Below are positions 1-64,000 of a stretch of DNA of 64,000 nt, piece after piece. A program made the position numbers and the translations under genes. The notes beneath the pieces were generated by a model that was not told where the DNA came from, made no database searches, and worked only from the letters and a program-made list of their open reading frames with translations. The number at the start of each line of letters is the position of its first letter. Positions within the stretch are counted from its first letter, which is position 1. Source of the DNA: an uncultured Eubacteriales bacterium (lineage in GTDB: Bacteria > Bacillota > Clostridia > Lachnospirales > Lachnospiraceae); the NCBI GenBank assembly GCA_900314845.1, contig OMWV01000004.1:124001-188000 (forward strand), in the 5' to 3' direction.

Positions 1-408
1 AGCATATATATCATGATGAGTACTCTAAAATATCTGAAGAAAGGCGGAAGGATCACACCCGCCGCCGCAGCCCTGGGAACCCTTCTCAGGCTGAAGCCGG
101 TCCTGCAGATCCAGGGGGAGAAGCTGGATGCCTTTGCCAAGGCCAGGACAGTGAGGCAGGCCAAGAATATCATGATCAACGCGGTCAAAAAGAATATGGC
201 AGAAAAGTATGATCATCCTCTCAGTGACGATGAGGTCATCATTTCCGGTGCCTGGACGCCCGGGACGGATGAGAAGGAATGGATAGAAGAGGTCAAAAAG
301 ACATTTCCCAATAACGATATCTATATGCAGCCTCTGGCTCTGAGCATAGCCTGCCATATCGGAGACGGAGCCCTGGCCCTGACTGTGACAAGGAAACTGA
401 AAGACTGA
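1..408 (+). CDS. DegV family protein, C-terminal part (5' end outside window)
   Basis: The reading frame is open from base 1. The segment YLKKGGRI followed by a GTLL-x-LKP-x-LQI stretch is the typical C-terminal half of DegV proteins, which bind a fatty acid between two domains and, in the FakB members, present it to a fatty acid kinase. The first in-frame ATG codons (13, 16) fall inside this conserved block, so they are not the real start. About 135 residues are visible, roughly the last half of a 280-290 residue protein. The end, with a GDGALAL stretch and a short basic tail, matches a complete C-terminus. Nothing in the window shows whether this copy works in phospholipid synthesis. Confidence 0.85.
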   Translation, partial: SIYIMMSTLKYLKKGGRITPAAAALGTLLRLKPVLQIQGEKLDAFAKARTVRQAKNIMINAVKKNMAEKYDHPLSDDEVIISGAWTPGTDEKEWIEEVKKTFPNNDIYMQPLALSIACHIGDGALALTVTRKLKD

Positions 409-447
409 TATCCTGCGTGAGAGAGGCGCAGGAGGGGGAAGATCATT

Positions 448-1311
448 ATGAGAAAGAAGCTGGCAGCAGCGGCAGCCTTTCTTCTGGCGGCAGTTATGCT
501 GATCGGTGGCTGCGGGAAGAAGGTGACGGTCCGGTCTCTGCTTGAAGATGTGCAGAAGAAGACAGAGTCACTGGGGGCCATGAAGTCAAGTGTTCAGTTC
601 AGCACAGAACTGGAAAGGTATGCCCCCTTTTACTATGGACAGGCGACATTGACTGCGGACGTGGATATAGAACAGACGGCAAACCCTGCTGCCTCCCGCA
701 TTCAAGGCGGTATGCATCAGTCAGGTACCGTTCCAGAAGAAAGTCTGGATATCGATTCCTATACTGTCGTCGAAGGCGGCAGGACGGTCTGTTACATGAA
801 GAGGATGGATCAGTGGGTGAAGCAGGAACTTGGCTATGACAAGGAGAAGATGAGTCTGCTTGATACCTCAGCAGGGGATCTTCTCACCTGTGTCGATGAT
901 CTTAAGATCGACCGGATGGACAAGGACGCGAATACGGGCAGACCCATTTATATTATTACAGGAACTGTTGAGGGGACAGCAGTAAGGGATCTCATGCAGT
1001 CTTACCACGCAGTGCGGGACATCTTGGAAGATTCTCCTGGCGAGTCGTTCGATGATTCCTACTACTCGGATCTGAAGATAGATATAGAGTATGCCGTCGA
1101 TAAATGGAAAAAGCTTCCGCTCTATCTGGATATGAAGTTCAGCGGCCTTGATAGTATCTACCCTGATGATATCAAGCTGGACGACACCAGCTTGCATACG
1201 GATTATAAAAGTTTTAATAAGATCGACCAGATCAATGTTCCGGATGATGTCATAAAGAACGCACAGGATCTCGGCCCCATAGACGGTAGTAAGGCAGCGG
1301 AGACAGAATAG
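448..1311 (+). CDS. Predicted lipoprotein, LolA/DUF6612-like
   Basis: The 287-residue product starts with a lipoprotein signal: basic MRKK, an Ala/Leu-rich core and a lipobox LIGGC with Cys22, so it should be anchored on the outer face of the membrane. The mature part is acidic with no further membrane segment. It has the layout of the LolA-like or DUF6612 lipoproteins common in Clostridia (an early LLEDVQKKTESL helix, alternating beta strands, a conserved W-K-Q-type stretch near residue 130), but this assignment rests on general appearance only. An SD-like GGAGGGGGAAG precedes the ATG. It lies 39 bases after the DegV gene and may share its transcript. Function unknown. Confidence 0.75.
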   Translation: MRKKLAAAAAFLLAAVMLIGGCGKKVTVRSLLEDVQKKTESLGAMKSSVQFSTELERYAPFYYGQATLTADVDIEQTANPAASRIQGGMHQSGTVPEESLDIDSYTVVEGGRTVCYMKRMDQWVKQELGYDKEKMSLLDTSAGDLLTCVDDLKIDRMDKDANTGRPIYIITGTVEGTAVRDLMQSYHAVRDILEDSPGESFDDSYYSDLKIDIEYAVDKWKKLPLYLDMKFSGLDSIYPDDIKLDDTSLHTDYKSFNKIDQINVPDDVIKNAQDLGPIDGSKAAETE

Positions 1312-1418
1312 AAGCAGTGTAATAATTATGTCATATTAATATTATATTATTTTAATACTTTCTACATATAATATTCACATTAACGGTATATATTATAGCC
1401 TTGTAAGTATTAATTAAG

Positions 1419-1454
1419 GCCTTTGTAAAATTTTTCTTTTTGCTTTACAGAGGC
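1419..1454 (+). promoter_or_regulatory. Leader hairpin before the small lipoprotein
   Basis: Bases 1419-1429 (GCCTTTGTAAA) pair fully with 1444-1454 (TTTACAGAGGC), with one G:U pair and a pyrimidine-rich 14-base loop. The hairpin sits just before the GGAGGG ribosome binding site at 1461. The region 1312-1418 before it is very AT-rich and contains a TATAAT at 1367-1372 without a convincing -35 partner. The hairpin could stabilise the short message or modulate its translation. Confidence 0.5.
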
Positions 1455-1473
1455 GAAAATGGAGGGTATTATA

Positions 1474-1638
1474 ATGTTAAGAAAGAAAATCGGCGGTATC
1501 GTAATCGCAGCAGCTATGGCATCAGTTCTCGCACTTGGAGCTTGCGGCGGATCTTCTTCCAGCGCAGCATCAACAGCTGACACAAACGCTGAGTCAGTTC
1601 AGACAACAGCTCCCGCTGCTTCAGAGACAACAAAATAA
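1474..1638 (+). CDS. Very small predicted lipoprotein (54 aa)
   Basis: ATG at 1474 follows a strong GGAGGG site 7 bases away and opens a 54-codon frame ending at TAA 1638. The product has MLRKKIGG, a hydrophobic core and a lipobox LGAC with Cys24, then only about 30 residues rich in Ser, Ala, Thr and Glu. Codons are of the preferred kind (GGC, GCA, ATC), which suggests real and perhaps high expression. The N-terminus looks like that of ABC transporter substrate-binding lipoproteins, so it could be the leader of a truncated one. The clean hairpin leader and strong SD favour a genuine small surface lipoprotein. I do not recognise a family. Confidence 0.6.
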   Translation: MLRKKIGGIVIAAAMASVLALGACGGSSSSAASTADTNAESVQTTAPAASETTK

Positions 1639-1659
1639 TAACTGCCGCGCATTGTTTAT

Positions 1660-2598
1660 ATGCAGGGAATAAGTAAGAGAAAACAGTACCAGGATCATTA
1701 TTGCAGAAATCTGACCAGGAAGATTACAGCCTTTATTGCTGTTCTTCTGACCGCGTCACTGGCTTTATGCGGATGCAGAGCCGGCGAGGGCAGCGGAAGG
1801 ATTTCTGAAGAATCGAATGATCCGGGTACTGTTTTCGCGTCTAAGGAATCTGGCTCTGCCGGGGACAAGGTTCCTTCTTCTGACGGTGAAAGTTCACAGG
1901 AGGCCTCTTCTGATGCTGTCCGGAATGGCTCGCTCTTCATGGACAGCCCCTGCAGCATACGCCTGAAAGACCGCGTTCTTGACGGCCAGATCCGGGATAA
2001 GAGCAAAGAAGGCAGAAACTGGAATGTTATAGCAGCAGGCGTGGATAAAGACGGACTGATCTCATTTTCCATGAAAGGCGGCAGGATAGCCGCGGCAGAG
2101 GATGGCATATTCTATACGACAGACAACCGCTCGAGCTTTCAGCTTTCGGGCGTTAAGATAGAAGGTTCCGACGAAGACCACATATTATTAAAGTGTACCG
2201 GCAATGCCGGTGACAGCGGAAAAAGCGGCAGCAATGGCTCTGACTGCGTTTTTGAGGCAGCATGCCAGGATATGACGGGGAATGTGGTATTTGACAGTAT
2301 CAGCACTCTGAAGGTAAGACTTACAGATAAGAGCAGTCTGACCGGAGCCCTGCTTGACGATGAATCTCAGGCAGGAGAAGGGGGAGAAGGATATGCGGAT
2401 CTTTCTATAGACAAAACATCCGCATGGATCCTCACGGCGGACAGCACAGTGAGGAATCTTCGCAGCAGCGGGACCATAAAGGATTATGACGGAAAGACGG
2501 TCACTATCGTCGGCAGGGATGGAAAGAAGTATGCCGAGGGAGACAGTATACTGAGCGTGACCGTAGAGACATACGGGCCTTATGAAGAAAAGGAATGA
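1660..2598 (+). CDS. Predicted lipoprotein of unknown function
   Basis: The 312-residue product has an N-terminal basic stretch (residues 1-22), a hydrophobic segment and a lipobox LCGC around residue 39. A Ser/Gly/Glu-rich linker of about 50 residues follows, then a domain of short beta strands with several Gly-Asp turns. No enzyme motif is visible. The ATG at 1660 has no clear Shine-Dalgarno sequence and lies 21 bases after the stop of the 54-residue lipoprotein, so translation may be coupled. The signal-peptide n-region is unusually long, so the exact start is uncertain. A terminator follows at once, closing the lipoprotein group. Confidence 0.65.
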   Translation: MQGISKRKQYQDHYCRNLTRKITAFIAVLLTASLALCGCRAGEGSGRISEESNDPGTVFASKESGSAGDKVPSSDGESSQEASSDAVRNGSLFMDSPCSIRLKDRVLDGQIRDKSKEGRNWNVIAAGVDKDGLISFSMKGGRIAAAEDGIFYTTDNRSSFQLSGVKIEGSDEDHILLKCTGNAGDSGKSGSNGSDCVFEAACQDMTGNVVFDSISTLKVRLTDKSSLTGALLDDESQAGEGGEGYADLSIDKTSAWILTADSTVRNLRSSGTIKDYDGKTVTIVGRDGKKYAEGDSILSVTVETYGPYEEKE

Positions 2599-2602
2599 AA
2601 AG

Positions 2603-2630
2603 AGCAGCTGCAAAAGAAGCTGCCTTTTTT
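2603..2630 (+). terminator. Intrinsic terminator after lipoprotein gene
   Basis: GCAGCT (2604-2609) pairs with AGCTGC (2618-2623) across an A-rich loop and is followed by CTTTTTT. It starts 5 bases after the stop codon at 2598. Confidence 0.85.
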
Positions 2631-2716
2631 CTGGCAAATACTTCTAATTAAGAAGATAATTTGATACAATAAAGGTAGATTGTTTTTAAATTTGTACAAT
2701 GAAAGGAGATTTTTCA

Positions 2717-3931
2717 ATGGGGAAGGAAATGATTGCAATGCTGCTGGCCGGCGGCCAGGGGTCACGTCTGCATGTTCTCACGCAGAAACTTGCCAAACCG
2801 GCAGTGCCATTTGGCGGTAAGTACCGTATCATAGATTTTCCGCTCTCGAACTGTGTTAACTCAGGTATCGATACGGTGGGTATCCTCACACAGTATCAGC
2901 CGCTTGTCCTTAACGAGTATATAGGCAACGGCCAGCCCTGGGATCTGGACCGCCTCTACGGAGGAGTTCATATCCTCCCGCCTTATCAGCAGGCTTCGGG
3001 GTCTGACTGGTATAAGGGAACTGCCAACGCCATATATCAGAACATAGATTTTATCCAGAGATATGATCCCAAATATGTGATCATCCTTTCAGGCGACCAG
3101 ATCTGCAAGCAGGATTACAGCGATTTTCTCAGGTTCCACAAGAGCAAGAACGCCGAGTTCAGCGTTGCCGTCATGGAAGTTCCCTGGGAAGAGGCCTCCC
3201 GCTTCGGCCTGATGGTGGCGGATGACGATGACAGGATCATCCAGTTCCAAGAGAAACCCAAGGAACCCAAATCAAATCTTGCCTCCATGGGAATCTATAT
3301 CTTTAACTGGGATATCCTTAAAAAGTACCTGCAGGAGGACGAGGAGGATGAGAATTCGGAAAATGATTTCGGCAAGAATATCATCCCCAATCTCCTGAAG
3401 GACGGGCGCAGGATGTATGCCTATCATTTCAACGGCTACTGGAAGGATGTGGGGACGATCAGTTCTCTCTGGGAAGCCAATATGGAAGTTTTGGATCCGG
3501 AGAAGAGCGGCATCAATCTCTTTGATGAGAACTGGAAGATCTACAGCCGAAACAGTGGAATGCCCGGTCATAAGATAAATCCCGGGGCACAGATCAGTGA
3601 TTCCATGATCACAGATGGCTGCGTCATTGACGGAACCGTCAGACACTCCGTCCTCTTCTCAGGTGTTATTGTTGAGAAGGGGGCCGTGATAGAGGACGCT
3701 GTCGTGATGGGCGGAAGCATCATAAAGGCGGGGGCCAGAGTCAGCCACTGCATCATCGCCGAGAACGCGGTGATCGGAGAGGAAGCTGTGGTCGGGGCCA
3801 TGCCTGCTAAAGGGGAGAGCCCGTCACAGGGTGTTGCCACGGTTGGATCAGGTGTATATATCGGAGATAAGGCGGTGATCGGGCCGGATGCCATGATCAG
3901 TGAGAATGTAAAGGACGGTGAGCAGAGATGA
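2717..3931 (+). CDS. glgC: Glucose-1-phosphate adenylyltransferase, catalytic subunit
   Basis: GlgC makes ADP-glucose from glucose 1-phosphate and ATP, the first committed step of glycogen synthesis. Visible are the nucleotide loop [10 protein letters not shown], the following [10 protein letters not shown] block, the [11 protein letters not shown] segment, GDQI in mid-protein, and a C-terminal left-handed beta-helix region of hexapeptide repeats (about residues 295-395). The start at 2717 is chosen because AAAGGAG sits 8 bases before it; an in-frame ATG at 2699 has no such site and overlaps that SD. Length is 404 residues, normal for the family. Its stop overlaps the glgD start by 4 bases. 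No glgA or glgB is in the window. Confidence 0.95.
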
Positions 3932-5073
3932 CCAATGCCAGAATGGACGCCATGGCGGTAATGTTTCCCAATAATTATGACAACATGATACCTGAATTTA
4001 CGGAGATCCGGCAGATGGGTTCTCTGCCCTTTGCCAGCAGATACAGGATCGTCGACTTTTACCTCTCAAGCTTTGTCAACAGCGGCATTGACAATATCGC
4101 GGTGCTCACGAGGAAGAATTATCACTCTCTGCTCGACCATATCGGGTCCGGGCGTGAATGGGATCTTGTCAGGAAAAACGGCGGCATCTCCATCTTCCCT
4201 CCTTACGCCATCAAGAATATCGGCATATATGAGGGCTGGATAGAGGGTCTTGCCAGCATAAGGAATTTCCTGGAGACGCAGAAGGAAGAATTTGTCATCC
4301 TTTCCGACGCTCACATCGTCATGAACTTTGACTTTACAAAGCTCATTCAGTACCATGTCGATCACAAGGCAGACGTAACGATCGCCTACACCAGGGATCC
4401 CATGCCGGAAGAAGTGCTCAAGGAAGGGGATCCCAGCAAGGGCACCTTCTATGCTCTTGACCTGGACGATGAAGGACACGTGACGAATATAGACATCAAT
4501 CCCAGGCGGGAAGGCCTGCTGAATCAGTCCATGAACATTTATCTGATCAGAAGAAAATGGCTCATAGACATCGTGGACAAGACATTTCTCCGCGGCGGTG
4601 TCTACTTCGTCAGGGATATCCTGATCCCTGCCCTGTCTACACTGAATATCCAGGGCTATCTCTATGAAGGCTATTCCTCACGCATTACAGATATGAAGCA
4701 GTATTTCATTCAGAATATGAAGCTGCTGGAGGGAGACAATCTTTCCCGGCTTTTCTCGGGCGGTCCGATCTATACAAAGATCCGTGACGATAACCCTACA
4801 AGATACAAGGGCGATTCCAGGGCAAGCAATGTTCTGGTAGCCGACGGCTGCGTGATAGAAGGCGAAATAGAGAACAGTATCCTCTTCAGGGGCGTCAAGG
4901 TAGCTAAGGGCGCCAAAGTAAGGAACTGCATCCTCATGCAGGATACCCAGGTCGGAGAGGACGCGGATATAGAGTACGTGATCACAGATAAGAGGGTAAC
5001 CGTATCCGGCGGCACGAAGCTAAGCGGAAGCGAGTCGTTCCCCATCTACATCTCCAAGGGACATGTTGTCTGA
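3928..5073 (+). CDS. glgD: Glucose-1-phosphate adenylyltransferase, regulatory subunit
   Basis: This 381-residue GlgC paralogue keeps the fold ([20 protein letters not shown]-terminal hexapeptide beta-helix from about residue 290) but lacks the AGG-x-GxR nucleotide loop at its N-terminus, as is usual for GlgD. In Firmicutes GlgD pairs with GlgC and raises the activity of the complex; by itself it is nearly inactive. The ATG overlaps the glgC stop (ATGA), so the two subunits are translationally coupled. A strong terminator follows 16 bases downstream. Confidence 0.93.
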
Positions 5074-5089
5074 TTTGTGGTTTTATGCA

Positions 5090-5139
5090 GATGCAGGCAG
5101 GCCGGCCGGATGCCGGTTCTGTCTGCATCAAAATTTTTT
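5090..5139 (+). terminator. Strong intrinsic terminator after glgD
   Basis: GATGCAGGCAG-GCCGGC pairs with GCCGGTT-CTGTCTGCATC, a stem of about 17 bp with one small internal mismatch, followed by AAAATTTTTT. Confidence 0.9.
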
Positions 5140-5159
5140 ACAATAATTTACATTTTGGG

Positions 5160-5188
5160 TTGCCATTCCCGATAATATGTGTTATTCT
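5160..5188 (+). promoter_or_regulatory. Promoter of gltBD
   Basis: TTGCCA at 5160-5165, a 17-base spacer and TATTCT at 5183-5188. The -10 is preceded by TGT, an extended -10. The start of transcription is expected near 5195, about 110 bases before gltB. Confidence 0.65.
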
Positions 5189-5230
5189 CTAACGTAAGGA
5201 CAAAGAGGTCTTATCGGGCTAACTTTGTCC
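5168..5230 (+). promoter_or_regulatory. Two interleaved inverted repeats around the gltB promoter
   Basis: CCCGATAA (5168-5175) is matched by TTATCGGG (5211-5218). GGACAAAG (5198-5205) is matched by CTTTGTCC (5223-5230). The repeats interlock: the left arm of the second lies inside the first. The first repeat has its left arm in the promoter spacer and its right arm downstream of the start, 43 bp centre to centre, which suits a DNA operator with looping. The second would form a hairpin at the very 5' end of the message, followed by TGTTTTC, and could be an attenuator or stabiliser. Confidence 0.5.
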
Positions 5231-5307
5231 TGTTTTCGTATAGAAAGTAAAAAAGGAGTAAAGCCGGACACAGCTGCCTGATAAATATACTAAGATAGGA
5301 TAGTGAT

Positions 5308-8300
5308 ATGTTTATGCGACAGCAGGAAAAGAAGGCTTTATATGACCCCTCTTTTGAGCATGATGCCTGCGGCATTGGTGCCGTAGTCAGCATCAAGGGT
5401 ATAAGGACCAACAAGACAGTTCAGGACGCGCTCACCATCGTAGAGACGCTTGAACACAGGGCCGGCAAGGATGCAGAAGGCAAGACCGGTGACGGTGTCG
5501 GCATCATGCTCCAGATCTCACATAAGTTTTTTCAGAAAGTCACAAGACCCCTGGGATTTGATATCGGCGAGGAGAGAGAGTATGGTATCGCCATGTTCTT
5601 CTTCCCCCAGGACGAGCTGAGGAGAAACCAGGCCAAGAAGATGTTCGAGATCATCGCATCCAAGGAAGGTATCCCCTTCCTGGGCTGGCGTGATGTTCCC
5701 ATTCGCAAGGATATCATAGGACAGAAGGCGCTTGACAAGATGCCTTTTATTGCCCAGGGATTTGTAAAGAAGCCCTTTGACGTGGAGAAGGGACTTGATT
5801 TCGACCGCAGGCTCTATATCGTAAGACGTATCTTCGAACAGAGCAACGAGGATACATACGTCTGCTCATTTTCCAGCAGGACCATCGTCTATAAGGGCAT
5901 GTTCCTGGTAAGCGAGCTGCGGGGCTTCTATGACGATCTTCGTGATCCGGATTATGAGAGCGCCATCGCCCTTGTTCATTCCCGTTTCAGCACAAACACC
6001 ACTCCCAGCTGGTACAGGGCCCATCCTTACCGTCTGATCGTTCATAACGGCGAGATAAACACGATCCATGGGAACGCCGATATGATGCTGGCCCGTGAGG
6101 AGACCATGTCCTCCAAGGCTTTAAAGGATGATATGGGCAAAGTCGTCCCTGTAATAAATGCGACAGGATCGGACTCCGCTGAACTGGACAACACGCTCGA
6201 ATTCCTCATGATGAGCGGCGTTCCTCTTCCCAAGGCGGTTATGATCACCATTCCCGAGCCCTGGCAGAACGATACCTCTATGAGCCAGAACAAGCGTGAT
6301 TTTTATCAGTATTACGCGACCATGCTTGAGCCCTGGGACGGCCCTGCCTCCATTGTATTTACAGATGGCGACATGCTGGGCGCTGTTCTGGACCGCAACG
6401 GTCTGCGCCCTTCCAGATATTATGTGACGGATGGCGATTATCTGATCCTTTCTTCCGAGGTAGGCGCTCTGCCCATTCCTCAGGAGCATATCGTTCTCAA
6501 GGACAGGCTCCGTCCGGGCAAGATGCTGCTTGTCGATACGCAGGCAGGCCGTCTGATCTCCGACGATGAGCTGAAAGAACAGTACGCGGCCAGCCAGCCC
6601 TACGGCGAGTGGGTCGATGCCAATCTCTACCATCTGAAAGATCTGAAGATCCCCAATGAGAGAGTCCCTGAATATACAAGGGAGGAAAGGATCCTCCTCC
6701 AGAAGGCTTTCGGCTATTCCTACGGCAAGCTGAAGGATGTCATTCTCCCCATGGCCAGGAACGGGGCTGAGCCTATTGCAGCCATGGGAACGGATACCCC
6801 TCTTTCCGTGCTCAGTTCAAGGACAAAGCCTCTCTTTTCATATTTTAAGCAGCTCTTTGCCCAGGTCACAAACCCTCCCCTTGACGCCATTAGGGAGAAG
6901 GTCGTCACATCGACGACAGTATATGTCGGCAAGAGCGGCAACCTGCTCGAAGAGGCACCGGAAAACTGTCATATGCTGAAGATAGACAATCCCATCCTGA
7001 CAGATACGGATCTGCTCAAGATAAAGAATATGAATATAGAGGGATTCAAAGTTGTGACCCTTCCCATCACCTACTATGTCAATACCCATCTGGACCGGGC
7101 AATCGATCATCTTTTTGTAGAGGCTGACAGAGCTTACAGAGAGGGCGCCAATGTCCTGATCCTGTCTGACAGGGGCGTAGATGAGAACCATGTCGCTATC
7201 CCTTCGCTGCTTGCGGTATCTGCTCTGCAGCATTATCTGGTCCGCACGAAGAAGAGGACAGCTGTCTCCATTATCCTGGAAAGCGCTGAGCCCAGAGAAG
7301 TTCACCATTTTGCGGCCCTCATGGGCTACGGTGCCTGCGCGATAAATCCCTATATGGCTCATGAGTCTATCAGGGAACTTATTGACATGCATATGCTTGA
7401 CAAGGATTACTACGCGGCTGTTGACGATTACAATGAATCCGTTCTCAAGGGCATTGTAAAGATCGCTTCCAAGATGGGCATTTCCACGATCCAGTCCTAT
7501 CTGGGTTCCCAGATATTTGAGGCTGTCGGCATCAGCCAGGATGTGATAGACAAGTACTTTACGGGAACAGTAAGCCGGATCGGCGGCATTACGATAAAGG
7601 ATATAGAGAAGGATATCAATGATATGCATGCCAGGGCCTTCGATCCGCTGGGCATGGATGTCGATATGTCTCTGGACAGCACAGGCTACCACAAGTTCCG
7701 CAGCCACAAGGAAGCTCATCTCTACGATCCCAACACGATATTCCTTCTCCAGCAGTCTACGAGGACAGGGGATTATGAGCTCTTTAAGAAATATTCGGAT
7801 GCCGTAACTGACGAGTCAAGACTGATGAACCTGCGGAGCCTGCTTCAGTTTAAGTTCCCTGAAGACGGCGGGATCCCTATAGATGAGGTAGAGAGCGTAG
7901 ATGAGATCGTAACCCGCTTCAAGACCGGCGCCATGTCCTACGGCTCCATATCCCAGGAAGCCCATGAAGCCCTGGCTATCGCCATGAACACGATCCATGG
8001 CAGATCGAATTCGGGCGAGGGCGGCGAGAGCCTGGACAGACTGACAGTAGGAGCGGACGGCTATAACAGGTGTTCCGCTATAAAACAGGTTGCATCCGGA
8101 CGTTTCGGAGTTACATCCCGTTATCTGACGTCGGCCAATGAGATCCAGATAAAGATGGCCCAGGGAGCAAAGCCGGGCGAGGGCGGTCATCTGCCTGCCG
8201 GCAAGGTCTACCCCTGGATCGCCAGGACCAGGCTTTCCACGCCGGGCGTTGCCCTTATCTCTCCTCCTCCTCATCACGATATCTATTCGATAGAGGATCT

Positions 8301-9858
8301 GGAGCAGCTGATCTATGATCTGAAGAACGCCAACAGGAGAGCCAGGATCTCAGTAAAGCTCTGCTCAGAGGCCGGTGTCGGCACGGTTGCCGCCGGTGTT
8401 GCCAAGGCGGGAGCGCAGGTTATCCTTATATCCGGTTACGACGGCGGAACAGGCGCCGCGCCCATGACATCCATCCACAATGCCGGCCTTCCCTGGGAGC
8501 TTGGCGTTGCCGAGACACATCAGACCCTTCTCAGGAACGGACTGCGCTCAAGAGTCCGCATAGAGACAGACGGAAAGCTGATGACAGGACGCGATGTCGC
8601 TATGGCAGCTATTCTGGGAGCGGAAGAGTTCGGCTTTGCGACGGCCCCTCTTGTTACTCTGGGCTGCGTGATGATGAGAGTCTGCAATCTTGATACCTGC
8701 CCTATGGGCATAGCGACCCAGAACCCCGAGCTGCGCAAGAGATTTACCGGCAAGCCCGAGTATGTCATAAATTTCATGCACTTTATAGCCCAGGAGCTCA
8801 GGGAGATCATGGCCCGGCTGGGCATCCGCAGGCTGGATGACCTTGTAGGCAGGACAGACCTGATAAAGATGCGTGAAGATCTGGATCCGGAGCTTTACGG
8901 CAAGCTGGATCTGTCAGCTATCATAAACAATCCCTACGCGGATGAGGAGAAGCATTGCTTCATACCGGAAGACCAGTATGATTTCAAGCTTGAGAAAACG
9001 ATAGACGAGAGGATCCTTCTCAAGGAGTTTAAGTCCGCTCTTCACAATAAGAGGAAGAAGTCTGTTGATATTGAAGTAAGGAATACAGACAGAACAGTCG
9101 GCACGATCCTGGGATCAGAGATCACCTGGAAATATCCGGACGGACTGGCGGATGATACATTCACAGTCCGCTGCAAGGGCAGCGGAGGCCAGAGCTTCGG
9201 AGCTTTCATTCCCAAGGGTCTTACCATGACCCTGGAAGGGGACAGCAACGATTACTTCGGCAAGGGTCTTTCCGGCGGCAAACTTGTCCTGTATCCTCCA
9301 AAGAATATAAAATTTGATCCGTCCGAGAATATTATAGTCGGAAATGTCGCTCTCTACGGAGCGACGAGCGGCAAGGCTTTTATAAGCGGTGTCGCAGGTG
9401 AGCGTTTCTGTGTCCGCAATTCCGGAGCCTATGCGGTAGTCGAGGGTGTCGGGGATCATGGATGTGAATATATGACAGGCGGCAGAGTTGTCGTCCTGGG
9501 CAAGACCGGGAAGAATTTCGCTGCAGGCATGAGCGGCGGCATCGCCTATGTGCTGGATGAGAACAGCGACCTGTACAGAAGGCTCAATAAAGAGCTGATC
9601 CTCTTTGACACGGTTTCATCCATGGCTGACGTAACAGAACTCAGGTCCATGATTCAGGAGCATGTGGAAGCTACGGGATCTCAGAAGGGCCGCAGGATAC
9701 TGGAGAATTTCTCTTTCTATCTGCCCAGATTCAAGAAGATCATCCCCAGAGACTACAGCAATATGCAGAATTCGATCTTTTCCATGGAAGCCAAGGGCTT
9801 TACCTATGACCAGGCACAGATCGAAGCATTTTACGAAATGAAGAAAGCACAGGCTTAA
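5308..9858 (+). CDS. gltB: Glutamate synthase, large (alpha) subunit
   Basis: The 1516-residue protein makes glutamate from glutamine and 2-oxoglutarate with GltD. The glutaminase domain comes first: the nucleophile is Cys21 in HDACGIG, normally exposed by removing a short propeptide, here about 20 residues. A central domain and an FMN-binding synthase domain follow (KPGEGGHLPAGKV, and a GGTGAAPM loop), then the 3Fe-4S cysteines 1120, 1126 and 1131 (C-x5-C-x4-C) and a C-terminal beta-helix with repeated G-x-x-x-G turns. Length is typical. The ATG at 5308 has a weak AGGAT site; ATG 5314 is an alternative. GltD follows after 14 bases. Confidence 0.96.
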   Translation: MFMRQQEKKALYDPSFEHDACGIGAVVSIKGIRTNKTVQDALTIVETLEHRAGKDAEGKTGDGVGIMLQISHKFFQKVTRPLGFDIGEEREYGIAMFFFPQDELRRNQAKKMFEIIASKEGIPFLGWRDVPIRKDIIGQKALDKMPFIAQGFVKKPFDVEKGLDFDRRLYIVRRIFEQSNEDTYVCSFSSRTIVYKGMFLVSELRGFYDDLRDPDYESAIALVHSRFSTNTTPSWYRAHPYRLIVHNGEINTIHGNADMMLAREETMSSKALKDDMGKVVPVINATGSDSAELDNTLEFLMMSGVPLPKAVMITIPEPWQNDTSMSQNKRDFYQYYATMLEPWDGPASIVFTDGDMLGAVLDRNGLRPSRYYVTDGDYLILSSEVGALPIPQEHIVLKDRLRPGKMLLVDTQAGRLISDDELKEQYAASQPYGEWVDANLYHLKDLKIPNERVPEYTREERILLQKAFGYSYGKLKDVILPMARNGAEPIAAMGTDTPLSVLSSRTKPLFSYFKQLFAQVTNPPLDAIREKVVTSTTVYVGKSGNLLEEAPENCHMLKIDNPILTDTDLLKIKNMNIEGFKVVTLPITYYVNTHLDRAIDHLFVEADRAYREGANVLILSDRGVDENHVAIPSLLAVSALQHYLVRTKKRTAVSIILESAEPREVHHFAALMGYGACAINPYMAHESIRELIDMHMLDKDYYAAVDDYNESVLKGIVKIASKMGISTIQSYLGSQIFEAVGISQDVIDKYFTGTVSRIGGITIKDIEKDINDMHARAFDPLGMDVDMSLDSTGYHKFRSHKEAHLYDPNTIFLLQQSTRTGDYELFKKYSDAVTDESRLMNLRSLLQFKFPEDGGIPIDEVESVDEIVTRFKTGAMSYGSISQEAHEALAIAMNTIHGRSNSGEGGESLDRLTVGADGYNRCSAIKQVASGRFGVTSRYLTSANEIQIKMAQGAKPGEGGHLPAGKVYPWIARTRLSTPGVALISPPPHHDIYSIEDLEQLIYDLKNANRRARISVKLCSEAGVGTVAAGVAKAGAQVILISGYDGGTGAAPMTSIHNAGLPWELGVAETHQTLLRNGLRSRVRIETDGKLMTGRDVAMAAILGAEEFGFATAPLVTLGCVMMRVCNLDTCPMGIATQNPELRKRFTGKPEYVINFMHFIAQELREIMARLGIRRLDDLVGRTDLIKMREDLDPELYGKLDLSAIINNPYADEEKHCFIPEDQYDFKLEKTIDERILLKEFKSALHNKRKKSVDIEVRNTDRTVGTILGSEITWKYPDGLADDTFTVRCKGSGGQSFGAFIPKGLTMTLEGDSNDYFGKGLSGGKLVLYPPKNIKFDPSENIIVGNVALYGATSGKAFISGVAGERFCVRNSGAYAVVEGVGDHGCEYMTGGRVVVLGKTGKNFAAGMSGGIAYVLDENSDLYRRLNKELILFDTVSSMADVTELRSMIQEHVEATGSQKGRRILENFSFYLPRFKKIIPRDYSNMQNSIFSMEAKGFTYDQAQIEAFYEMKKAQA

Positions 9859-9872
9859 GGAGGGACAGGAAA

Positions 9873-11375
9873 ATGGGAAAGCCGACTGGATTTTTAGAAT
9901 ATGAGAGAGAAAATGGCAGAGTGATCCCTCCTGAGCAGAGGATCAAGAATTTTAAGGAATTTCACATTCCGCTCAGCCGCAAGCTTCAGAGGATTCAGGG
10001 AGCAAGATGCATGGAGTGCGGCGTTCCATTCTGCCAGGCAGGCATGATGATAGGCGGTATGGCTTCGGGATGCCCCCTGAACAATCTCGTGCCTGAATGG
10101 AACGACCTGCTCTACCGCGGAAACTGGGAACAGGCAGTAAGACGTCTTCTCAAGACAAACAGTTTTCCGGAATTTACATCCAGAGTCTGCCCGGCTCTGT
10201 GTGAGGCAGCCTGCACTTGCGGTGTCAACGGGCAGCCTGTATCGACGAAGGAAAATGAGTATGTCATCATAGAATATGGTTTTGAGAGCGGACTTTTGGA
10301 TCCCAGACCGCCCAAGGTGCGGACAGGCAAGAAGGTAGCAGTTATCGGGTCCGGCCCTGCCGGCCTGGCAGCGGCAGATCTTCTCAACAGGAGAGGCCAT
10401 TCTGTCACGGTCTTTGAGAGGCATGACCGCGTAGGCGGCCTGCTCATGTACGGGATCCCCAACATGAAGCTGGATAAGAGGATCGTTGACAGAAGAGTAA
10501 AGCTTATGACCGACGAGGGTGTTAAATTCGTGACCGGCGCGGATATAGGAGGCGACCCTGAACAGGGCGGCATCAGTTCCGAACGGATCATGAATGAATT
10601 TGACAGCACCGTTCTGGCCTGCGGGGCAGCCAACCCCCGTGATATCAATGTGCCGGGCAGGGAGGCAAAGGGCATCTATTTTGCGGTGGATTTTCTGACA
10701 GCGACGACAAAGAGCCTGCTGGATTCCCAGTTCCAGGACGGGAAATTTATACCAGCCAAGGATAAAAAGGTCATGGTCATAGGCGGCGGCGATACAGGAA
10801 ATGACTGTGTGGGAACTTCCATCCGGCTGGGTGCTGAGAGCGTTATCCAGCTTGAGATGATGCCCAAGGCTCCGGATGAGAGAGCAGAGGATAACCCCTG
10901 GCCTATGTGGCCAAAGGTCTGCAAGACAGACTACGGTCAGGAAGAAGCCATCTACAAGTTCGGCCAGGATCCCCGGATCTATGAGACGACTGTAAAATCT
11001 TTCCTCTCAGATGAAGACGGGAATGTCTGCGGGGCAGAGCTTGTCAGCCTTTCCTGGACAAAGGATCCGGAGACGGGCCGTATGAATATGAGTCAGATAG
11101 AAGGTTCCGAGCGGGTGATCCCTGTTGACCTTGTCCTCATAGCGGCTGGATTCCTCGGAGCCCAGTCCTATGTGACAGACGCCTTCGGCGTCAACATTAC
11201 TCCCAGGACGACAGTGCAGACAGATGCCGGCAAATACGCGACCAGCGTGCCGAATGTCTATACAGCGGGAGATATGCACAGGGGACAGTCTCTGGTCGTA
11301 TGGGCCATCCACGAGGGCAGAGAGTGCGCCAGGTTTGTGGACAAAAATCTCATGGGCTACACGAATCTCAGCTGA
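9873..11375 (+). CDS. gltD: Glutamate synthase, small (beta) subunit
   Basis: GltD passes electrons from NAD(P)H through FAD and two 4Fe-4S clusters to GltB. The N-terminal part has the cluster cysteines (CMECGVPFC, then GCPLNN, then VCPALCEAACTCG, about residues 48-115). The FAD loop GSGPAGLAAAD is near residue 153 and the second nucleotide loop GGGDTGNDC near residue 305. The C-terminal AGDMHRGQSLVVWAI block is characteristic. Length 500 is usual. It has an ideal AAGGAGG site, lies 14 bases after gltB and is followed by a terminator, so gltBD is a two-gene operon. Confidence 0.96.
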   Translation: MGKPTGFLEYERENGRVIPPEQRIKNFKEFHIPLSRKLQRIQGARCMECGVPFCQAGMMIGGMASGCPLNNLVPEWNDLLYRGNWEQAVRRLLKTNSFPEFTSRVCPALCEAACTCGVNGQPVSTKENEYVIIEYGFESGLLDPRPPKVRTGKKVAVIGSGPAGLAAADLLNRRGHSVTVFERHDRVGGLLMYGIPNMKLDKRIVDRRVKLMTDEGVKFVTGADIGGDPEQGGISSERIMNEFDSTVLACGAANPRDINVPGREAKGIYFAVDFLTATTKSLLDSQFQDGKFIPAKDKKVMVIGGGDTGNDCVGTSIRLGAESVIQLEMMPKAPDERAEDNPWPMWPKVCKTDYGQEEAIYKFGQDPRIYETTVKSFLSDEDGNVCGAELVSLSWTKDPETGRMNMSQIEGSERVIPVDLVLIAAGFLGAQSYVTDAFGVNITPRTTVQTDAGKYATSVPNVYTAGDMHRGQSLVVWAIHEGRECARFVDKNLMGYTNLS

Positions 11376-11421
11376 GCCAGAGAAAAATCAGAATATAATA
11401 AGAAAATAAAGAAATCTTTTA

Positions 11422-11453
11422 GGGGACCGGCCTGCGCCGGCCCCGATTTTTTA
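11422..11453 (+). terminator. Intrinsic terminator after gltD
   Basis: GGGG-A-CCGGCC, loop TGC, then GCCGG-CCCC, followed by GATTTTTTAT. Very GC-rich stem. Confidence 0.9.
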
Positions 11454-11472
11454 TAAAAATTTTATTTTTATC

Positions 11473-11501
11473 TTGTACAAATGTTATTTTGCTGATAGAA
11501 T
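11473..11501 (+). promoter_or_regulatory. Promoter of hppA
   Basis: TTGTAC (11473-11478), 17-base spacer, TAGAAT (11496-11501). The transcript would begin close to a small perfect hairpin, GACTGC (11512-11517) with GCAGTC (11524-11529), which may protect the 5' end of the mRNA. Confidence 0.7.
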
Positions 11502-11557
11502 AGATTCAGTTGACTGCACATAGGCAGTCTTATATGTTATATAGGGAGGTATTATCA

Positions 11558-13549
11558 ATGAACAGCTTGATGTTTGTTGCGGTTGCCGCAGGCCTTATTG
11601 CTGTCCTCTACGCAGCGATTCTTGCTGCAAGGGTAAGCAGAGCTCCTGAGGGAACCGACAGGATGAAAGAAATCTCATCCGCTATTGCAGAAGGGGCAAG
11701 AGCGTTTCTCTTTTCAGAGTATAAGATTCTTATCATCTTTATCGCGGCGCTCTTTGTTATTCTCTGTTTTATCAGGAACCCTGCAACGGCAGTATGTTTC
11801 GTGATCGGAGCATTTTTCTCCATACTGGCAGGATTCATTGGCATGACAGTTGCTACAAAGGCTAACGTGCGCACAGCGAACGCAGCCCGCACAGGCGGTA
11901 TGGCCAGCGCTCTTTCTGTCGCATTTTCCGGTGGTGCCGTAATGGGTATGTGCGTAGCAGGTTTCGGCCTTTTCGGTGTCAGCATCGTTTACGCCGTAAC
12001 AGGCAACGCCGACATTCTTTTCGGATTTTCACTGGGCGCTTCTTCTATCGCCCTGTTCGCCCGTGTAGGCGGCGGTATCTACACAAAGGCAGCCGATGTA
12101 GGCGCTGACCTTGTAGGCAAGGTAGAGGCAGGCATCCCCGAGGATGACCCCAGAAACCCGGCCGTTATCGCTGATAACGTTGGTGACAACGTAGGTGATG
12201 TGGCAGGTATGGGAGCCGATCTTTTCGAGTCCTATGTCGGATCACTGATCTCTGCTATCTCACTCGGTATCGCAACAGCAGGCGGCGATATGGATCTGGC
12301 CAAGGCACAGGCTGTATTCCCTGCACTTCTCTCCGCACTCGGAATCATTGCAGCTATCCTCGGTACATTCTTCGTAAGGACAAAGGAAGGCGGCAATCCC
12401 CAGAAGGCCCTCAACAGGGGTTCTTATTTCGCGGCAGTTGTAGTTGTGATCGGAGCCATCTGCCTGAGTCTGGGATACCTTCACAAGAGCGGTCCCGCAG
12501 TTGCCATTATATCCGGCCTTGTCGTAGGACTTGTCATCGGTATCATTACAGAGGTTTATACATCAGCTGACTATGGTTCAGTCAAGAAGATCGCGGAGCA
12601 GTCTGAGACAGGAGCTGCTACGACTATCATATCCGGTCTTGCCGTAGGTATGCAGTCCACAGCTATTCCTATCATCCTGATCTGTGTCGGCATCTTCCTC
12701 GCTTACAATTCATGCGGACTTTACGGTATCGCTCTTGCGGCAGTCGGCATGCTTTCAACAACAGGTATTACGGTAGCCGTTGATGCATACGGCCCCATCG
12801 CTGATAACGCAGGCGGTATCGCAGAGATGTCAGGTCTGGACGAGTCCGTTCGTGACATCACAGACTCTCTCGATGCAGTCGGCAACACAACAGCTGCTAT
12901 GGGCAAGGGCTTCGCTATCGGTTCCGCAGCTCTCACAGCTATGGCGCTCTTCATGACATATGCTGACGCTGTTAACCTTGACTCTATCGATGTCCTGAAC
13001 CATACAACGATCGTCGGACTTCTGATCGGCGGTATGCTTCCCTTCCTCTTCTCAGCATTTACCATGGAATCTGTTTCCAAGGCTGCTTATAAGATGATCG
13101 AGGAAGTAAGACGTCAGTTCCACGCAGATGCCGGTATTCTTGCAGGAACTTCAAGACCTGACTACAAGCGCTGCGTAGCGATCTCCACGCAGGCAGCCCT
13201 TCATGAGATGATCATTCCCGGCGTCATGGCCGTAGTTGCTCCTATCATCGTAGGTGTGCTTTTCGGTTCTGAGGCAGTCGGAGGTCTCCTGGCAGGCTCT
13301 CTTGTAACAGGTGTTCTTATGGCTATCTTCATGGCTAACGCTGGTGGTGCCTGGGATAACGCTAAGAAGTATATTGAGAACGGAAACCATGGCGGCAAGG
13401 GCAGTGAGGCTCACAAGGCTGCTGTCGTTGGCGATACAGTCGGCGATCCTTTCAAGGATACTTCAGGTCCTTCCATCAACATCCTGATTAAGCTCATGAC
13501 GATCGTAGCACTCGTATTCTACGCTTGCTTCATCGGAGTACTTGTATAG
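11558..13549 (+). CDS. hppA: Membrane-bound ion-pumping pyrophosphatase
   Basis: This polytopic enzyme splits pyrophosphate and pumps H+ or Na+ outward. It shows the family signature [11 protein letters not shown] and the acidic substrate loop [21 protein letters not shown], with a second DNAGGIAEM segment and many membrane helices. At residues 442-450 it reads [10 protein letters not shown]: Ala446 and Gly449 mark the potassium-dependent class (potassium-independent enzymes have Lys at the first of these). Whether it pumps Na+ or H+ cannot be settled here. The start at 11558 follows AGGGAGG; upstream in-frame codons from 11510 encode a hydrophilic stretch overlapping the leader hairpin and are rejected. 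Single-gene transcript with its own promoter and terminator. Confidence 0.96.
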
Positions 13550-13574
13550 TTCGGATCGTATATGATATGATAAG

Positions 13575-13612
13575 GTTCCCGGAGCCCCTGCGGCTGCCGG
13601 GAACTTTGTTGT
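13575..13612 (+). terminator. Intrinsic terminator after hppA
   Basis: GTTCCCGG-AGCC, loop, GGCT-CCGGGAAC (a 12 bp stem with small interruptions) followed by TTTGTTGT. Confidence 0.85.
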
Positions 13613-13651
13613 ATCCGCAAAAAAGCTGAGTGGAAAGGAAGTCATGACAGC

Positions 13652-13894
13652 TTGAAGAGAGAGATTGCTTTTCGTATGGAAAGACCGGGGCTTCTTAAGG
13701 AAGGAGACCAGGTCCAGATGACGGAATCAAAATTGAACACGCTGGCGGGAACAGTCTATTACTATACGATAGAGCCGGCGCTTGCCATGAGTGGAAACAT
13801 TCCTGCCAGAGAGCGGCTGACAAGTCCGGAAGCTGTAGTAAAGGAAGTTAAGTTTGAGAACAGTGTTTATACTGTGATCGCGGAGTGCTCATAA
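13652..13894 (+). CDS. Small protein of unknown function (80 aa)
   Basis: A TTG start at 13652 is preceded by GGAAAGGAAG with a 10-base spacer; ATG 13676 is the alternative. The product is soluble, without signal or membrane segment, and has a beta-strand pattern (GTVYYYTIEPALAMSG in the middle, EVKFENSVYTVIAEC at the end). It has the look of a small conserved domain, but I recognise no family. It is 19 bases before the methyltransferase-like gene, so the two are probably cotranscribed. Confidence 0.55.
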   Translation: MKREIAFRMERPGLLKEGDQVQMTESKLNTLAGTVYYYTIEPALAMSGNIPARERLTSPEAVVKEVKFENSVYTVIAECS

Positions 13895-13913
13895 TATTTA
13901 CGGGAAGGTGTTT

Positions 13914-15404
13914 ATGACAGAAAAAATTTTTGAAGCCATCAGGGAAGAAGAGGATGTCCGAAAGAATCTGATCCAGCTCAGGAGTATTCTCAAGTCTCAG
14001 CCGGAGCTCATTAAGGAGATAGACGAGGACAGGAAGGACCTGCTGGTGGATCTCTTAAGCAGCGAGGATGCCAAGACCAGGAAGAATGCAGCCCTTATCC
14101 TTGGCCTGCTGAAAGATCAGGAACTGCTCTCTGTTCTCCTGTATGCATACAGGCATGAGGAAAAACTCTTTATCCGCGGCGATTATTTAGACGCCATTTC
14201 CTGCCTGGATTATTCGCCGGTCCTGGATGACCTGAAAAAAAGCCTGGACATGATCGAGAAGACAGACCTTACGGAAGAAAACAGGAAGCACCTTCTGTCA
14301 GAAGCCAGAACTCTGCGCGATATGATCTCCAGGAAAGAGCCCCACAAGAAGCACAGATTTACCGGATGGAAGAAGCAAAGTGATATGGTACTGGTCGTAA
14401 GTCCCGGCATGGAGGACCTGTGCCTGAATGATCTTCCCCGGGAAGACTGCACCGGCATCAGGAGGGGAAAGGGAGCAGTATTCCTCAGGACAGGAGCTCT
14501 GCGCCGGGTGCTCTGTCTTCGCACGGTCAAAAGTTTTCTCTTTTGTTTCTGTGCCAATCCGCTGGCGGGGAGGAAAGCGGATGAGATTGCGAAGGAAGTG
14601 CTGGCAGGAGGAATCGTGGATTTTCTCGATGAGAGGCATGAAAGCCAGAATGGCCCCTATTATTTCAGAATAGACATGTACAGCCATATGGTTCTTGAGG
14701 AGAAGAGCAGATTTGTTTCCCGCCTGGCTGCCGGTATAGAAAGCGGCAGTGCCGGCCGCCTGGTCAATTCTGTATCAGACTATGAGCTTACGATCCGGCT
14801 GAATGAGAACAAGGCGGGGGCTTTTTCTGTCTATATCCAGCTGGAGACGATTGAAGACAAACGTTTTGCCTACAGGAAACAGGCAATTGCCACGTCATTG
14901 AATCCGGTCAGAGCGGCAGAGATTTGCTCGACCGCATCCGGCTATCTTGCCGGGGACGCTGCCGTGCTGGATCCTTTTTGCGGGACCGGTACGCTTCTGA
15001 TCGAGCGGAATATGCGCCGCCGGGCGAAATATCTGTACGGCGTTGATGTCTACGGCCAGGCGGTCAATATGGCAAGGCAGAACGCTAAAGTCTCCGGCAC
15101 GGATATCTTCTTTATCAATAAGGACTGCCTGGAATTTAGCCATAGATATCTCTTCGATGAGATCATAACAGAACTTCCGGCTGCAGGCGGGAAGATGACA
15201 AGACCGGAACTGACCCGGCTGTACAGAGGCCTGGCGGGCAGGATAGGGGACTGGCTGAAAAAGGGCGGCTATGCCATCATCTGTACCAGTCAGCCGGAGA
15301 TCCTTCTTGCGGCCCTGAAGAGAGCCGGTTCAATAAGGGTTGAGCAGGTCCGGCAGCTCTCCGGTAAGAGAGGAGATACGATCGTCATTTGCCAGCTCCA
15401 ATAA
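13914..15404 (+). CDS. HEAT-like repeat plus Trm11/RlmL-type methyltransferase-fold protein
   Basis: The 496-residue product has two parts. Residues 1-150 are alpha-helical with a HEAT-like pattern (SSEDAKTRKNAALILGLL). Residues 160-496 resemble the Trm11/TrmN/RlmL group of RNA N2-guanine methyltransferases, which join a substrate-binding domain to a Rossmann methyltransferase. SAM motif I is intact (LDPFCGTGTLLIER, from residue 352), and GVDVYGQAVNMARQNAK matches motif II. The catalytic motif IV, normally N/D-P-P-Y, reads ELPA at 420-423, so activity on guanine N2 is doubtful. ATG 13914 with GGGAAGG upstream is preferred over GTG 13908. A start-proximal helical repeat of this type is uncommon for tRNA/rRNA methylases. 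Confidence 0.75.
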   Translation: MTEKIFEAIREEEDVRKNLIQLRSILKSQPELIKEIDEDRKDLLVDLLSSEDAKTRKNAALILGLLKDQELLSVLLYAYRHEEKLFIRGDYLDAISCLDYSPVLDDLKKSLDMIEKTDLTEENRKHLLSEARTLRDMISRKEPHKKHRFTGWKKQSDMVLVVSPGMEDLCLNDLPREDCTGIRRGKGAVFLRTGALRRVLCLRTVKSFLFCFCANPLAGRKADEIAKEVLAGGIVDFLDERHESQNGPYYFRIDMYSHMVLEEKSRFVSRLAAGIESGSAGRLVNSVSDYELTIRLNENKAGAFSVYIQLETIEDKRFAYRKQAIATSLNPVRAAEICSTASGYLAGDAAVLDPFCGTGTLLIERNMRRRAKYLYGVDVYGQAVNMARQNAKVSGTDIFFINKDCLEFSHRYLFDEIITELPAAGGKMTRPELTRLYRGLAGRIGDWLKKGGYAIICTSQPEILLAALKRAGSIRVEQVRQLSGKRGDTIVICQLQ

Positions 15405-15506
15405 AATAGGGTGTGGACTTTACTCCTGTAAAATGTTAAAATATTAAACAGTATGGACGTTATTTGCGATCATACCCGGTATTTCCGGAGAAAGCAGGAG
15501 TAGACT

Positions 15507-15809
15507 ATGAATAAAAAGATTATGACCAAGGATGTTGAGAACCTTTTCAAAGCAGTCCTCTGCCTGAAGGACATCAAGGAGTGCTATGCCTTTTTTGAGG
15601 ATATCTGTACGATAAATGAACTTCTATCCCTTTCACAGCGGTTCGAGGTTGCCCGGATGCTCAGAGAGAAGAAGACCTATCTTGAGATAGCCCAGAAGAC
15701 AGGCGCCTCGACTGCTACGATCAGCCGTGTCAACAGGTCTCTCAATTATGGCAATGATGGTTATGATCTTGTTTTCGGCCGTTTAACTGACGTAAATAAG
15801 AATGAATAG
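15507..15809 (+). CDS. YerC/YecD-type TrpR-related DNA-binding protein
   Basis: The 100-residue product matches the YerC group of TrpR-fold regulators: a helical N-terminus with ECYAFFEDICTINELLSLSQRFEVA, then a helix-turn-helix TYLEIAQKTGASTATISRVNRSL. Relatives are common single-domain proteins in Firmicutes; their targets are mostly unknown. TrpR itself responds to tryptophan, but there is no trp gene here, so no ligand is proposed. AGCAGGAG gives a good ribosome site. Its last 8 bases overlap the next gene, a lipoprotein. Confidence 0.88.
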   Translation: MNKKIMTKDVENLFKAVLCLKDIKECYAFFEDICTINELLSLSQRFEVARMLREKKTYLEIAQKTGASTATISRVNRSLNYGNDGYDLVFGRLTDVNKNE

Positions 15810-16410
15810 GTTAAAGAACAGAAAAGTCTTCAGGGCTTTACTTACGGCAGTGCTGTGCGCTGCCGTATCCGTATTTTGTGTGGCATGTATGAGCAGGGAT
15901 TCCGAGGCCGATGATATGGATACTCAGGCCGAATCTGCGTCAGATCTTGACATCGCGGCCAAGATCCAGGCGCAGGAAGCGGGGAAAAGCGCCCTTTACG
16001 GAGTTCTGACAGACGAAACGCTTGTGGCAGGCTACGAGTATGTCCTTGACGGGATCAGCCAGGGCAGCTACTATCTCTATGATCTGACAGACGACGGTAT
16101 CCCGGAACTTATTGCGGGTGATGCACAGAAGACGATCTATACCAGCAGGGATGGCAGCATTTCTGCCATAGGGACAGTAGATGCCGACAGCCTGTACAGT
16201 TCGGAGGAGTATGGTCTGCTTGCCGTCGCAAAGACAGCCGCCGGCTGGGAACTGGACTCTTATTCTTACAGCAGCGGACTCATGAACAAGAAGAGCCTGG
16301 CGGCGGAATCGAACAGGCAGGATTTTAACGGGAAGACAGAAGATGTGCTGAGCCGGTCAAAGGAGCTTACCCGCTTTGATGTGAGCGACAGGTCGGTATT
16401 CAGAAACTAA
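15802..16410 (+). CDS. Predicted lipoprotein with DGIPEL-type motif
   Basis: A 202-residue protein with a basic start (MNRLKNRK), a hydrophobic core and a Cys at residue 29 in a VAC context, read as a lipobox. After an acidic linker comes YDLTDDGIPELIAGD, a motif seen in many uncharacterised Clostridia lipoproteins that assess or display beta-rich surface domains. No catalytic motif is seen. The start overlaps the end of the TrpR-like gene by 8 bases, so it is translationally coupled; signal peptidase I follows after 41 bases. Confidence 0.72.
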   Translation: MNRLKNRKVFRALLTAVLCAAVSVFCVACMSRDSEADDMDTQAESASDLDIAAKIQAQEAGKSALYGVLTDETLVAGYEYVLDGISQGSYYLYDLTDDGIPELIAGDAQKTIYTSRDGSISAIGTVDADSLYSSEEYGLLAVAKTAAGWELDSYSYSSGLMNKKSLAAESNRQDFNGKTEDVLSRSKELTRFDVSDRSVFRN

Positions 16411-16451
16411 GAAGGATAATATGATAATAAGAGTTGGAGGAGAGAGATCTC

Positions 16452-17030
16452 ATGGCAGATAAACAATCTGTTGAAGATAATAAAAAGGGCGGCAGCGTTT
16501 TGCGGGAAGTGCTCAGCTGGGTGAAAGTGATCGTAGTTGCTGTCATCATAGCCGCGGCAGTGGACTTCCTTGTGATCGCCAACGCTTCCGTACCGTCCGG
16601 TTCTATGGAAGATACCATACCGACGGGAGCCAGGATCGTTGGCCTGCGGCCGGAATATCATTTTCGCAAGCCTCAGCGCGGAGATATTGCTATCTTTAAG
16701 TATCCGGATGATGAATCCACGGATTATGTTAAGAGGGTGATTGGGCTGCCGGGGGAGACGGTCGAGATCAAGGATGGCAAAGTCTATATAGACGGATCTG
16801 ACACACCCCTGAATGAACCCTATGTCAAGGAAACACCGACAGGGGATTACGGTCCCTATCATGTTCCTGAGGACTCCTATTTTATGATGGGGGATAACCG
16901 GGAGTATTCCAAGGATTCCAGATTCTGGGAGAATAAGTATGTGAAGCTTGACAAGATGGTGGCAAGGGTGCATTTTATGTATTTTCCCAAGATAAAGGAT
17001 CTGACATTCTCTTATGAGGAAGGTCAGTAA
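16452..17030 (+). CDS. lepB: Signal peptidase I
   Basis: Type I signal peptidase, 192 residues, with one N-terminal membrane anchor (about 22-43) and an extracytoplasmic catalytic domain. The nucleophile is Ser51 in PSGSM and the general base is Lys94 in YVKRVIGLPGE; the later MGDNREYSKDSR block completes the set of conserved boxes. ATG 16452 is chosen because GGAGGAG lies 12-16 bases upstream; a TTG at 16434 overlaps that site. It releases secreted proteins from the membrane; lipoproteins in this window instead need signal peptidase II. Confidence 0.93.
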   Translation: MADKQSVEDNKKGGSVLREVLSWVKVIVVAVIIAAAVDFLVIANASVPSGSMEDTIPTGARIVGLRPEYHFRKPQRGDIAIFKYPDDESTDYVKRVIGLPGETVEIKDGKVYIDGSDTPLNEPYVKETPTGDYGPYHVPEDSYFMMGDNREYSKDSRFWENKYVKLDKMVARVHFMYFPKIKDLTFSYEEGQ

Positions 17031-17057
17031 AGCCGCTCGTGATAATGATAAAAATAA

Positions 17058-17093
17058 AAGGCTCCGGAAGGCGTTAGCTCCGGAGCCTTTTTT
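17058..17093 (+). terminator. Bidirectional terminator between lepB and the S1-domain gene
   Basis: GGCTCCGGA and TCCGGAGCC form a strong stem with TTTTTT after it on the plus strand and an A-rich run before it (TTTTATTTTT on the minus strand). It can end both converging transcripts. Confidence 0.9.
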
Positions 17094-17131
17094 GACAGAA
17101 GAGTAAAGAATACTGTCTGTCAGGAAAAATA

Positions 17132-17932
17132 TCAGTCGAGTTTGATATCCTTGAGGAGATCAGCAAGTCCTGTTGTAGCCTTGCCTTCCTCTTTGTATGA
17201 ATACTCGGGGTCGTTGGCCCTGAATCTTCTGTTGCTGCTGCTGGAAGGTGTATAGTTATCAGTGCCTGCCTGCTTCATGCTGAGCCTGATCTTGTCATCT
17301 TCCTTGCCGATAACTCTTACCTTGACGGTATCGCCGGCCTTGCAGATCTCCTCGGGTGTCTCAACACGCTTGTTGGCCATCTGAGAGATATGTACGAGGC
17401 CGGAAAGTCCATCGTTAAATTTTACAAATACGCCGAAAGGGGCAGTCCTTTCAACAGTACCTTCGAAAACATCGCCGATGTTGAGAGCTTCCATCTTCTC
17501 TGCTGTTGCAGCGGCGAGCTTCTCCTTCTCAACTGCCTTGCCGGAGAGAACAAGACGTCTCTCATCGGGCTCAACTGTGATGACCTTGACATCGATGGTC
17601 TTGCCAACCCAGTCTTCCAGGTTCTCAACATATGCTACGGAGAGGAGAGAAGCAGGGATAAAACCGCGAACTCCCTTGACATAGGAGATAACGCCGGCCT
17701 TTACCGCATCGTTGATCTTAACGGAAAGGACTTCTCCGTCATCCATAGCCTGCTTGAGTTCATCCCATACAGCAGGGTCTACCTGTCTGCGGGGTCTGCG
17801 GGCCTGTCTCTTAGGCTGAGCATCTTTCTTCTCTGCCTCAGCACTCTCAGGCTCTGCCTGAACCTCTACCTCGGGTGCGGCTTCAGCTGTCACTTCAGCT
17901 GTAGTTTCAAGATCTTTCTCTTCTGTACTCAT
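17132..17932 (-). CDS. S1-domain RNA-binding protein (short RpsA-like)
   Basis: The 266-residue protein has an acidic N-terminal tail (to about 40), a basic KRQARRPRRQ patch, then two S1 OB-fold domains: one diverged (about 58-130, with GVRGFIPASLL) and one typical (about 150-220, with GTVERTAPFGVFVKFNDGLSGLVHISQM). The end is a Ser-rich flexible tail. Short S1 proteins of this kind in Clostridia are annotated as ribosomal protein S1-like, but two domains are fewer than in true S1, so a role in mRNA binding or general translation is inferred. AAGGAG precedes the ATG by 7 bases. It is 90 bases downstream of the Asp-rich membrane protein, likely one transcript. Confidence 0.85.
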   Translation of the reverse strand: MSTEEKDLETTAEVTAEAAPEVEVQAEPESAEAEKKDAQPKRQARRPRRQVDPAVWDELKQAMDDGEVLSVKINDAVKAGVISYVKGVRGFIPASLLSVAYVENLEDWVGKTIDVKVITVEPDERRLVLSGKAVEKEKLAAATAEKMEALNIGDVFEGTVERTAPFGVFVKFNDGLSGLVHISQMANKRVETPEEICKAGDTVKVRVIGKEDDKIRLSMKQAGTDNYTPSSSSNRRFRANDPEYSYKEEGKATTGLADLLKDIKLD

Positions 17933-18022
17933 AATAAAATCTCCTTAATACGTTCTACGCGCTCTTATATAACTGCGTGCATGAGTCTGACAGGGTATGA
18001 CCGACCTCTGTACCGCGGGGGA

Positions 18023-18295
18023 TCACTGATCCTCTGCATCAGTCGTATCGGCATCCTTCTCATCGTCAGCAGCTGCAGCATCAGCCTCTGAGGCAGCCTG
18101 CGCGGAGGGTTCGGGGTCATCTTCAGATTCTTCAGCATCATCAAAGTCGAAATCATCGAAATCATCATCAAAATCATCGTCAAAGTCTTCCGCGAGTTCA
18201 TCGCGTCCAAATTTTTCTTTGATCAGATAAATGACCATGGCTGCGCCGGCTAAAATAACAACGGCAGAAAATGCTCTTTTTAAGAACTTTTTCAT
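18023..18295 (-). CDS. Small membrane protein with Asp-rich tail
   Basis: A 90-residue product: MKKFLKRAF, one membrane helix (about 9-25), then a very acidic cytoplasmic or external tail with repeated D/F blocks (DFDDDFDDDFDDF) and an Ala/Glu/Asp-rich end. Net charge is extreme. No family recognised. It has an AAGGGTG ribosome site and is first in a two-gene minus-strand transcript ahead of the S1-domain gene. The opposite charge of its tail and of the basic patch in that protein is suggestive only. Confidence 0.65.
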   Translation of the reverse strand: MKKFLKRAFSAVVILAGAAMVIYLIKEKFGRDELAEDFDDDFDDDFDDFDFDDAEESEDDPEPSAQAASEADAAAADDEKDADTTDAEDQ

Positions 18296-18328
18296 AAAAT
18301 CACCCTTTCTGTTGTCGTACTCCCATCT

Positions 18329-18356
18329 ATTTTAACACAACGAGAGGAAAATACAA
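18329..18356 (-). promoter_or_regulatory. Promoter for the Asp-rich protein/S1 operon
   Basis: On the minus strand TTGTAT (18356-18351), a 16-base spacer and TAAAAT (18334-18329). Transcription would start about 30 bases before the ATG at 18295. Confidence 0.5.
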
Positions 18357-18416
18357 ACAGTATTTTACAAAATTTAATAAATCTGTGAAATCTTTGTGGA
18401 ATCATCCGGTATACAA

Positions 18417-18445
18417 TTGAAGTTTTTTCAGGATTCATTTATAAT
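18417..18445 (+). promoter_or_regulatory. Promoter of asd
   Basis: TTGAAG (18417-18422), exactly 17 bases, then a perfect TATAAT (18440-18445). The leader is about 85 bases and AT-rich; no known riboswitch was seen in it. Confidence 0.7.
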
Positions 18446-18537
18446 AAGGCTCATATGATGCATTATTATATGTATATTTTTGCAGAATTGTTAATGAATC
18501 GTTTCCTTATATAAATGAGAGGAGTATTTTGTTTACT

Positions 18538-19623
18538 ATGAGCAGAAAACTGAAAGCGGGTATACTTGGAGCAACTGGTATGGTAGGGCAGAGATTTATC
18601 AGCCTGCTTGAGGATCATCCCTGGTTTGAAGTGGCGGCGGTTGCTGCCAGTCCCAGATCAGCGGGCATGACCTATGAGGAGGCAGTGGAAGGCAGATGGA
18701 AGATGGACACCCCCATACCGGAAGCTGTGAGAAAAATGAAGGTCATGAATGTTATGGACGTTGAGAATGTCTGCGCGCAGGTCGATTTTGTGTTCAGCGC
18801 TGTGGATATGTCCAAGGAAGAGATAAGGGCCATAGAGGACAGATACGCAAAGTGTGAGACCCCGGTCGTATCCAACAACAGCGCGCACCGCTGGACGCCG
18901 GATGTGCCCATGGTGATCCCGGAGATAAACCCGGAGCATTTTCAGATCATAGAAACTCAGAAGAAGAGACTGGGCACAAAGAGGGGCTTTGTAGCGGTAA
19001 AACCCAACTGTTCGATCCAGTCCTACACTCCTGTGCTGACAGCCTGGAAGGAATTTCATCCCACTCAGGCCGTTGTCACGACCTATCAGGCGATATCGGG
19101 GGCAGGCAAGACATTTAAGGACTGGCCGGAGATGAAGGGCAATGTCATTCCTTTCATCAGCGGTGAGGAGGAGAAGTCGGAGGTGGAACCGCTCAAGATC
19201 TGGGGACATATAGAGGGTGATGCGATCGTCAAGGCCCAGTCTCCGATCATTACATCCCAGTGTATCCGCGTCCCGGTCCTCTACGGCCATACGGCAGCTG
19301 TTTTCGTCAACTTTGCAGGAGAGAAAAAGCCTGACAAGGACCTGCTCATCAGGAAGATGGAAGAGTTCTCCGGCCTGCCGCAGAAACTGCAGCTTCCCAG
19401 CGCTCCTAAGCAGTTCATCCGTTATATGAGAGAAGATAACCGGCCTCAGGTGCTCGCGGATGTCGACTACGAGCATGGAATGGGCATTTCCATAGGAAGA
19501 TTGAGGGAAGATAAGATATTTGATTACAAATTTGTGGGACTTTCTCACAACACGGTAAGAGGCGCGGCGGGCGGCGCCGTTCTGTGTGCTGAGCTCCTCA
19601 AGGCTCAGGGCTATCTGGATTGA
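18538..19623 (+). CDS. asd: Aspartate-semialdehyde dehydrogenase
   Basis: Reduces aspartyl phosphate to aspartate semialdehyde, the branch point to lysine/diaminopimelate, methionine and threonine. NADP loop GATGMVGQRF begins near residue 10; catalytic Cys is in KPNCSIQSY (near 155) and RVPVLYGHTA contains the second-half active-site segment. The 361-residue length and these motifs match the archaeal/fungal-type subgroup found in Clostridia. The start is uncertain: GAGAGGAG is 13 bases before ATG 18538 but only 4 before an in-frame TTG at 18529; homology favours MSRKLKAGILGATG. It has its own promoter and precedes the polymer-related genes by 51 bases. Confidence 0.94.
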   Translation: MSRKLKAGILGATGMVGQRFISLLEDHPWFEVAAVAASPRSAGMTYEEAVEGRWKMDTPIPEAVRKMKVMNVMDVENVCAQVDFVFSAVDMSKEEIRAIEDRYAKCETPVVSNNSAHRWTPDVPMVIPEINPEHFQIIETQKKRLGTKRGFVAVKPNCSIQSYTPVLTAWKEFHPTQAVVTTYQAISGAGKTFKDWPEMKGNVIPFISGEEEKSEVEPLKIWGHIEGDAIVKAQSPIITSQCIRVPVLYGHTAAVFVNFAGEKKPDKDLLIRKMEEFSGLPQKLQLPSAPKQFIRYMREDNRPQVLADVDYEHGMGISIGRLREDKIFDYKFVGLSHNTVRGAAGGAVLCAELLKAQGYLD

Positions 19624-19674
19624 TATCCGGCAGGCGAAAAGAGAACAGGGGAATATACGAGCGGGAGAGATATT

Positions 19675-21471
19675 ATGAGTGATAAAATGGTGGTTGTACC
19701 CTATCAGGTCGATCAGGGACTGGTCAGCGCAACAGTAATTGATATCAGGTGGCAGAGGATATTTCTGTATATTACCGTGAAGATAGAGTATGCTGCAGGG
19801 GCTGACAAAACGGCGCCTCCGGACTTCTATTTTGTAGACAGCAATTACTATCCCGGTTTTATGGGGAAGATCGTATCACAGGAAGATCAGACCTATACGC
19901 TTGAGATCAATATCACCAACAACGGAGCCTCCAGGGCGATCGCCTGCGGAGAGTATGCCATCATAGTCGTCCAGAATAAGGTTCAGGTCGCCAGGGCAAG
20001 ATTGTCCTATGAGATCGCGGCAAGACTGGAGGAGGTATCCAGAAACTTCCTTTACAGCAATAAGAACAGGGTGTTTTCCATATCTTTTGTCCTGGATGGC
20101 GACGATGACAGGCTGCCCTTCTATATGTATATTCTTCCAGCCCAAAAGGTGGGGGCGGGCACACCTCCCAATCTGAGGGATAAGCCCAAGAAAAAACCCC
20201 TTGTGCTCAATCCCAAGACAAGGGCGGTCAATTGGTTCAACAAGAACAACAAGAGGCTTATCACGTCTATGTACTGGAAGTACAGGGCACAGAAGCCGGC
20301 AGGGGAGAAATATATCCTCTTTTACTCTGAGCAGAGTGATACGCTGGGCTCGAATATTACGGCGGTCCGCGACAGGATGAAGAAGCGCGGCCTGGATAAG
20401 GAGTATCATTTTGAGGAATATTCCTGCTCCATAAAGGAGCACCCTTCCCGGTCAAACAAGCACTGGGTGGATTATCTGAAGAAGGTTGCCTATGCGGATA
20501 TCATTCTCATGGATGATCACTCTCCGACATTTGACTGGCTGACCTTGGATACCGGCACAAAGATCATTCAGCTCTGGCATGCAGGGGCAGGCTTCAAGTC
20601 ATCCGGATACAGCAGATGGGGACATCTGGGCTGTCCTTCTCCCTGGTCCTGCCACAGGCAGTATTCCTACGGAATAGCCGGGTCCAGGAAGATCGCTCAT
20701 TTCTTTTCCGAGGTCTGGGGCATGAATACCTCCCGGGTGCTTCCCACAGGAATGCCCAGGCTGGATGAGTATCTGGATGAGGACCACAGGAAGAAGACGG
20801 TGGAGCATCTTTACAAGAAGTTTCCCGCTGCAAAGGGCAAGAAGGTCATTCTTTTCGCGCCCACTTACAGGGGCACAGACAGGAGCAACGCCTTCTATCC
20901 CTATGACATGATAGATTTTGACCGCTTTGCTCAGGTATGCGGCGACGAGTATATTGTCTTCTTTAAGATGCATCCCTGGGTATCAGCGGGGACTCCTATC
21001 CCTGATAAATATAAGAACATATTCTTTGATGTGGGCAGCTATCCCAATATAAACAATCTGTTTTATATCACGGATCTGCTGATCACAGATTATTCATCCA
21101 GTATATTTGAGTATTCTCTCATGAGAAAGCCTATGCTCTTTTTCGCTTTCGATGAGGTTCAGTACTCCCTCTCCAGAGGATTTCACAGGCCATACAGAGA
21201 ATCAGCTCCCGGAAAGGTCTGCGCTAAGTTCTCAGAACTGATGGACGCCATAGAGAAGAAAGACTTTGAATATGAAAAGGTTGAGGAGTATGTCAGCAGT
21301 TCCTTCGACTATATTGATACGCATTCTTCGGACAGGGTCATAGACTGGCTGATCCTCGGCAATATCCCTGAGGAACTTCAGAAGGAGATAGACAGGGAGG
21401 ACGCGATCGGGAAGAGACTGGCGAGACTGGACTTTAAGCCTCCGTTCGCAGAAAGGGAAGAGATACAATGA
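19675..21471 (+). CDS. CDP-glycerol glycerophosphotransferase family protein
   Basis: The 598-residue cytoplasmic or membrane-edge enzyme has a beta-rich N-terminal domain (to about 190) and a TagB/TagF-type transferase domain (about 215-560). The latter shows LWHAGAGFKSSG, FAPTYRG, KMHPWV and ITDYSSSIFEYSLMRKPMLFF, the usual conserved blocks that bind the CDP-alditol. Family members add glycerol or ribitol phosphate to teichoic-acid-like polymers. Its stop overlaps the start of a cytidylyltransferase gene (ATGA), which would supply the CDP-activated donor. The exact polymer cannot be read from sequence. Confidence 0.88.
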   Translation: MSDKMVVVPYQVDQGLVSATVIDIRWQRIFLYITVKIEYAAGADKTAPPDFYFVDSNYYPGFMGKIVSQEDQTYTLEINITNNGASRAIACGEYAIIVVQNKVQVARARLSYEIAARLEEVSRNFLYSNKNRVFSISFVLDGDDDRLPFYMYILPAQKVGAGTPPNLRDKPKKKPLVLNPKTRAVNWFNKNNKRLITSMYWKYRAQKPAGEKYILFYSEQSDTLGSNITAVRDRMKKRGLDKEYHFEEYSCSIKEHPSRSNKHWVDYLKKVAYADIILMDDHSPTFDWLTLDTGTKIIQLWHAGAGFKSSGYSRWGHLGCPSPWSCHRQYSYGIAGSRKIAHFFSEVWGMNTSRVLPTGMPRLDEYLDEDHRKKTVEHLYKKFPAAKGKKVILFAPTYRGTDRSNAFYPYDMIDFDRFAQVCGDEYIVFFKMHPWVSAGTPIPDKYKNIFFDVGSYPNINNLFYITDLLITDYSSSIFEYSLMRKPMLFFAFDEVQYSLSRGFHRPYRESAPGKVCAKFSELMDAIEKKDFEYEKVEEYVSSSFDYIDTHSSDRVIDWLILGNIPEELQKEIDREDAIGKRLARLDFKPPFAEREEIQ

Positions 21472-22256
21472 ATATTGCCATAGTATTTGCAGGCGGGAGC
21501 GGTGTGCGCATGGGGGCCGGCATCCCCAAGCAGTTTCTCGAGATAAACGGAAAACCCATCATCATCCATACGCTGCAGCTTTTTCAGTATCACAATGAGA
21601 TAGACAAGATCTACCTGGCCGTTCTGGAAGATTATATCGATTATATGAGAGTCCTGGTGGAGGAATATCACCTGACAAAGGTCGTCTGCATCATGCCCGG
21701 AGGCTCGACTGCCCAGGATACCATTTACGGTGAGCTCAAGAGGGCAGAGTCGGAGAATCCGGATGATTCTATCGTTCTGATCCACGACGGTGTGCGTCCC
21801 TTTGTCTCCTACGATGTGATATCAAGGAACATCCAGGGAGTTAAGGATTACGGGAGCGCTATCACAGCCACGGCGTGCTATGAGACTATCATCATAAGCA
21901 AGGACGGCAAGGGCGTGGACGCTGTGCCTTTCCGGAAGGAGACATTCACAGCTCAGGCTCCCCAGAGCTTCTACCTTAAGGATATCATTGCGGCTCACGA
22001 TTATGTGCGCAGCCTGTCCACAGGCTACAGCAATATGGTGGATGCCTGCACGATCATGACATCCCAGGGGAAAAGTGTTCATCTTGTCGAGGGCAACAGG
22101 GGCAACATAAAGGTTACGACCCCGGAGGATGTGTATACATTCCGGGCCCTGATGCAGTACAGGGAGAATGAGCAGGCCTTCGGCCTGGGAGGTCTTTCCA
22201 ATGAGATCAGCGCAAGAATGAGACAGGCAGGGAGTATGCACCGAGATGACAAATGA
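21468..22256 (+). CDS. IspD/TarI-family cytidylyltransferase
   Basis: The 262-residue enzyme has the loop FAGGSGVRMG with following PKQFLEINGKPIIIHTL, the VLIHDGVRPF block and the C-terminal KVTTPEDV. These are shared by IspD (CDP-methylerythritol for isoprenoids) and TarI (CDP-ribitol for wall teichoic acid). Direct coupling to the CDP-alditol transferase gene before it and to an epimerase after it favours the TarI-like polymer role. It overlaps both neighbours (4 and 11 bases). Confidence 0.85.
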   Translation: MNIAIVFAGGSGVRMGAGIPKQFLEINGKPIIIHTLQLFQYHNEIDKIYLAVLEDYIDYMRVLVEEYHLTKVVCIMPGGSTAQDTIYGELKRAESENPDDSIVLIHDGVRPFVSYDVISRNIQGVKDYGSAITATACYETIIISKDGKGVDAVPFRKETFTAQAPQSFYLKDIIAAHDYVRSLSTGYSNMVDACTIMTSQGKSVHLVEGNRGNIKVTTPEDVYTFRALMQYRENEQAFGLGGLSNEISARMRQAGSMHRDDK

Positions 22257-23322
22257 ATCATTAGATCCGGTCCTTCAGGAGGATCTGGAGAATATTGTAA
22301 GAGGCGGCTTTGATTTCAGAAAACTGGATGGGCGCAGGGTCCTGGTGACAGGCGCGACGGGCCTTATCGGTTCACAGATCGTGAAAGCCATCCTCTGCGC
22401 GGACAGGCTGCTGGGAATATCCGTTCACGCAGTCGCTGCTGTCAGAAGCAGGCAGAAGGCTGAGAAAGTATTTGCAGGGATCATGGACAGACCACAGCTT
22501 GATATCCTGGTGGGAGATATCCGGGATGAAATGGACTGGGAGGGAGATGTGGATTACATCGTTCACTGCGCCAGCGCGACCAGTTCCCGCTATTTTGTGG
22601 AGAATCCGGTAGAGACGATAGCCACTGCCCTGGACGGAACAAGGGCTGTCCTGGAATTTGCCAGAAAGAAGAAGGTAGGAGGGATGGTCTACCTGTCCTC
22701 CCTTGAGGTCTATGGGGTTCCCCAGGCGGGCAGGGAGACCGTGACGGAAGAGGACTACGGTTATATAGATCCTCTCAAGGTCAGAAGCAGCTACTCGGAA
22801 GGGAAAAGGATGGCTGAGTGCATCTGCGCATCCTATGCCGGCGAGTACGGCGTGCCCGTGAAGATCGCCAGGCTTTCCCAGACATTCGGGGCCGGGGTGG
22901 AATATGACGACGGCAGAGTGTTTGCGGAATTTGCCAGATGCGCCATAGAAGGGAAAGACATCGTCCTTCATACATCCGGCTCTACCGTGAGGACCTATCT
23001 CTATACAGCTGACGCGGTGAGCGCTATCCTTACGATCCTTCTTCAGGGAGAGGAGGGCACCGCTTACAATGTGACCAATACAGCTGCCCGCATCTCTATC
23101 CGTGATATGGCATCTCTCGTCTGCCGGATATTCCCGCAGGCCGGGATCCATGTGACATTTGACTGCCCGGAGGATATCTCTTCCTTCGGCTACAACCCGG
23201 AGATGGTCATTGTGCTTGACGATACAAGGTTAAGGGCTCTGGGCTGGCAGGCCCGCGCTGATCTTGAGACCATGTTTTCCAGACTTGTAAGGTCCATGAC
23301 TCTGAGCAGAAAGGATCATTGA
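22246..23322 (+). CDS. NAD-dependent epimerase/dehydratase family protein
   Basis: Extended short-chain dehydrogenase of 358 residues: NAD loop GATGLIGSQIV near residue 37, catalytic YSEGKRM (Y-x3-K) near residue 179 preceded by YLSSLEVYG, and C-terminal sugar-nucleotide part. Substrate is unknown; the neighbours suggest a CDP- or nucleotide-linked sugar or alditol for a surface polymer. It overlaps the cytidylyltransferase gene by 11 bases. The stop at 23322 is followed by 257 bases of leader of the next operon. Confidence 0.85.
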   Translation: MTNESLDPVLQEDLENIVRGGFDFRKLDGRRVLVTGATGLIGSQIVKAILCADRLLGISVHAVAAVRSRQKAEKVFAGIMDRPQLDILVGDIRDEMDWEGDVDYIVHCASATSSRYFVENPVETIATALDGTRAVLEFARKKKVGGMVYLSSLEVYGVPQAGRETVTEEDYGYIDPLKVRSSYSEGKRMAECICASYAGEYGVPVKIARLSQTFGAGVEYDDGRVFAEFARCAIEGKDIVLHTSGSTVRTYLYTADAVSAILTILLQGEEGTAYNVTNTAARISIRDMASLVCRIFPQAGIHVTFDCPEDISSFGYNPEMVIVLDDTRLRALGWQARADLETMFSRLVRSMTLSRKDH

Positions 23323-23339
23323 CTTATCTGCTCATCTGG

Positions 23340-23380
23340 TATATGATAGGACATATATGGAAAAGGTTTACCAATGTAAA
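23340..23380. promoter_or_regulatory. Two small palindromes upstream of the nitrogenase-like operon
   Basis: TATATG-ATAGGA-CATATA (23340-23357) and TTTAC-CAAT-GTAAA (23367-23380) are perfect short inverted repeats just upstream of the presumed promoter. They could be operators; the arms are short, so chance is possible. Confidence 0.3.
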
Positions 23381-23395
23381 GCTGAGGCTGAACGT

Positions 23396-23424
23396 TTGGC
23401 ATTCCCGATGAATTTTATTAATTT
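23396..23424 (+). promoter_or_regulatory. Possible promoter of the nitrogenase-like/hyp operon
   Basis: TTGGCA (23396-23401), 17-base spacer, TAATTT (23419-23424). The -35 is good and the -10 is weak. Transcription would begin near 23431, giving a leader of about 150 bases. Confidence 0.45.
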
Positions 23425-23430
23425 AGAATA

Positions 23431-23532
23431 GTATCAACTTTAACGGCAAGGTGATCCAAGCGGAAATTGTTGAATGGAGCCAGGAAGGCGGGATGAGTCT
23501 GTTCCCTGCTTTTTCTGCTGCGCGATAATTGC
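23431..23532 (+). promoter_or_regulatory. Structured leader, candidate riboswitch aptamer
   Basis: GGCAA (23445-23449) pairs with TTGCC (23529-23533), closing an 89-base domain. Inside it GCGGG (23479-23483 area) can pair with CCTGC before a TTTTT run near 23510, and CAGGAA with TTCCCTG as an alternative. The domain abuts the terminator/SD hairpin that follows. I compared it by eye with the known Moco, FMN, TPP, lysine, glycine, SAM, fluoride and cobalamin consensus cores and saw no match. Confidence 0.4.
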
Positions 23533-23579
23533 CCTCCTTTGTGCAATGGCGGATGACCCTGCACATTGGAGGTTTTTTT
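23533..23579 (+). terminator. Terminator hairpin that also buries the ribosome binding site
   Basis: CCTCC-tt-TGTGCA (23533-23545) pairs with TGCACA-tt-GGAGG (23560-23572), 11 bp with a 2-base internal loop, followed by seven T. The 3' arm GGAGG is the Shine-Dalgarno sequence of the gene starting at 23580. Folding therefore blocks both transcription and translation. Confidence 0.7.
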
Positions 23580-24341
23580 ATGCTCAGCATAGCGGTATAC
23601 GGCAAGGGAGGAATCGGCAAGTCTACGGTAACAGGAAATCTGGCGGCAGCATTTGCCTCTCTCGGCAAAAGGGTCGTGCAGATCGGCTGCGACCCCAAGG
23701 CAGATTCTACGATCAACCTGCTCGGCGGACAGCCGCCCATGCCTGTTATGAATTTTATGAGAGAATACGACCGGGAACCTGAGAGTCTGGATGAGATATC
23801 CAAGACCGGTTTCGGAGGAGTCGTGTGTATTGAGACCGGAGGCCCGACCCCGGGCCTGGGCTGCGCGGGGAGAGGCATTATTGCGACATTCAGCCTGCTT
23901 AAGGATCTGAAGATATTTGAGACGGTAAAGCCGGACGTCGTTCTCTACGATGTGCTGGGAGATGTAGTCTGCGGAGGCTTTGCCGCTCCGATCCGGGAAG
24001 GCTACGCGGACAAGGTCCTTATCGTTACATCCGGCGAGAAGATGGCACTGTATGCCGCCAATAATATCTACACGGCCGTGAAGAATTTTGAAGACAGAAG
24101 CTATGCCTCTGTTTACGGGATCGTTTTAAATCACAGGAACGTGGCGGATGAGACACAAAAGGTAGAGGAATTTGCCCGGGAGAGAGGCCTGAGCGTCGTG
24201 GGAGAGATCCCCAGGAGCCAGGATATCAATGACTGCGAAGAGCAGGGGCAGACCGTGATAGAGGGAAGGCCGGACTGCCAGGTCAGCAGAGCCTTCATGA
24301 AGCTGGCATCAGACCTTCTGGCAGCCGAGACAAAAGACTGA
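23580..24341 (+). CDS. NifH-like iron protein (nitrogenase-type reductase)
   Basis: A 253-residue homologue of the nitrogenase Fe protein, a homodimer that couples ATP hydrolysis to single-electron transfer. The P-loop GKGGIGKST is at residues 8-16, the CDPKADST switch region at 37-44, and the two cluster ligands per chain are Cys95 (GLGCAGRG) and Cys131 (DVVCGGFA). All features of an active Fe protein are kept. It is shorter than true NifH (about 290). The start at 23580 is set by GGAGG 7 bases before; an earlier in-frame ATG at 23529 lies in the leader hairpin. It is the first gene of a seven-gene operon and its electron acceptor should be the fused protein that follows 11 bases later. Confidence 0.9.
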
Positions 24342-24352
24342 GGATATGAACC

Positions 24353-26791
24353 ATGACGAGTGAGAAGAAGGGAAGAGCATACTTTATGACAGCGGCAGAG
24401 CTTGCCGCTCTGGGGAAGAAACCGGCTGCTTTTACATCTTCGGAGCATCTGATATACAGTTCTCCCGCGACTCTGGCCTTTAATTCACCGGGAGCCCAGG
24501 GCTACGGGGTAAAGAGAGCGGGGCTGTCCATCCCCGGTTCTGTGATGCTGCTTGTTTCACCCGGCTGCTGCGGCAGGAATACGACCATACTCAGCGAGAT
24601 GGGCGGCTACAGCGGAAGATTTTTTTATCTGCTCATGGACAGGACGGATATCGTGACGGGACGGCATCTGAAGAGAATAGAGGATGCGGCAGCAGCTGTC
24701 TATGACAGCCTCCAGGAAAAGCCCGGTGTGATCGTGATCTGTGTCACCTGTGTGGATGCCCTTTTGGGGACGGATATGGAGAGAGTCTGCAAAAAGGCTT
24801 CGGACAGGGTTGGAATACCGGTCCTTCCCTGCTATATGTATGCCCTGACAAGGGAGGGGAGGAAGCCTCCTATGACTTATGTGCGCCAGACCATCTATTC
24901 TCTTTTGACTCCCTCCCGGAGGGTCAGCACCACTGTCAATCTCCTGGGGAATTTCTGTCATCTGGAGGATGACTGTGAACTTTATGATATCCTTAAGGGC
25001 ATGGGTGTGCAGAGGATAAATGAGATCGGGCGGCTGAAGACATTTGACGAGTACAGGCAGATGTCGCAGGCTAATTTTAATATCGTCCTGAATCCGGATG
25101 CTCTGCCTGCGGCAGAGGATATGATGAAGGAACTTGGCATCCCCTATATCGAGCTGCACAGGCTTTACCGCATGGACAAGACAGAAAAGCAGTACAGGCT
25201 TTTTGCCTCGGCACTGGGGGCCCAGGCAGACGTCTCTGTCTGGAAGGAGAGGGCGGCAATGGCCCTTGCTGATCTGAAGGCGGAGTATGGGAATATCCGT
25301 TTTGCCGTCGGGGAGGGCTGCAACGCGGATGCGTTTGAGCTGTCCCTGGCACTGATAGAGTATGGATTTTCCGTGAGAGAGATATTTGCCGAGATAAAAG
25401 ACAATGATATGGCATATATCAGGAAGATCGCCAAACTGAGTCCGGACACGAAGATCTATTCCAATCTTGCCCCGACCATGATCTATTACGAAGAGGATGA
25501 AGAAGGCGTTGATATCAGCATAGGCAAGGATGCCGGCTATTATCATCCGGACAAGCCCCGTCTGGAGTGGAGCGATGACGTGCAGCCCTTTGGATTTACG
25601 GGGCTTGAGCACTTCTTCCGGGCCTGCTCCGGTGCTCTTTTGGCTGCCCGCGGCGGACAGAAGATGGAGCAGGCGGCAGCTGACCCTGATCGATGGCAGC
25701 CCTGCGTCAGCTCGCAGGCTATGCCGGATGTCAAGGGCCTTATGCTTAAGACATCCCCTTTTGCGCCGGATCAGTCAGGGGCAGCTGCTGTCTTCTGCCA
25801 GCTGGGCGGGTTGACAGTCATTGTCGATGCCGGGGGCTGTGCCGGCAATATATGCGGATTTGACGAGCCCAGATGGTTTTCTTCCAAAAGCGCCATTTTC
25901 AGCGCCGGCCTGCGTGATATGGACGCTATCCTGGGTAGGGATGACAAGCTGGTCGAGAAGATCTGTGATGTGAACGGCAGCGTAAGCTCTGATTTTACGG
26001 CATTGATCGGGACGCCTGTGCCGGCAGTGATCGGGACGGATTACAGGGCCCTGTGCCGGATGATAGAGAAAAAGACAGGCCGGCCTGCCCTTTTTGCCGA
26101 CTGCGACGGGACAGGAAATTATGACCAGGGCGAGTCGCAGGCTTTTCTGGCCCTCATGAAAGAATTCGCTTCTGAGAAGCCGGCAGAGCCGGGAGAGCAT
26201 TTTACAGGGGTCCTGGGGGCGACTCCCATGGATCTGGGCGATATAGACGCCCAGGCGGTTATCCGGCCCATGCTGGAGAAAAGAGGCATTAAAAAGGCTT
26301 ATATCTATACCATGGGCGCCGGGCTTAGCGAGATAGGGTCGGCAGGCAGGGCAGACCTTAATATCGTCATATCACCCGCCGCTCTCGGGGCGGCCAGGTA
26401 TCTGAAGGAAAAGTTTAACACTCCTTACGAAGAAGATTTTCCTCTTGAAGCCATACCGGATCTGGACCGAATCCTGGAAGAGTGCAGGGACAGATCTGCC
26501 GGCAGGATCCTTATCGTCGCCGAGCAGATGCTGGCGAATGCCCTGAGAAAGCGGATCCTGGTGGGCAGAGACCAGAATCCTCCTCTTGTCAGGGCGGCTT
26601 CCTGGTTCATGATGGACGATGAGTTTACAGAGGAAGGCGATCTGCACATAGACAGTGAATACGAATGGAAGAAGATTGCCGAGGAAGGCGGCTGGGATAT
26701 CATCATAGGCGATTCCCTTTTTGCGCGGGCGGCCGCTTATGAAGGAAAGTATCTTGACCTGCCCCATTTCGCGGTTTCCGGAAAGTTCTGA
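24353..26791 (+). CDS. Fused two-domain nitrogenase component 1-like protein
   Basis: An 812-residue single chain with two NifD/NifK-type halves. The first (about 45-430) has SPGCCGR with Cys72/73 where NifD has the P-cluster Cys after HGP, and VIVICVTCVDALLGTDM with Cys130/133. The second (about 455-812) has FCQLGG (Cys482), AGGCAGNIC (Cys496, Cys501), ILGRDDKLVEKI and PAVIGTDYRALCRMIEK, the last two being hallmarks of the D/K/E/N family. Subunits are normally separate genes; here they are fused. The usual FeMo-cofactor ligands of NifD (Cys275/His442) cannot be placed. With the NifH-like gene before it this should be a nitrogenase-like reductase or a NifEN-like scaffold. Substrate unknown. 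HypF follows after 12 bases. Confidence 0.85.
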   Translation: MTSEKKGRAYFMTAAELAALGKKPAAFTSSEHLIYSSPATLAFNSPGAQGYGVKRAGLSIPGSVMLLVSPGCCGRNTTILSEMGGYSGRFFYLLMDRTDIVTGRHLKRIEDAAAAVYDSLQEKPGVIVICVTCVDALLGTDMERVCKKASDRVGIPVLPCYMYALTREGRKPPMTYVRQTIYSLLTPSRRVSTTVNLLGNFCHLEDDCELYDILKGMGVQRINEIGRLKTFDEYRQMSQANFNIVLNPDALPAAEDMMKELGIPYIELHRLYRMDKTEKQYRLFASALGAQADVSVWKERAAMALADLKAEYGNIRFAVGEGCNADAFELSLALIEYGFSVREIFAEIKDNDMAYIRKIAKLSPDTKIYSNLAPTMIYYEEDEEGVDISIGKDAGYYHPDKPRLEWSDDVQPFGFTGLEHFFRACSGALLAARGGQKMEQAAADPDRWQPCVSSQAMPDVKGLMLKTSPFAPDQSGAAAVFCQLGGLTVIVDAGGCAGNICGFDEPRWFSSKSAIFSAGLRDMDAILGRDDKLVEKICDVNGSVSSDFTALIGTPVPAVIGTDYRALCRMIEKKTGRPALFADCDGTGNYDQGESQAFLALMKEFASEKPAEPGEHFTGVLGATPMDLGDIDAQAVIRPMLEKRGIKKAYIYTMGAGLSEIGSAGRADLNIVISPAALGAARYLKEKFNTPYEEDFPLEAIPDLDRILEECRDRSAGRILIVAEQMLANALRKRILVGRDQNPPLVRAASWFMMDDEFTEEGDLHIDSEYEWKKIAEEGGWDIIIGDSLFARAAAYEGKYLDLPHFAVSGKF

Positions 26792-26803
26792 GGGCGGCAG
26801 AAG

Positions 26804-29230
26804 ATGGAAGAGAAGAAGACGATATGTCTGAGAGTATATGGGATCGTCCAGGGAGTCGGATTCCGGCCGACAGTCAGCCGGCATGCCATCACCACCGGTG
26901 TGCGCGGAAGTGTCAGCAATATGGGCCCTTATGTGGAGATCATTGCCCAGGGAGAGGCGGATCAGGTGGAAAAATTTGCGGATCTTGTCATCCATGAGCC
27001 TCCGGTGCGGGCAGTGATTCTGAAATCGGACAGGGAAGAGCTGAGGGAAGACGATGAACGTTTTCGCGTCTATGACAGCTTTGATATCATAGAAAGTGAG
27101 AAAAAGACAGGGGAGATATTTGTCTCGCCGGATATAGCGACCTGTGATCAGTGCAGGCAGGAACTCTTTGATCCATCAAACAGAAGGTATCTGCACCCCT
27201 TTATAAACTGCACCTGCTGCGGACCCAGGCTGACTATACTAGATGGAATGCCCTATGACAGGGTAAGGACTTCTATGGCTGAATTCCCCATGTGCCCTGC
27301 CTGCCGCGATGAGTATACAGATCCGGACTCGAGGCGCTATGACGCCCAGCCTGTCTGCTGCAATGACTGCGGTCCTGAAGTATACCTGTTAGGCAGCGAT
27401 AAGAGGCGCGAGGAGGCTATCCGCCAGGCAAGACGGATGATAGCGGACGGGAAGATCATTGCGATAAAGGGAATCGGAGGATTTCACCTGTGCTGCGATG
27501 CCTCGAATGAGGAGGCTGTGGCCAGGCTCAGGGAGAGGAAGAAAAGGCCGGTCAAGCCCTTTGCCGTCATGATGAGAGATATAGATGCCGTCAGGCGGGA
27601 ATGCCAGCTGGATGATATCCAGGAAGAGATGCTGACCGGTCATCAGAAGCCTATCGTTCTTCTGAAAAGGAAGAAAGGAAACGGCAGGTCCGGTCTGTGC
27701 CAAAGCATATCCCCGGGCAACCCCAAGATAGGAGTTATGCTGCCTTATGCCCCCATCCAGATGCTGATATTCGATTATCCGGGGGATCAGACGTCTGTCT
27801 CAGACTGTCTTGTCATGACAAGCGGCAATATCTCGGGCGCCCCGATCTGCAGAGATGACCAGGATGCCGTCAGCCAGCTGGGCCATCTGTGTGACGCTGT
27901 GCTCTCGCACAACAGGCTGATCCGGATCCGGGCAGATGACTCCGTCATGGATTATTTCCGCGGCCGCCCTTATATGATCCGGCGGTCAAGAGGGTTTGCC
28001 CCTCTGCCCTTTATTGTGGGCGGCGGGCATTTTCAGGGAAGCGTGCTGGCAGTTGGGGGAGAACTGAAGAATACATTCTGCATTTCAAAGAATGATCTTT
28101 TTTACCCTTCGCCCTATATAGGGGACATGGAGGACGTGAGGACCGTCAAGGCCCATATGGAGTCTGTCCGCAGGATGGAAGAGCTTTTGGAAGCCAGTCC
28201 CCAGCTGATCGTGAGCGACATGCACCCAGCCTATCATACTGTGGAGGCGGCCAGAGAGCTGGCACAGAAGCGGGAACTTTTGCATCTGCAGGTGCAGCAC
28301 CATTATGCCCACATCCTGTCCTGCATGGCAGAGAATGAATATACGGATCCTGTCATAGGGATATCATTTGACGGGACCGGCTATGGCCAGGATGGAACGA
28401 TCTGGGGCGGTGAGATCATGACAGCCGATCTTGATTCCTATGTAAGACGGGGAAGCATCCAGCCCTTTATGCAGGCAGGCGGAGATCTGTCCGCCAAGGA
28501 AGGCTGGAGGATAGCGGTATCACTGATCCGGGACTGCCTGGCTGATGTACAGGAAGGCGGTCTGGGGCAGATCATGGACCGGGTGAGTGCTCTTAAGCTT
28601 TGCGATGAAAAGAGCGCAGCTGTCCTGCTCAGGCTGATAACACTTGGAGTCAACAGTGTAAAGTCTACGAGCGCCGGCCGCCTCTTTGACGGCGTGAGCG
28701 CCCTGCTTGGCATATGCAGGAAGTCGACATTCGAGGGAGACGCTTCCATGAGGCTGGAATTTGCAGCTGAGGCCTTTGAGGAGGAACAGAAAGATGAGGC
28801 GGCAGGTATCTGGCATGACATCATGTCACAAGGTCCGGATCTGGCAGCGGATACCGGCCTGGATGCAGCTATCTTAAAGCCTGCTGCCGAGGAAGGCCTT
28901 TACCGCTGCAGGAGTACAGACCTCTTTGCCTGGCTCATGAGGATGCATCTGGAGGGCACAGACCCGGGCAGGCTGAGCTATATCTTCCACGCGGCCCTGG
29001 CTGCCCAGGCAGCTGAGGTCTGCTGCCAGGTCCGTGAGGAGAGCGGGATCAACACCGCTGCCCTTTCCGGAGGCGTTTTCCAGAATCAGCTCTTTCTGCG
29101 CTTTTGCGCAGAATATCTGGAGATGAAGGGTTTCAGAGTCCTGACTCATTCCCTTCTGCCCCCCAATGATGCCGGTATCTGCCTGGGCCAGGCGGTCTAT
29201 GGTGCCAGATATCTGCAAAAAACGAGATAA
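26804..29230 (+). CDS. hypF: Carbamoyltransferase HypF
   Basis: HypF turns carbamoyl phosphate into a carbamoyl group on the C-terminal Cys of HypE, the source of the cyanide ligands of [NiFe]-hydrogenase. All domains are present: acylphosphatase (1-95, VQGVGFRPTV), two zinc fingers (Cys114/117/136/139 and Cys164/167/186/189), a YrdC-like ATP domain (about 205-385), and a Kae1-like domain with HHYAHILSCMAE and SFDGTGYGQDGTIWGGE. The 808-residue length is slightly over the usual 750-780. It lies between the nitrogenase-like pair and hypCDE, unlike ordinary hydrogenase loci where HypA/B or hydrogenase genes are near. Confidence 0.95.
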   Translation: MEEKKTICLRVYGIVQGVGFRPTVSRHAITTGVRGSVSNMGPYVEIIAQGEADQVEKFADLVIHEPPVRAVILKSDREELREDDERFRVYDSFDIIESEKKTGEIFVSPDIATCDQCRQELFDPSNRRYLHPFINCTCCGPRLTILDGMPYDRVRTSMAEFPMCPACRDEYTDPDSRRYDAQPVCCNDCGPEVYLLGSDKRREEAIRQARRMIADGKIIAIKGIGGFHLCCDASNEEAVARLRERKKRPVKPFAVMMRDIDAVRRECQLDDIQEEMLTGHQKPIVLLKRKKGNGRSGLCQSISPGNPKIGVMLPYAPIQMLIFDYPGDQTSVSDCLVMTSGNISGAPICRDDQDAVSQLGHLCDAVLSHNRLIRIRADDSVMDYFRGRPYMIRRSRGFAPLPFIVGGGHFQGSVLAVGGELKNTFCISKNDLFYPSPYIGDMEDVRTVKAHMESVRRMEELLEASPQLIVSDMHPAYHTVEAARELAQKRELLHLQVQHHYAHILSCMAENEYTDPVIGISFDGTGYGQDGTIWGGEIMTADLDSYVRRGSIQPFMQAGGDLSAKEGWRIAVSLIRDCLADVQEGGLGQIMDRVSALKLCDEKSAAVLLRLITLGVNSVKSTSAGRLFDGVSALLGICRKSTFEGDASMRLEFAAEAFEEEQKDEAAGIWHDIMSQGPDLAADTGLDAAILKPAAEEGLYRCRSTDLFAWLMRMHLEGTDPGRLSYIFHAALAAQAAEVCCQVREESGINTAALSGGVFQNQLFLRFCAEYLEMKGFRVLTHSLLPPNDAGICLGQAVYGARYLQKTR

Positions 29231-29314
29231 AGTAAAGGGTTGGCCAGAAGGGCAGGTTTTGCCTTTTGGGCGGCTCAGGATAGAAAATATTTATATAATA
29301 CGGGAGGATAAAAT

Positions 29315-29524
29315 ATGTGCGTAGGATTACCGGCAAGAGTTATGAAAATTGACGGAGGAAGGGCAGTTGTCGATGCCTCCGGCGCTCAGAAGGAGATATC
29401 TTCCGAGCTTCTCTCAGACCTGGAACCCGGAGATTATGTTATGGTACATGCAGGGATCGCCATAGCAAAGATCGGAAGCGACGATATGAGCGAGTCCGAC
29501 CAGATCCTTGACAGCCTGCTGTAA
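29315..29524 (+). CDS. hypC: HypC/HybG-type chaperone
   Basis: A 69-residue protein beginning MCVGLPARVMKI. Cys2 (after Met removal, the N-terminal residue) is the residue that holds iron in the HypC-HypD complex. The VMVHAGIAIAKI strand is typical of the family. An excellent CGGGAGG site precedes it, and a perfect TATAAT (29294-29299) lies in the 84-base gap after hypF, but no -35 was found for it. Confidence 0.95.
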   Translation: MCVGLPARVMKIDGGRAVVDASGAQKEISSELLSDLEPGDYVMVHAGIAIAKIGSDDMSESDQILDSLL

Positions 29525-29535
29525 GGTGAACTGCC

Positions 29536-30579
29536 ATGGGTAATGCAAAAGAAAAAGCTTTGGAGATCATAAGAGCCTATGACGGCCCCCATATCCGGAT
29601 GATGGAGGTTTGCGGGACACATACGCATGAACTGTTCAGGCTGGGCGTGCGCAAGATCCTGCCTCCCCAGGTGGAGCTCATATCAGGTCCCGGCTGTCCG
29701 GTCTGCGTGACCGGTCCGGGTTTTATCGATGAGGCCGTATGGCTGGCTCTTGAGAAGGGAGCAGCGATCTGTACATTCGGGGATCTTGTCCGGGTCCCCG
29801 GCTCAGAGGACAGTCTGGCATCGGCCAGGGCAAAGGGAGCAAAGGTAAAGGTCGTATATTCACCGCCGGATGCGGCAGACTACGCGGCAGACCATCCGGA
29901 CGAGGAGGTCGTATTCCTGTCTGTAGGATTTGAGACAACGACACCTTCATCCTGTGTAGCCTTAAAGAGCGCCCAGGAGAGTGGACTTAAGAACTTTTCC
30001 CTTCTTGTTTCCAACAAGACGATGCCCCAGGCCTATAAGATGCTTAAGGGCAGCGCGGATATCTTCCTTTATCCCGGCCATGTGAACGCTATCGCCGGCA
30101 ATGAAGTCTGTAAGAGCCTGGTCAGCCAGGGAGTCAGCGGGGTTGTGACAGGATTTACCGCCGCGGAGATCCTCACGGCTATTGCCATCTCACTGAAAAA
30201 ATACGGAGAGGGAAAGCCCTTTTTCGTAAATGCTTATCCCCGTGTCGTGAAGGATGAGGGCAATCCGCAGGCTCAGGCGATCGTCGACAAGTATATGGAG
30301 GCCTGTGACAGTGAGTGGAGAGGTCTGGGACTCATTCCCGGATCAGGCATGAAGCTCAGGGATGAGTATGCAGCATTCGATGCCCGCAAAAAGTTCCAGG
30401 TTCCGCCTATGAAGGGCAGAACCAATCCTGCCTGCCGCTGCGGGGATGTCCTTCAGGGCAGATGCAGGCCCGTCGACTGTCCGCTCTTTGGAAAGGCCTG
30501 CACGCCGCTAAAGCCTGTCGGAGCCTGCATGGTATCCGGGGAGGGCGCATGTTCGGCATATTATCAGTACAATGAATAA
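29536..30579 (+). CDS. hypD: HypD, Fe(CN)2CO assembly protein
   Basis: HypD with HypC is the scaffold on which iron receives CN and CO ligands. Visible are MEVCGTHTHEL near residue 25, SGPGCPVCVTGPGF near residue 55, SVGFETTTPSS in the middle, and the cysteine-rich 4Fe-4S end (CRCGDVLQGRC, then CPLFGKAC and further Cys). Length 347 is typical. It is 11 bases after hypC and 18 before hypE. Confidence 0.96.
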   Translation: MGNAKEKALEIIRAYDGPHIRMMEVCGTHTHELFRLGVRKILPPQVELISGPGCPVCVTGPGFIDEAVWLALEKGAAICTFGDLVRVPGSEDSLASARAKGAKVKVVYSPPDAADYAADHPDEEVVFLSVGFETTTPSSCVALKSAQESGLKNFSLLVSNKTMPQAYKMLKGSADIFLYPGHVNAIAGNEVCKSLVSQGVSGVVTGFTAAEILTAIAISLKKYGEGKPFFVNAYPRVVKDEGNPQAQAIVDKYMEACDSEWRGLGLIPGSGMKLRDEYAAFDARKKFQVPPMKGRTNPACRCGDVLQGRCRPVDCPLFGKACTPLKPVGACMVSGEGACSAYYQYNE

Positions 30580-30597
30580 CAGATGAGGAGACATGAT

Positions 30598-31602
30598 ATG
30601 AACGACAGAGTAACGCTTGCCCACGGGGCGGGCGGAAGACAGACGGCAGAACTGATAGATAAGGTTTTTAAGGCACATTTTTCAAATCCCCAGTTTACAT
30701 CGGATGACGCGGCCGTGCTCCAGATGCAGTCGGGAAAACTTGCATTTACGACGGACGGCTTTATCGTCTCCCCTCCCTTTTTCCCGGGCGGGAATATCGG
30801 CAAGCTCAGCATATGCGGTACAGTGAACGATCTGTCCTGCATGGGGGCAAAGCCTCTTTACCTTTCCTGCGCCTTTGTCATTGAGGAGGGATTCGAGATG
30901 GCAAAGCTGGAGGAGATAGCAGCGGCCATGGAAGAGACGGCTGCCAAGGCAGGCGTGAGGATCGTCGCGGGCGATACGAAGGTCGCAGGAAAAGGCCAGG
31001 TCGACCAGCTTTTTATCACGACGACCGGCATCGGTCAGATCCAGGAGGGAATGGACACATCAGGCGCCTATGCAAAGCCGGGCGATAAGGTGATCGTCAG
31101 CGGAGATATCGGCCGCCATGGCTGCACGATCCTGCTTGCCAGAGATGAGTTTGGCATTGACGCGGATGTGACGAGCGACTGCGCTCCCCTCTGGGCCAAT
31201 GTGAAGGCCATGATGGATGTTACAAATGATATCCATGTCATCCGTGACGCTACAAGAGGCGGGGTCGGCACGGTGCTCTACGAGATAGCAGAGCAGAGCC
31301 AGGTCGGCATCCGTTTAGACACCCAGTCTATCCCCGTTCAGGACGGCGTAAAGGGCGTCTGCGGCATGCTGGGACTTGAACCCTTATATCTTGCCTGCGA
31401 GGGAAGGCTTGTCATATTTGCTCTCGCTGATAAGGCTGACGCCCTGGTAGAGGCTCTCCGAGGCTGTGAGAATTCCGAGAATGCGGCCATCATAGGAGAG
31501 GTTACCTCTGATCTTCCCGGCCATGTCATCCTGCGCACGGAGATCGGAGCCCAGACTATGCTCTCAAGGCCTACGGGAGAACTTTTGCCCAGGATCTGTT
31601 AG
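30598..31602 (+). CDS. hypE: HypE, thiocyanate-forming dehydratase
   Basis: HypE dehydrates the carbamoyl group on its last residue to a cyanide donor, using ATP. The product (334 aa from this start) has HGAGGRQT at the beginning, the PurM-like ATP fold with TDGFIVSP and AGDTKV, and ends in PRIC, the required C-terminal cysteine. ATG 30598 is preferred since GAGGAGA lies 8 bases upstream; ATG 30583 overlaps that site. HypCDEF are thus complete in residues, but no HypA, HypB, maturation protease or hydrogenase subunit is seen. Confidence 0.96.
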   Translation: MNDRVTLAHGAGGRQTAELIDKVFKAHFSNPQFTSDDAAVLQMQSGKLAFTTDGFIVSPPFFPGGNIGKLSICGTVNDLSCMGAKPLYLSCAFVIEEGFEMAKLEEIAAAMEETAAKAGVRIVAGDTKVAGKGQVDQLFITTTGIGQIQEGMDTSGAYAKPGDKVIVSGDIGRHGCTILLARDEFGIDADVTSDCAPLWANVKAMMDVTNDIHVIRDATRGGVGTVLYEIAEQSQVGIRLDTQSIPVQDGVKGVCGMLGLEPLYLACEGRLVIFALADKADALVEALRGCENSENAAIIGEVTSDLPGHVILRTEIGAQTMLSRPTGELLPRIC

Positions 31603-31643
31603 GCCATGCGTTTTGCGGGGCAGAAAGAAAGGAGGCAAGGCAG

Positions 31644-32711
31644 ATGAAAGATCTGGACGAGAAGACGATCCGGCTGATCGACAGACTGGAGGCAGAGCAC
31701 TGCCTGACTCTGGAAGAATACAGGTATCTGGTAGAGCATGAAAGCCAGGAGGCAAAGGCCTATATCGCGCCTAAGGCAAGAAGGATCGCAGATCAGGTCT
31801 ACGGGCATGACATCTATGTGAGAGGCCTGATAGAATTCAGCAATTACTGCAAAAATAACTGTTATTACTGCGGCATAAGGGCTGACAACAGCAGGTGTGA
31901 CCGCTACAGGCTGACAGAGGACGTTATATTAAAGTGCTGTGATGACGGATATGATTATGGCTACCGCACTTTCGTCCTCCAGAGCGGGGAGGATCCCTAT
32001 TACACGGACGATATGCTCTGCCGGATCATCTCAAAGATCCGGGAGCGCCACCCGGACTGCGCCGTCACCCTCTCCATAGGGGAGAAGTCTTACGAAAGCT
32101 ATAAGCGGTATTTTGAGGCCGGCGCCCAGAGGTATCTCCTGCGCCATGAGACAGCGGATAAAGATCATTATGGCAAGCTCCATCCTGCCCGGATGTCCTT
32201 TGACCACAGGATGAACTGTGTCAGGCAGCTGCGGGAGATCGGATATGATGTCGGGATCGGCATGATGATCGGCGCTCCCATGCAGACATCCCTCAATCTT
32301 GCCGAGGATCTGAAGTTTATCGAGCAGTTTCAGCCCGAAATGTGCGGCATGGGTCCTTTTATCCCTCATGATGATACGCCATTCAGGGATCAGCCCGCCG
32401 GCACTCTGGACATGACTCTCTATCTTCTGTCCATCGTCAGGCTGATCTGCCCCCATGTTCTTCTGCCGGCGACGACAGCCCTGGGCACGATCCATCCGCT
32501 GGGGCGGGAGATGGGAGTAGAGGCTGGGGCGAATGTCGTGATGCCCAATCTGTCCCCCACGGAAGTGAGACAGAAGTATCTCCTCTACAACAATAAGATC
32601 TGTACGGGCGAGGAATCCGCCCAGTGCAGGGGCTGCCTGCAGGCCAGAATGTCAGGCATAGGCTATCAGGTAGTCGTATCCAGAGGAGACGTAAAAAGAC
32701 CGGTGGCATAA
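31644..32711 (+). CDS. hydE: Radical SAM enzyme HydE
   Basis: HydE is one of three maturases of [FeFe]-hydrogenase and acts on the Fe(CO)2(CN)cysteine unit on the way to the 2Fe subcluster. Radical SAM cysteines are 69, 73 and 76 (CKNNCYYC). A second set, Cys320, 328 and 331, has the same spacing as in Thermotoga HydE. VLQSGEDPYY, RYLLRHET, GIGMMIGAP, PFIPHDDTP and PATTALGTI are family blocks, so this is HydE rather than PylB or BioB. HydF and HydG are not in the window; HydE genes can be unlinked, so whether it serves FeFe hydrogenase or the nitrogenase-like/Hyp system is open. It is 41 bases after hypE and ends the operon. Confidence 0.93.
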   Translation: MKDLDEKTIRLIDRLEAEHCLTLEEYRYLVEHESQEAKAYIAPKARRIADQVYGHDIYVRGLIEFSNYCKNNCYYCGIRADNSRCDRYRLTEDVILKCCDDGYDYGYRTFVLQSGEDPYYTDDMLCRIISKIRERHPDCAVTLSIGEKSYESYKRYFEAGAQRYLLRHETADKDHYGKLHPARMSFDHRMNCVRQLREIGYDVGIGMMIGAPMQTSLNLAEDLKFIEQFQPEMCGMGPFIPHDDTPFRDQPAGTLDMTLYLLSIVRLICPHVLLPATTALGTIHPLGREMGVEAGANVVMPNLSPTEVRQKYLLYNNKICTGEESAQCRGCLQARMSGIGYQVVVSRGDVKRPVA

Positions 32712-32723
32712 GCGCCCAGTCCA

Positions 32724-32775
32724 TTAAGAAAAAATAAGAGCAGCAGGTCACATTCGTGGTCTGCTGCTCTTTGTC
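32724..32775 (+). terminator. Bidirectional terminator between hydE and sufU
   Basis: GAGCAGCAG (32738-32746) pairs with CTGCTGCTC (32761-32769), flanked by AAAAAATAA on the left and TTTGTC on the right, so it can act on both strands. Confidence 0.8.
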
Positions 32776-32814
32776 AGATATATATGCTATTAGAGGATGC
32801 CCGTGATCTTTCGA

Positions 32815-33249
32815 TCACTCTGCTTTGTCCTCATCAAACATCTCTTCCAGTGTGTGCCAGCCAAGTACGGCACATTTTACTCTGGCCGGCATGTGGGAAA
32901 CATCTTCAAGAACAGACGCCTCCTCCAGCTGCCTCTTCTCTTCATCTGTGATCTCGCCCTTTATCATGCGGAGGAAAATGTCCTTGAGCTTCAGGGCTTC
33001 TTCCTTTGTCCTGCCTATTACCAGGTCCAGCATCATGTCAGCGGAAGCCTGGGAGATGGCACAGCCGTCTCCTACATATGCTCCGTCAACGATCTTGTCG
33101 GTGTCATCTACCTTAAGGCTGAGCACGATGTCGTCGCCGCAGCTGGGGTTGACCCCCTCCAGGACGAAGTTGGCCCCCTCCATCTTGTGCTTGTGGAAAG
33201 GATGGATATTGTGCTCTGTCAGGATCTCATTATAAAATGTACTTGCCAT
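32815..33249 (-). CDS. sufU: SufU, Fe-S assembly sulfur-transfer/scaffold protein
   Basis: A 144-residue NifU/IscU-type protein of the SufU group. Cysteines lie in NPSCGDD, GCAISQAS and KCAVLGWHTL, and the insertion between them (about residues 75-110) is typical of SufU rather than IscU. In Firmicutes SufU receives sulfur from SufS, with a zinc ion on these ligands. Last gene of the suf operon, 22 bases after sufS. Confidence 0.94.
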   Translation of the reverse strand: MASTFYNEILTEHNIHPFHKHKMEGANFVLEGVNPSCGDDIVLSLKVDDTDKIVDGAYVGDGCAISQASADMMLDLVIGRTKEEALKLKDIFLRMIKGEITDEEKRQLEEASVLEDVSHMPARVKCAVLGWHTLEEMFDEDKAE

Positions 33250-33271
33250 TGTGATCTGCCTCCCTTACAGC

Positions 33272-34507
33272 TCAGTCTTTAAAGCCCATCTCGCCGCGAA
33301 GCTTTGAGACAGCATCTACAAGTCTGTCAATCTCATCCTCGGTGTTGTAAAATGAAAGACTGGCCCTTGAGGTAGAGAATACATCAAAATGTCTCATGAG
33401 AGGCTGAGCACAGTGATGGCCAGCCCTGATATCCACATTCTGAGAATCCAGAATGTAGGCAACATCGTGGGGATGCACGCCGTCTATCGTAAATGTCAGG
33501 ATACCGTGGTGATCCTCGGGTTTATCGGAACCGAGGATGTGCAGGTGGGGAACAGCTTTCAGCTTATCCATGGCGATCTGAGTGAGAGCCTTCTCTCTGG
33601 CTTCGATCGTGTCAAATCCTATGTTCTGAATGTAACGAATCGCAGCCTCGAGACCGACGGCGCCGCCTGCGTTTACCGTACCTCCCTCAAATTTGTGAGG
33701 GATCTCGGAAAATTTAGCGTCAAAACGGGAAACAGAATCTATCATCTCTCCGCCGAAGAGGAAAGGAGGCATCTTCTCGAGAAGGTCTTTTTTGCCATAG
33801 AGAACACCGATACCCATGGGAGAGTACATCTTGTGGCCTGAAAATGCCATAAAATCTACGTCCAGATCCGTCACGTTCACGGGGATGTGGGGAACGCTCT
33901 GGGCTCCGTCACAGACGAAGATCGCTCCGTGTTCATGGGCGATGGCGGCAAATGTCTTCACGTCGTTGACTGTTCCCAGGACATTGGACAGCTCGGTCAT
34001 GGCGACGATCTTTGTCTTGTCTGTGATAGCTGCCTCGAAGGCCTCCCTGCTGATCTTGCCCTGCTTATCGCAGTCTACATATTTGAGGACCGCGCCCGTG
34101 GCTTTTGCTGCCTGCTGCCAGGGGATCATGTTGCTGTGATGCTCCATGATGCTGATGAGGATCTCATCGCCCTCGTGCAGGAAATTCCTGGCATAGCTGT
34201 AGGCAACAAGGTTCAGGCTCTCTGTCGTGTTCCTTGTAAATATGATCTGATCACTGTCGCCTGCGCCAATGAAATCAGCGACGGTCTTTCTGGCACCCTC
34301 GTAGGCCTCTGTCGCAGCAACGCTGAGCTTGTAGAGCCCCCTTAAAGGGTTTGCGTTCAGAGATCTGTAATATTCTTCAACTGCCTTGATCACGCATTCC
34401 GGCTTCTGAGTCGTAGCGGCATTGTCAAGGTATGCTGTCTCATCATTTAAAATGGGAAAAGCACTGCGGATCTTCGCGTCATCCGCCTTATTATAAACTC
34501 CGCTCAT
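33272..34507 (-). CDS. sufS: SufS cysteine desulfurase
   Basis: Pyridoxal-phosphate group II cysteine desulfurase of 411 residues. The PLP lysine is in FSGHKMYSPMG, the catalytic cysteine in RAGHHCAQPLM, and the N-terminal YLDNAATTQKP block is normal. It supplies persulfide to SufU. The first base of its ATG is shared with the last base of the sufD stop, so it is translationally coupled. Confidence 0.96.
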   Translation of the reverse strand: MSGVYNKADDAKIRSAFPILNDETAYLDNAATTQKPECVIKAVEEYYRSLNANPLRGLYKLSVAATEAYEGARKTVADFIGAGDSDQIIFTRNTTESLNLVAYSYARNFLHEGDEILISIMEHHSNMIPWQQAAKATGAVLKYVDCDKQGKISREAFEAAITDKTKIVAMTELSNVLGTVNDVKTFAAIAHEHGAIFVCDGAQSVPHIPVNVTDLDVDFMAFSGHKMYSPMGIGVLYGKKDLLEKMPPFLFGGEMIDSVSRFDAKFSEIPHKFEGGTVNAGGAVGLEAAIRYIQNIGFDTIEAREKALTQIAMDKLKAVPHLHILGSDKPEDHHGILTFTIDGVHPHDVAYILDSQNVDIRAGHHCAQPLMRHFDVFSTSRASLSFYNTEDEIDRLVDAVSKLRGEMGFKD

Positions 34508-35595
34508 TATTCCGCCTCCGTATTGTAATGTCTGTCCTGATAAGAACTGATCTCATTTCTTGTCTGCTCGTCAGGGATGAGAGCGCTAACCGCGTCTATC
34601 CTGGCCCTGGCCATCATCTCATAAACATGCTGCTCGTCCAGGCCTCTTGACTGAAGATAGAAGAGGAGGGACTCGTCCAGCCTTCCGATCGTAGCGCCGT
34701 GATTGCCGACGACATCTTCCTCATCGCAGAGGATAAGAGGAATGGTCTGGTTGACAACGTCGTCATCTATCAGGAGAACATCCTCCTTCTCATTGCCGAC
34801 GGAGCCCGCGCAGCCTCTGTGAAGATCTATGGTGCCCCTGAAAAGCTTGTGGGCGGTATTCCTGAGAACGCCGGACGCGTTGATCAGGCTCTCTGTCTTC
34901 TTGGCGGGATGGTCTGCCACATAGTTGATATCAAGCTTTCCATTGCCGCCGACAACATAGCCAAGGTCAGCTCTGAAATAGCTCTGTTTTCCCTTAAGGT
35001 CTGCCCTTGTTCCAAGATAGGTCTGTCCGTTGCCCAGAACGATCTGGATCACCTCGATGCGGCCGTTGTCATCGCACTCACCGCCTATATCGTTAAGGAA
35101 GGTAAAATGCTCGCCCAGGGTCTGTACCTGGATGATATGAAGGACGGCTCCCTGAGCAACGTGATATCTTGTCTGAACAGCCGCAAGGCTGTCCACTGCC
35201 GCATCCTCGTCGTCTGTGCCAAACTTCATGATAACGGTCATCTCACTGCCGGCAGCAGCGGTCAGGTCAACATTGTTTATATCGCGGCAGCCCGGCTGGT
35301 AATTAAAATCAAGCCTGAGGGGCTCTGTGATCTTTTTGCCCTCTCCCGCGGTATAGCTGCAGGAGGAGACGCCGGCGCTTACGCTGAGAGCGCTCATCTC
35401 GGGGCCCATTCCTGTCTTGGCATCCGCGTATCGGGAAGCGTCAAGAGTCTCGGCGTTTATGCCGCCGGGAACCTGAGCTTTCATGTCTCCTGTCTTTTCT
35501 ACTTTAACGCCTTCTATATGCGCCTCATTCATCCTGAGCCAGTTCCAGGTGATGGAGGGCAGGCGGTTTACTTTCATATTAACTGCACTTTCCAT
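34507..35595 (-). CDS. sufD: SufD, scaffold subunit
   Basis: A 362-residue SufB/D-family beta-helix protein, with C-terminal GATIGRLDESLLFYLQSRGLDEQHV and DAVSALIPDEQ. It forms the SufBC2D scaffold. ATG 35595 follows AGGAGG by 7 bases; MKVNRLP further on is less likely as a start. It lies 11 bases after sufB in the same transcript. Confidence 0.94.
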   Translation of the reverse strand: MESAVNMKVNRLPSITWNWLRMNEAHIEGVKVEKTGDMKAQVPGGINAETLDASRYADAKTGMGPEMSALSVSAGVSSCSYTAGEGKKITEPLRLDFNYQPGCRDINNVDLTAAAGSEMTVIMKFGTDDEDAAVDSLAAVQTRYHVAQGAVLHIIQVQTLGEHFTFLNDIGGECDDNGRIEVIQIVLGNGQTYLGTRADLKGKQSYFRADLGYVVGGNGKLDINYVADHPAKKTESLINASGVLRNTAHKLFRGTIDLHRGCAGSVGNEKEDVLLIDDDVVNQTIPLILCDEEDVVGNHGATIGRLDESLLFYLQSRGLDEQHVYEMMARARIDAVSALIPDEQTRNEISSYQDRHYNTEAE

Positions 35596-35606
35596 TCTTA
35601 TTCCTC

Positions 35607-37013
35607 CTAGCCTATGCTGCCCTTCATCTCAAGTCTGATCAGATTGTTCATCTCTACAGCGTACTCAAGCGGAAGTTCCTTGGAAACATTGTCCGCGAAA
35701 CCGCTGACGATGAGAGCTCTTGCCTCATCCTCGGAGAGGCCTCTTGACATGAGATAGAAGACTGTATCATCGCTGATCCTTCCGATCTTGGCCTCATGGC
35801 CGATATCTGCCTTGGATGTGCGGATATCCATAGCCGGGATGGTATCGGACCTGGAAATATCATCGACCATCAGGGACTGACAGGAAACAGCAGACTTGCT
35901 GCCGACGGCATTCTTATTGACTACTACGGAGCTTCTGAAAGTGCTGATGCCGCCATCCTTTGAAATGGATCTTGTATTCACATAGGATGAGGTATCGGGG
36001 GCTGCGTGAACGACCTTGCAGCCGGTATCAAGGTTCTGTCCCTTGCCCGCGAACGTAACGCCCGTGAACTCGGAACGTGCTCCCTTGCCTGCCAGGACAC
36101 TCATTGGATAGAGGTAGGAAACGTGGGATCCAAAGGAACCGGATATCCACTCCACCTTGCCGCCTTCCTCTACTCTGGCACGCTTTGTGTTGAGGTTGTA
36201 CATGTTCTTGGACCAGTTCTCTATGGTAGAGTAGCGCAGGGTAGCGTTCTTGCCCACATAGAGCTCAACACAGCCGGCATGGAGGTTGGCTATATTGTAC
36301 TTGGGCGCTGAGCATCCCTCTATGAAATGCAGGTATGCGCCTTCGTCGACTATGATCAGCGTGTGCTCGAACTGACCGGCGCCGGGAGCATTCAGTCTGA
36401 AGTAAGACTGAAGAGGGATCTCAACAGAGACACCGGGCGGAACATAGACGAAGGATCCGCCTGACCAGACAGCCCCGTGGAGGGCAGCGAACTTGTGATC
36501 CTGGGGAGGAACAAGCTTCATGAAATGCTTCTTGATCATCTCGGAGTAAGGCCCGCGGATGGCATCCTCAATTCCCTCGTAGACAACGCCCTGGTCTGCA
36601 ACTTCCTTCTTAACATTATGGTAAACGAGCTCGGAATCATACTGGGCGCCTACGCCGGCAAGAGATTCACGCTCTGCCTGGGGGATACCCAGACGCTCGA
36701 ATGTATCCTTTATATCATCGGGGACATCTTTCCACTGTCCCTTCATGGTCGTGTTGGGACGGACATATGTAACGATGTGATCCATATCAAGTCCGTCTAT
36801 CGGCGGTCCCCATTCGGGGATGGCTATCTTGTTGTATATCTCAAGAGATTTCAGTCTGAAGTCATGCATCCACTGAGGATCATTCTTCTCCTTGGAGATC
36901 TGCTCGACAATGTCAGGCGTAAGACCCTCGTCGACCTTGTATGCATCCTTCTCCTCATACCTGAAGTCATACATACTGCGGTCTATATCATTTACCTGCG
37001 TCTTTTCTTTCAT
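35607..37013 (-). CDS. sufB: SufB, Fe-S scaffold subunit
   Basis: The 468-residue SufB carries the conserved SufB core (GGSFVYVPPGVSVEIPLQSY, SAPKYNIANLHAG) and the C-terminal GRISDDTVFYLMSRGLSEDEA. Cys in GCSAPKY is among those implicated in nascent clusters in other SufB. The start at 37013 (MKEKTQVND) is chosen because AAGGAG lies 9 bases before it; an upstream in-frame codon at 37076 lies in the sufC tail. Operon order C-B-D-S-U is the usual Firmicute form. Confidence 0.96.
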   Translation of the reverse strand: MKEKTQVNDIDRSMYDFRYEEKDAYKVDEGLTPDIVEQISKEKNDPQWMHDFRLKSLEIYNKIAIPEWGPPIDGLDMDHIVTYVRPNTTMKGQWKDVPDDIKDTFERLGIPQAERESLAGVGAQYDSELVYHNVKKEVADQGVVYEGIEDAIRGPYSEMIKKHFMKLVPPQDHKFAALHGAVWSGGSFVYVPPGVSVEIPLQSYFRLNAPGAGQFEHTLIIVDEGAYLHFIEGCSAPKYNIANLHAGCVELYVGKNATLRYSTIENWSKNMYNLNTKRARVEEGGKVEWISGSFGSHVSYLYPMSVLAGKGARSEFTGVTFAGKGQNLDTGCKVVHAAPDTSSYVNTRSISKDGGISTFRSSVVVNKNAVGSKSAVSCQSLMVDDISRSDTIPAMDIRTSKADIGHEAKIGRISDDTVFYLMSRGLSEDEARALIVSGFADNVSKELPLEYAVEMNNLIRLEMKGSIG

Positions 37014-37044
37014 CTTCTGTAACTCCTTATGTATGATCCGGCTT

Positions 37045-37800
37045 TTACTTGTCAGCGGCAGCAAGGAACTGCTCAAAACCGTTTTCGTTTATCTCATCTA
37101 CGAGCCTGCTGTCGCCTTCCTTTATCACGCGGCCGTCAGCGAGGATGTGAGTTACATCTACGTCGAGGGCTTCAAGGATACGGGTGCTGTGGGTGATGAT
37201 CAGAAGAGCTCCGCCTACGTTCTTCTTGTAAGCTTCCACTCCTTCGGAAACTGTTCTTGCCGCATCAACGTCAAGACCGGAATCTGTCTCATCGAGTATG
37301 GCGAGCTTGGGCTCGAGCATAAGGAGCTGAAGGATCTCGGCTTTCTTTTTCTCACCGCCGGAAAATCCTACGTTCAGGTCTCTTGTCGCATAGGAAGGAT
37401 CCATATGGAGTATGTTCATGGCATTCTCCAGCTTGTCCTTGAAATCAAAATAGCGGACTCTCTTTCCTGTTTTCTGCTCAAGGGCAGTCCTTATGAAATT
37501 GGAGAGGGTGATACCGGGAACCTCCACAGGAATCTGGAAAGAAAGGAACATGCCGGCCTTGGCGATCTTGTCTGTGGGCTGGCCTGTTATATCATTTCCG
37601 TCGAAAATGACGCTGCCGTCTGTGATCTCGTATCTGGGGCTGCCCATTACGGCATAGCCGAGCGTGGACTTGCCGGCTCCGTTGGGACCCATGAGAACGT
37701 GCGTCTCATTGGCGCCGACGGCCAGATTCACACCGTGCAGTATCTCTTTGTCTTCAACGTTGACCTTAAGATTTTTTACTTCAAGTATATTCTGTGACAT
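37045..37800 (-). CDS. sufC: SufC, ABC-type ATPase
   Basis: A 251-residue soluble ABC ATPase: Walker A MGPNGAGKSTLG, signature GFSGGEKKKAEILQ, Walker B LAILDETDSGLDVD. It drives conformational change of the SufBD scaffold. First gene of the operon, GGAGG before the start, promoter and double operator upstream. Confidence 0.96.
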   Translation of the reverse strand: MSQNILEVKNLKVNVEDKEILHGVNLAVGANETHVLMGPNGAGKSTLGYAVMGSPRYEITDGSVIFDGNDITGQPTDKIAKAGMFLSFQIPVEVPGITLSNFIRTALEQKTGKRVRYFDFKDKLENAMNILHMDPSYATRDLNVGFSGGEKKKAEILQLLMLEPKLAILDETDSGLDVDAARTVSEGVEAYKKNVGGALLIITHSTRILEALDVDVTHILADGRVIKEGDSRLVDEINENGFEQFLAAADK

Positions 37801-37864
37801 CTTGATCCTCCATAGAATAATATATCTGACAGTAGAATTTCATACTTATCTAATAAGCAATGCT

Positions 37865-37893
37865 ATGGTAACACCTGAGGGTAAATTAGTCAA
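37865..37893 (-). promoter_or_regulatory. Promoter of the suf operon
   Basis: On the minus strand TTGACT (37893-37888), 17-base spacer, TACCAT (37870-37865). Start of RNA near 37858, with a leader of about 58 bases. A palindrome ends 5 bases upstream of the -35. Confidence 0.6.
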
Positions 37894-37897
37894 GGAG

Positions 37898-37936
37898 TTT
37901 TCGACATTTGTCGAAAAGAATCCGACATTTGTCGGA
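37898..37936. promoter_or_regulatory. Double operator between suf and panE
   Basis: Site 1: TTTTCGACA-TT-TGTCGAAAA (37898-37917), perfect 9-bp arms. Site 2: TCCGACA-TT-TGTCGGA (37921-37936), perfect 7-bp arms. Shared core CGACATTTGTCG. Centres are 21 bp apart, two helical turns, so two dimers would bind the same face. Site 1 adjoins the suf -35; site 2 overlaps a possible plus-strand -35 (TTGTCG 37929-37934, then 17 bases and TATAAT 37952-37957). The regulator is not in the window. Confidence 0.65.
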
Positions 37937-37981
37937 ATGAAAAATGCTTTCTATAATACCGGGGGCAAAAAGGGTCATTCG

Positions 37982-38011
37982 ATGACAAGTCCGGCCTGCC
38001 TGTGGTATAAT
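37982..38011 (+). promoter_or_regulatory. Promoter of panE
   Basis: ATGACA (37982-37987), 18-base spacer, TATAAT (38006-38011) preceded by TGG as extended -10. A second candidate lies 54 bases upstream at 37929-37957. The presumed leader contains a GC-rich hairpin (38061-38080). Confidence 0.6.
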
Positions 38012-38060
38012 CTGAAATAAGAATAATCAGAAAAAAATCAAGTCTTTCAGAATTTTTTTG

Positions 38061-38080
38061 CCGCCCTTAGATACGGGCGG
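38061..38080 (+). promoter_or_regulatory. Hairpin beside the panE ribosome site
   Basis: CCGCCC (38061-38066) pairs with GGGCGG (38075-38080) across an 8-base loop; a run of seven T precedes it and AGAAGGAG follows immediately. It is not a terminator in this direction (no T after it) but could affect translation or stability. Confidence 0.4.
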
Positions 38081-38097
38081 AGAGAAGGAGATATTCT

Positions 38098-39039
38098 ATG
38101 AAGATCAAGACGGTTGCAGTTATCGGAGCCGGGGCTGTCGGTTCTTATGTCATATGGGGACTTTCGGACAAGCTGGGGGCTGATCTGTGGGTGATCGCAG
38201 AGGGAGAGCGCGCAGAGCGCCTGAAGAAGGGTCTTGTGATAAACGGAAGGCATTTTGACCTCAATGTGAGGACTCCCGAGCAGGCAAAGGGAGTGGATCT
38301 GATCGTGACAAGCGTAAAGTACGATGCCCTGGACAGCGCGATAGAGTCCGCAGCCAGGGCGGCAGATGATCATACGATCGTCATGAGCCTCATGAACGGC
38401 ATAGACAGTGAGGAACGCCTGGGCGGGCGCGTCGGCATGGAGCACATCGTATATTCTGTGATAAAGATAGCCTCCCACCATACGGCGGACGGCTTTGAGT
38501 TCAATCCCCCTGCCGGAAAGCTGGGCATCTATTACGGGCCAAATGATGATCTTCCCTCTACGGATCTGCTGGATCAGGCTTCTTCCGTACAGGCTCTCAC
38601 CCAGCTTTTTGAGGATACTCCTGTCTGCACGCATCTGACCGGTGATATCATGAACGCTCTCTGGTCAAAGTTTGCCATGAATGTCAGCGAGAATCTTCCC
38701 CAGGCTATCGTGGGCTGCGGCATGGGAGGATATTCGGACAGCCGGCATGTGGATTTCCTCAGGACAAAGCTGAGAGAGGAAGTATTTGCCCTGGCAAAGG
38801 TCAAAGGCATAGAGCTGGATGCGGCTGGCTGCACGACCAGAAACGGGGCCTTCAAAGATGATGTCCGTTTTTCAACACTCCAGGATCTTGACGCCGGCCG
38901 TCACACGGAGGTAGATATGCTGGCAGGCCAGGCCATCCGGCTGGGCAGAGAGTATGGCATTCCCACGCCCTGCAATGAGGTGGTCTACCACCTGGTCAAG
39001 GCGCTGGAAGAGAAGAATGACGGACTTTTTGACTATTGA
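38098..39039 (+). CDS. panE: 2-dehydropantoate 2-reductase family protein
   Basis: The 313-residue protein has the NADP loop VIGAGAVGSYV, a TSVKYDAL segment, MNGI (near 100) and the C-terminal helical part with a KFAMNVSEN catalytic-type block. PanE reduces ketopantoate to pantoate for coenzyme A. Other members of the family reduce other 2-ketoacids, so the substrate is probable, not proven. A type II pantothenate kinase gene in the same window fits. It diverges from the suf operon. Confidence 0.88.
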   Translation: MKIKTVAVIGAGAVGSYVIWGLSDKLGADLWVIAEGERAERLKKGLVINGRHFDLNVRTPEQAKGVDLIVTSVKYDALDSAIESAARAADDHTIVMSLMNGIDSEERLGGRVGMEHIVYSVIKIASHHTADGFEFNPPAGKLGIYYGPNDDLPSTDLLDQASSVQALTQLFEDTPVCTHLTGDIMNALWSKFAMNVSENLPQAIVGCGMGGYSDSRHVDFLRTKLREEVFALAKVKGIELDAAGCTTRNGAFKDDVRFSTLQDLDAGRHTEVDMLAGQAIRLGREYGIPTPCNEVVYHLVKALEEKNDGLFDY

Positions 39040-39100
39040 TCCTTTCTATGATCTGTGACGCAGGCTGCCGGATGAGGACAGCAAGGGATGGAGGGGTTTT

Positions 39101-40801
39101 ATGGATCATATGGGAAAATATAAGGACTGGCTTAAGAGGATGCCCGCAGGCGATCCGCTCAGGCAGGAGCTTTATGATATAAAAGATGATGAGGGCCAGA
39201 TCAGGGAACGTTTTTATAAGGATCTGTCCTTTGGAACGGCAGGGCTGAGAGGGATCGTTTCAGCCGGCAGCAACAGGATGAACCGCTATACGGTCGGCCG
39301 GGCAACTCAGGGGATTGCCGACTATATCAATGAATGCGGTCCCCAGGAGGCAGGCAAGGGTGTCGTCATAGCCCATGATCCCAGACATTTTTCAAAAGAA
39401 TTCTGCCGGATCGCCGCGGCCATATTTGCCGCAAACGGGATAAAGGCCTATGTATTTCCTGAGCTCAGGCCAACGCCGGAGCTGGCCTTTATGGTCAGAA
39501 GGCTGGGAGCCGTATCCGGCGTGAACATAACGGCCTCCCACAATCCGAAAGAGTATAACGGCTACAAGGTCTACTGGTCGGACGGCTGTCAGGTGGGGAG
39601 TCAGATTGCGGATAAGATGACAGAGAAGATAGAGGCCGTAGATTACTTTGACGGCATAAGATGGGGCAATTACCAGGAAGCATTTGCATCCGGCATGATC
39701 AGCGTGCTGGGAGCAGACGCGGACGGGGAATATCTCGACCTGATAGAAGGGCTCGCCATCCACGGAGGGGATGAGCTTGACCTGGATATCCCTATCGTAT
39801 ATACTCCCTTAAACGGCGCCGGCTCTGTCCCCTTCTCAAGAATGATGAAGGACAGGGGTTTTACGAACTGGCATATGGTTCCTGAGCAGAAGGATCCGGA
39901 TCCTGACTTTGCCACGGTCGGCTATCCAAATCCGGAAGATCCGGGGGCCTTTGCCCTGGCAAGGGAGCTGGGAGCGCGTCTTGGCGCCAGGCTTCTCATG
40001 GCAACGGATCCCGATGCCGACAGATTTGCCATAGAGATAGCAGACGACAGTCAGCCGGGACACTTTATCCACCTGAACGGCAACCAGACAGGATATCTGC
40101 TGGTCAATTATATCCTGGAAGGGAAAAAGAGCGCCGGCACTCTGCCGGCTAAGGGGGCCATGGTCAAGTCAATCGTGACGTCAACCATGTCGGCGGATAT
40201 CGCTGCCTCCTACGGGGTAAAGATGTTCGAGTCCCTGACAGGATTTAAGAATATCTGCGGGAGGATCCCGGACGTCGTCGGACAGGGATATGATTACATG
40301 TTCGGCTATGAGGAGTCCGTGGGCTACGCCGCCTGCCCCTATATCAGGGACAAGGACGGGATAAGCGCCGGCATGCTGATAGCCGAAGCCGCGGCCTACT
40401 ATGCGAAGCAGGGAAAAACTCTTCTCCAGGTCCTCGATGGACTTTATGAGAAATATGGCTGGTATTGCGAAGACGAGCCGAATCTTGTCCTTAAGGGGAT
40501 AGAAGGTTCCCGGAGGATAGGCCGCATGATGGCCTATATCCGGGAGAACCCGCCCGGGCAGGCAGGAGGGCTTCCTGTCATTAAGACCGTGGATTATAAG
40601 GACGGCTATGAGGATATCGCCCCCTCGAATGTGCTCAGATTCTGGCTGGAGGATGGCAGCTGGTTTGCCGTGCGCCCTTCCGGGACAGAGCCCAAGATAA
40701 AGTTTTATTTCTATACAAGAGGGGAGAGCGCCCAAAAGGCCCGCCAGAGCGGCCAGGCCGTAAGGGAGGATTTCATGAACCTTGTAAATGCAGTAAAATA
40801 G
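39101..40801 (+). CDS. Phosphoglucomutase/phosphomannomutase family enzyme
   Basis: Alpha-D-phosphohexomutase of 566 residues: FGTAGLRGI near 45, phosphoserine loop TASHNPKEYNGYKVYW near 145, metal loop TDPDADR near 305, sugar loop GYEESVGYA near 405 and phosphate-binding RPSGTEPKIKFY near 525. Length and sequence match the long PgcA-type enzymes of Firmicutes, which interconvert glucose 1- and 6-phosphate. This would feed GlgC. GGAGGGG precedes the ATG. Confidence 0.93.
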   Translation: MDHMGKYKDWLKRMPAGDPLRQELYDIKDDEGQIRERFYKDLSFGTAGLRGIVSAGSNRMNRYTVGRATQGIADYINECGPQEAGKGVVIAHDPRHFSKEFCRIAAAIFAANGIKAYVFPELRPTPELAFMVRRLGAVSGVNITASHNPKEYNGYKVYWSDGCQVGSQIADKMTEKIEAVDYFDGIRWGNYQEAFASGMISVLGADADGEYLDLIEGLAIHGGDELDLDIPIVYTPLNGAGSVPFSRMMKDRGFTNWHMVPEQKDPDPDFATVGYPNPEDPGAFALARELGARLGARLLMATDPDADRFAIEIADDSQPGHFIHLNGNQTGYLLVNYILEGKKSAGTLPAKGAMVKSIVTSTMSADIAASYGVKMFESLTGFKNICGRIPDVVGQGYDYMFGYEESVGYAACPYIRDKDGISAGMLIAEAAAYYAKQGKTLLQVLDGLYEKYGWYCEDEPNLVLKGIEGSRRIGRMMAYIRENPPGQAGGLPVIKTVDYKDGYEDIAPSNVLRFWLEDGSWFAVRPSGTEPKIKFYFYTRGESAQKARQSGQAVREDFMNLVNAVK

Positions 40802-40817
40802 AGCAGGAGGGATAAAT

Positions 40818-41618
40818 TTGAAAAAGAAACTATTGACGATAGGGACGATAGCCCTGATCATGATGTTCACTGCCGCGTGCGGCGGGGGACAGAAAGGCGG
40901 GGAAAGTGCCGCCGCCCAGAGTGCGCAGGAGACGGGCGCCGGTGAGGAGACTTCCGGGGGAGAAGGCGAAGCGGCTGCCCCGGTTTCGGAAAACCCGGTC
41001 AGAACAAGTGAGTATTCATCGGGGGGCAAACTTATCCAGTTTACAGACTCCGAGTATGACGGGAAGGGAAATCTGAAAAAGGAAACGACATACACGGCGG
41101 ACAAGATTCTCAGCTCTTATGTAGTCTATGAGTACGATAAGGACAGCAATCTTACAAAATATACCTATTACAATAAGGACGACAGCGTCTACAGCTATAC
41201 GAAGCTGAAGAACAGCTCAGAAGGGAAACTGATAAAGGAAGAGTATTATTCTGCCGATGACAGCGACGAGCCAGAGCTTAGCCTTATCCGGAAGTACAGC
41301 TATGACAAGAATGGCAGGACCTCGCGGGTGGATACCCTCGATTCGGATGGGGAGAAGATGGGATACAGTGAGTTTTCCTATGATAAGGAGGGAAAACAGA
41401 CCGGCTTTGTCTACTATGACCCGGACGGAGAGAAGAATGAATATGCCGAGGATAAGTACGACAAAAATGGTCTTCTGATCTCCGAGACAAGCTATGACGC
41501 GGACGGGAATGTGACCTACGCCTCCAAATATGACTATGATGAGAATGGCAGAAAAGTTAAGACTTCCAATTTCACGGAAGACGGAAGTTCTGATGGCTAT
41601 ATAGAATATCAATACTGA
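40818..41618 (+). CDS. Lipoprotein with YD-type repeats
   Basis: A TTG start at 40818, 7 bases after GGAGG, begins a 266-residue protein with KKKLL, a hydrophobic segment and a lipobox TAAC (Cys21). An Ala/Gly/Glu linker (to about 65) is followed by roughly eight imperfect repeats of about 20 residues with the pattern Y-D-x-x-G-x-x plus a Tyr or Lys-rich strand, as in RHS/YD or MORN-like surface proteins. Probably an exported, surface-bound repeat protein. It follows the phosphohexomutase by 16 bases. Confidence 0.8.
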   Translation: MKKKLLTIGTIALIMMFTAACGGGQKGGESAAAQSAQETGAGEETSGGEGEAAAPVSENPVRTSEYSSGGKLIQFTDSEYDGKGNLKKETTYTADKILSSYVVYEYDKDSNLTKYTYYNKDDSVYSYTKLKNSSEGKLIKEEYYSADDSDEPELSLIRKYSYDKNGRTSRVDTLDSDGEKMGYSEFSYDKEGKQTGFVYYDPDGEKNEYAEDKYDKNGLLISETSYDADGNVTYASKYDYDENGRKVKTSNFTEDGSSDGYIEYQY

Positions 41619-41656
41619 TCCAGGCCGAGCATGGCCTGCCTGAAAGGAGAAAAATT

Positions 41657-42976
41657 ATGGGTTTGATAGGGGCGGCAGCTCAGACTGCCAGCAGCACACT
41701 GGCCGATCAGTGGCTGGAATTCTTTTACTGTGACGCGCTTCCGGCTGACGTTTTAGTCAGCAGGGGACATAAAAAGAGCGGCCGTTCATCCAACAAGAAG
41801 GGGAGCGACAATGTGATCTCGAACGGGTCTGTGCTCGTCGTGGCTGAGGGCCAGTGCATGATCATCGTGGATCAGGGCAAGATTGTCGACGTCTGCGCCC
41901 AGCCGGGCCAATATACATATGACGTATCCTCGGAACCCTCTCTGTTCTTCGGTGATCTGAAGGAGAGCGCGGGCAAGGTCCTTTCTGAGGCGGTCAGGAG
42001 ATTTGCCTTCGGCGGCAGACCGTCCAAGGATCAGAGAGTCTACTATTTCAATATCCGGGAGATCATAGGCAACAAATACGGCACGCCGGCCCCGGTTCCC
42101 TTCCGCGTTGTCGACAGCCGGGCAGGCATAGATATCGACATAGGGATCCGCTGTTTCGGAGAATACAGCTACAAGATCGTCAATCCGGTCCTCTTCTATG
42201 CCAATGTGTGCGGCAATGTCGAGGATGTCTTTACCAGGCAGGAGATAGACAGCCAGATGAAGAGCGAACTGCTCACTGCCCTTCAGCCTGCATTTGCCAG
42301 GATATCTGATATGGGGATCCGCTATTCCGCCCTTCCCGGACACACGGATGAGCTCGCCTCGGCTCTGAAGGAGGAGCTTTCTGAAAAATGGTCCGGCCAG
42401 AGGGGCATCCAGATCCAGCAGATCGGTATTTCCGCTGTCAATGCCAACCCGGAAGACGAAAAGATGATAAAGGAGCTTCAGAGGAATGCTGCCTTCAAGG
42501 ATCCTTCCATGGCGGCTGCCCAGATGACAAGCGCGGCGGCGGATGCTATGAAGCTGGCGGCAGGCAACACGAGCGCCGGCCCGGCTATGGCCTTCATGGG
42601 CATGAACATGGCCCAGCAGGCAGGCGGCGTAGACGTACAGTCTCTCTACCAGATGGCTGCCCGGCAGTCTCAGGCAGACGAAAAGGAGAAGGACTCCTGG
42701 ACTTGTCCCAGGTGCGGGGCTGCGGCTTCCGGTAAGTTCTGCCCTGAGTGCGGGACTCCAAAGCCTACGGTAAAATATGACAAAAACGGCTGGACCTGCC
42801 CTTCCTGCGGCACGGTCAACAAGGGAAATTTCTGCACGGAATGCGGGACAAAAAAGCCGGCGGACGCACCCAAGTACAAATGCGACAAGTGCGGCTGGGT
42901 GCCGGAGGATCCTTATCATCCGCCCAAGTTCTGCCCTGAGTGCGGAGACCGTTTTGACGAGAACGATATCGTATGA
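41657..42976 (+). CDS. SPFH/band-7 protein with C-terminal zinc ribbons (YdjI-like)
   Basis: The 439-residue protein resembles Bacillus YdjI: an N-terminal SPFH (stomatin/flotillin-like) domain (about 40-265), a Met/Ala-rich helical linker with MAFMGMNMAQQ, then three zinc ribbon units with CPRCG...CPECG, CPSCG...CTECG and CDKCG...CPECG. YdjI-type proteins scaffold or recruit partners on membranes in stress responses, often with PspA; no pspA is seen here. Its stop overlaps the next gene, an arginase-fold enzyme (ATGA). Strong AAAGGAG site. Confidence 0.85.
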   Translation: MGLIGAAAQTASSTLADQWLEFFYCDALPADVLVSRGHKKSGRSSNKKGSDNVISNGSVLVVAEGQCMIIVDQGKIVDVCAQPGQYTYDVSSEPSLFFGDLKESAGKVLSEAVRRFAFGGRPSKDQRVYYFNIREIIGNKYGTPAPVPFRVVDSRAGIDIDIGIRCFGEYSYKIVNPVLFYANVCGNVEDVFTRQEIDSQMKSELLTALQPAFARISDMGIRYSALPGHTDELASALKEELSEKWSGQRGIQIQQIGISAVNANPEDEKMIKELQRNAAFKDPSMAAAQMTSAAADAMKLAAGNTSAGPAMAFMGMNMAQQAGGVDVQSLYQMAARQSQADEKEKDSWTCPRCGAAASGKFCPECGTPKPTVKYDKNGWTCPSCGTVNKGNFCTECGTKKPADAPKYKCDKCGWVPEDPYHPPKFCPECGDRFDENDIV

Positions 42977-43782
42977 CAGAGGAAGGGGAAAGAAGGCAGG
43001 CAGTATTTCTGGACTTTTCCGGAGTCTGCGGGCAGGAGGACTCCGAAGATATTTCCGGTTCCCTGCCCGGGGATGGCTGGGTAAAGAAAATGTTTGACCT
43101 GACGGGTATGGGCGGGACAGAGATGTACTGCAGCCAGGAGGCAGAAAAGGCTCTGACTGATCTGTGCGCTCAGACCGGCCCCGGCGGCATCCATTTCATA
43201 GACAATGGGAATTATCACTATATGTCAGAGATATTCATGAGTCGGATCCGCCGGCCCTTTTCCCTGCTTTTGCTTGACAATCACACGGACATGCAAAGAC
43301 CTGCCTTTGAGGGTCTGCTCAGCTGCGGCAGCTGGGCAGGCAGGGCTCTGTCAGAGAATCGTTGCCTGCGGCAGGCTGTCCTTATCGGGCCGTCTGATGA
43401 AGGGCTTCTGGACGTAGACCCCGCCGCCGGGAGATCAGATCTTATCAGGGTCAGGAGAGAAGAGGCTGCGGATATCCTGGCGGGCAGGATGAATGCCTGC
43501 CTGCAGGGCATAAAGAGGGATCTGCCTCTTTACATCTCGGTGGATAAGGATGTCCTGGACAGCAGATATGTGAAAACGAACTGGGATCAGGGCATCATGA
43601 GCCCGGAACAGCTGAGCGCTCTCTTAAGATATTTTTCAGAAGGCAGAGAGCTGATCGGGGCGGATATCTGCGGCGGGCTGACCCGGGAAGAGCTCTTTCG
43701 GATGCCGGGCGCCCAGGAGCAGAACCGGCAGATCGACTGCATGCTCTCTCAGATCATAGGAGAGATGATCAGCACATCATAA
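42973..43782 (+). CDS. Arginase-family (ureohydrolase-fold) enzyme
   Basis: All six metal ligands of the arginase family can be placed: His82 (GNYHY), Asp102, His104 and Asp106 (DNHTD), Asp191 and Asp193 (SVDKDVLD). The conserved His of the HG loop that assists catalysis in arginase is replaced by Cys118 (LLSCGSW), so the substrate may not be arginine. The 269-residue length is a little short. It is translationally coupled to the SPFH/zinc ribbon gene. Known family members hydrolyse arginine, agmatine, guanidinobutyrate or formimidoylglutamate; none can be chosen here. Confidence 0.82.
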   Translation: MTEEGERRQAVFLDFSGVCGQEDSEDISGSLPGDGWVKKMFDLTGMGGTEMYCSQEAEKALTDLCAQTGPGGIHFIDNGNYHYMSEIFMSRIRRPFSLLLLDNHTDMQRPAFEGLLSCGSWAGRALSENRCLRQAVLIGPSDEGLLDVDPAAGRSDLIRVRREEAADILAGRMNACLQGIKRDLPLYISVDKDVLDSRYVKTNWDQGIMSPEQLSALLRYFSEGRELIGADICGGLTREELFRMPGAQEQNRQIDCMLSQIIGEMISTS

Positions 43783-43794
43783 AGGAGGGACCTG

Positions 43795-45588
43795 ATGGCA
43801 GGACTGGACTTTGCCTTTTTTCAGCTTTTATATAAGATGCTTTCCCACCAGACCGGCAGCATCAGCCGGGTGGATTTTCATCCCCAGAAACCCCGTTTCG
43901 AGGGAAGAGAGATTCCCATGCAGTTTCCCAGGACATCGCCGGAGGCCCAGGGAATATCATCAGACCATATCCGGGAGTATCTGCAGACGCTGGCGGGAAG
44001 CCAGGCATCAAGCCCCCATCACAGCATGATCATGAGACATGGCAATGTCATATCTGAATGCAGTTTCTTTCCCTATGAAAGGGGGATTTGGCATATCACT
44101 CATTCCCTCTGCAAATCTGTGACCGGTATGGCGGTCGGATTTGCGGTGGATGAAGGGATCCTTTCCCTGGATGAGAAGATCCTGGACATATTTTCCCGGC
44201 ATGCGGGGGTCTTCTCCCATATCAGAAGGGGCGGCCTGACGGTGGAAGATCTCCTGAATATGACAAGCGGGGTTGATTTTTCCGAGGCCGGCGCGATCTC
44301 GGGCAATACCTGGAGAGCCGGATATATGAATGCGCCCCAGAAGTTTGAGGCGGGCAGCCAGTTCGAGTACAACAGTATGAATTCCTACATGCTTTCCGCT
44401 GCCATTCAGGAAAAAACCGGGCTTACCATGATGGAATATCTGCGCCCCAGACTCTTTGAGCCCCTGGGTATAGACGAGATATTCTGGGAGAGATGTCCCC
44501 AGGGAGTGACAAAGGGCGGCTGGGGCATGTTTATCAAGCCGGAAGACGCCTTAAAGCTCGGCTATCTATATCTGCACGGCGGCAGCTGGAAAGGAAGACA
44601 GATCATCCCCAGAAGCTGGGTCGAGGCTTCCACCGCAAAGCATTCGGATGGGGGTGCCTTTGGATACGGCTATCAGCTCTGGATGGATGAGAGGCCGGGC
44701 AGTTTTGCCTTTAACGGTCTTTTCGGCCAGGATGTAGTCGTAGATCCCGATATCGATATGGTCTATATGGTGAATGCCGGCAGCAGGGAACTATTCCAGA
44801 CCGGGGAGCTGACCTCCATCATGCGCTATTACTGGGGAGGGCATTACAGACCCTCAGACACGCCTCTGCCTGAGGATCCGGAGGCCTATGCCAGGCTGAT
44901 CCAGCTGGAACGCAACCTGATGGACGGCATCTGGAAGCCGGCTCAGGAAAAGCATGAAGGCTTCTGGATCTATCCGGCTCAGAGCCACAGTTTCCGGACA
45001 GAGGATCTGATCAGGCAGCTATCCGGCCGCAGCTACCGGATGGAGCAGGGGACGATCGGCCTCTTCCCCCTTATCTGCCAGGTCATGCACAATAATTTTA
45101 CAGAAGGCATCAGCCGGATCGGTTTTGAGGAAGATGATGGGACTCTGGCAGTCCTTTTCCGGGAGGGAGAGAGCACCCAGAAGATCCGCATCAGCTTTGG
45201 CGGTGAAAAATACATCAGTCAGATCGATCTTCGCGGGGAGCCCTATCTTGTCAGTATGACAGGCAGGATCACAACAGACGAGATGGACAGGATCGCCCTG
45301 GTCCTTGAGCTGTATTATATGGAAGAAAGCTGCTCCCGGGTATTTCATATGTTTTTCTCCGGCAAGGATCTGGAACTTCGGGCGACGGAAAAACCGGGGG
45401 ACAAGGTGATCATGGAAGCCCTCGACTATACGGGAGGCGGAAGTCTCATGGAAAACAGGATCATCCGCAGGATCATACCTCAGGGGACGGAGAATATCAT
45501 GGACGAGAGCCTGTATTTCACCGTTCACCCGACAGATATCGGGCATGTTGAGGAAGGAGGCTCTCAGATGCTGCTGGAGGAGAAGTAA
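43795..45588 (+). CDS. Beta-lactamase-family serine hydrolase
   Basis: Residues 50-370 carry the penicillin-binding-protein/class C beta-lactamase fold: the SxxK motif is Ser104-Leu-Cys-Lys107, and the Tyr motif is FEYNSMNSYML near 193 (Tyr-Asn-Ser rather than the commoner Tyr-x-Asn). The rest (about 370-597) is an extra beta-rich domain. There is no signal peptide, so it is probably cytoplasmic. Such proteins are usually esterases or peptidases, not resistance enzymes. It follows the arginase-like gene by 12 bases. Confidence 0.85.
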   Translation: MAGLDFAFFQLLYKMLSHQTGSISRVDFHPQKPRFEGREIPMQFPRTSPEAQGISSDHIREYLQTLAGSQASSPHHSMIMRHGNVISECSFFPYERGIWHITHSLCKSVTGMAVGFAVDEGILSLDEKILDIFSRHAGVFSHIRRGGLTVEDLLNMTSGVDFSEAGAISGNTWRAGYMNAPQKFEAGSQFEYNSMNSYMLSAAIQEKTGLTMMEYLRPRLFEPLGIDEIFWERCPQGVTKGGWGMFIKPEDALKLGYLYLHGGSWKGRQIIPRSWVEASTAKHSDGGAFGYGYQLWMDERPGSFAFNGLFGQDVVVDPDIDMVYMVNAGSRELFQTGELTSIMRYYWGGHYRPSDTPLPEDPEAYARLIQLERNLMDGIWKPAQEKHEGFWIYPAQSHSFRTEDLIRQLSGRSYRMEQGTIGLFPLICQVMHNNFTEGISRIGFEEDDGTLAVLFREGESTQKIRISFGGEKYISQIDLRGEPYLVSMTGRITTDEMDRIALVLELYYMEESCSRVFHMFFSGKDLELRATEKPGDKVIMEALDYTGGGSLMENRIIRRIIPQGTENIMDESLYFTVHPTDIGHVEEGGSQMLLEEK

Positions 45589-45601
45589 GACAGGCAGGAC
45601 T

Positions 45602-46837
45602 ATGATAGATCTGACAAGAAAACAGGAGACCGTCATTCTTGCGGCGGTCTCTCTTTATGGAAATGATGAGTCTGCTCTGCGCTCTCTGAGTGAGCTGGAG
45701 CAGCTGGTCCGGACAGCGGGGGCAGCCGTGCTGGGAAAGACAGTGCAGAAGAGGGAGGCAGTCGACCCTGCCACATATGTTGGCAGCGGCAAACTGACAG
45801 AGATCCGGCAGATGATGGACGAGACAGGAGCCGACGGCCTTGTCTGTGATGACGAGCTGACGCCGGCCCAGATTTCTTCTCTCAGCCAGGCCTTAGGCTG
45901 CAAGGTCATGGACAGGACCATGGTCATACTGGATATATTTGCCCGCCGGGCCTCTTCCGCCGAAGGAAAGGTGCAGGTGGAGCTGGCCCAGCAGCGCTAC
46001 CGTCTGTCCCATCTGGCTGGTCTTGGAGTCTCTCTCTCAAGACTTGGCGGAGGGATCGGGACAAGAGGGCCGGGCGAGAAGAAGCTGGAGACAGACCGCA
46101 GGCATATCAGGTCCAGGATCTCTCAGCTAAAGAGGGAACTGGAAGAGATAGTGCAGCACAGGAGCGTGACCCGTGCCGGCAGGCAGAGATCCGCCAGCAG
46201 CCGGATAGCTATCGTCGGCTACACGAATGCGGGCAAATCCACCCTCCTGAACAGGCTGACGGACGCCGGAGTCCTGGAGGAGGATGAACTTTTTGCGACC
46301 CTGGACCCGACGACAAGACAGTTTATAACGCCGGGCGGGCAGAAGATCCTGCTCACGGACACAGTAGGATTTATCAGCAAGCTTCCCCACAATCTGATCG
46401 ACGCTTTCCGGTCAACTCTGGAAGAAGCCAGGTATGCTGATCATATCATTCATGTGCTCGACGCATCCAGCCCGGACATTGACGAACATATCCGGGTGGT
46501 ATATGATACACTCTATGAACTCGGGATCAGGGACAAAAAGATCCTGACTATATTCAACAAGATGGATCTGGCGGGAGAAGATGTAAGGCTCACAGATCCC
46601 TGTGCCGATTATACAGCTGCCGCGTCTCTTAAGACGGGAAGCGGTCTGGATGAGATCTGCCGGCAGATAGAGATCATGGTGAGAAGCACAAGAAAGTATA
46701 TCAGTCGTGTCTTTCCCTATTCCCAGGCAGGCCTTGTCCAGAGGATCCGGCTGTACGGGGAGCTGATCAGTGAAAGCTATGAGGAAGACGGGATCCATAT
46801 CGCGGCTTTTGTGCCGGAGGGCTACGACCGGCTTTGA
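45602..46837 (+). CDS. hflX: GTPase HflX
   Basis: HflX splits stalled ribosomes after stress. The N-terminal HflX domain (TYVGSGKLTEI, VMDRTMVILDIFARRASSAEGKVQVELAQ, GGGIGTRGPGEKKLETDRR) precedes the GTPase domain: G1 GYTNAGKST, G3 DTVGF, G4 NKMD. The 411-residue size is normal. ATG 45602 is taken as start because MIDLTRKQETVILAAV fits the family; an upstream in-frame ATG at 45545 lies inside the previous gene. Confidence 0.93.
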   Translation: MIDLTRKQETVILAAVSLYGNDESALRSLSELEQLVRTAGAAVLGKTVQKREAVDPATYVGSGKLTEIRQMMDETGADGLVCDDELTPAQISSLSQALGCKVMDRTMVILDIFARRASSAEGKVQVELAQQRYRLSHLAGLGVSLSRLGGGIGTRGPGEKKLETDRRHIRSRISQLKRELEEIVQHRSVTRAGRQRSASSRIAIVGYTNAGKSTLLNRLTDAGVLEEDELFATLDPTTRQFITPGGQKILLTDTVGFISKLPHNLIDAFRSTLEEARYADHIIHVLDASSPDIDEHIRVVYDTLYELGIRDKKILTIFNKMDLAGEDVRLTDPCADYTAAASLKTGSGLDEICRQIEIMVRSTRKYISRVFPYSQAGLVQRIRLYGELISESYEEDGIHIAAFVPEGYDRL

Positions 46838-46863
46838 TGAAATATTTTCAGTGAGGGGATAGC

Positions 46864-47499
46864 ATGACGAAGAAAGAGAGAGCACATGAGGTGATCAGGC
46901 TGCTGAAGGAAGAATATCCGGACGCGGACTGCACGCTGGATTATGACCAGGCCTGGAAGCTGCTGGTGAGCGTCAGACTTGCCGCCCAGTGCACGGATGC
47001 CAGGGTGAATGTGGTGGTGCAGGATCTCTACGCGAAATATCCGGACGTTGACGCCCTGGCAGGGGCTGATCCGGCGGATATAGAAGCCATAGTCAGGCCA
47101 TGCGGCCTTGGCAGGAGCAAGGCCAGGGATATCAGCGCCTGTATGCGCATGCTGAGGGATCAGTACAAGGGTCAGGTGCCGGATGATTTTAATGAGCTCC
47201 TGAAGCTCCCGGGGGTCGGCAGGAAGAGCGCAAATCTGATCATGGGAGACGTTTTCGGCAAGCCGGCGATCGTCACGGACACCCACTGCATCCGTCTGTC
47301 AAACCGGATAGGACTTGTGGACGGGATAAAGGATCCTAAGAAAGTAGAGATGGCCCTGTGGGAGATCATCCCTCCTCAGGAGGGGAATTCCTTCTGCCAC
47401 AGGCTGGTAGAGCACGGGCGGGCGGTCTGCACGGCAAGGACAAAGCCTCACTGCGGCCTGTGCTGTCTGGCAAAGGTCTGCCAGAGAAACGGAGTCTGA
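46864..47499 (+). CDS. nth: Endonuclease III
   Basis: Base-excision glycosylase/AP lyase for oxidised pyrimidines. Helix-hairpin-helix LPGVGRKSANLIM contains the catalytic Lys, and the catalytic Asp is in VTDTHCIRLSNRIG. The C-terminal 4Fe-4S ligands are C-x7-C-x2-C-x5-C, one residue longer in the first gap than the usual x6. Length 211 is typical. Two bases separate its stop from the next start. Confidence 0.95.
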   Translation: MTKKERAHEVIRLLKEEYPDADCTLDYDQAWKLLVSVRLAAQCTDARVNVVVQDLYAKYPDVDALAGADPADIEAIVRPCGLGRSKARDISACMRMLRDQYKGQVPDDFNELLKLPGVGRKSANLIMGDVFGKPAIVTDTHCIRLSNRIGLVDGIKDPKKVEMALWEIIPPQEGNSFCHRLVEHGRAVCTARTKPHCGLCCLAKVCQRNGV

Positions 47500-47501
47500 T
47501 C

Positions 47502-48341
47502 ATGGGTATTATTATTGGACTGGACGTCGGGACTTCCATGACAAAACTGGCAGCCCTGGACGATGAGAAAAAGCTTGTATATACAGAGCGCGTGAGCGCT
47601 GCGGACCAGCTGACCGCTATATTCGGGGCTGTGGGCAGGCTGATCTATGAGAAGGGCATAGGCCGGGATCAGATCAGGAAGATCATGGTCACGGGAGTCG
47701 GCGGTTCTTTTCTCAAGGGAGATATCTTCGGCATCCCCTTTACCCGGGTCGATGAGATAAAGGCCATAGGAAGAGGGGGACTCTATATTTCCGGACTTGA
47801 GAGGGCTCTTGTGGTCAGCCTGGGGACAGGGACTACATTTGTACAGGCCGGTCCGGGGCAGATCCTGCACGCCGGGGGAATGGCTATGGGAGGCGGGACC
47901 CTTATGGGAATGGCTTCCTGGATGCTGGGAGTCAGGGATTTTGAGGATCTTCGCCGGATGGCAGACAAGGGAGACCTTCACAGGGTGGACCGTTTTATGA
48001 ACGAGATCAGCCTGGATCAGGTATCCATGCTGCCGGACTACGCGACTGCCTCCAATATGGGCAGGATGGATCCGGATACCAGGAAGGAGGACGCGGCTCT
48101 GGGCCTTTTCAATCTGATCTATCAGAATGTGGGTATCACAACGGTTTTTGCCTGCAGGAATATGAATGTAGATCAGGCCGTAATGACAGGATCTCTGGCC
48201 TGCGCAGACCAGGTCAGGCTTTTCCTGACCCAGGTCGCGGACCTTTACGGGATGGATTTTTATTTTGATAAAAATGCCGCCTGCGCGACGGCTGCAGGGG
48301 CTGCCCTCTTTGGATTTGACGGGCAGCGGGAAGGAAAATGA
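47502..48341 (+). CDS. coaW: Type II pantothenate kinase
   Basis: The 279-residue product has the ASKHA phosphate loop GLDVGTSMTKLA, a second VSLGTGTTFV loop and AGGMAMGGGTLMGMA, as in CoaW-type pantothenate kinase (first step from pantothenate to coenzyme A). Start at 47502 with GGAG upstream; a longer in-frame start at 47358 lies inside nth. It sits 2 bases after nth and 1 base before the tautomerase gene. Confidence 0.9.
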   Translation: MGIIIGLDVGTSMTKLAALDDEKKLVYTERVSAADQLTAIFGAVGRLIYEKGIGRDQIRKIMVTGVGGSFLKGDIFGIPFTRVDEIKAIGRGGLYISGLERALVVSLGTGTTFVQAGPGQILHAGGMAMGGGTLMGMASWMLGVRDFEDLRRMADKGDLHRVDRFMNEISLDQVSMLPDYATASNMGRMDPDTRKEDAALGLFNLIYQNVGITTVFACRNMNVDQAVMTGSLACADQVRLFLTQVADLYGMDFYFDKNAACATAAGAALFGFDGQREGK

Positions 48342-48342
48342 T

Positions 48343-48699
48343 ATGCCTTTTATCAGGACAACTACAAATGTAAAACTGGATGATGACAGGGAGACAAGGC
48401 TGAGGGAAGGACTTGGCCGGGCTGTGGACCGGTATCTGGGCAAGGATCCCGTCCGCATGATGACTGTCTTCGAAGGCGGTATGCATCTGCAGAGAGGGAT
48501 CGGAGCCAGGATGGATATCCCGGCAGCCTTCGTAGAGTGCAAGTTTTTCGGGGGAGACGATCTGAACTCATTTGAGAAGTTTGACGAGGCCGTGAAAGAC
48601 CTTTACAGGAAGGAACTGTCGGCGGCCCCGGAGGATCTTTATATTAAATATGAAGTGATAAATGGCTGGGAGTCAGATTCCCGCATTTTCAAGTTGTAA
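48343..48699 (+). CDS. MIF/tautomerase superfamily protein
   Basis: A 118-residue product starting MPFIRTTTNVKL. The Pro2 exposed after Met removal is the catalytic base in this family, and the length and the LREGLGRAVDRYLGK helix match MIF-like members. Natural substrates are unknown for most bacterial MIF homologues. It follows coaW by one base, GGAAGGAAAA giving the ribosome site. Confidence 0.8.
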   Translation: MPFIRTTTNVKLDDDRETRLREGLGRAVDRYLGKDPVRMMTVFEGGMHLQRGIGARMDIPAAFVECKFFGGDDLNSFEKFDEAVKDLYRKELSAAPEDLYIKYEVINGWESDSRIFKL

Positions 48700-48798
48700 A
48701 AAATCTTTTCTTTACGGATATTTACCTGTGTGATAAACTATATTCGTATGTATAATGGCACTGGTATACAGTGATGGTTGTAGAAGGGACGGCGCCTG

Positions 48799-48825
48799 GC
48801 AGCCGGTTAGGGGCTGCGGGCAGCC
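48799..48825 (+). promoter_or_regulatory. Three-segment competing hairpin before the lysozyme-like gene
   Basis: GCAGCC (48799-48804), GGCTGC (48812-48817) and GCAGCC (48820-48825): the middle segment can pair with either neighbour. The ribosome site region (GGAAG) begins 3 bases later. A TATAAT at 48751-48756 lies upstream without a good -35. Confidence 0.35.
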
Positions 48826-48837
48826 ACGGAAGATATT

Positions 48838-49650
48838 ATGAAGGACAGGATAAGGGACAGAGTACTCTCTGGTATTTTAGATAGTCTGACATATGCAGGG
48901 CTTGTGATCATCGGTCTGGTGGAGAAGGCAGGCTCTCTTTTCCGTGCCTTTCTTGCGTCAGCCCGTAAGTTTGCCGGGACATTTTTCAGCAGCAAGTCTG
49001 TCAGAAGCCTGCTGGTCTTTGTGTCTGCTACGGCTATGCTTTTCCTTCTGCTTATCGTGAGGCTTACCCAGCTGGGAGTAGGTCCCGCGGCGGGTACATC
49101 AAAGCTCATCCGGGTCACATCGGCGAGCAGTCCGGCAGCCCAGGAAGAGGTCACGGAGTACGGCAGGGTCAGCGTTTCCAAGGACGTCATGCAGTACGAG
49201 AAGGAGGTCACGGACTATGCTGCCCGGTACGGCATGGATGATTACATACCGCTCATCTACGCGGTAATAGAGCAGGAGAGCGGGGGAAGCAGCGCGGACG
49301 TCATGCAGTCATCTACCTGTTTCTACAACGAGGAGTATTCTCAGATCGTAGGCGGCATCACGGACACGGATTATTCTATCCAGTGCGGCGTGCAGTATCT
49401 CAAGTACTGCCTCGGTCAGGCGAATGTCAGTGGACCCGCGGATATCAGCAAGATAAAACTTGCCCTGCAGGGATATAATTACGGACATAATTATATCGGC
49501 TGGGCTTTGAAGCGCGACGGCGGCTACACGAAGGAGAACGCAGAGGCCTTTGCGGATCTTATGCAGAGATCGCTTGGCTGGACAAGCTACGGAGATGAAG
49601 ATTACCCCGAGCATGTACTCAGGTATTATGTCCTGAAGCAGTCGGGCTGA
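48838..49650 (+). CDS. Membrane-anchored lysozyme-like protein (CwlT N-domain type)
   Basis: The 270-residue protein has amphipathic N-terminal helices, one membrane segment (about 60-82, VFVSATAMLFLLLIV) and an extracellular lysozyme-like domain (about 120-265). That domain has IYAVIEQESGG with the catalytic-type Glu, CGVQYLKYCLG and LALQGYNYGHNYI, as in the CwlT/Orf14 lysozymes of conjugative elements, but here no NlpC/P60 domain or conjugation gene accompanies it. It probably remodels peptidoglycan. Confidence 0.85.
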   Translation: MKDRIRDRVLSGILDSLTYAGLVIIGLVEKAGSLFRAFLASARKFAGTFFSSKSVRSLLVFVSATAMLFLLLIVRLTQLGVGPAAGTSKLIRVTSASSPAAQEEVTEYGRVSVSKDVMQYEKEVTDYAARYGMDDYIPLIYAVIEQESGGSSADVMQSSTCFYNEEYSQIVGGITDTDYSIQCGVQYLKYCLGQANVSGPADISKIKLALQGYNYGHNYIGWALKRDGGYTKENAEAFADLMQRSLGWTSYGDEDYPEHVLRYYVLKQSG

Positions 49651-49669
49651 ATAACAGAACAAATGACAG

Positions 49670-49705
49670 CCGGGCACCATCATGGCGCCCGGTACATAGT
49701 TTTTT
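49670..49705 (+). terminator. Intrinsic terminator after the lysozyme-like gene
   Basis: CCGGGC-A-CCAT, loop C, ATGG-C-GCCCGG, then a 7-base gap to a run of six T. The gap weakens it somewhat. Confidence 0.7.
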
Positions 49706-49738
49706 AGAGTTTTTATTTTCTGGAAGGAAGACAGCGAA

Positions 49739-50638
49739 ATGGAGAAAAAGAGACTGATCAAGGTTCCTCATAAGATTGGCAGAAACGATCCCTGCTGGTG
49801 CGGGAGCGGCGTAAAGTACAAGAACTGCCACGAGGATTTTGACAGGAGGATCTCGATGATCAGGATGCAGGGCCATGTGGTTCCCACCCACGATCTGATC
49901 AAGAATGAGCAGCAGATAGAGAAGATCCGCCAGAGCGCAAAGATAAATATAGCGGTTCTGGACGAAGTCGCTGATAAGATCAGGGCAGGTATGAGCACGG
50001 AGGAGATCGATAAGATCGTCTATGACACGACGACAAAGATGGGCGGCATTCCCGCACCCCTCAATTACGAGGGATTTCCCAAGAGTGTGTGCACTTCCAT
50101 CAATGAGGAGGTTTGCCATGGAATCCCTTCCCCCAACATTATTCTCAGGGACGGGGATATCATAAATGTAGACTGTTCGACCATACTCGACGGATATTTT
50201 TCAGATTCTTCCCGCATGTTCTGCATAGGGAATGTCTCCGAGGAGAAGAAAAAGCTCGTGCAGACAGTAAAGGAGTGTGTGGAGCTCGGTCTGGAGCAGG
50301 TCAAGCCCTGGGGATTCCTGGGCGATATGAGCCAGGCTGTCTATGATCACGCGGTAAAGAACGGCTACAGTGTTGTCAGGAACATAGGAGGACACGGAGT
50401 GGGACTGGAGTTCCACGAGGAGCCCTGGGTCGGCTATATCTTCAAGCGCGGGACCCAGATGCTCATGGTGCCCGGCATGATGTTCACGATAGAGCCCATG
50501 GTGAACATGGGCAGGGCGGAAGTCGAGGTCGATGAGGTCAATGACTGGACAGTCCGCACGGTAGATAAGTCACCTTCCGCCCAGTGGGAGATCCAGGTCC
50601 TTGTAACAGAGGACGGCCATGAGGTCATCTCATACTAA
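49739..50638 (+). CDS. map: Methionine aminopeptidase with SEC-C zinc finger
   Basis: Removes initiator methionine. The first 35 residues form a SEC-C motif (GRNDPCWCGSGVKYKNCH) that binds zinc, as in the longer type I enzymes of Clostridia. The pita-bread domain follows with metal ligands in NVDCSTILDG, the Asp of DSSRMF, GHGVGLEFHE, TIEPMV and WEIQ. Size 299. Confidence 0.94.
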   Translation: MEKKRLIKVPHKIGRNDPCWCGSGVKYKNCHEDFDRRISMIRMQGHVVPTHDLIKNEQQIEKIRQSAKINIAVLDEVADKIRAGMSTEEIDKIVYDTTTKMGGIPAPLNYEGFPKSVCTSINEEVCHGIPSPNIILRDGDIINVDCSTILDGYFSDSSRMFCIGNVSEEKKKLVQTVKECVELGLEQVKPWGFLGDMSQAVYDHAVKNGYSVVRNIGGHGVGLEFHEEPWVGYIFKRGTQMLMVPGMMFTIEPMVNMGRAEVEVDEVNDWTVRTVDKSPSAQWEIQVLVTEDGHEVISY

Positions 50639-50667
50639 AAGGCGGAGAGAATAAAGGAGGCAGGCTT

Positions 50668-51144
50668 ATGTCAGGATGGTTTATTGCGGCAGCCGCGGCA
50701 GCAGGCGCAGATCTTGCTGCCAAGCACTATATTGACAGAGAATTTACGGAAGACGAGAAGAGGGAGACCGCAGGCGGCAAGGTTGTCATTACGAAATATG
50801 AGAACAAGGGCGGAGCTCTTGGCCTGCTTGGGGACAGGCCGGACCTGCTCAAGGCAGTTTCCGCTGCCGGCCTTGGAGCGGCAGCAGCCCATCTGAAGGA
50901 TGCCCAGGACGGCAGACGCCCCTGGCTTGTCAGGCTGGGGCTGGCCCTTATAACAGGCGGCGGCATCAGCAACGTGGGCGAGCGCATCGCAAGGGGAAAG
51001 GTCACAGACTATCTGGTATTTCCCAAAACTCCGAAGTTTATGAACAAGATCGTTTTCAATCTGGGCGATCTGGCAATATTTTCAGGAATATTTATAACCC
51101 TGCTGGGTGAACTTTTTTCGAAGAAGAGAACAGGCAGATCTTAA
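50668..51144 (+). CDS. Divergent signal peptidase II-like (LspA-type) membrane protein
   Basis: The 158-residue polytopic protein has the LspA pattern in the right order: an N-terminal helix, GADLAAKHYI, ENKGGALGLLG (the N-x-G-A motif), GGGISNVGERIARGKVTDYL and VFNLGDLAIF. Asp114 and Asp134 fit the catalytic pair of LspA, but the usual N-x-x-D-R is N-x-x-E-R here (Asn102, Glu105) and the first half is Ala-rich and shortened. It may be a true diverged signal peptidase II or a paralogue with another role; the many lipoproteins in the window need one LspA somewhere. AAAGGAGG precedes it. Confidence 0.75.
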   Translation: MSGWFIAAAAAAGADLAAKHYIDREFTEDEKRETAGGKVVITKYENKGGALGLLGDRPDLLKAVSAAGLGAAAAHLKDAQDGRRPWLVRLGLALITGGGISNVGERIARGKVTDYLVFPKTPKFMNKIVFNLGDLAIFSGIFITLLGELFSKKRTGRS

Positions 51145-51159
51145 AAGAGGGAGGATAAG

Positions 51160-52773
51160 ATGGCAGTAAAATATGTTTTTGTTACCGGCGGCGTCGTTTC
51201 CGGACTTGGAAAGGGCATCACGGCAGCTTCTCTTGGAAGACTTCTTAAATCACGCGGTTACTTTGTAACGATGCAGAAGTTCGATCCCTATCTCAATGTG
51301 GATCCCGGTACAATGAACCCTTATCAGCACGGAGAAGTATTTGTCACAGACGACGGCACAGAGACAGATCTGGATCTCGGCCATTATGAGAGATTCATAG
51401 ACGTCTCTCTCGATAAGAGAGCGAATGTCACCAGCGGCAAGGTCTACTGGGATGTTCTCACAGCAGAGAGAAGAGGAGATTACGGCGGCAGTACGGTCCA
51501 GGTGATCCCTCATATCACGAATGCCATCAAAGACAGATTTTACCGCAATCCCGAGTCAAAAAAGACAGAGATCGCCATCATAGAGGTGGGCGGCACGGTT
51601 GGAGATATAGAGAGCCAGCCCTTCCTTGAGGCCATCCGTCAGTTCCAGCATGAGATCGGCCAGGAAAACTGCATGCTGATCCATGTTACCCTGATCCCTT
51701 ATCTTGTCTCATCGGGAGAGCTCAAGACAAAGCCCACGCAGAACACGGTAAAGGATCTGCAGGGACTTGGCCTCAGACCGGACGTCATTGTATGCCGGTC
51801 TTCCCGGCCGCTCGACGATGCGATCAAGGATAAGATCTCTCTTTTCTGCAACGTGGATATCAACAACGTCATACAGAACCTGAATCTCAAGGTTCTCTAC
51901 GAGGCTCCCCTTGCCCTGGAGAAGGAACATCTCGCTCAGGTCGTCTGCAAGAGGCTTGGCATAGACTGTCCGGAACCGGATCTGGCAGACTGGGAAGCTA
52001 TGGTCGAGAACTGGAAGCATCCCACCAGAAAGGTACGCATTGCCCTTGTGGGTAAATATGTCCAGCTACACGATGCCTATATCAGTGTTGTGGAGGCTTT
52101 AAAGCACGGCGCTTATGCAAATGGCGCGGAAGTGGAGATAAAGTGGGTAGATTCTGAACTTGTGAGCTCCTACAATGTCGATGATGTCCTGGGGGATGTT
52201 GACGGTCTTGTCGTGCCCGGCGGATTTGGCAACAGAGGAATAGAGGGCAAGATCACAGCCATAAGCTACGCGAGAACTCATGGGCTTCCTTTCCTTGGCC
52301 TTTGTCTGGGAATGCAGATGGCCATTGTTGAATTTGCCAGAAATGTTCTCGGCTTCGCGGATGCCAACAGTGCGGAGATCAACCCTGATACGGAACATCC
52401 TGTCATTCACATTATGCCGGACCAGCACGGAGTAACAGATCTGGGCGGCACATTAAGGCTGGGCGCTTACAAGTGTCTTCTCGATGAGGATTCAAAGGTA
52501 TACAAACTCTACGGGCAGAAGGTGATAGAGGAGAGGCACAGACACCGCTATGAGGTGAACAACGACTATCGTGATCTGCTGACAGAGAACGGAATGCAGC
52601 TGGTGGGTCTGTCCCCGGATGGCCGCATCGTCGAGATGATAGAGCTCAAGGATCACCCCTGGTTTGTAGCGACCCAGGCCCATCCCGAGTTTAAGTCCCG
52701 CCCCAACAAGCCTCATCCGCTCTATAAAGGATTTACAGAGGCTGCTATCAGGCATCAGGACGCAAGACTCTAG
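51160..52773 (+). CDS. pyrG: CTP synthase
   Basis: Makes CTP from UTP and glutamine. The synthetase domain starts [21 protein letters not shown], with [13 protein letters not shown] and [11 protein letters not shown]; the glutaminase domain has GLCLGMQMA with the nucleophile Cys (near 385) and the THPEF-like [11 protein letters not shown]. Full length, 537 residues. It follows the LspA-like gene by 15 bases, so it is cotranscribed. Confidence 0.97.
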
Positions 52774-52819
52774 TCTGATAACTATGACAGGTTTCGTGAA
52801 AGCAGGCAGATAAAACTAA

Positions 52820-54808
52820 ATGGATAATAATTACAACAACAGAAGGCGCCCGGATCAGGATCCCGGCGGCGGCGACAAGAGAAAAAAAGACGATATGAAC
52901 AAGCAGAATCTTATCGTCATGATCGTTATTGCCGTATGTCTTATGCTCATTGTCCAGCTGTTCGCTGGCAAGGTCGCTTCCTCCTCCAAGAAGGAAGTGA
53001 CATACAGTGAGTTCGTCCAGGACGTGAAGGCAGGCAAGGTAAAGGAAGCGGAATTTGAGAATGACAAGATCAATTTCACGCTGAAAGACGATAAAACCGT
53101 TCATTACTACACAGGTGATGTGGGTGATGAGAGAATATTTGAGACTCTGGATAAGTATGATGTGTCCTATTCAAAGAAGATCGTAGACACTTCTACCTAT
53201 GTGATCTCCAATATCCTGTCGTTCGTCCTGCCGCTTGTAGCGATGATAGCCGTCATGATGCTCTTCTACCGGTATGCCATGAAGAATGGCAGCGGCATGA
53301 TGGGAGTCGGGAAAAGCAACGCCAAGATGTATGTGCAGAAGAGCACGGGCGTGACATTCAACGATGTTGCCGGTCAGGAGGAAGCAAAGGAATCCCTGCG
53401 GGAGATCGTCGATTTTCTCCATTATCCGGAGAGATATACAAAGATCGGAGCCAAGCTCCCCAAGGGAGCTCTTCTGGTCGGCCCTCCCGGAACGGGCAAG
53501 ACTCTTCTTGCCAGGGCGGTAGCCGGCGAGGCGGGTGTTCCCTTCTTCAGCCTTTCCGGATCTGATTTTGTAGAGATGTTCGTCGGCGTCGGCGCATCCA
53601 GAGTGCGTGACCTCTTCAAGCAGGCGGCTCAGAACGCCCCCTGCATCATATTCATAGATGAGCTGGATGCGATCGGCAAGAGCCGTGATTCCAGACTCGG
53701 CGGCAATGACGAGAGGGAGCAGACCCTCAACCAGCTGCTGGCCGAGATGGATGGTTTTGATCCCTCAAAGGGAATCATCATCCTGGCTGCCACGAACAGA
53801 CCGGAGATCCTGGACAAGGCCCTGCTCAGGCCGGGTAGATTTGACAGAAGGATCATTGTGGAGAGGCCTGACCTCAAGGGCCGTATCGACGTGCTCAAGG
53901 TTCATGCCAGGAATGTAAATATGGATGAGACCGTCGACTTTCACGAGATCGCGCTTGCCACAAGCGGAGCTGTAGGCTCGGATCTGGCCAATATAATAAA
54001 TGAGGCAGCTCTCATGGCCGTAAGGAATCACAGAAACGCTGTCTCTCAAAAGGACCTTTTCGAATCAGTAGAGGTCGTTATCGCGGGAAAAGCCAAGAAG
54101 GACAGGGTGCTCAGCCCCGAGGAGAGAAGGATCGTTTCATTCCACGAGGTCGGCCATGCTCTGGCGGCAGCCCTGCAGAAGCATTCGGAACCGGTTCAGA
54201 AGATCACGATCATACCCAGGACGATGGGCGCTCTGGGTTATACGCTCCAGGTGCCTGAGGAAGAGAAGTACCTGATGAGCAAGGCAGAGATAGAGACAGA
54301 GCTTGTTACTCTCCTGGCAGGAAGAGCTGCCGAGGAGATCATGTTCGAAAGCGTGACGACAGGCGCTTCCAATGATATAGAGCGCGCGACAAATCTGGCC
54401 AGGGCCATGATCACTCAGTATGGAATGTCGGACAAGTTCGGCCTCATCGGGCTGACGACAGTGGAAGACCAGTATCTTTCCGGCCGCCAGGTACTCAACT
54501 GCGGCGAACAGACAGCATCCGAGATAGACAAGGAAGTCATGCTTGTCCTTAAGGATGCCTACGAAAAGGCAAAACAGCTTCTAAAGGATAACAAGGCAGC
54601 TCTTAACAGGATCGCGGATTTCCTCATAGAACGCGAGACGATAACCGGCAAGGAATTCATGAACATTCTGGAGAGTGTTCAGGAAGAAGAAGCCAGATAT
54701 AAGGCTGCTGCCGAGGAGAAGGCCGCCATGCTGGCCGCTCAGGCCGCGGCAGAGAAGGATCTCGGATCTGACGGGGCTGACCCTGCCCAGACAGATGGTT
54801 ATGTTTAA
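52820..54808 (+). CDS. ftsH: ATP-dependent zinc metalloprotease FtsH
   Basis: A 662-residue membrane protease: two membrane helices (about 32-50 and 130-150) around an external domain, AAA module with Walker A GPPGTGKT (from 221), DELDAIG and RPGRFDR, and the zinc motif HEVGH (442-446). The hydrophilic N-terminal 30 residues and Ala-rich tail vary between species. The ribosome site is weak. The last 8 bases overlap uvrC. Confidence 0.96.
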
Positions 54809-56636
54809 TATAGCTGAAGAATTAAAAAAACTCCCGGTCAATCCGGGAGTGTATCTTATGCACGATGAGCATGACGATATCATATATGTCGGCAAGGCAA
54901 GAAGGCTCAGGTTCAGGGTCAGGCAGTATTTTCAGAGCAGCAGAAATTTGTCTCCCAAGATCCAGCAGATGGTCAGTCATGTCAGGCGCTTTGAATATAT
55001 CATAACGGATTCCGAGCTGGAAGCCCTTGTCCTGGAGAACAATCTCATAAAAGAGCACAGGCCAAGGTACAACACCATGCTGCGGGATGACAAGACCTAT
55101 CCCTATATCAAGGTGACAACGGGGGAGGCCTATCCGAGGGTCATACTCACCAGGCGGATGAAAAAGGATAAGGCCAGATACTACGGCCCATATACAAGCG
55201 CCCAGTCTGTGCGGGATACGATAGATCTCATACAGAAATTATATCAGATCAGGAACTGCAGCAGAAAGCTGCCCCAGGAGATAGGCAGGGGAAGACCCTG
55301 TCTATACTATCACATGGGCCAGTGCCTGGCTCCCTGCCAGGGATTGGTATCCGCTCAGGATTACAGGAAGCATATCGATCAGGCTCTGCATTTTCTGGAC
55401 GGCAATTTTGATCCTGTCATTGAGATGCTGACTGAGAAGATGAAGAAAGCAGCCTCCGAACTTGATTTTGAGAAGGCCGCACAGTACAGAGATCTGCTGG
55501 CCAGCGTTCAGCAGATCAATCAGAAACAGAAGATAACCAGCTCCGATATGGATGACCGAGATGTGCTTGCGTTTGTAAAAGAGAAAAATGAAGCCCTCGT
55601 CCAGGTCTTCTTTGTCAGGGGAGGAAAGATCATAGGCCGGGAGCATTTTTACGTGTCCGGAGTGGAGAATGAGCCGGACTCCAGGATCCTGAGTTCCTTT
55701 GTCCGCCAGTATTATATGTCGGCGCCCTTCGTGCCTGCCAATATCATGCTCCAGTGCCCCATAGATGATATGGAGCTCATAGAGAAGTGGCTGTCTGAGG
55801 CCAGGGGGAGAAGCGTTCACCTGACAGTCCCGCAGAGAGGACAGAAGGAAGGCCTGGTCGAGCTGGCCAGGGAGAATGCCCGCATGGTCATGGACAAGGA
55901 TATGGAGAAGATCCGTCTGGAGCAGGCAAGGACGACGGGGGCTGTGAACACATTGGCCCAGATGCTTGACCTGCCGGGAGGGATCCACAGGATGGAGGCC
56001 TTTGATATATCCAACATCAGCGGCGTGGAGACTGTCGGTTCCATGATCGTCTTTGAGGACGGGAAAGCCAGGCATAACGCCTACAGAAAGTTCCGCGTCA
56101 CCACGGTGAAGGGGCAGGATGACTATAAGAGCATGGAAGAGGTGCTGACAAGGCGCTTTGCCCACGGACTCAGGGAGAGGGAAGAGGGAGGCAGCTCATT
56201 CTCCGCATTTCCCGATGTGCTCATGATGGACGGAGGCCGCGGACAGGTCAATGTTGCACTCAGAGTGCTGGATAAACTGGGCCTTGACATACCTGTGTGC
56301 GGCATGGTTAAAGATGACAGGCACAGGACCAGGGGCCTGTACTACAACTCGAAGGAACTGCCCATAGATACGCATTCCGAACTCTTCAAGCTGATAACCC
56401 GGATGCAGGATGAGGCTCACCGCTTTGCGATAGAGTATCACAGAAGCCTGAGGTCAAAGAAGCAGGTCAGGTCTGTTCTGGATGATATTGAAGGGATCGG
56501 CCCCACCAGGCGCAAGGCCCTTATGAGGCATTTCGGAGACATCAGCAGGATAAAAGAGGCAGATGAAGACGAGCTTGCCGGCGTCGAGTCCATGGACAGG
56601 AAGAGCGCGCAGGCGGTCTATCGTTTCTTTCATTGA
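54801..56636 (+). CDS. uvrC: Excinuclease ABC subunit C
   Basis: Makes both incisions in nucleotide excision repair. GIY-YIG nuclease at the N-terminus ([18 protein letters not shown]), UVR domain near 200-235 ([19 protein letters not shown]), RNase H-like half with [19 protein letters not shown] and DGGRGQVN, C-terminal helix-hairpin-helix pair ([17 protein letters not shown]). 611 residues. Start at 54801 ([12 protein letters not shown]), overlapping ftsH; ATG 54795 is two codons earlier. Confidence 0.96.
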
Positions 56637-56651
56637 CATACAGGGGGACTA

Positions 56652-57620
56652 ATGGATAATATCAGTACGGGGAAATACAGCGTAAAACTGAGCAAGGTCA
56701 TAGAAAAGTTCGGCCTGAGGAATCTGACGCCCCAGGTCAGCACGGACAAGATCAGGATCTATCAGTCAGATATCAACAGACCTGCTCTTCAGTTTGCCGG
56801 CTATTTCGATTATTTTGACAATCAGAGGATACAGATCGTGGGCAAGGTCGAATGCAGATATCTGAAGACTCATCCGGACGAATATATCAGAGAGATGATA
56901 AGTCATATCTGCCGCAAGGGGGTTCCCTGCATCATATTCTGCAGAGGGATCACGCCCAATGAAGTATTTATAGGGCAGGGAAACAAGTATGGGATCCCCA
57001 TCCTGCAGACAGATGAAGGCACATCCTCTCTCCTGTCAGAGTTGAATCGCTATCTCAAAGAAGAGCTGGCTCCCAGGATCTCCATTCACGGGGTCCTTGT
57101 CGACGTGTTCGGCGAGGGAGTTCTCCTGATCGGCGAGAGCGGGATAGGAAAGAGCGAGGCGGCTCTGGAACTTGTAAAACGAGGCCACCGGCTTGTGGCG
57201 GATGATGTTGTCGAACTTAAGAGGACGAATTATGACGAACTGATCGGCAGCGCGCCGGACGTTACAAGATATTTCATAGAGCTCAGGGGCATCGGGATCG
57301 TCGATGTTAAGACTCTCTATGGCGTTCAGAGCGTCGAGGATAATATAAAGGTCGATCTGGTGATAAAGCTGGAAGAGTGGAACAGGGAGCGCGAGTATGA
57401 CAGGCTGGGTCTGGAAGAAGAGTATGAAGAGATCCTGGGCATGAAGGTCGTCTGTCACAGGATCCCTATCCGGCCGGGAAGGAACCTGGCTATTATCGTT
57501 GAATCCGCGGCTGTCAATCACAGGCAGAAGCAGATGGGATACAACGCGGCACAGGAGCTCTACAGAAGAGTGACTGAGAGAATGAACAGTGAGACAGAGC
57601 AGGATGACGACAAAAACTGA
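56652..57620 (+). CDS. hprK: HPr kinase/phosphorylase
   Basis: Phosphorylates or dephosphorylates Ser46 of HPr-like proteins to control carbon catabolite repression. Walker A GESGIGKSEAALEL followed by GHRLVADDVVEL, and the family block GIGIVDVKTLYG. 322 residues, typical. The likely partner in this locus is the Crh-like protein at 60459. Confidence 0.95.
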   Translation: MDNISTGKYSVKLSKVIEKFGLRNLTPQVSTDKIRIYQSDINRPALQFAGYFDYFDNQRIQIVGKVECRYLKTHPDEYIREMISHICRKGVPCIIFCRGITPNEVFIGQGNKYGIPILQTDEGTSSLLSELNRYLKEELAPRISIHGVLVDVFGEGVLLIGESGIGKSEAALELVKRGHRLVADDVVELKRTNYDELIGSAPDVTRYFIELRGIGIVDVKTLYGVQSVEDNIKVDLVIKLEEWNREREYDRLGLEEEYEEILGMKVVCHRIPIRPGRNLAIIVESAAVNHRQKQMGYNAAQELYRRVTERMNSETEQDDDKN

Positions 57621-57631
57621 AAGGATAGTGT

Positions 57632-58552
57632 ATGGGATTTTATGAAGAGCTGGCTGCTGCGGTCGGCGGCGATCATATCAGGCGCGATGAGCCGATGAGC
57701 AGTCACACTACATTCTGTATAGGGGGCCCCGCGGATTATTTCGTCACCGCTGTCGGGGAGAATGAGCTCAGAGAGGGCATCAGGCTCTGCCTGGAAAGGG
57801 GGATCCCCTGGTTCGTATCCGGCCGGGGCAGCAATCTTCTGGTAGGAGACGGAGGTTATCGCGGTGTCATATTCAATATCTGCAGGACCATGGATGATAT
57901 CATGCTGGATGAAGGATCAGATGCCCTGACAGTGACAGCCGGCGCCGGCACCCTTTTTTCTGCCATGGCCAGAAAAGTCTGCTCCCTGGGCTACAGCGGC
58001 TGCGAGTATGCGGTCGGTATCCCGGGCACTCTGGGAGGGGCCGTGACGATGAACGCCGGGGCCTACGGCGGGGAAGTGGCAGATGCTGTCATCTGGGCTG
58101 ACCTGATGGACAGAGAGGGGAATGTAAGCCGCCTGAGCCGGGATGATCTGAACCTGAGCTACAGGCACAGCATCATAATGGACCAGGGCGGGATCGTTCT
58201 GCGCTGCGCCTTTGCATTTCCCAGGGGAGACAGAGATACGATATCAGAAAAAGTAACGGAATTCACAAGGGCCAGGAGGGAAAAACAGCCTCTGGAATAT
58301 CCCAGCGCAGGCAGCACATTTAAGAGACCGGCGGGATATTTTGCCGGGAAGCTGATCCAGGACTGCGGTCTCAAGGGCTGCAGCATAGGAGGGGCCCAGG
58401 TATCCATGCGCCACAGCGGCTTTATCATAAATACCGGGAACGCTACAGCCCGGGATGTGCGCAGGCTCATAGAGCATGTGCAGGAAGAAGTATATAAGAT
58501 GTTTCATGTGAGGCTGGAGCCGGAAGTGAAATTCCTTGGCGATTTTATCTGA
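57632..58552 (+). CDS. murB: UDP-N-acetylenolpyruvoylglucosamine reductase
   Basis: FAD enzyme of peptidoglycan precursor synthesis. FAD contacts in GRGSNLLVGDGGYRG and YAVGIPGTLGGAVTMNAGAYGG; catalytic Ser in PSAGSTFKRP and Glu in EPEVKFLG. The 306 residues and the layout fit type II MurB, which lacks the extra loop of the E. coli enzyme. Confidence 0.95.
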   Translation: MGFYEELAAAVGGDHIRRDEPMSSHTTFCIGGPADYFVTAVGENELREGIRLCLERGIPWFVSGRGSNLLVGDGGYRGVIFNICRTMDDIMLDEGSDALTVTAGAGTLFSAMARKVCSLGYSGCEYAVGIPGTLGGAVTMNAGAYGGEVADAVIWADLMDREGNVSRLSRDDLNLSYRHSIIMDQGGIVLRCAFAFPRGDRDTISEKVTEFTRARREKQPLEYPSAGSTFKRPAGYFAGKLIQDCGLKGCSIGGAQVSMRHSGFIINTGNATARDVRRLIEHVQEEVYKMFHVRLEPEVKFLGDFI

Positions 58553-58567
58553 TCGGGAGAGAGAAAT

Positions 58568-59437
58568 ATGCGTTTTGTTATAGTCACCGGCATGTCAGGC
58601 GCAGGAAAAAGTTCTGCCCTCAAGATGCTTGAGGACAATGGGTACTTCTGCGTTGACAATCTGCCAGTCGGCCTTCTGCAGAGCTTTTCTAAGATGATCT
58701 GGGAGGAGAAGAACCAGCTGGGAAATGCTGCCGTCGGCATAGATATCCGCAGCAGGGCTCATCTGAAGATGCTTCCCCGGGTCCTGGACAGTATGAAGGA
58801 GGCAGGATTTTATTATGAGATCCTCTTTCTGGACTGCAGAAATGAAACCCTGGTCAGGCGCTTTAAGGAGACAAGAAGGAGTCATCCTCTGGGCAGGGGC
58901 CGCAGGATAGAGGAAGCCATAGCAGACGAGCGCATGCAGCTGGAATTTCTCAAGCTGCGCTCAAATTATATCATAGACACCAGCAATCTGCTGATCCGGG
59001 ATCTGACTCAGCAGATGCGCAAGATATTTGTGGAAAACAGGGAATTTGAGAATTTCATCGTGACTGTGGAGTCCTTCGGCTTTAAGTATGGGATCCCCAC
59101 AGACGCGGATCTTGTCTTTGATGTGCGCTTTCTGCCGAATCCCTATTATGTGGATTCCCTGAAACGCCTGTCAGGCAAAGATGCCCCGGTAAGAGATTTT
59201 GTCATGAAAGCCGAGGAGGCGGGCATATTCCTGGACAAGCTTTATGATCTGCTCACATTCCTCATCCCCCTCTATATAAAAGAGGGGAAGAATGAGCTGG
59301 TTGTGGCTGTCGGCTGCACAGGAGGCAGGCACCGCTCTGTCGCCCTCGCTGATGAGCTGAGCCATATGATGCAGAGTCTCAAGTACGGCGTCAAGACAGA
59401 CCACAGGGATCTGGACAGGGATCTGCGCAGATCCTGA
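58568..59437 (+). CDS. rapZ: RapZ/YvcJ-type nucleotide-binding protein
   Basis: P-loop GMSGAGKSSALKML at residues 6-19, DNLPVGLL, the second FLDCRNETLVRRFKETRRSHPL block and GCTGGRHRSVAL near the C-terminus. In Bacillus the homologue YvcJ affects competence; in E. coli RapZ senses glucosamine 6-phosphate. 289 residues. The gene yvcK, usual between rapZ and whiA in Bacillus, is absent here. Confidence 0.95.
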   Translation: MRFVIVTGMSGAGKSSALKMLEDNGYFCVDNLPVGLLQSFSKMIWEEKNQLGNAAVGIDIRSRAHLKMLPRVLDSMKEAGFYYEILFLDCRNETLVRRFKETRRSHPLGRGRRIEEAIADERMQLEFLKLRSNYIIDTSNLLIRDLTQQMRKIFVENREFENFIVTVESFGFKYGIPTDADLVFDVRFLPNPYYVDSLKRLSGKDAPVRDFVMKAEEAGIFLDKLYDLLTFLIPLYIKEGKNELVVAVGCTGGRHRSVALADELSHMMQSLKYGVKTDHRDLDRDLRRS

Positions 59438-59468
59438 CGCAGGTGACAATAAGAGGCAGGTGAAGGGG

Positions 59469-60434
59469 ATGCCGGCATCATTTTCGGCAAAGGTAAAAGA
59501 AGAACTCGCCAGAACGATCCCCCCGGCAAGGCACTGCAGGATAGCAGAAATCGCTGCTATGCTGTCTATAGGCGGCAGATTTGCCATGGATGACGGGGGA
59601 AAAGACATCATTTCTTTCCGCACGGAAAATGTTCCCATAGCAAGAAAGTACTTTACATTATTAAAAAAAACATTTAATATAGAAAGCAGTGTATCGGTAC
59701 GACGGGAAACTGGTCTGAACAAGAGCAGGATCTACAGTCTGGAAGTGATCGATGACGAGAAGGCATCCGGCCTTATCATGGCCTGCAGTCTGCACAGGAC
59801 CCGGGAGGGGCGTTTTGTTCTGAAGGACGATCTGCTCCTGCAGAGGGACTGCTGCAGGAGAGCATTTATCCGGGGCGCCTTTCTCGCGTCAGGTTCAATA
59901 AGCGATCCGGTCAGATCATATCACTTCGAGATCGTCTGTTCATCCCGTACGCAGGCAGAGCTTCTGCAGAGCGCTGTATGCAGCTTCCAGATCGGAGCCA
60001 GGCTGGTCATGCGCAAGTCGCATTATGTCGTATACGTTAAGGACAGTTCCCAGGTTGTGGATCTGTTGAATGTAATGGGAGCCTATAAGGCACTGATGGA
60101 CATGGAGAATGTGCGCATCGTTAAGGACATGCGCAACCGGATTAACAGAGGTGTTAACTGCGAGACAGCGAATATCAGCAAGACTGCCAACGCTTCGGCC
60201 AAGCAGATACTGGATATTACGTATATCATGGATTCATCAGCATTTCACAGACTTCCCGAGTCACTCAGGCAGGTTGCCAGCCTGCGGCTGAGCCATCCGG
60301 AAGCTACACTGACGGAGCTGGGTGCGATGCTTGATCCGCCTGTAGGCAAGTCCGGGGTGAATCACAGAATGAAGAAGATCAGTGATTACGCACGGGATCT
60401 CAGGGACGGATCCGGAGAGAAAACAGTAAAGTAA
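59469..60434 (+). CDS. whiA: WhiA-type regulator
   Basis: N-terminal LAGLIDADG-related domain (about 110-200, with CCRRAFIRGAFLASGSISDP) and C-terminal helix-turn-helix (HPEATLTELGAMLDPPVGKSGVNHRMKKI). WhiA binds DNA near genes of division and the cell cycle. The start at 59469 (MPASFSAKVKEEL) fits homologues; GTG at 59460 is an alternative. Length is about 322. Confidence 0.94.
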   Translation: MPASFSAKVKEELARTIPPARHCRIAEIAAMLSIGGRFAMDDGGKDIISFRTENVPIARKYFTLLKKTFNIESSVSVRRETGLNKSRIYSLEVIDDEKASGLIMACSLHRTREGRFVLKDDLLLQRDCCRRAFIRGAFLASGSISDPVRSYHFEIVCSSRTQAELLQSAVCSFQIGARLVMRKSHYVVYVKDSSQVVDLLNVMGAYKALMDMENVRIVKDMRNRINRGVNCETANISKTANASAKQILDITYIMDSSAFHRLPESLRQVASLRLSHPEATLTELGAMLDPPVGKSGVNHRMKKISDYARDLRDGSGEKTVK

Positions 60435-60458
60435 GGGATTAAAAAGAGAGGTATGGTT

Positions 60459-60725
60459 ATGATATCGAAGAATATTACGATTAATATTCCTTCACAGAGA
60501 GACGCCAGGCCGGCAGCTCTCCTTGTTCAGGTAGCATGTCAGTTTGACAGCACTGTCTATCTGGAGACTGAGGACAAGAGAATCAACGCCAAGAGCATCA
60601 TGGGCATGATGAGCCTTTGCATTTTACCTGGAAAGGAACTTACAGTTATCACGAACGGATCGGATGAGGAAGAAGCCATGAACAGGGTGGAGGAATATCT
60701 TACATCATCCGGAAAGCAGAATTAA
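60459..60725 (+). CDS. Crh-like HPr-family protein lacking His15
   Basis: An 88-residue HPr homologue. In HPr, His15 accepts phosphate from enzyme I; here the residue is Asp15 (SQRDARPAAL). Ser46 (NAKSIMGMM), the site for HPr kinase, is kept exactly in position. This is the state of Bacillus Crh, which has Gln15 and acts only in regulation. The location, just after whiA and near hprK, is the crh position too. Start at 60459 because GAGAGG lies 7 bases before; ATG 60453 is too close. It should not work in sugar transport. A terminator-like hairpin follows. Confidence 0.88.
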   Translation: MISKNITINIPSQRDARPAALLVQVACQFDSTVYLETEDKRINAKSIMGMMSLCILPGKELTVITNGSDEEEAMNRVEEYLTSSGKQN

Positions 60726-60761
60726 GCACGAGTGTCAGAAACATTCATCATGATATTTTGT

Positions 60762-60797
60762 CAGGCTGTGGGCATTTTGCCTGCAGCCTGTAGTTTT
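60762..60797 (+). terminator. Terminator-like hairpin between the Crh-like gene and dnaE
   Basis: CAGGCTG (60762-60768) pairs with CAGCCTG (60784-60790), with an inner GGC/GCC pair and ATTTT loop, followed by TAGTTTTA. The T run is short, so partial termination is likely. Confidence 0.5.
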
Positions 60798-60864
60798 ATA
60801 CACATATTGCGGACGAGATCGGGGAAAATGTCCGGATCTGTCTGTACAGGAAAAGGTGAAGAAA

Positions 60865-63800
60865 TTGAATTTTACACATCTCCACGTGCACACGGAGTAC
60901 AGTCTTCTGGACGGATCCAATAAGATAAAAGATCTTGTCAAAAGGGTAAAAGAGCTGGGCATGGACAGTGTGGCCATCACGGACCACGGCGTCATGTACG
61001 GCGTCATAGACTTTTACCGGGCAGCCAAAGAGGCAGGCATCCATCCGGTGATCGGCTGTGAGGTCTATGTGGCTCCGGGTTCCAGATTCGATAAGACAGC
61101 CGGCAGCTCTGAGGACCGCTATTACCACCTGATCCTTCTGGCGGAGAACAATGAGGGTTATCACAACCTGATAAAGATCGTATCCAGAGGATTTACAGAG
61201 GGCTTTTATTACAAACCCAGAGTCGATAAGGAACTTCTCAGATCCTACAACAACGGGATCATCGCCCTCAGCGCCTGCCTGGCCGGGGAGATCCCGACTG
61301 CCCTGCGCATGGGCCAGTATGAGACGGCGAAAAGATCAGCCCTGGAGATGGAAGATATATTCGGGAAGGGGAATTTCTTCCTTGAGCTTCAGGATCACGG
61401 CATTCCCGAGCAGAAGATGGTCAACAAAGGCCTGGTCAGGCTGAGCCATGAGCTGGGGATAGAGCTAGTCGCTACGAACGATGTCCATTATACCATGGCA
61501 GAGGACGCAGCTTTCCACGACGTTCTTCTCTGCATCCAGACAGGGAAAAAGGTCACTGACACAGACAGGATGCGGTATGAGGGCGGCCAGTACTATATAA
61601 AATCTCCCGAAGAGATGGCAGGACTCTTCCCCTATGCCCCTCAGGCCCTGGAGAATACCCACAAGATCGCCATGCGCTGCAATGTGGATATCCGGTTTGG
61701 AGAATATAAGCTGCCCCATTTCGAGGTGCCCAGGGGCTATGATTCCTGGACCTATCTGCAGAAGCTTGTCTGGGATGGCTTTGATGAGCGCTATCCACAG
61801 CGGACAAAGCTGCTGGAGGAGAGGGTCAACAAAGAGCTGACCACGATAAAGAACATGGGATTTGTCGACTATTTCCTGATCGTCTGGGATTTTGTCCACT
61901 ATGCCAAGACTCACGGGATCATGGTCGGGCCCGGAAGGGGTTCGGCAGCAGGAAGCATCATTGCCTACTGCCTGGATATCACGACACTTGATCCTATCCG
62001 CTATGATCTGCTCTTTGAGAGATTCCTCAATCCCCACAGGGTGACCATGCCGGATATTGACATAGACTTCAGCGATGAGAGGCGGCAGGAAGTAATAGAC
62101 TATGTCATCCGCAAGTACGGCGAGGATCATGTTGTGCAGATCGTCACATTCGGAACCCTGAAGGCCCGGGGCGTCATAAAGGATGTAGGCAGAGCTCTTG
62201 ACCTTCCCTACGCCGTCTGCGATAAGATCTCAAAGATGATCCCAAACAACGAGATGAATATGACCATAGGCAGAGCCATGGAGGCGAACCCGGAGCTGGC
62301 TAGGATATATGAGAGCGATGAGAGCATCCGCAAGCTGATAGACACGGCAAAGCGGCTGGAAGGCCTGCCCCGTCATACCTCTGTCCACGCGTCCGGTGTC
62401 GTGATCAGCCCCCGGCCTGTCGACGAGTTCGTCCCTCTGGCAAGGGGCACGGACGGTGTAGTTACCACCCAGTTCACCATGACGACCATAGAGGAACTGG
62501 GCCTGCTGAAGATGGATTTCCTGGGACTCAGGACTCAGACGCTCATCCAGAATGCCATAAACCTGATCAATCAGGACCGGCCTGGGGAGGATAAGATCAG
62601 TCTCAGCTCTATGGATATCACGGATAAGGCGGTTTACAATTTCATAGGGACCGGCAGGACAGACGGAGTCTTCCAGCTGGATAAAAGCGGCATGCAGGAT
62701 TTTATGAAAAAGCTTAAGCCTGACTCCCTGGAAGAGATCATAGCGGGAATCTCCCTTTACCGTCCCGGCCCCATGGCTTTCATCCCCCGATACATAGAGA
62801 GCAAGAACCATCCGGAGCTCATAAGCTATGACACACCGCAGCTCAAGGAGATCCTTGAGCCCACAAACGGCTGTATCGTATATCAGGAGCAGGTCATGCA
62901 GATCGTTATGAAGCTGGCAGGCTACGATCTGGGGCGAAGCGACCTGGTGCGCCGTGCCATGGCCAAGAAAAAGCCGGAGGTAATGGCAAAAGAGAGGGAG
63001 TATTTTGTCCACGGCAATGAAGAGCTGGGCGTGCCGGGCTGCGTGGCAAAGGGGATCAGCGAGGAGACAGCAAACAAGATATTCGACGAGATGACAGATT
63101 TCGCCTCCTATGCCTTCAACAAATCCCACGCGGCTACCTACGCCGTAGTCTGCTTCCAGACAGCCTGGCTCAAATATTACTACCCTGTCCAGTTCATGGC
63201 TGCCCTTATGACCTCATATATAGACAGCGGGTCAAAGGTGGCGGAATATATGATGAGCAGCAAGGCAATGGGTATAGAGATCCTGCCTCCTGACATAAAC
63301 AAGAGCCTGAGTCTTTTTTCTGTAAAAGACGGCAGGATCGTCTACGCTTTAACTGCCATAAAGGGCATAGGAGAGCCCGTTGCCCAGGCTGTGGTAGATG
63401 AGAGGCGGGAGAACGGGGCATTTGCCAGCATGACAGACTTCATAGAGCGCATGTACGGCAGGCATAATGATGTAAACAAAAGAGCCATAGAAAGCTTCAT
63501 CCTGGCAGGAGCCTTTGACTGTATGGGCAAGACCCGCCGCCAGCAGATGCTGGTCTATGACAGGATCCTCAGCCATACGGTGCAGAAGATAAAGAAAAAC
63601 ATACCCGGCCAGATCACATTCGGGGATCTGATGAGCGGTGAGGAGAAGAAAAAATTTGAGATAAACTATCCGGATGTGGGCGAATACAGCCGGCAGGAGC
63701 TTTTGTCCTACGAGAAGGATGTGCTGGGCGTTTATCTGAGCGGTCATCCTCTGGACGGGGACAGGAAGGACTGGGAGAAGAATGTGACGGCAAATGCTTC

Positions 63801-64000
63801 CATGTTTGCCGTTGATGAGGAGAGCGGGGATGTGCAGCTTCCCGACCAGACCCAGGTCGTCATAGGGGGCATCATAACCGATATCACGGTCAAGACAACA
63901 AAGACAAAGAAGCTTATGGCCTTTGTGGAGCTGGAGGATCTTTACGGGACGGTGGAGGTCATAGTATTTCCGGGCGATTATGAGAGGCACCAGAACGAAC
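60865..64000 (+). CDS. dnaE: DNA polymerase III subunit alpha (3' end outside window)
   Basis: PHP domain at the start (FTHLHVHTEYSLLDG, VAITDHGVMYGVIDF), polymerase core with GPGRGSAAGSIIAYC and the catalytic acids of PDIDIDFSDERR, then a fingers region and helix-hairpin-helix part, and the OB-fold region (ITDITVKTTKTKKLMAFVELEDL) near the cut. About 1045 residues are visible, open to base 64000, of an expected 1150-1170. Start codon is non-ATG: TTG 60865 has AAAAGG 8 bases before it and fits homologues; GTG 60856 is the other option. Confidence 0.95.
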   Translation, partial: MNFTHLHVHTEYSLLDGSNKIKDLVKRVKELGMDSVAITDHGVMYGVIDFYRAAKEAGIHPVIGCEVYVAPGSRFDKTAGSSEDRYYHLILLAENNEGYHNLIKIVSRGFTEGFYYKPRVDKELLRSYNNGIIALSACLAGEIPTALRMGQYETAKRSALEMEDIFGKGNFFLELQDHGIPEQKMVNKGLVRLSHELGIELVATNDVHYTMAEDAAFHDVLLCIQTGKKVTDTDRMRYEGGQYYIKSPEEMAGLFPYAPQALENTHKIAMRCNVDIRFGEYKLPHFEVPRGYDSWTYLQKLVWDGFDERYPQRTKLLEERVNKELTTIKNMGFVDYFLIVWDFVHYAKTHGIMVGPGRGSAAGSIIAYCLDITTLDPIRYDLLFERFLNPHRVTMPDIDIDFSDERRQEVIDYVIRKYGEDHVVQIVTFGTLKARGVIKDVGRALDLPYAVCDKISKMIPNNEMNMTIGRAMEANPELARIYESDESIRKLIDTAKRLEGLPRHTSVHASGVVISPRPVDEFVPLARGTDGVVTTQFTMTTIEELGLLKMDFLGLRTQTLIQNAINLINQDRPGEDKISLSSMDITDKAVYNFIGTGRTDGVFQLDKSGMQDFMKKLKPDSLEEIIAGISLYRPGPMAFIPRYIESKNHPELISYDTPQLKEILEPTNGCIVYQEQVMQIVMKLAGYDLGRSDLVRRAMAKKKPEVMAKEREYFVHGNEELGVPGCVAKGISEETANKIFDEMTDFASYAFNKSHAATYAVVCFQTAWLKYYYPVQFMAALMTSYIDSGSKVAEYMMSSKAMGIEILPPDINKSLSLFSVKDGRIVYALTAIKGIGEPVAQAVVDERRENGAFASMTDFIERMYGRHNDVNKRAIESFILAGAFDCMGKTRRQQMLVYDRILSHTVQKIKKNIPGQITFGDLMSGEEKKKFEINYPDVGEYSRQELLSYEKDVLGVYLSGHPLDGDRKDWEKNVTANASMFAVDEESGDVQLPDQTQVVIGGIITDITVKTTKTKKLMAFVELEDLYGTVEVIVFPGDYERHQNE

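Follow-up and report, generated by a model that had tools for sequence, protein, structure and literature searches.

A hairpin family in the leaders of H-cluster maturation genes and of a nitrogenase-like/hyp operon is probably a cis-regulatory RNA

Attenuators of the ANTAR, RAT and PyrR types are bound by protein and use small hairpins, sometimes paired, to control terminators. Terminator-type riboswitches, as a general class, combine a 5′ leader, a compact conserved domain and a terminator with mutually exclusive pairing and feedback logic. In enzyme maturation, the usual task of HypFCDE is to provide Fe(CN)2CO for NiFe hydrogenases. The Moco/Tuco riboswitch candidate (PMC2408646) is an example of RNA control over genes that assemble a metal cofactor, in Clostridia and elsewhere among bacteria, and the nifV motif, a candidate leader RNA with four Geobacter examples upstream of homocitrate synthase, carries its Shine-Dalgarno sequence inside an intricate structure (PMC11109978). 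A 2022 survey recorded acetogenic Clostridium species that have HydE, HydF and HypCDEF without a recognisable HydG, and mostly without HypA or HypB, a pattern left unexplained there (PMC9431212).

The element described here is a conserved 46-nt hairpin at positions 23431–23476 (+ strand) of the window, a stretch of 64,000 nt from a Lachnospiraceae-like genome (G000) that is 97.7% complete. It resembles terminator-type riboswitches in its leader position, compact conserved domain, terminator, inferred mutually exclusive pairing and feedback logic, but it has no Rfam match and a putative ligand only, and in hydG leaders and in Coriobacteria it abuts the Shine-Dalgarno sequence rather than a terminator. 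Control of metal-cofactor genes is shared with Moco/Tuco, although the regulon is hydrogenase maturation, not molybdenum, and the Rfam library gave no match. A Shine-Dalgarno sequence within structure and a nitrogenase-cofactor gene recall the nifV motif, but the element is a simple hairpin where nifV is described as intricate. With ANTAR, RAT and PyrR systems it shares the small terminator-controlling hairpin, sometimes paired, but the operon showed no gene for a regulator of these kinds; to our knowledge its sequence and loop features fit none of the three. Searches against Rfam 15 found no relevant family for the window or its relatives at gathering or relaxed E-values, the only gathering-level matches being tRNAs in one related locus (L076), in agreement with the initial annotation, which had recognised no known aptamer core. 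Neither the element nor a nitrogenase-like substitute for HydG was described in the full-text literature searched, a body that leaves most preprints and many subscription papers outside. This RNA family is widespread across Clostridia and relatives and, it appears, undescribed.

Downstream of the element lie seven genes, all on the + strand. A nifH-like reductase gene of the NifH/BchL/CfbC superfamily (23580–24341), below every equivalog cut-off, is followed by a nifD/K-like component-1 gene (24353–26791) in which PF00148 matches in two stretches, so that two domains are fused; in L286–L289 the same component is encoded by two genes. Next are hypF (26804–29230; TIGR00143, 733 bits), hypC (29315–29524; TIGR00074, 65 bits), hypD (29536–30579) and hypE (30583–31602), the last two assigned by profile search, and hydE, encoding the [FeFe] hydrogenase H-cluster radical SAM maturase (31644–32711; TIGR03956, 568 bits against a cut-off of 255). 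Nitrogen fixation by a true nitrogenase was considered for the operon and rejected, the nifH-like protein scoring 299.5 bits with TIGR01287 against an equivalog cut-off of 394.35.

Immediately before the nifH-like gene is an intrinsic terminator (23533–23579, + strand) with arms at 23533–23545 and 23560–23572. Its stem pairs CCTCC-tt-TGTGCA (from 23533) with TGCACA-tt-GGAGG (to 23572), and seven T (23573–23579) lead directly into the ATG at 23580. The 50-nt stretch folds at −20.2 kcal/mol compared with −11.0 ± 2.8 for shuffled sequences (z −3.35; 2 of 200 shuffles equally stable), and the window thus has both the stable G+C-rich hairpin and the U run of an intrinsic terminator. GGAGG (23568–23572) is part of the terminator 3′ arm and likely also the Shine-Dalgarno sequence of the nifH-like gene. 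This arrangement, already noted in the initial annotation, recurs in orthologues: in 17–18 leaders, the window included and L096 doubtful, the terminator ends 3–10 nt from the start codon and its 3′ arm contains the Shine-Dalgarno sequence, while other leaders have a separate one downstream. A strong intrinsic terminator separates element and gene in 53 of 58 leaders examined; the five without it all come from Coriobacteria-type genomes, in which the element lies ~45 nt 5′ of the start codon. The best promoter-like candidate near the leader, TTGACT-17 nt-TATGAT at 23319–23347 (+ strand), lies 5′ of it and matches the consensus at 10 of 12 positions in a scan that does not imply function.

Comparison of 80 orthologous loci of the nifH-like gene revealed a shared leader sequence, AACUCUGACGGCAAGG-n4-6-CCGAGCGGGAAUAGUU, at varying distances from the gene. 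The element is present 5′ of the nifH-like gene in ~62 of the 80 loci, and none was found directly upstream in the other ~18. In a first alignment of 41 elements chosen by core sequence only, so that the outer helix P1 had no part in the choice, changes on both sides were found in 5/5 P1 pairs, and covariation over the whole structure was 0.222 compared with 0.128 ± 0.016 for shuffled alignments and at most 0.104 for slid partners. A descriptor search then yielded a second group with other helix sequences and the same unpaired core; with both groups combined, 10 of 11 pairs changed on both sides, and covariation was 0.333 against 0.148 ± 0.015 (shuffled) and at most 0.102 (slid partners). Pair counts for this group and for a third one, described below, overstate covariation because members were collected in part by a descriptor that scores pairing; the P1 test, and the anchor test and cross-search given below, are free of this bias. 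The initial annotation had proposed a covariance search, in which conserved, covarying stems would speak for a regulatory leader, and these counts do support it.

The resulting family is a 28–46-nt irregular hairpin. Its short, variable P1 is followed by an internal loop of the UGA/GAA type and four covarying pairs; then come a tandem RA/GA loop, two further covarying pairs and finally a loop. Mapped onto the window (+ strand), P1 is formed by 23435–23438 and 23469–23472, with a U-U mismatch at 23439–23468; the inner pairs are 23444–23463, 23446–23461, 23447–23460, 23450–23457 and 23451–23456. Conserved non-Watson-Crick positions at 23441–23443/23464–23466 and 23448–23449/23458–23459 could form two tandem G-A-type internal loops. 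A conserved, structured, aptamer-like domain is thereby combined with covariation, as in RNAs of the riboswitch type. The window copy scored 44.5 bits (E 1.5e-8) with model R1 and 39.8 bits with model R2, both trained on sets that included the window sequence, and is the sole strong copy in its genome. The linker to the terminator (23477–23532, + strand) is unconserved among orthologues. Elsewhere, tandem copies occupy single leaders at seven nifH-like loci belonging to different sequence groups (L052, L081, L096, L100, L158, L181 and L191). A larger fold had originally been drawn here, an 89-base domain closed by GGCAA/TTGCC. It did not hold up: region 23428–23536 folds no better than its shuffles (z −0.01), GGCAA belongs to the conserved core of the smaller hairpin, and its supposed TTGCC partner had no conserved match in orthologous leaders inspected by eye.

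We examined which genes follow the element. Among 392 genomes of the order, five confident matches were found, all 5′ of nifH-like genes. With a wider model, 391 genomes of the class and 398 of the phylum gave strong matches 5′ of nifH-like and hypC/D genes, while weaker matches recurred 5′ of hydE and hydG-like genes; these scans scored only the best candidates per genome, so a missing match is weak evidence. Direct inspection of hydG and hydE loci revealed the third group, CCUGAC-nnn-RAAG-n4-8-CUGA-nnn-GRAAGG, located 5′ of hydG, hydE and hydF and of a TM1266-family gene preceding hydG or hydF. The hydG copies often lie ~40–50 nt 5′ of the start and merge into the Shine-Dalgarno sequence. 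When hydG leaders were picked by their unpaired anchors alone, all five inner pairs tested were present in 15 of 89; among 1780 shuffled sequences 3 had them, and on the reverse strand none of 89 did. Given this choice, the pairing is not a selection artefact. Model R3, built from 31 elements found before hydG, hydE, hydF and TM1266 genes only, was run over 1.18 Mb of nifH-like loci and gave 48 matches, 46 of them just before nifH-like or TM1266-nifH genes and two elsewhere (best 38.7 bits, E 9e-8). No element was found before hydA in six hydA loci.

The element is thus located in the 5′ leaders of functionally linked genes: the nifH-like/hyp operon, hydG, hydE, hydF and TM1266. Because it precedes hydG, hydE, hydF and TM1266-family genes alike, the sensed process appears to be maturation of the [FeFe]-hydrogenase H-cluster, and on gene context the ligand logic would be that of H-cluster assembly, not nitrogen fixation. 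Of the initial interpretation, the conserved covarying leader RNA, the attenuator and the metal-cofactor context stand, while the nitrogenase-like system is not the element's proper home, given its other positions. In the best explanation of these data, the family ranges over Bacillota and some Actinomycetota as a cis-regulatory RNA for H-cluster maturation genes. It would mark the genes of H-cluster assembly in Clostridia and related bacteria with one shared RNA signature, and would thereby suggest what a nitrogenase-like/Hyp operon often found in gut and rumen bacteria may do.

Competition between element and terminator predicts that the 3′ strand of an element pairs more stably with the 5′ terminator arm of the same locus than with arms swapped in from other loci. 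This was observed: across 46 loci the energies were −10.0 kcal/mol for own and −8.3 for swapped arms, a difference reached in 0 of 10000 permutations, and for 28 loci chosen more strictly, all with a linker, they were −10.5 and −8.7 kcal/mol (p 1e-4). Neither the linker (p 0.23) nor the element 5′ strand (p 0.15) gave an own-versus-swapped signal in those 28 loci, and when antiterminators were sought as simple duplexes along the entire upstream and linker region, own against shuffled, no signal emerged on average (median z −0.14). Coupling is clearest in L057, L074, L092, L093 and L101, where GGAAGAGC pairs with GCUCUUUC. Because the 3′ strand co-varies with the terminator 5′ arm across loci, a stabilised element is expected to favour termination, making this an OFF switch. 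In the window the antiterminator (23466–23479 with 23534–23547) forms 11 of 14 pairs and is weak, and the switch direction for this copy is therefore taken from its relatives. Computed energies are −56.7 kcal/mol for the antiterminator, −67.1 for element plus terminator and −69.6 for the free fold, whose minimum-energy structure does not contain the element. As an upstream dyad, the element could in principle be an inverted-repeat protein site in DNA, or a chance dyad, instead of an RNA structure. We regard this as highly improbable: helix positions switch identity with pairing kept, G-U pairs occur, the anchors are strand-specific (0/89 on the reverse strand), and the 3′ strand co-varies with a terminator arm.

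We next compared gene content in 14 genomes that carry both element and operon (G000, G001, G002, G004, G030, G302, G358, G418, G207, G700, G550, G717, G612 and G572). An [FeFe] hydrogenase was present in all 14, and HydG exceeded its curated cut-off in none, compared with 128 of 196 genomes of the class (Fisher p 9e-7, a figure that ignores shared ancestry among the 14 genomes, which come from five genera). G502, a relative from the genus of five carriers, has HydG; the genomes with an element match do not include it. The large subunit of NiFe hydrogenase (PF00374, PF00346) was detected in 0 of 9 carriers tested, while positive controls worked, and NiFe hydrogenase maturation was accordingly rejected as the role of the operon despite its HypFCDE. 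In one genome (L286; G572, contig C5, 75001–95000) the order is hydA - element - nifH - nifD - nifK - hypF - element - hypD - hypE - TM1266 - nifD2 - nifK2 - hydF - hydE, with two nitrogenase-like NifDK sets and two element copies in one cluster; L287 and L289 repeat most of this order. HydE, HydF and HypFCDE are thus common to these clusters and to the HydE-HydF-HydG and HypCDEF maturation systems, but carriers have HydG below cut-off (14 tested) and no NiFe hydrogenase (nine tested), with NifHDK-like proteins instead.

Most simply, and most likely, the operon is a HydG-replacing route to the H-cluster in which NifHDK-like and Hyp proteins would supply the Fe-CO-CN unit, a proposal made from gene content. 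The operon is present in two Clostridium species, C. thailandense and C. luticellarii (L077, L088). A HydG-independent route fits the HydG-less acetogenic clostridia (PMC9431212), for which the operon would offer a direct, testable explanation. Alternatively, the operon could serve a different reaction of nitrogenase-like type, for instance the reduction of methylthio-alkanes, and share the RNA only because both systems use Fe-S or Fe-CN cofactors. Sulfur compounds are substrates of group IV nitrogenase relatives (PMC10418091, PMC11423573) and the clusters hold two NifDK-like sets, but hydE, hydF, TM1266 and hydA occur in the same clusters, HypFCDE have no NiFe hydrogenase as client in the nine carriers tested, and HydG is missing from all carriers tested, so that we consider this alternative unlikely.

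From the computed family, gene associations, terminator, cross-locus coupling of the 3′ strand to the terminator, and absence of HydG and NiFe hydrogenase, we infer an effector, a switch direction and an enzymology as follows. NifHDK-like proteins and HypFCDE would provide HydE and HydF with their Fe-CO-CN building block. The effector, an H-cluster intermediate or related ligand or else a protein sensor, would report that sufficient H-cluster precursor is present; by stabilising the hairpin it would sequester the 3′ strand, letting the terminator form and switching the operon off. Without effector, the 3′ strand would pair with the terminator 5′ arm and the operon would be read. Overall, these elements probably form an unlisted cis-regulatory RNA family that controls H-cluster maturation genes through an attenuator OFF switch, the operon here most likely replacing HydG.

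The effector itself may be a small molecule or a protein. A metal cofactor or an iron-cofactor intermediate, as suggested initially, is a possible ligand. Genomes with and without HydG share the later H-cluster pathway, so that CO, cyanide, iron or a late precursor would make sense as ligands. The hairpin could accordingly be a putative aptamer for an H-cluster intermediate or related ligand (the Fe-CO-CN synthon, CO, cyanide or Fe(II)) acting in feedback repression, a reading that we hold tentatively and that falls somewhat short of probable. Its unpaired core is conserved more than its helices, its outputs are an attenuator and a Shine-Dalgarno sequence, tandem copies occur (L052, L081, L096, L100, L181, L191), and its regulon covers a single biosynthetic process whether or not a genome contains HydG; the core is, however, very small for an organometallic aptamer, and free intermediates may stay inside the maturases. 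Rather doubtful is the more specific proposal that the hairpin is a riboswitch responding to an organometallic Fe-CO-CN intermediate of H-cluster assembly, or to free CO or cyanide, and that in HydG-less bacteria it controls a HydG-independent H-cluster pathway of nitrogenase-like and Hyp proteins. We know of no riboswitch for an organometallic precursor; the RNA would be one if it does bind an Fe-CO-CN species.

A hairpin bound by protein is a lesser though serious possibility than a small-molecule aptamer, and the first candidate is the 80-aa TM1266 family, named in NCBIfam as iron-only hydrogenase system putative regulator (TIGR03959, 109 bits). It is as concrete a candidate as the ligands named above. 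Of the loci compared, 41 have a TM1266-like gene close to the operon; in several hydG loci such a gene immediately follows the element, and in Megasphaera it precedes nifH. The family is weakly related to a nickel-responsive regulator and has a solved structure annotated without function (2nzc), and tandem hairpins would suit an oligomer. Against this, no TM1266 gene was found in the window or in 89 kb sampled from the same genome; we know of no RNA binding by this fold, nor is TM1266 known to us as a member of the ANTAR, RAT or PyrR types.

Several further observations concern individual loci. L079, L106 and L110 have almost the same terminator (GGCUCCUUUUGCGUCCCGUGCGCAUAAAGGAGUCUUUUUU-AUG); the element match is weak in L079 and L110 (23.2 bits), and none lies within the 154 nt of L106. 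The genome of the window has another nifH-like gene, with two nifD/K-like genes behind it, away from the hyp operon (L285; G000, contig C37, 1–16000, genes at 3806–7030), and these genes are neighbours of the first operon in related genomes. Facing the operon in the window (32815–37076, minus strand) are ORFs whose translations, read by eye, resemble a sufU-sufS-sufD-sufB iron-sulfur assembly cluster. In two Megasphaera loci (L091, L097) a TM1266-family gene lies directly 5′ of the nifH-like gene, and that of L091 is itself preceded by an element (21.9 bits).
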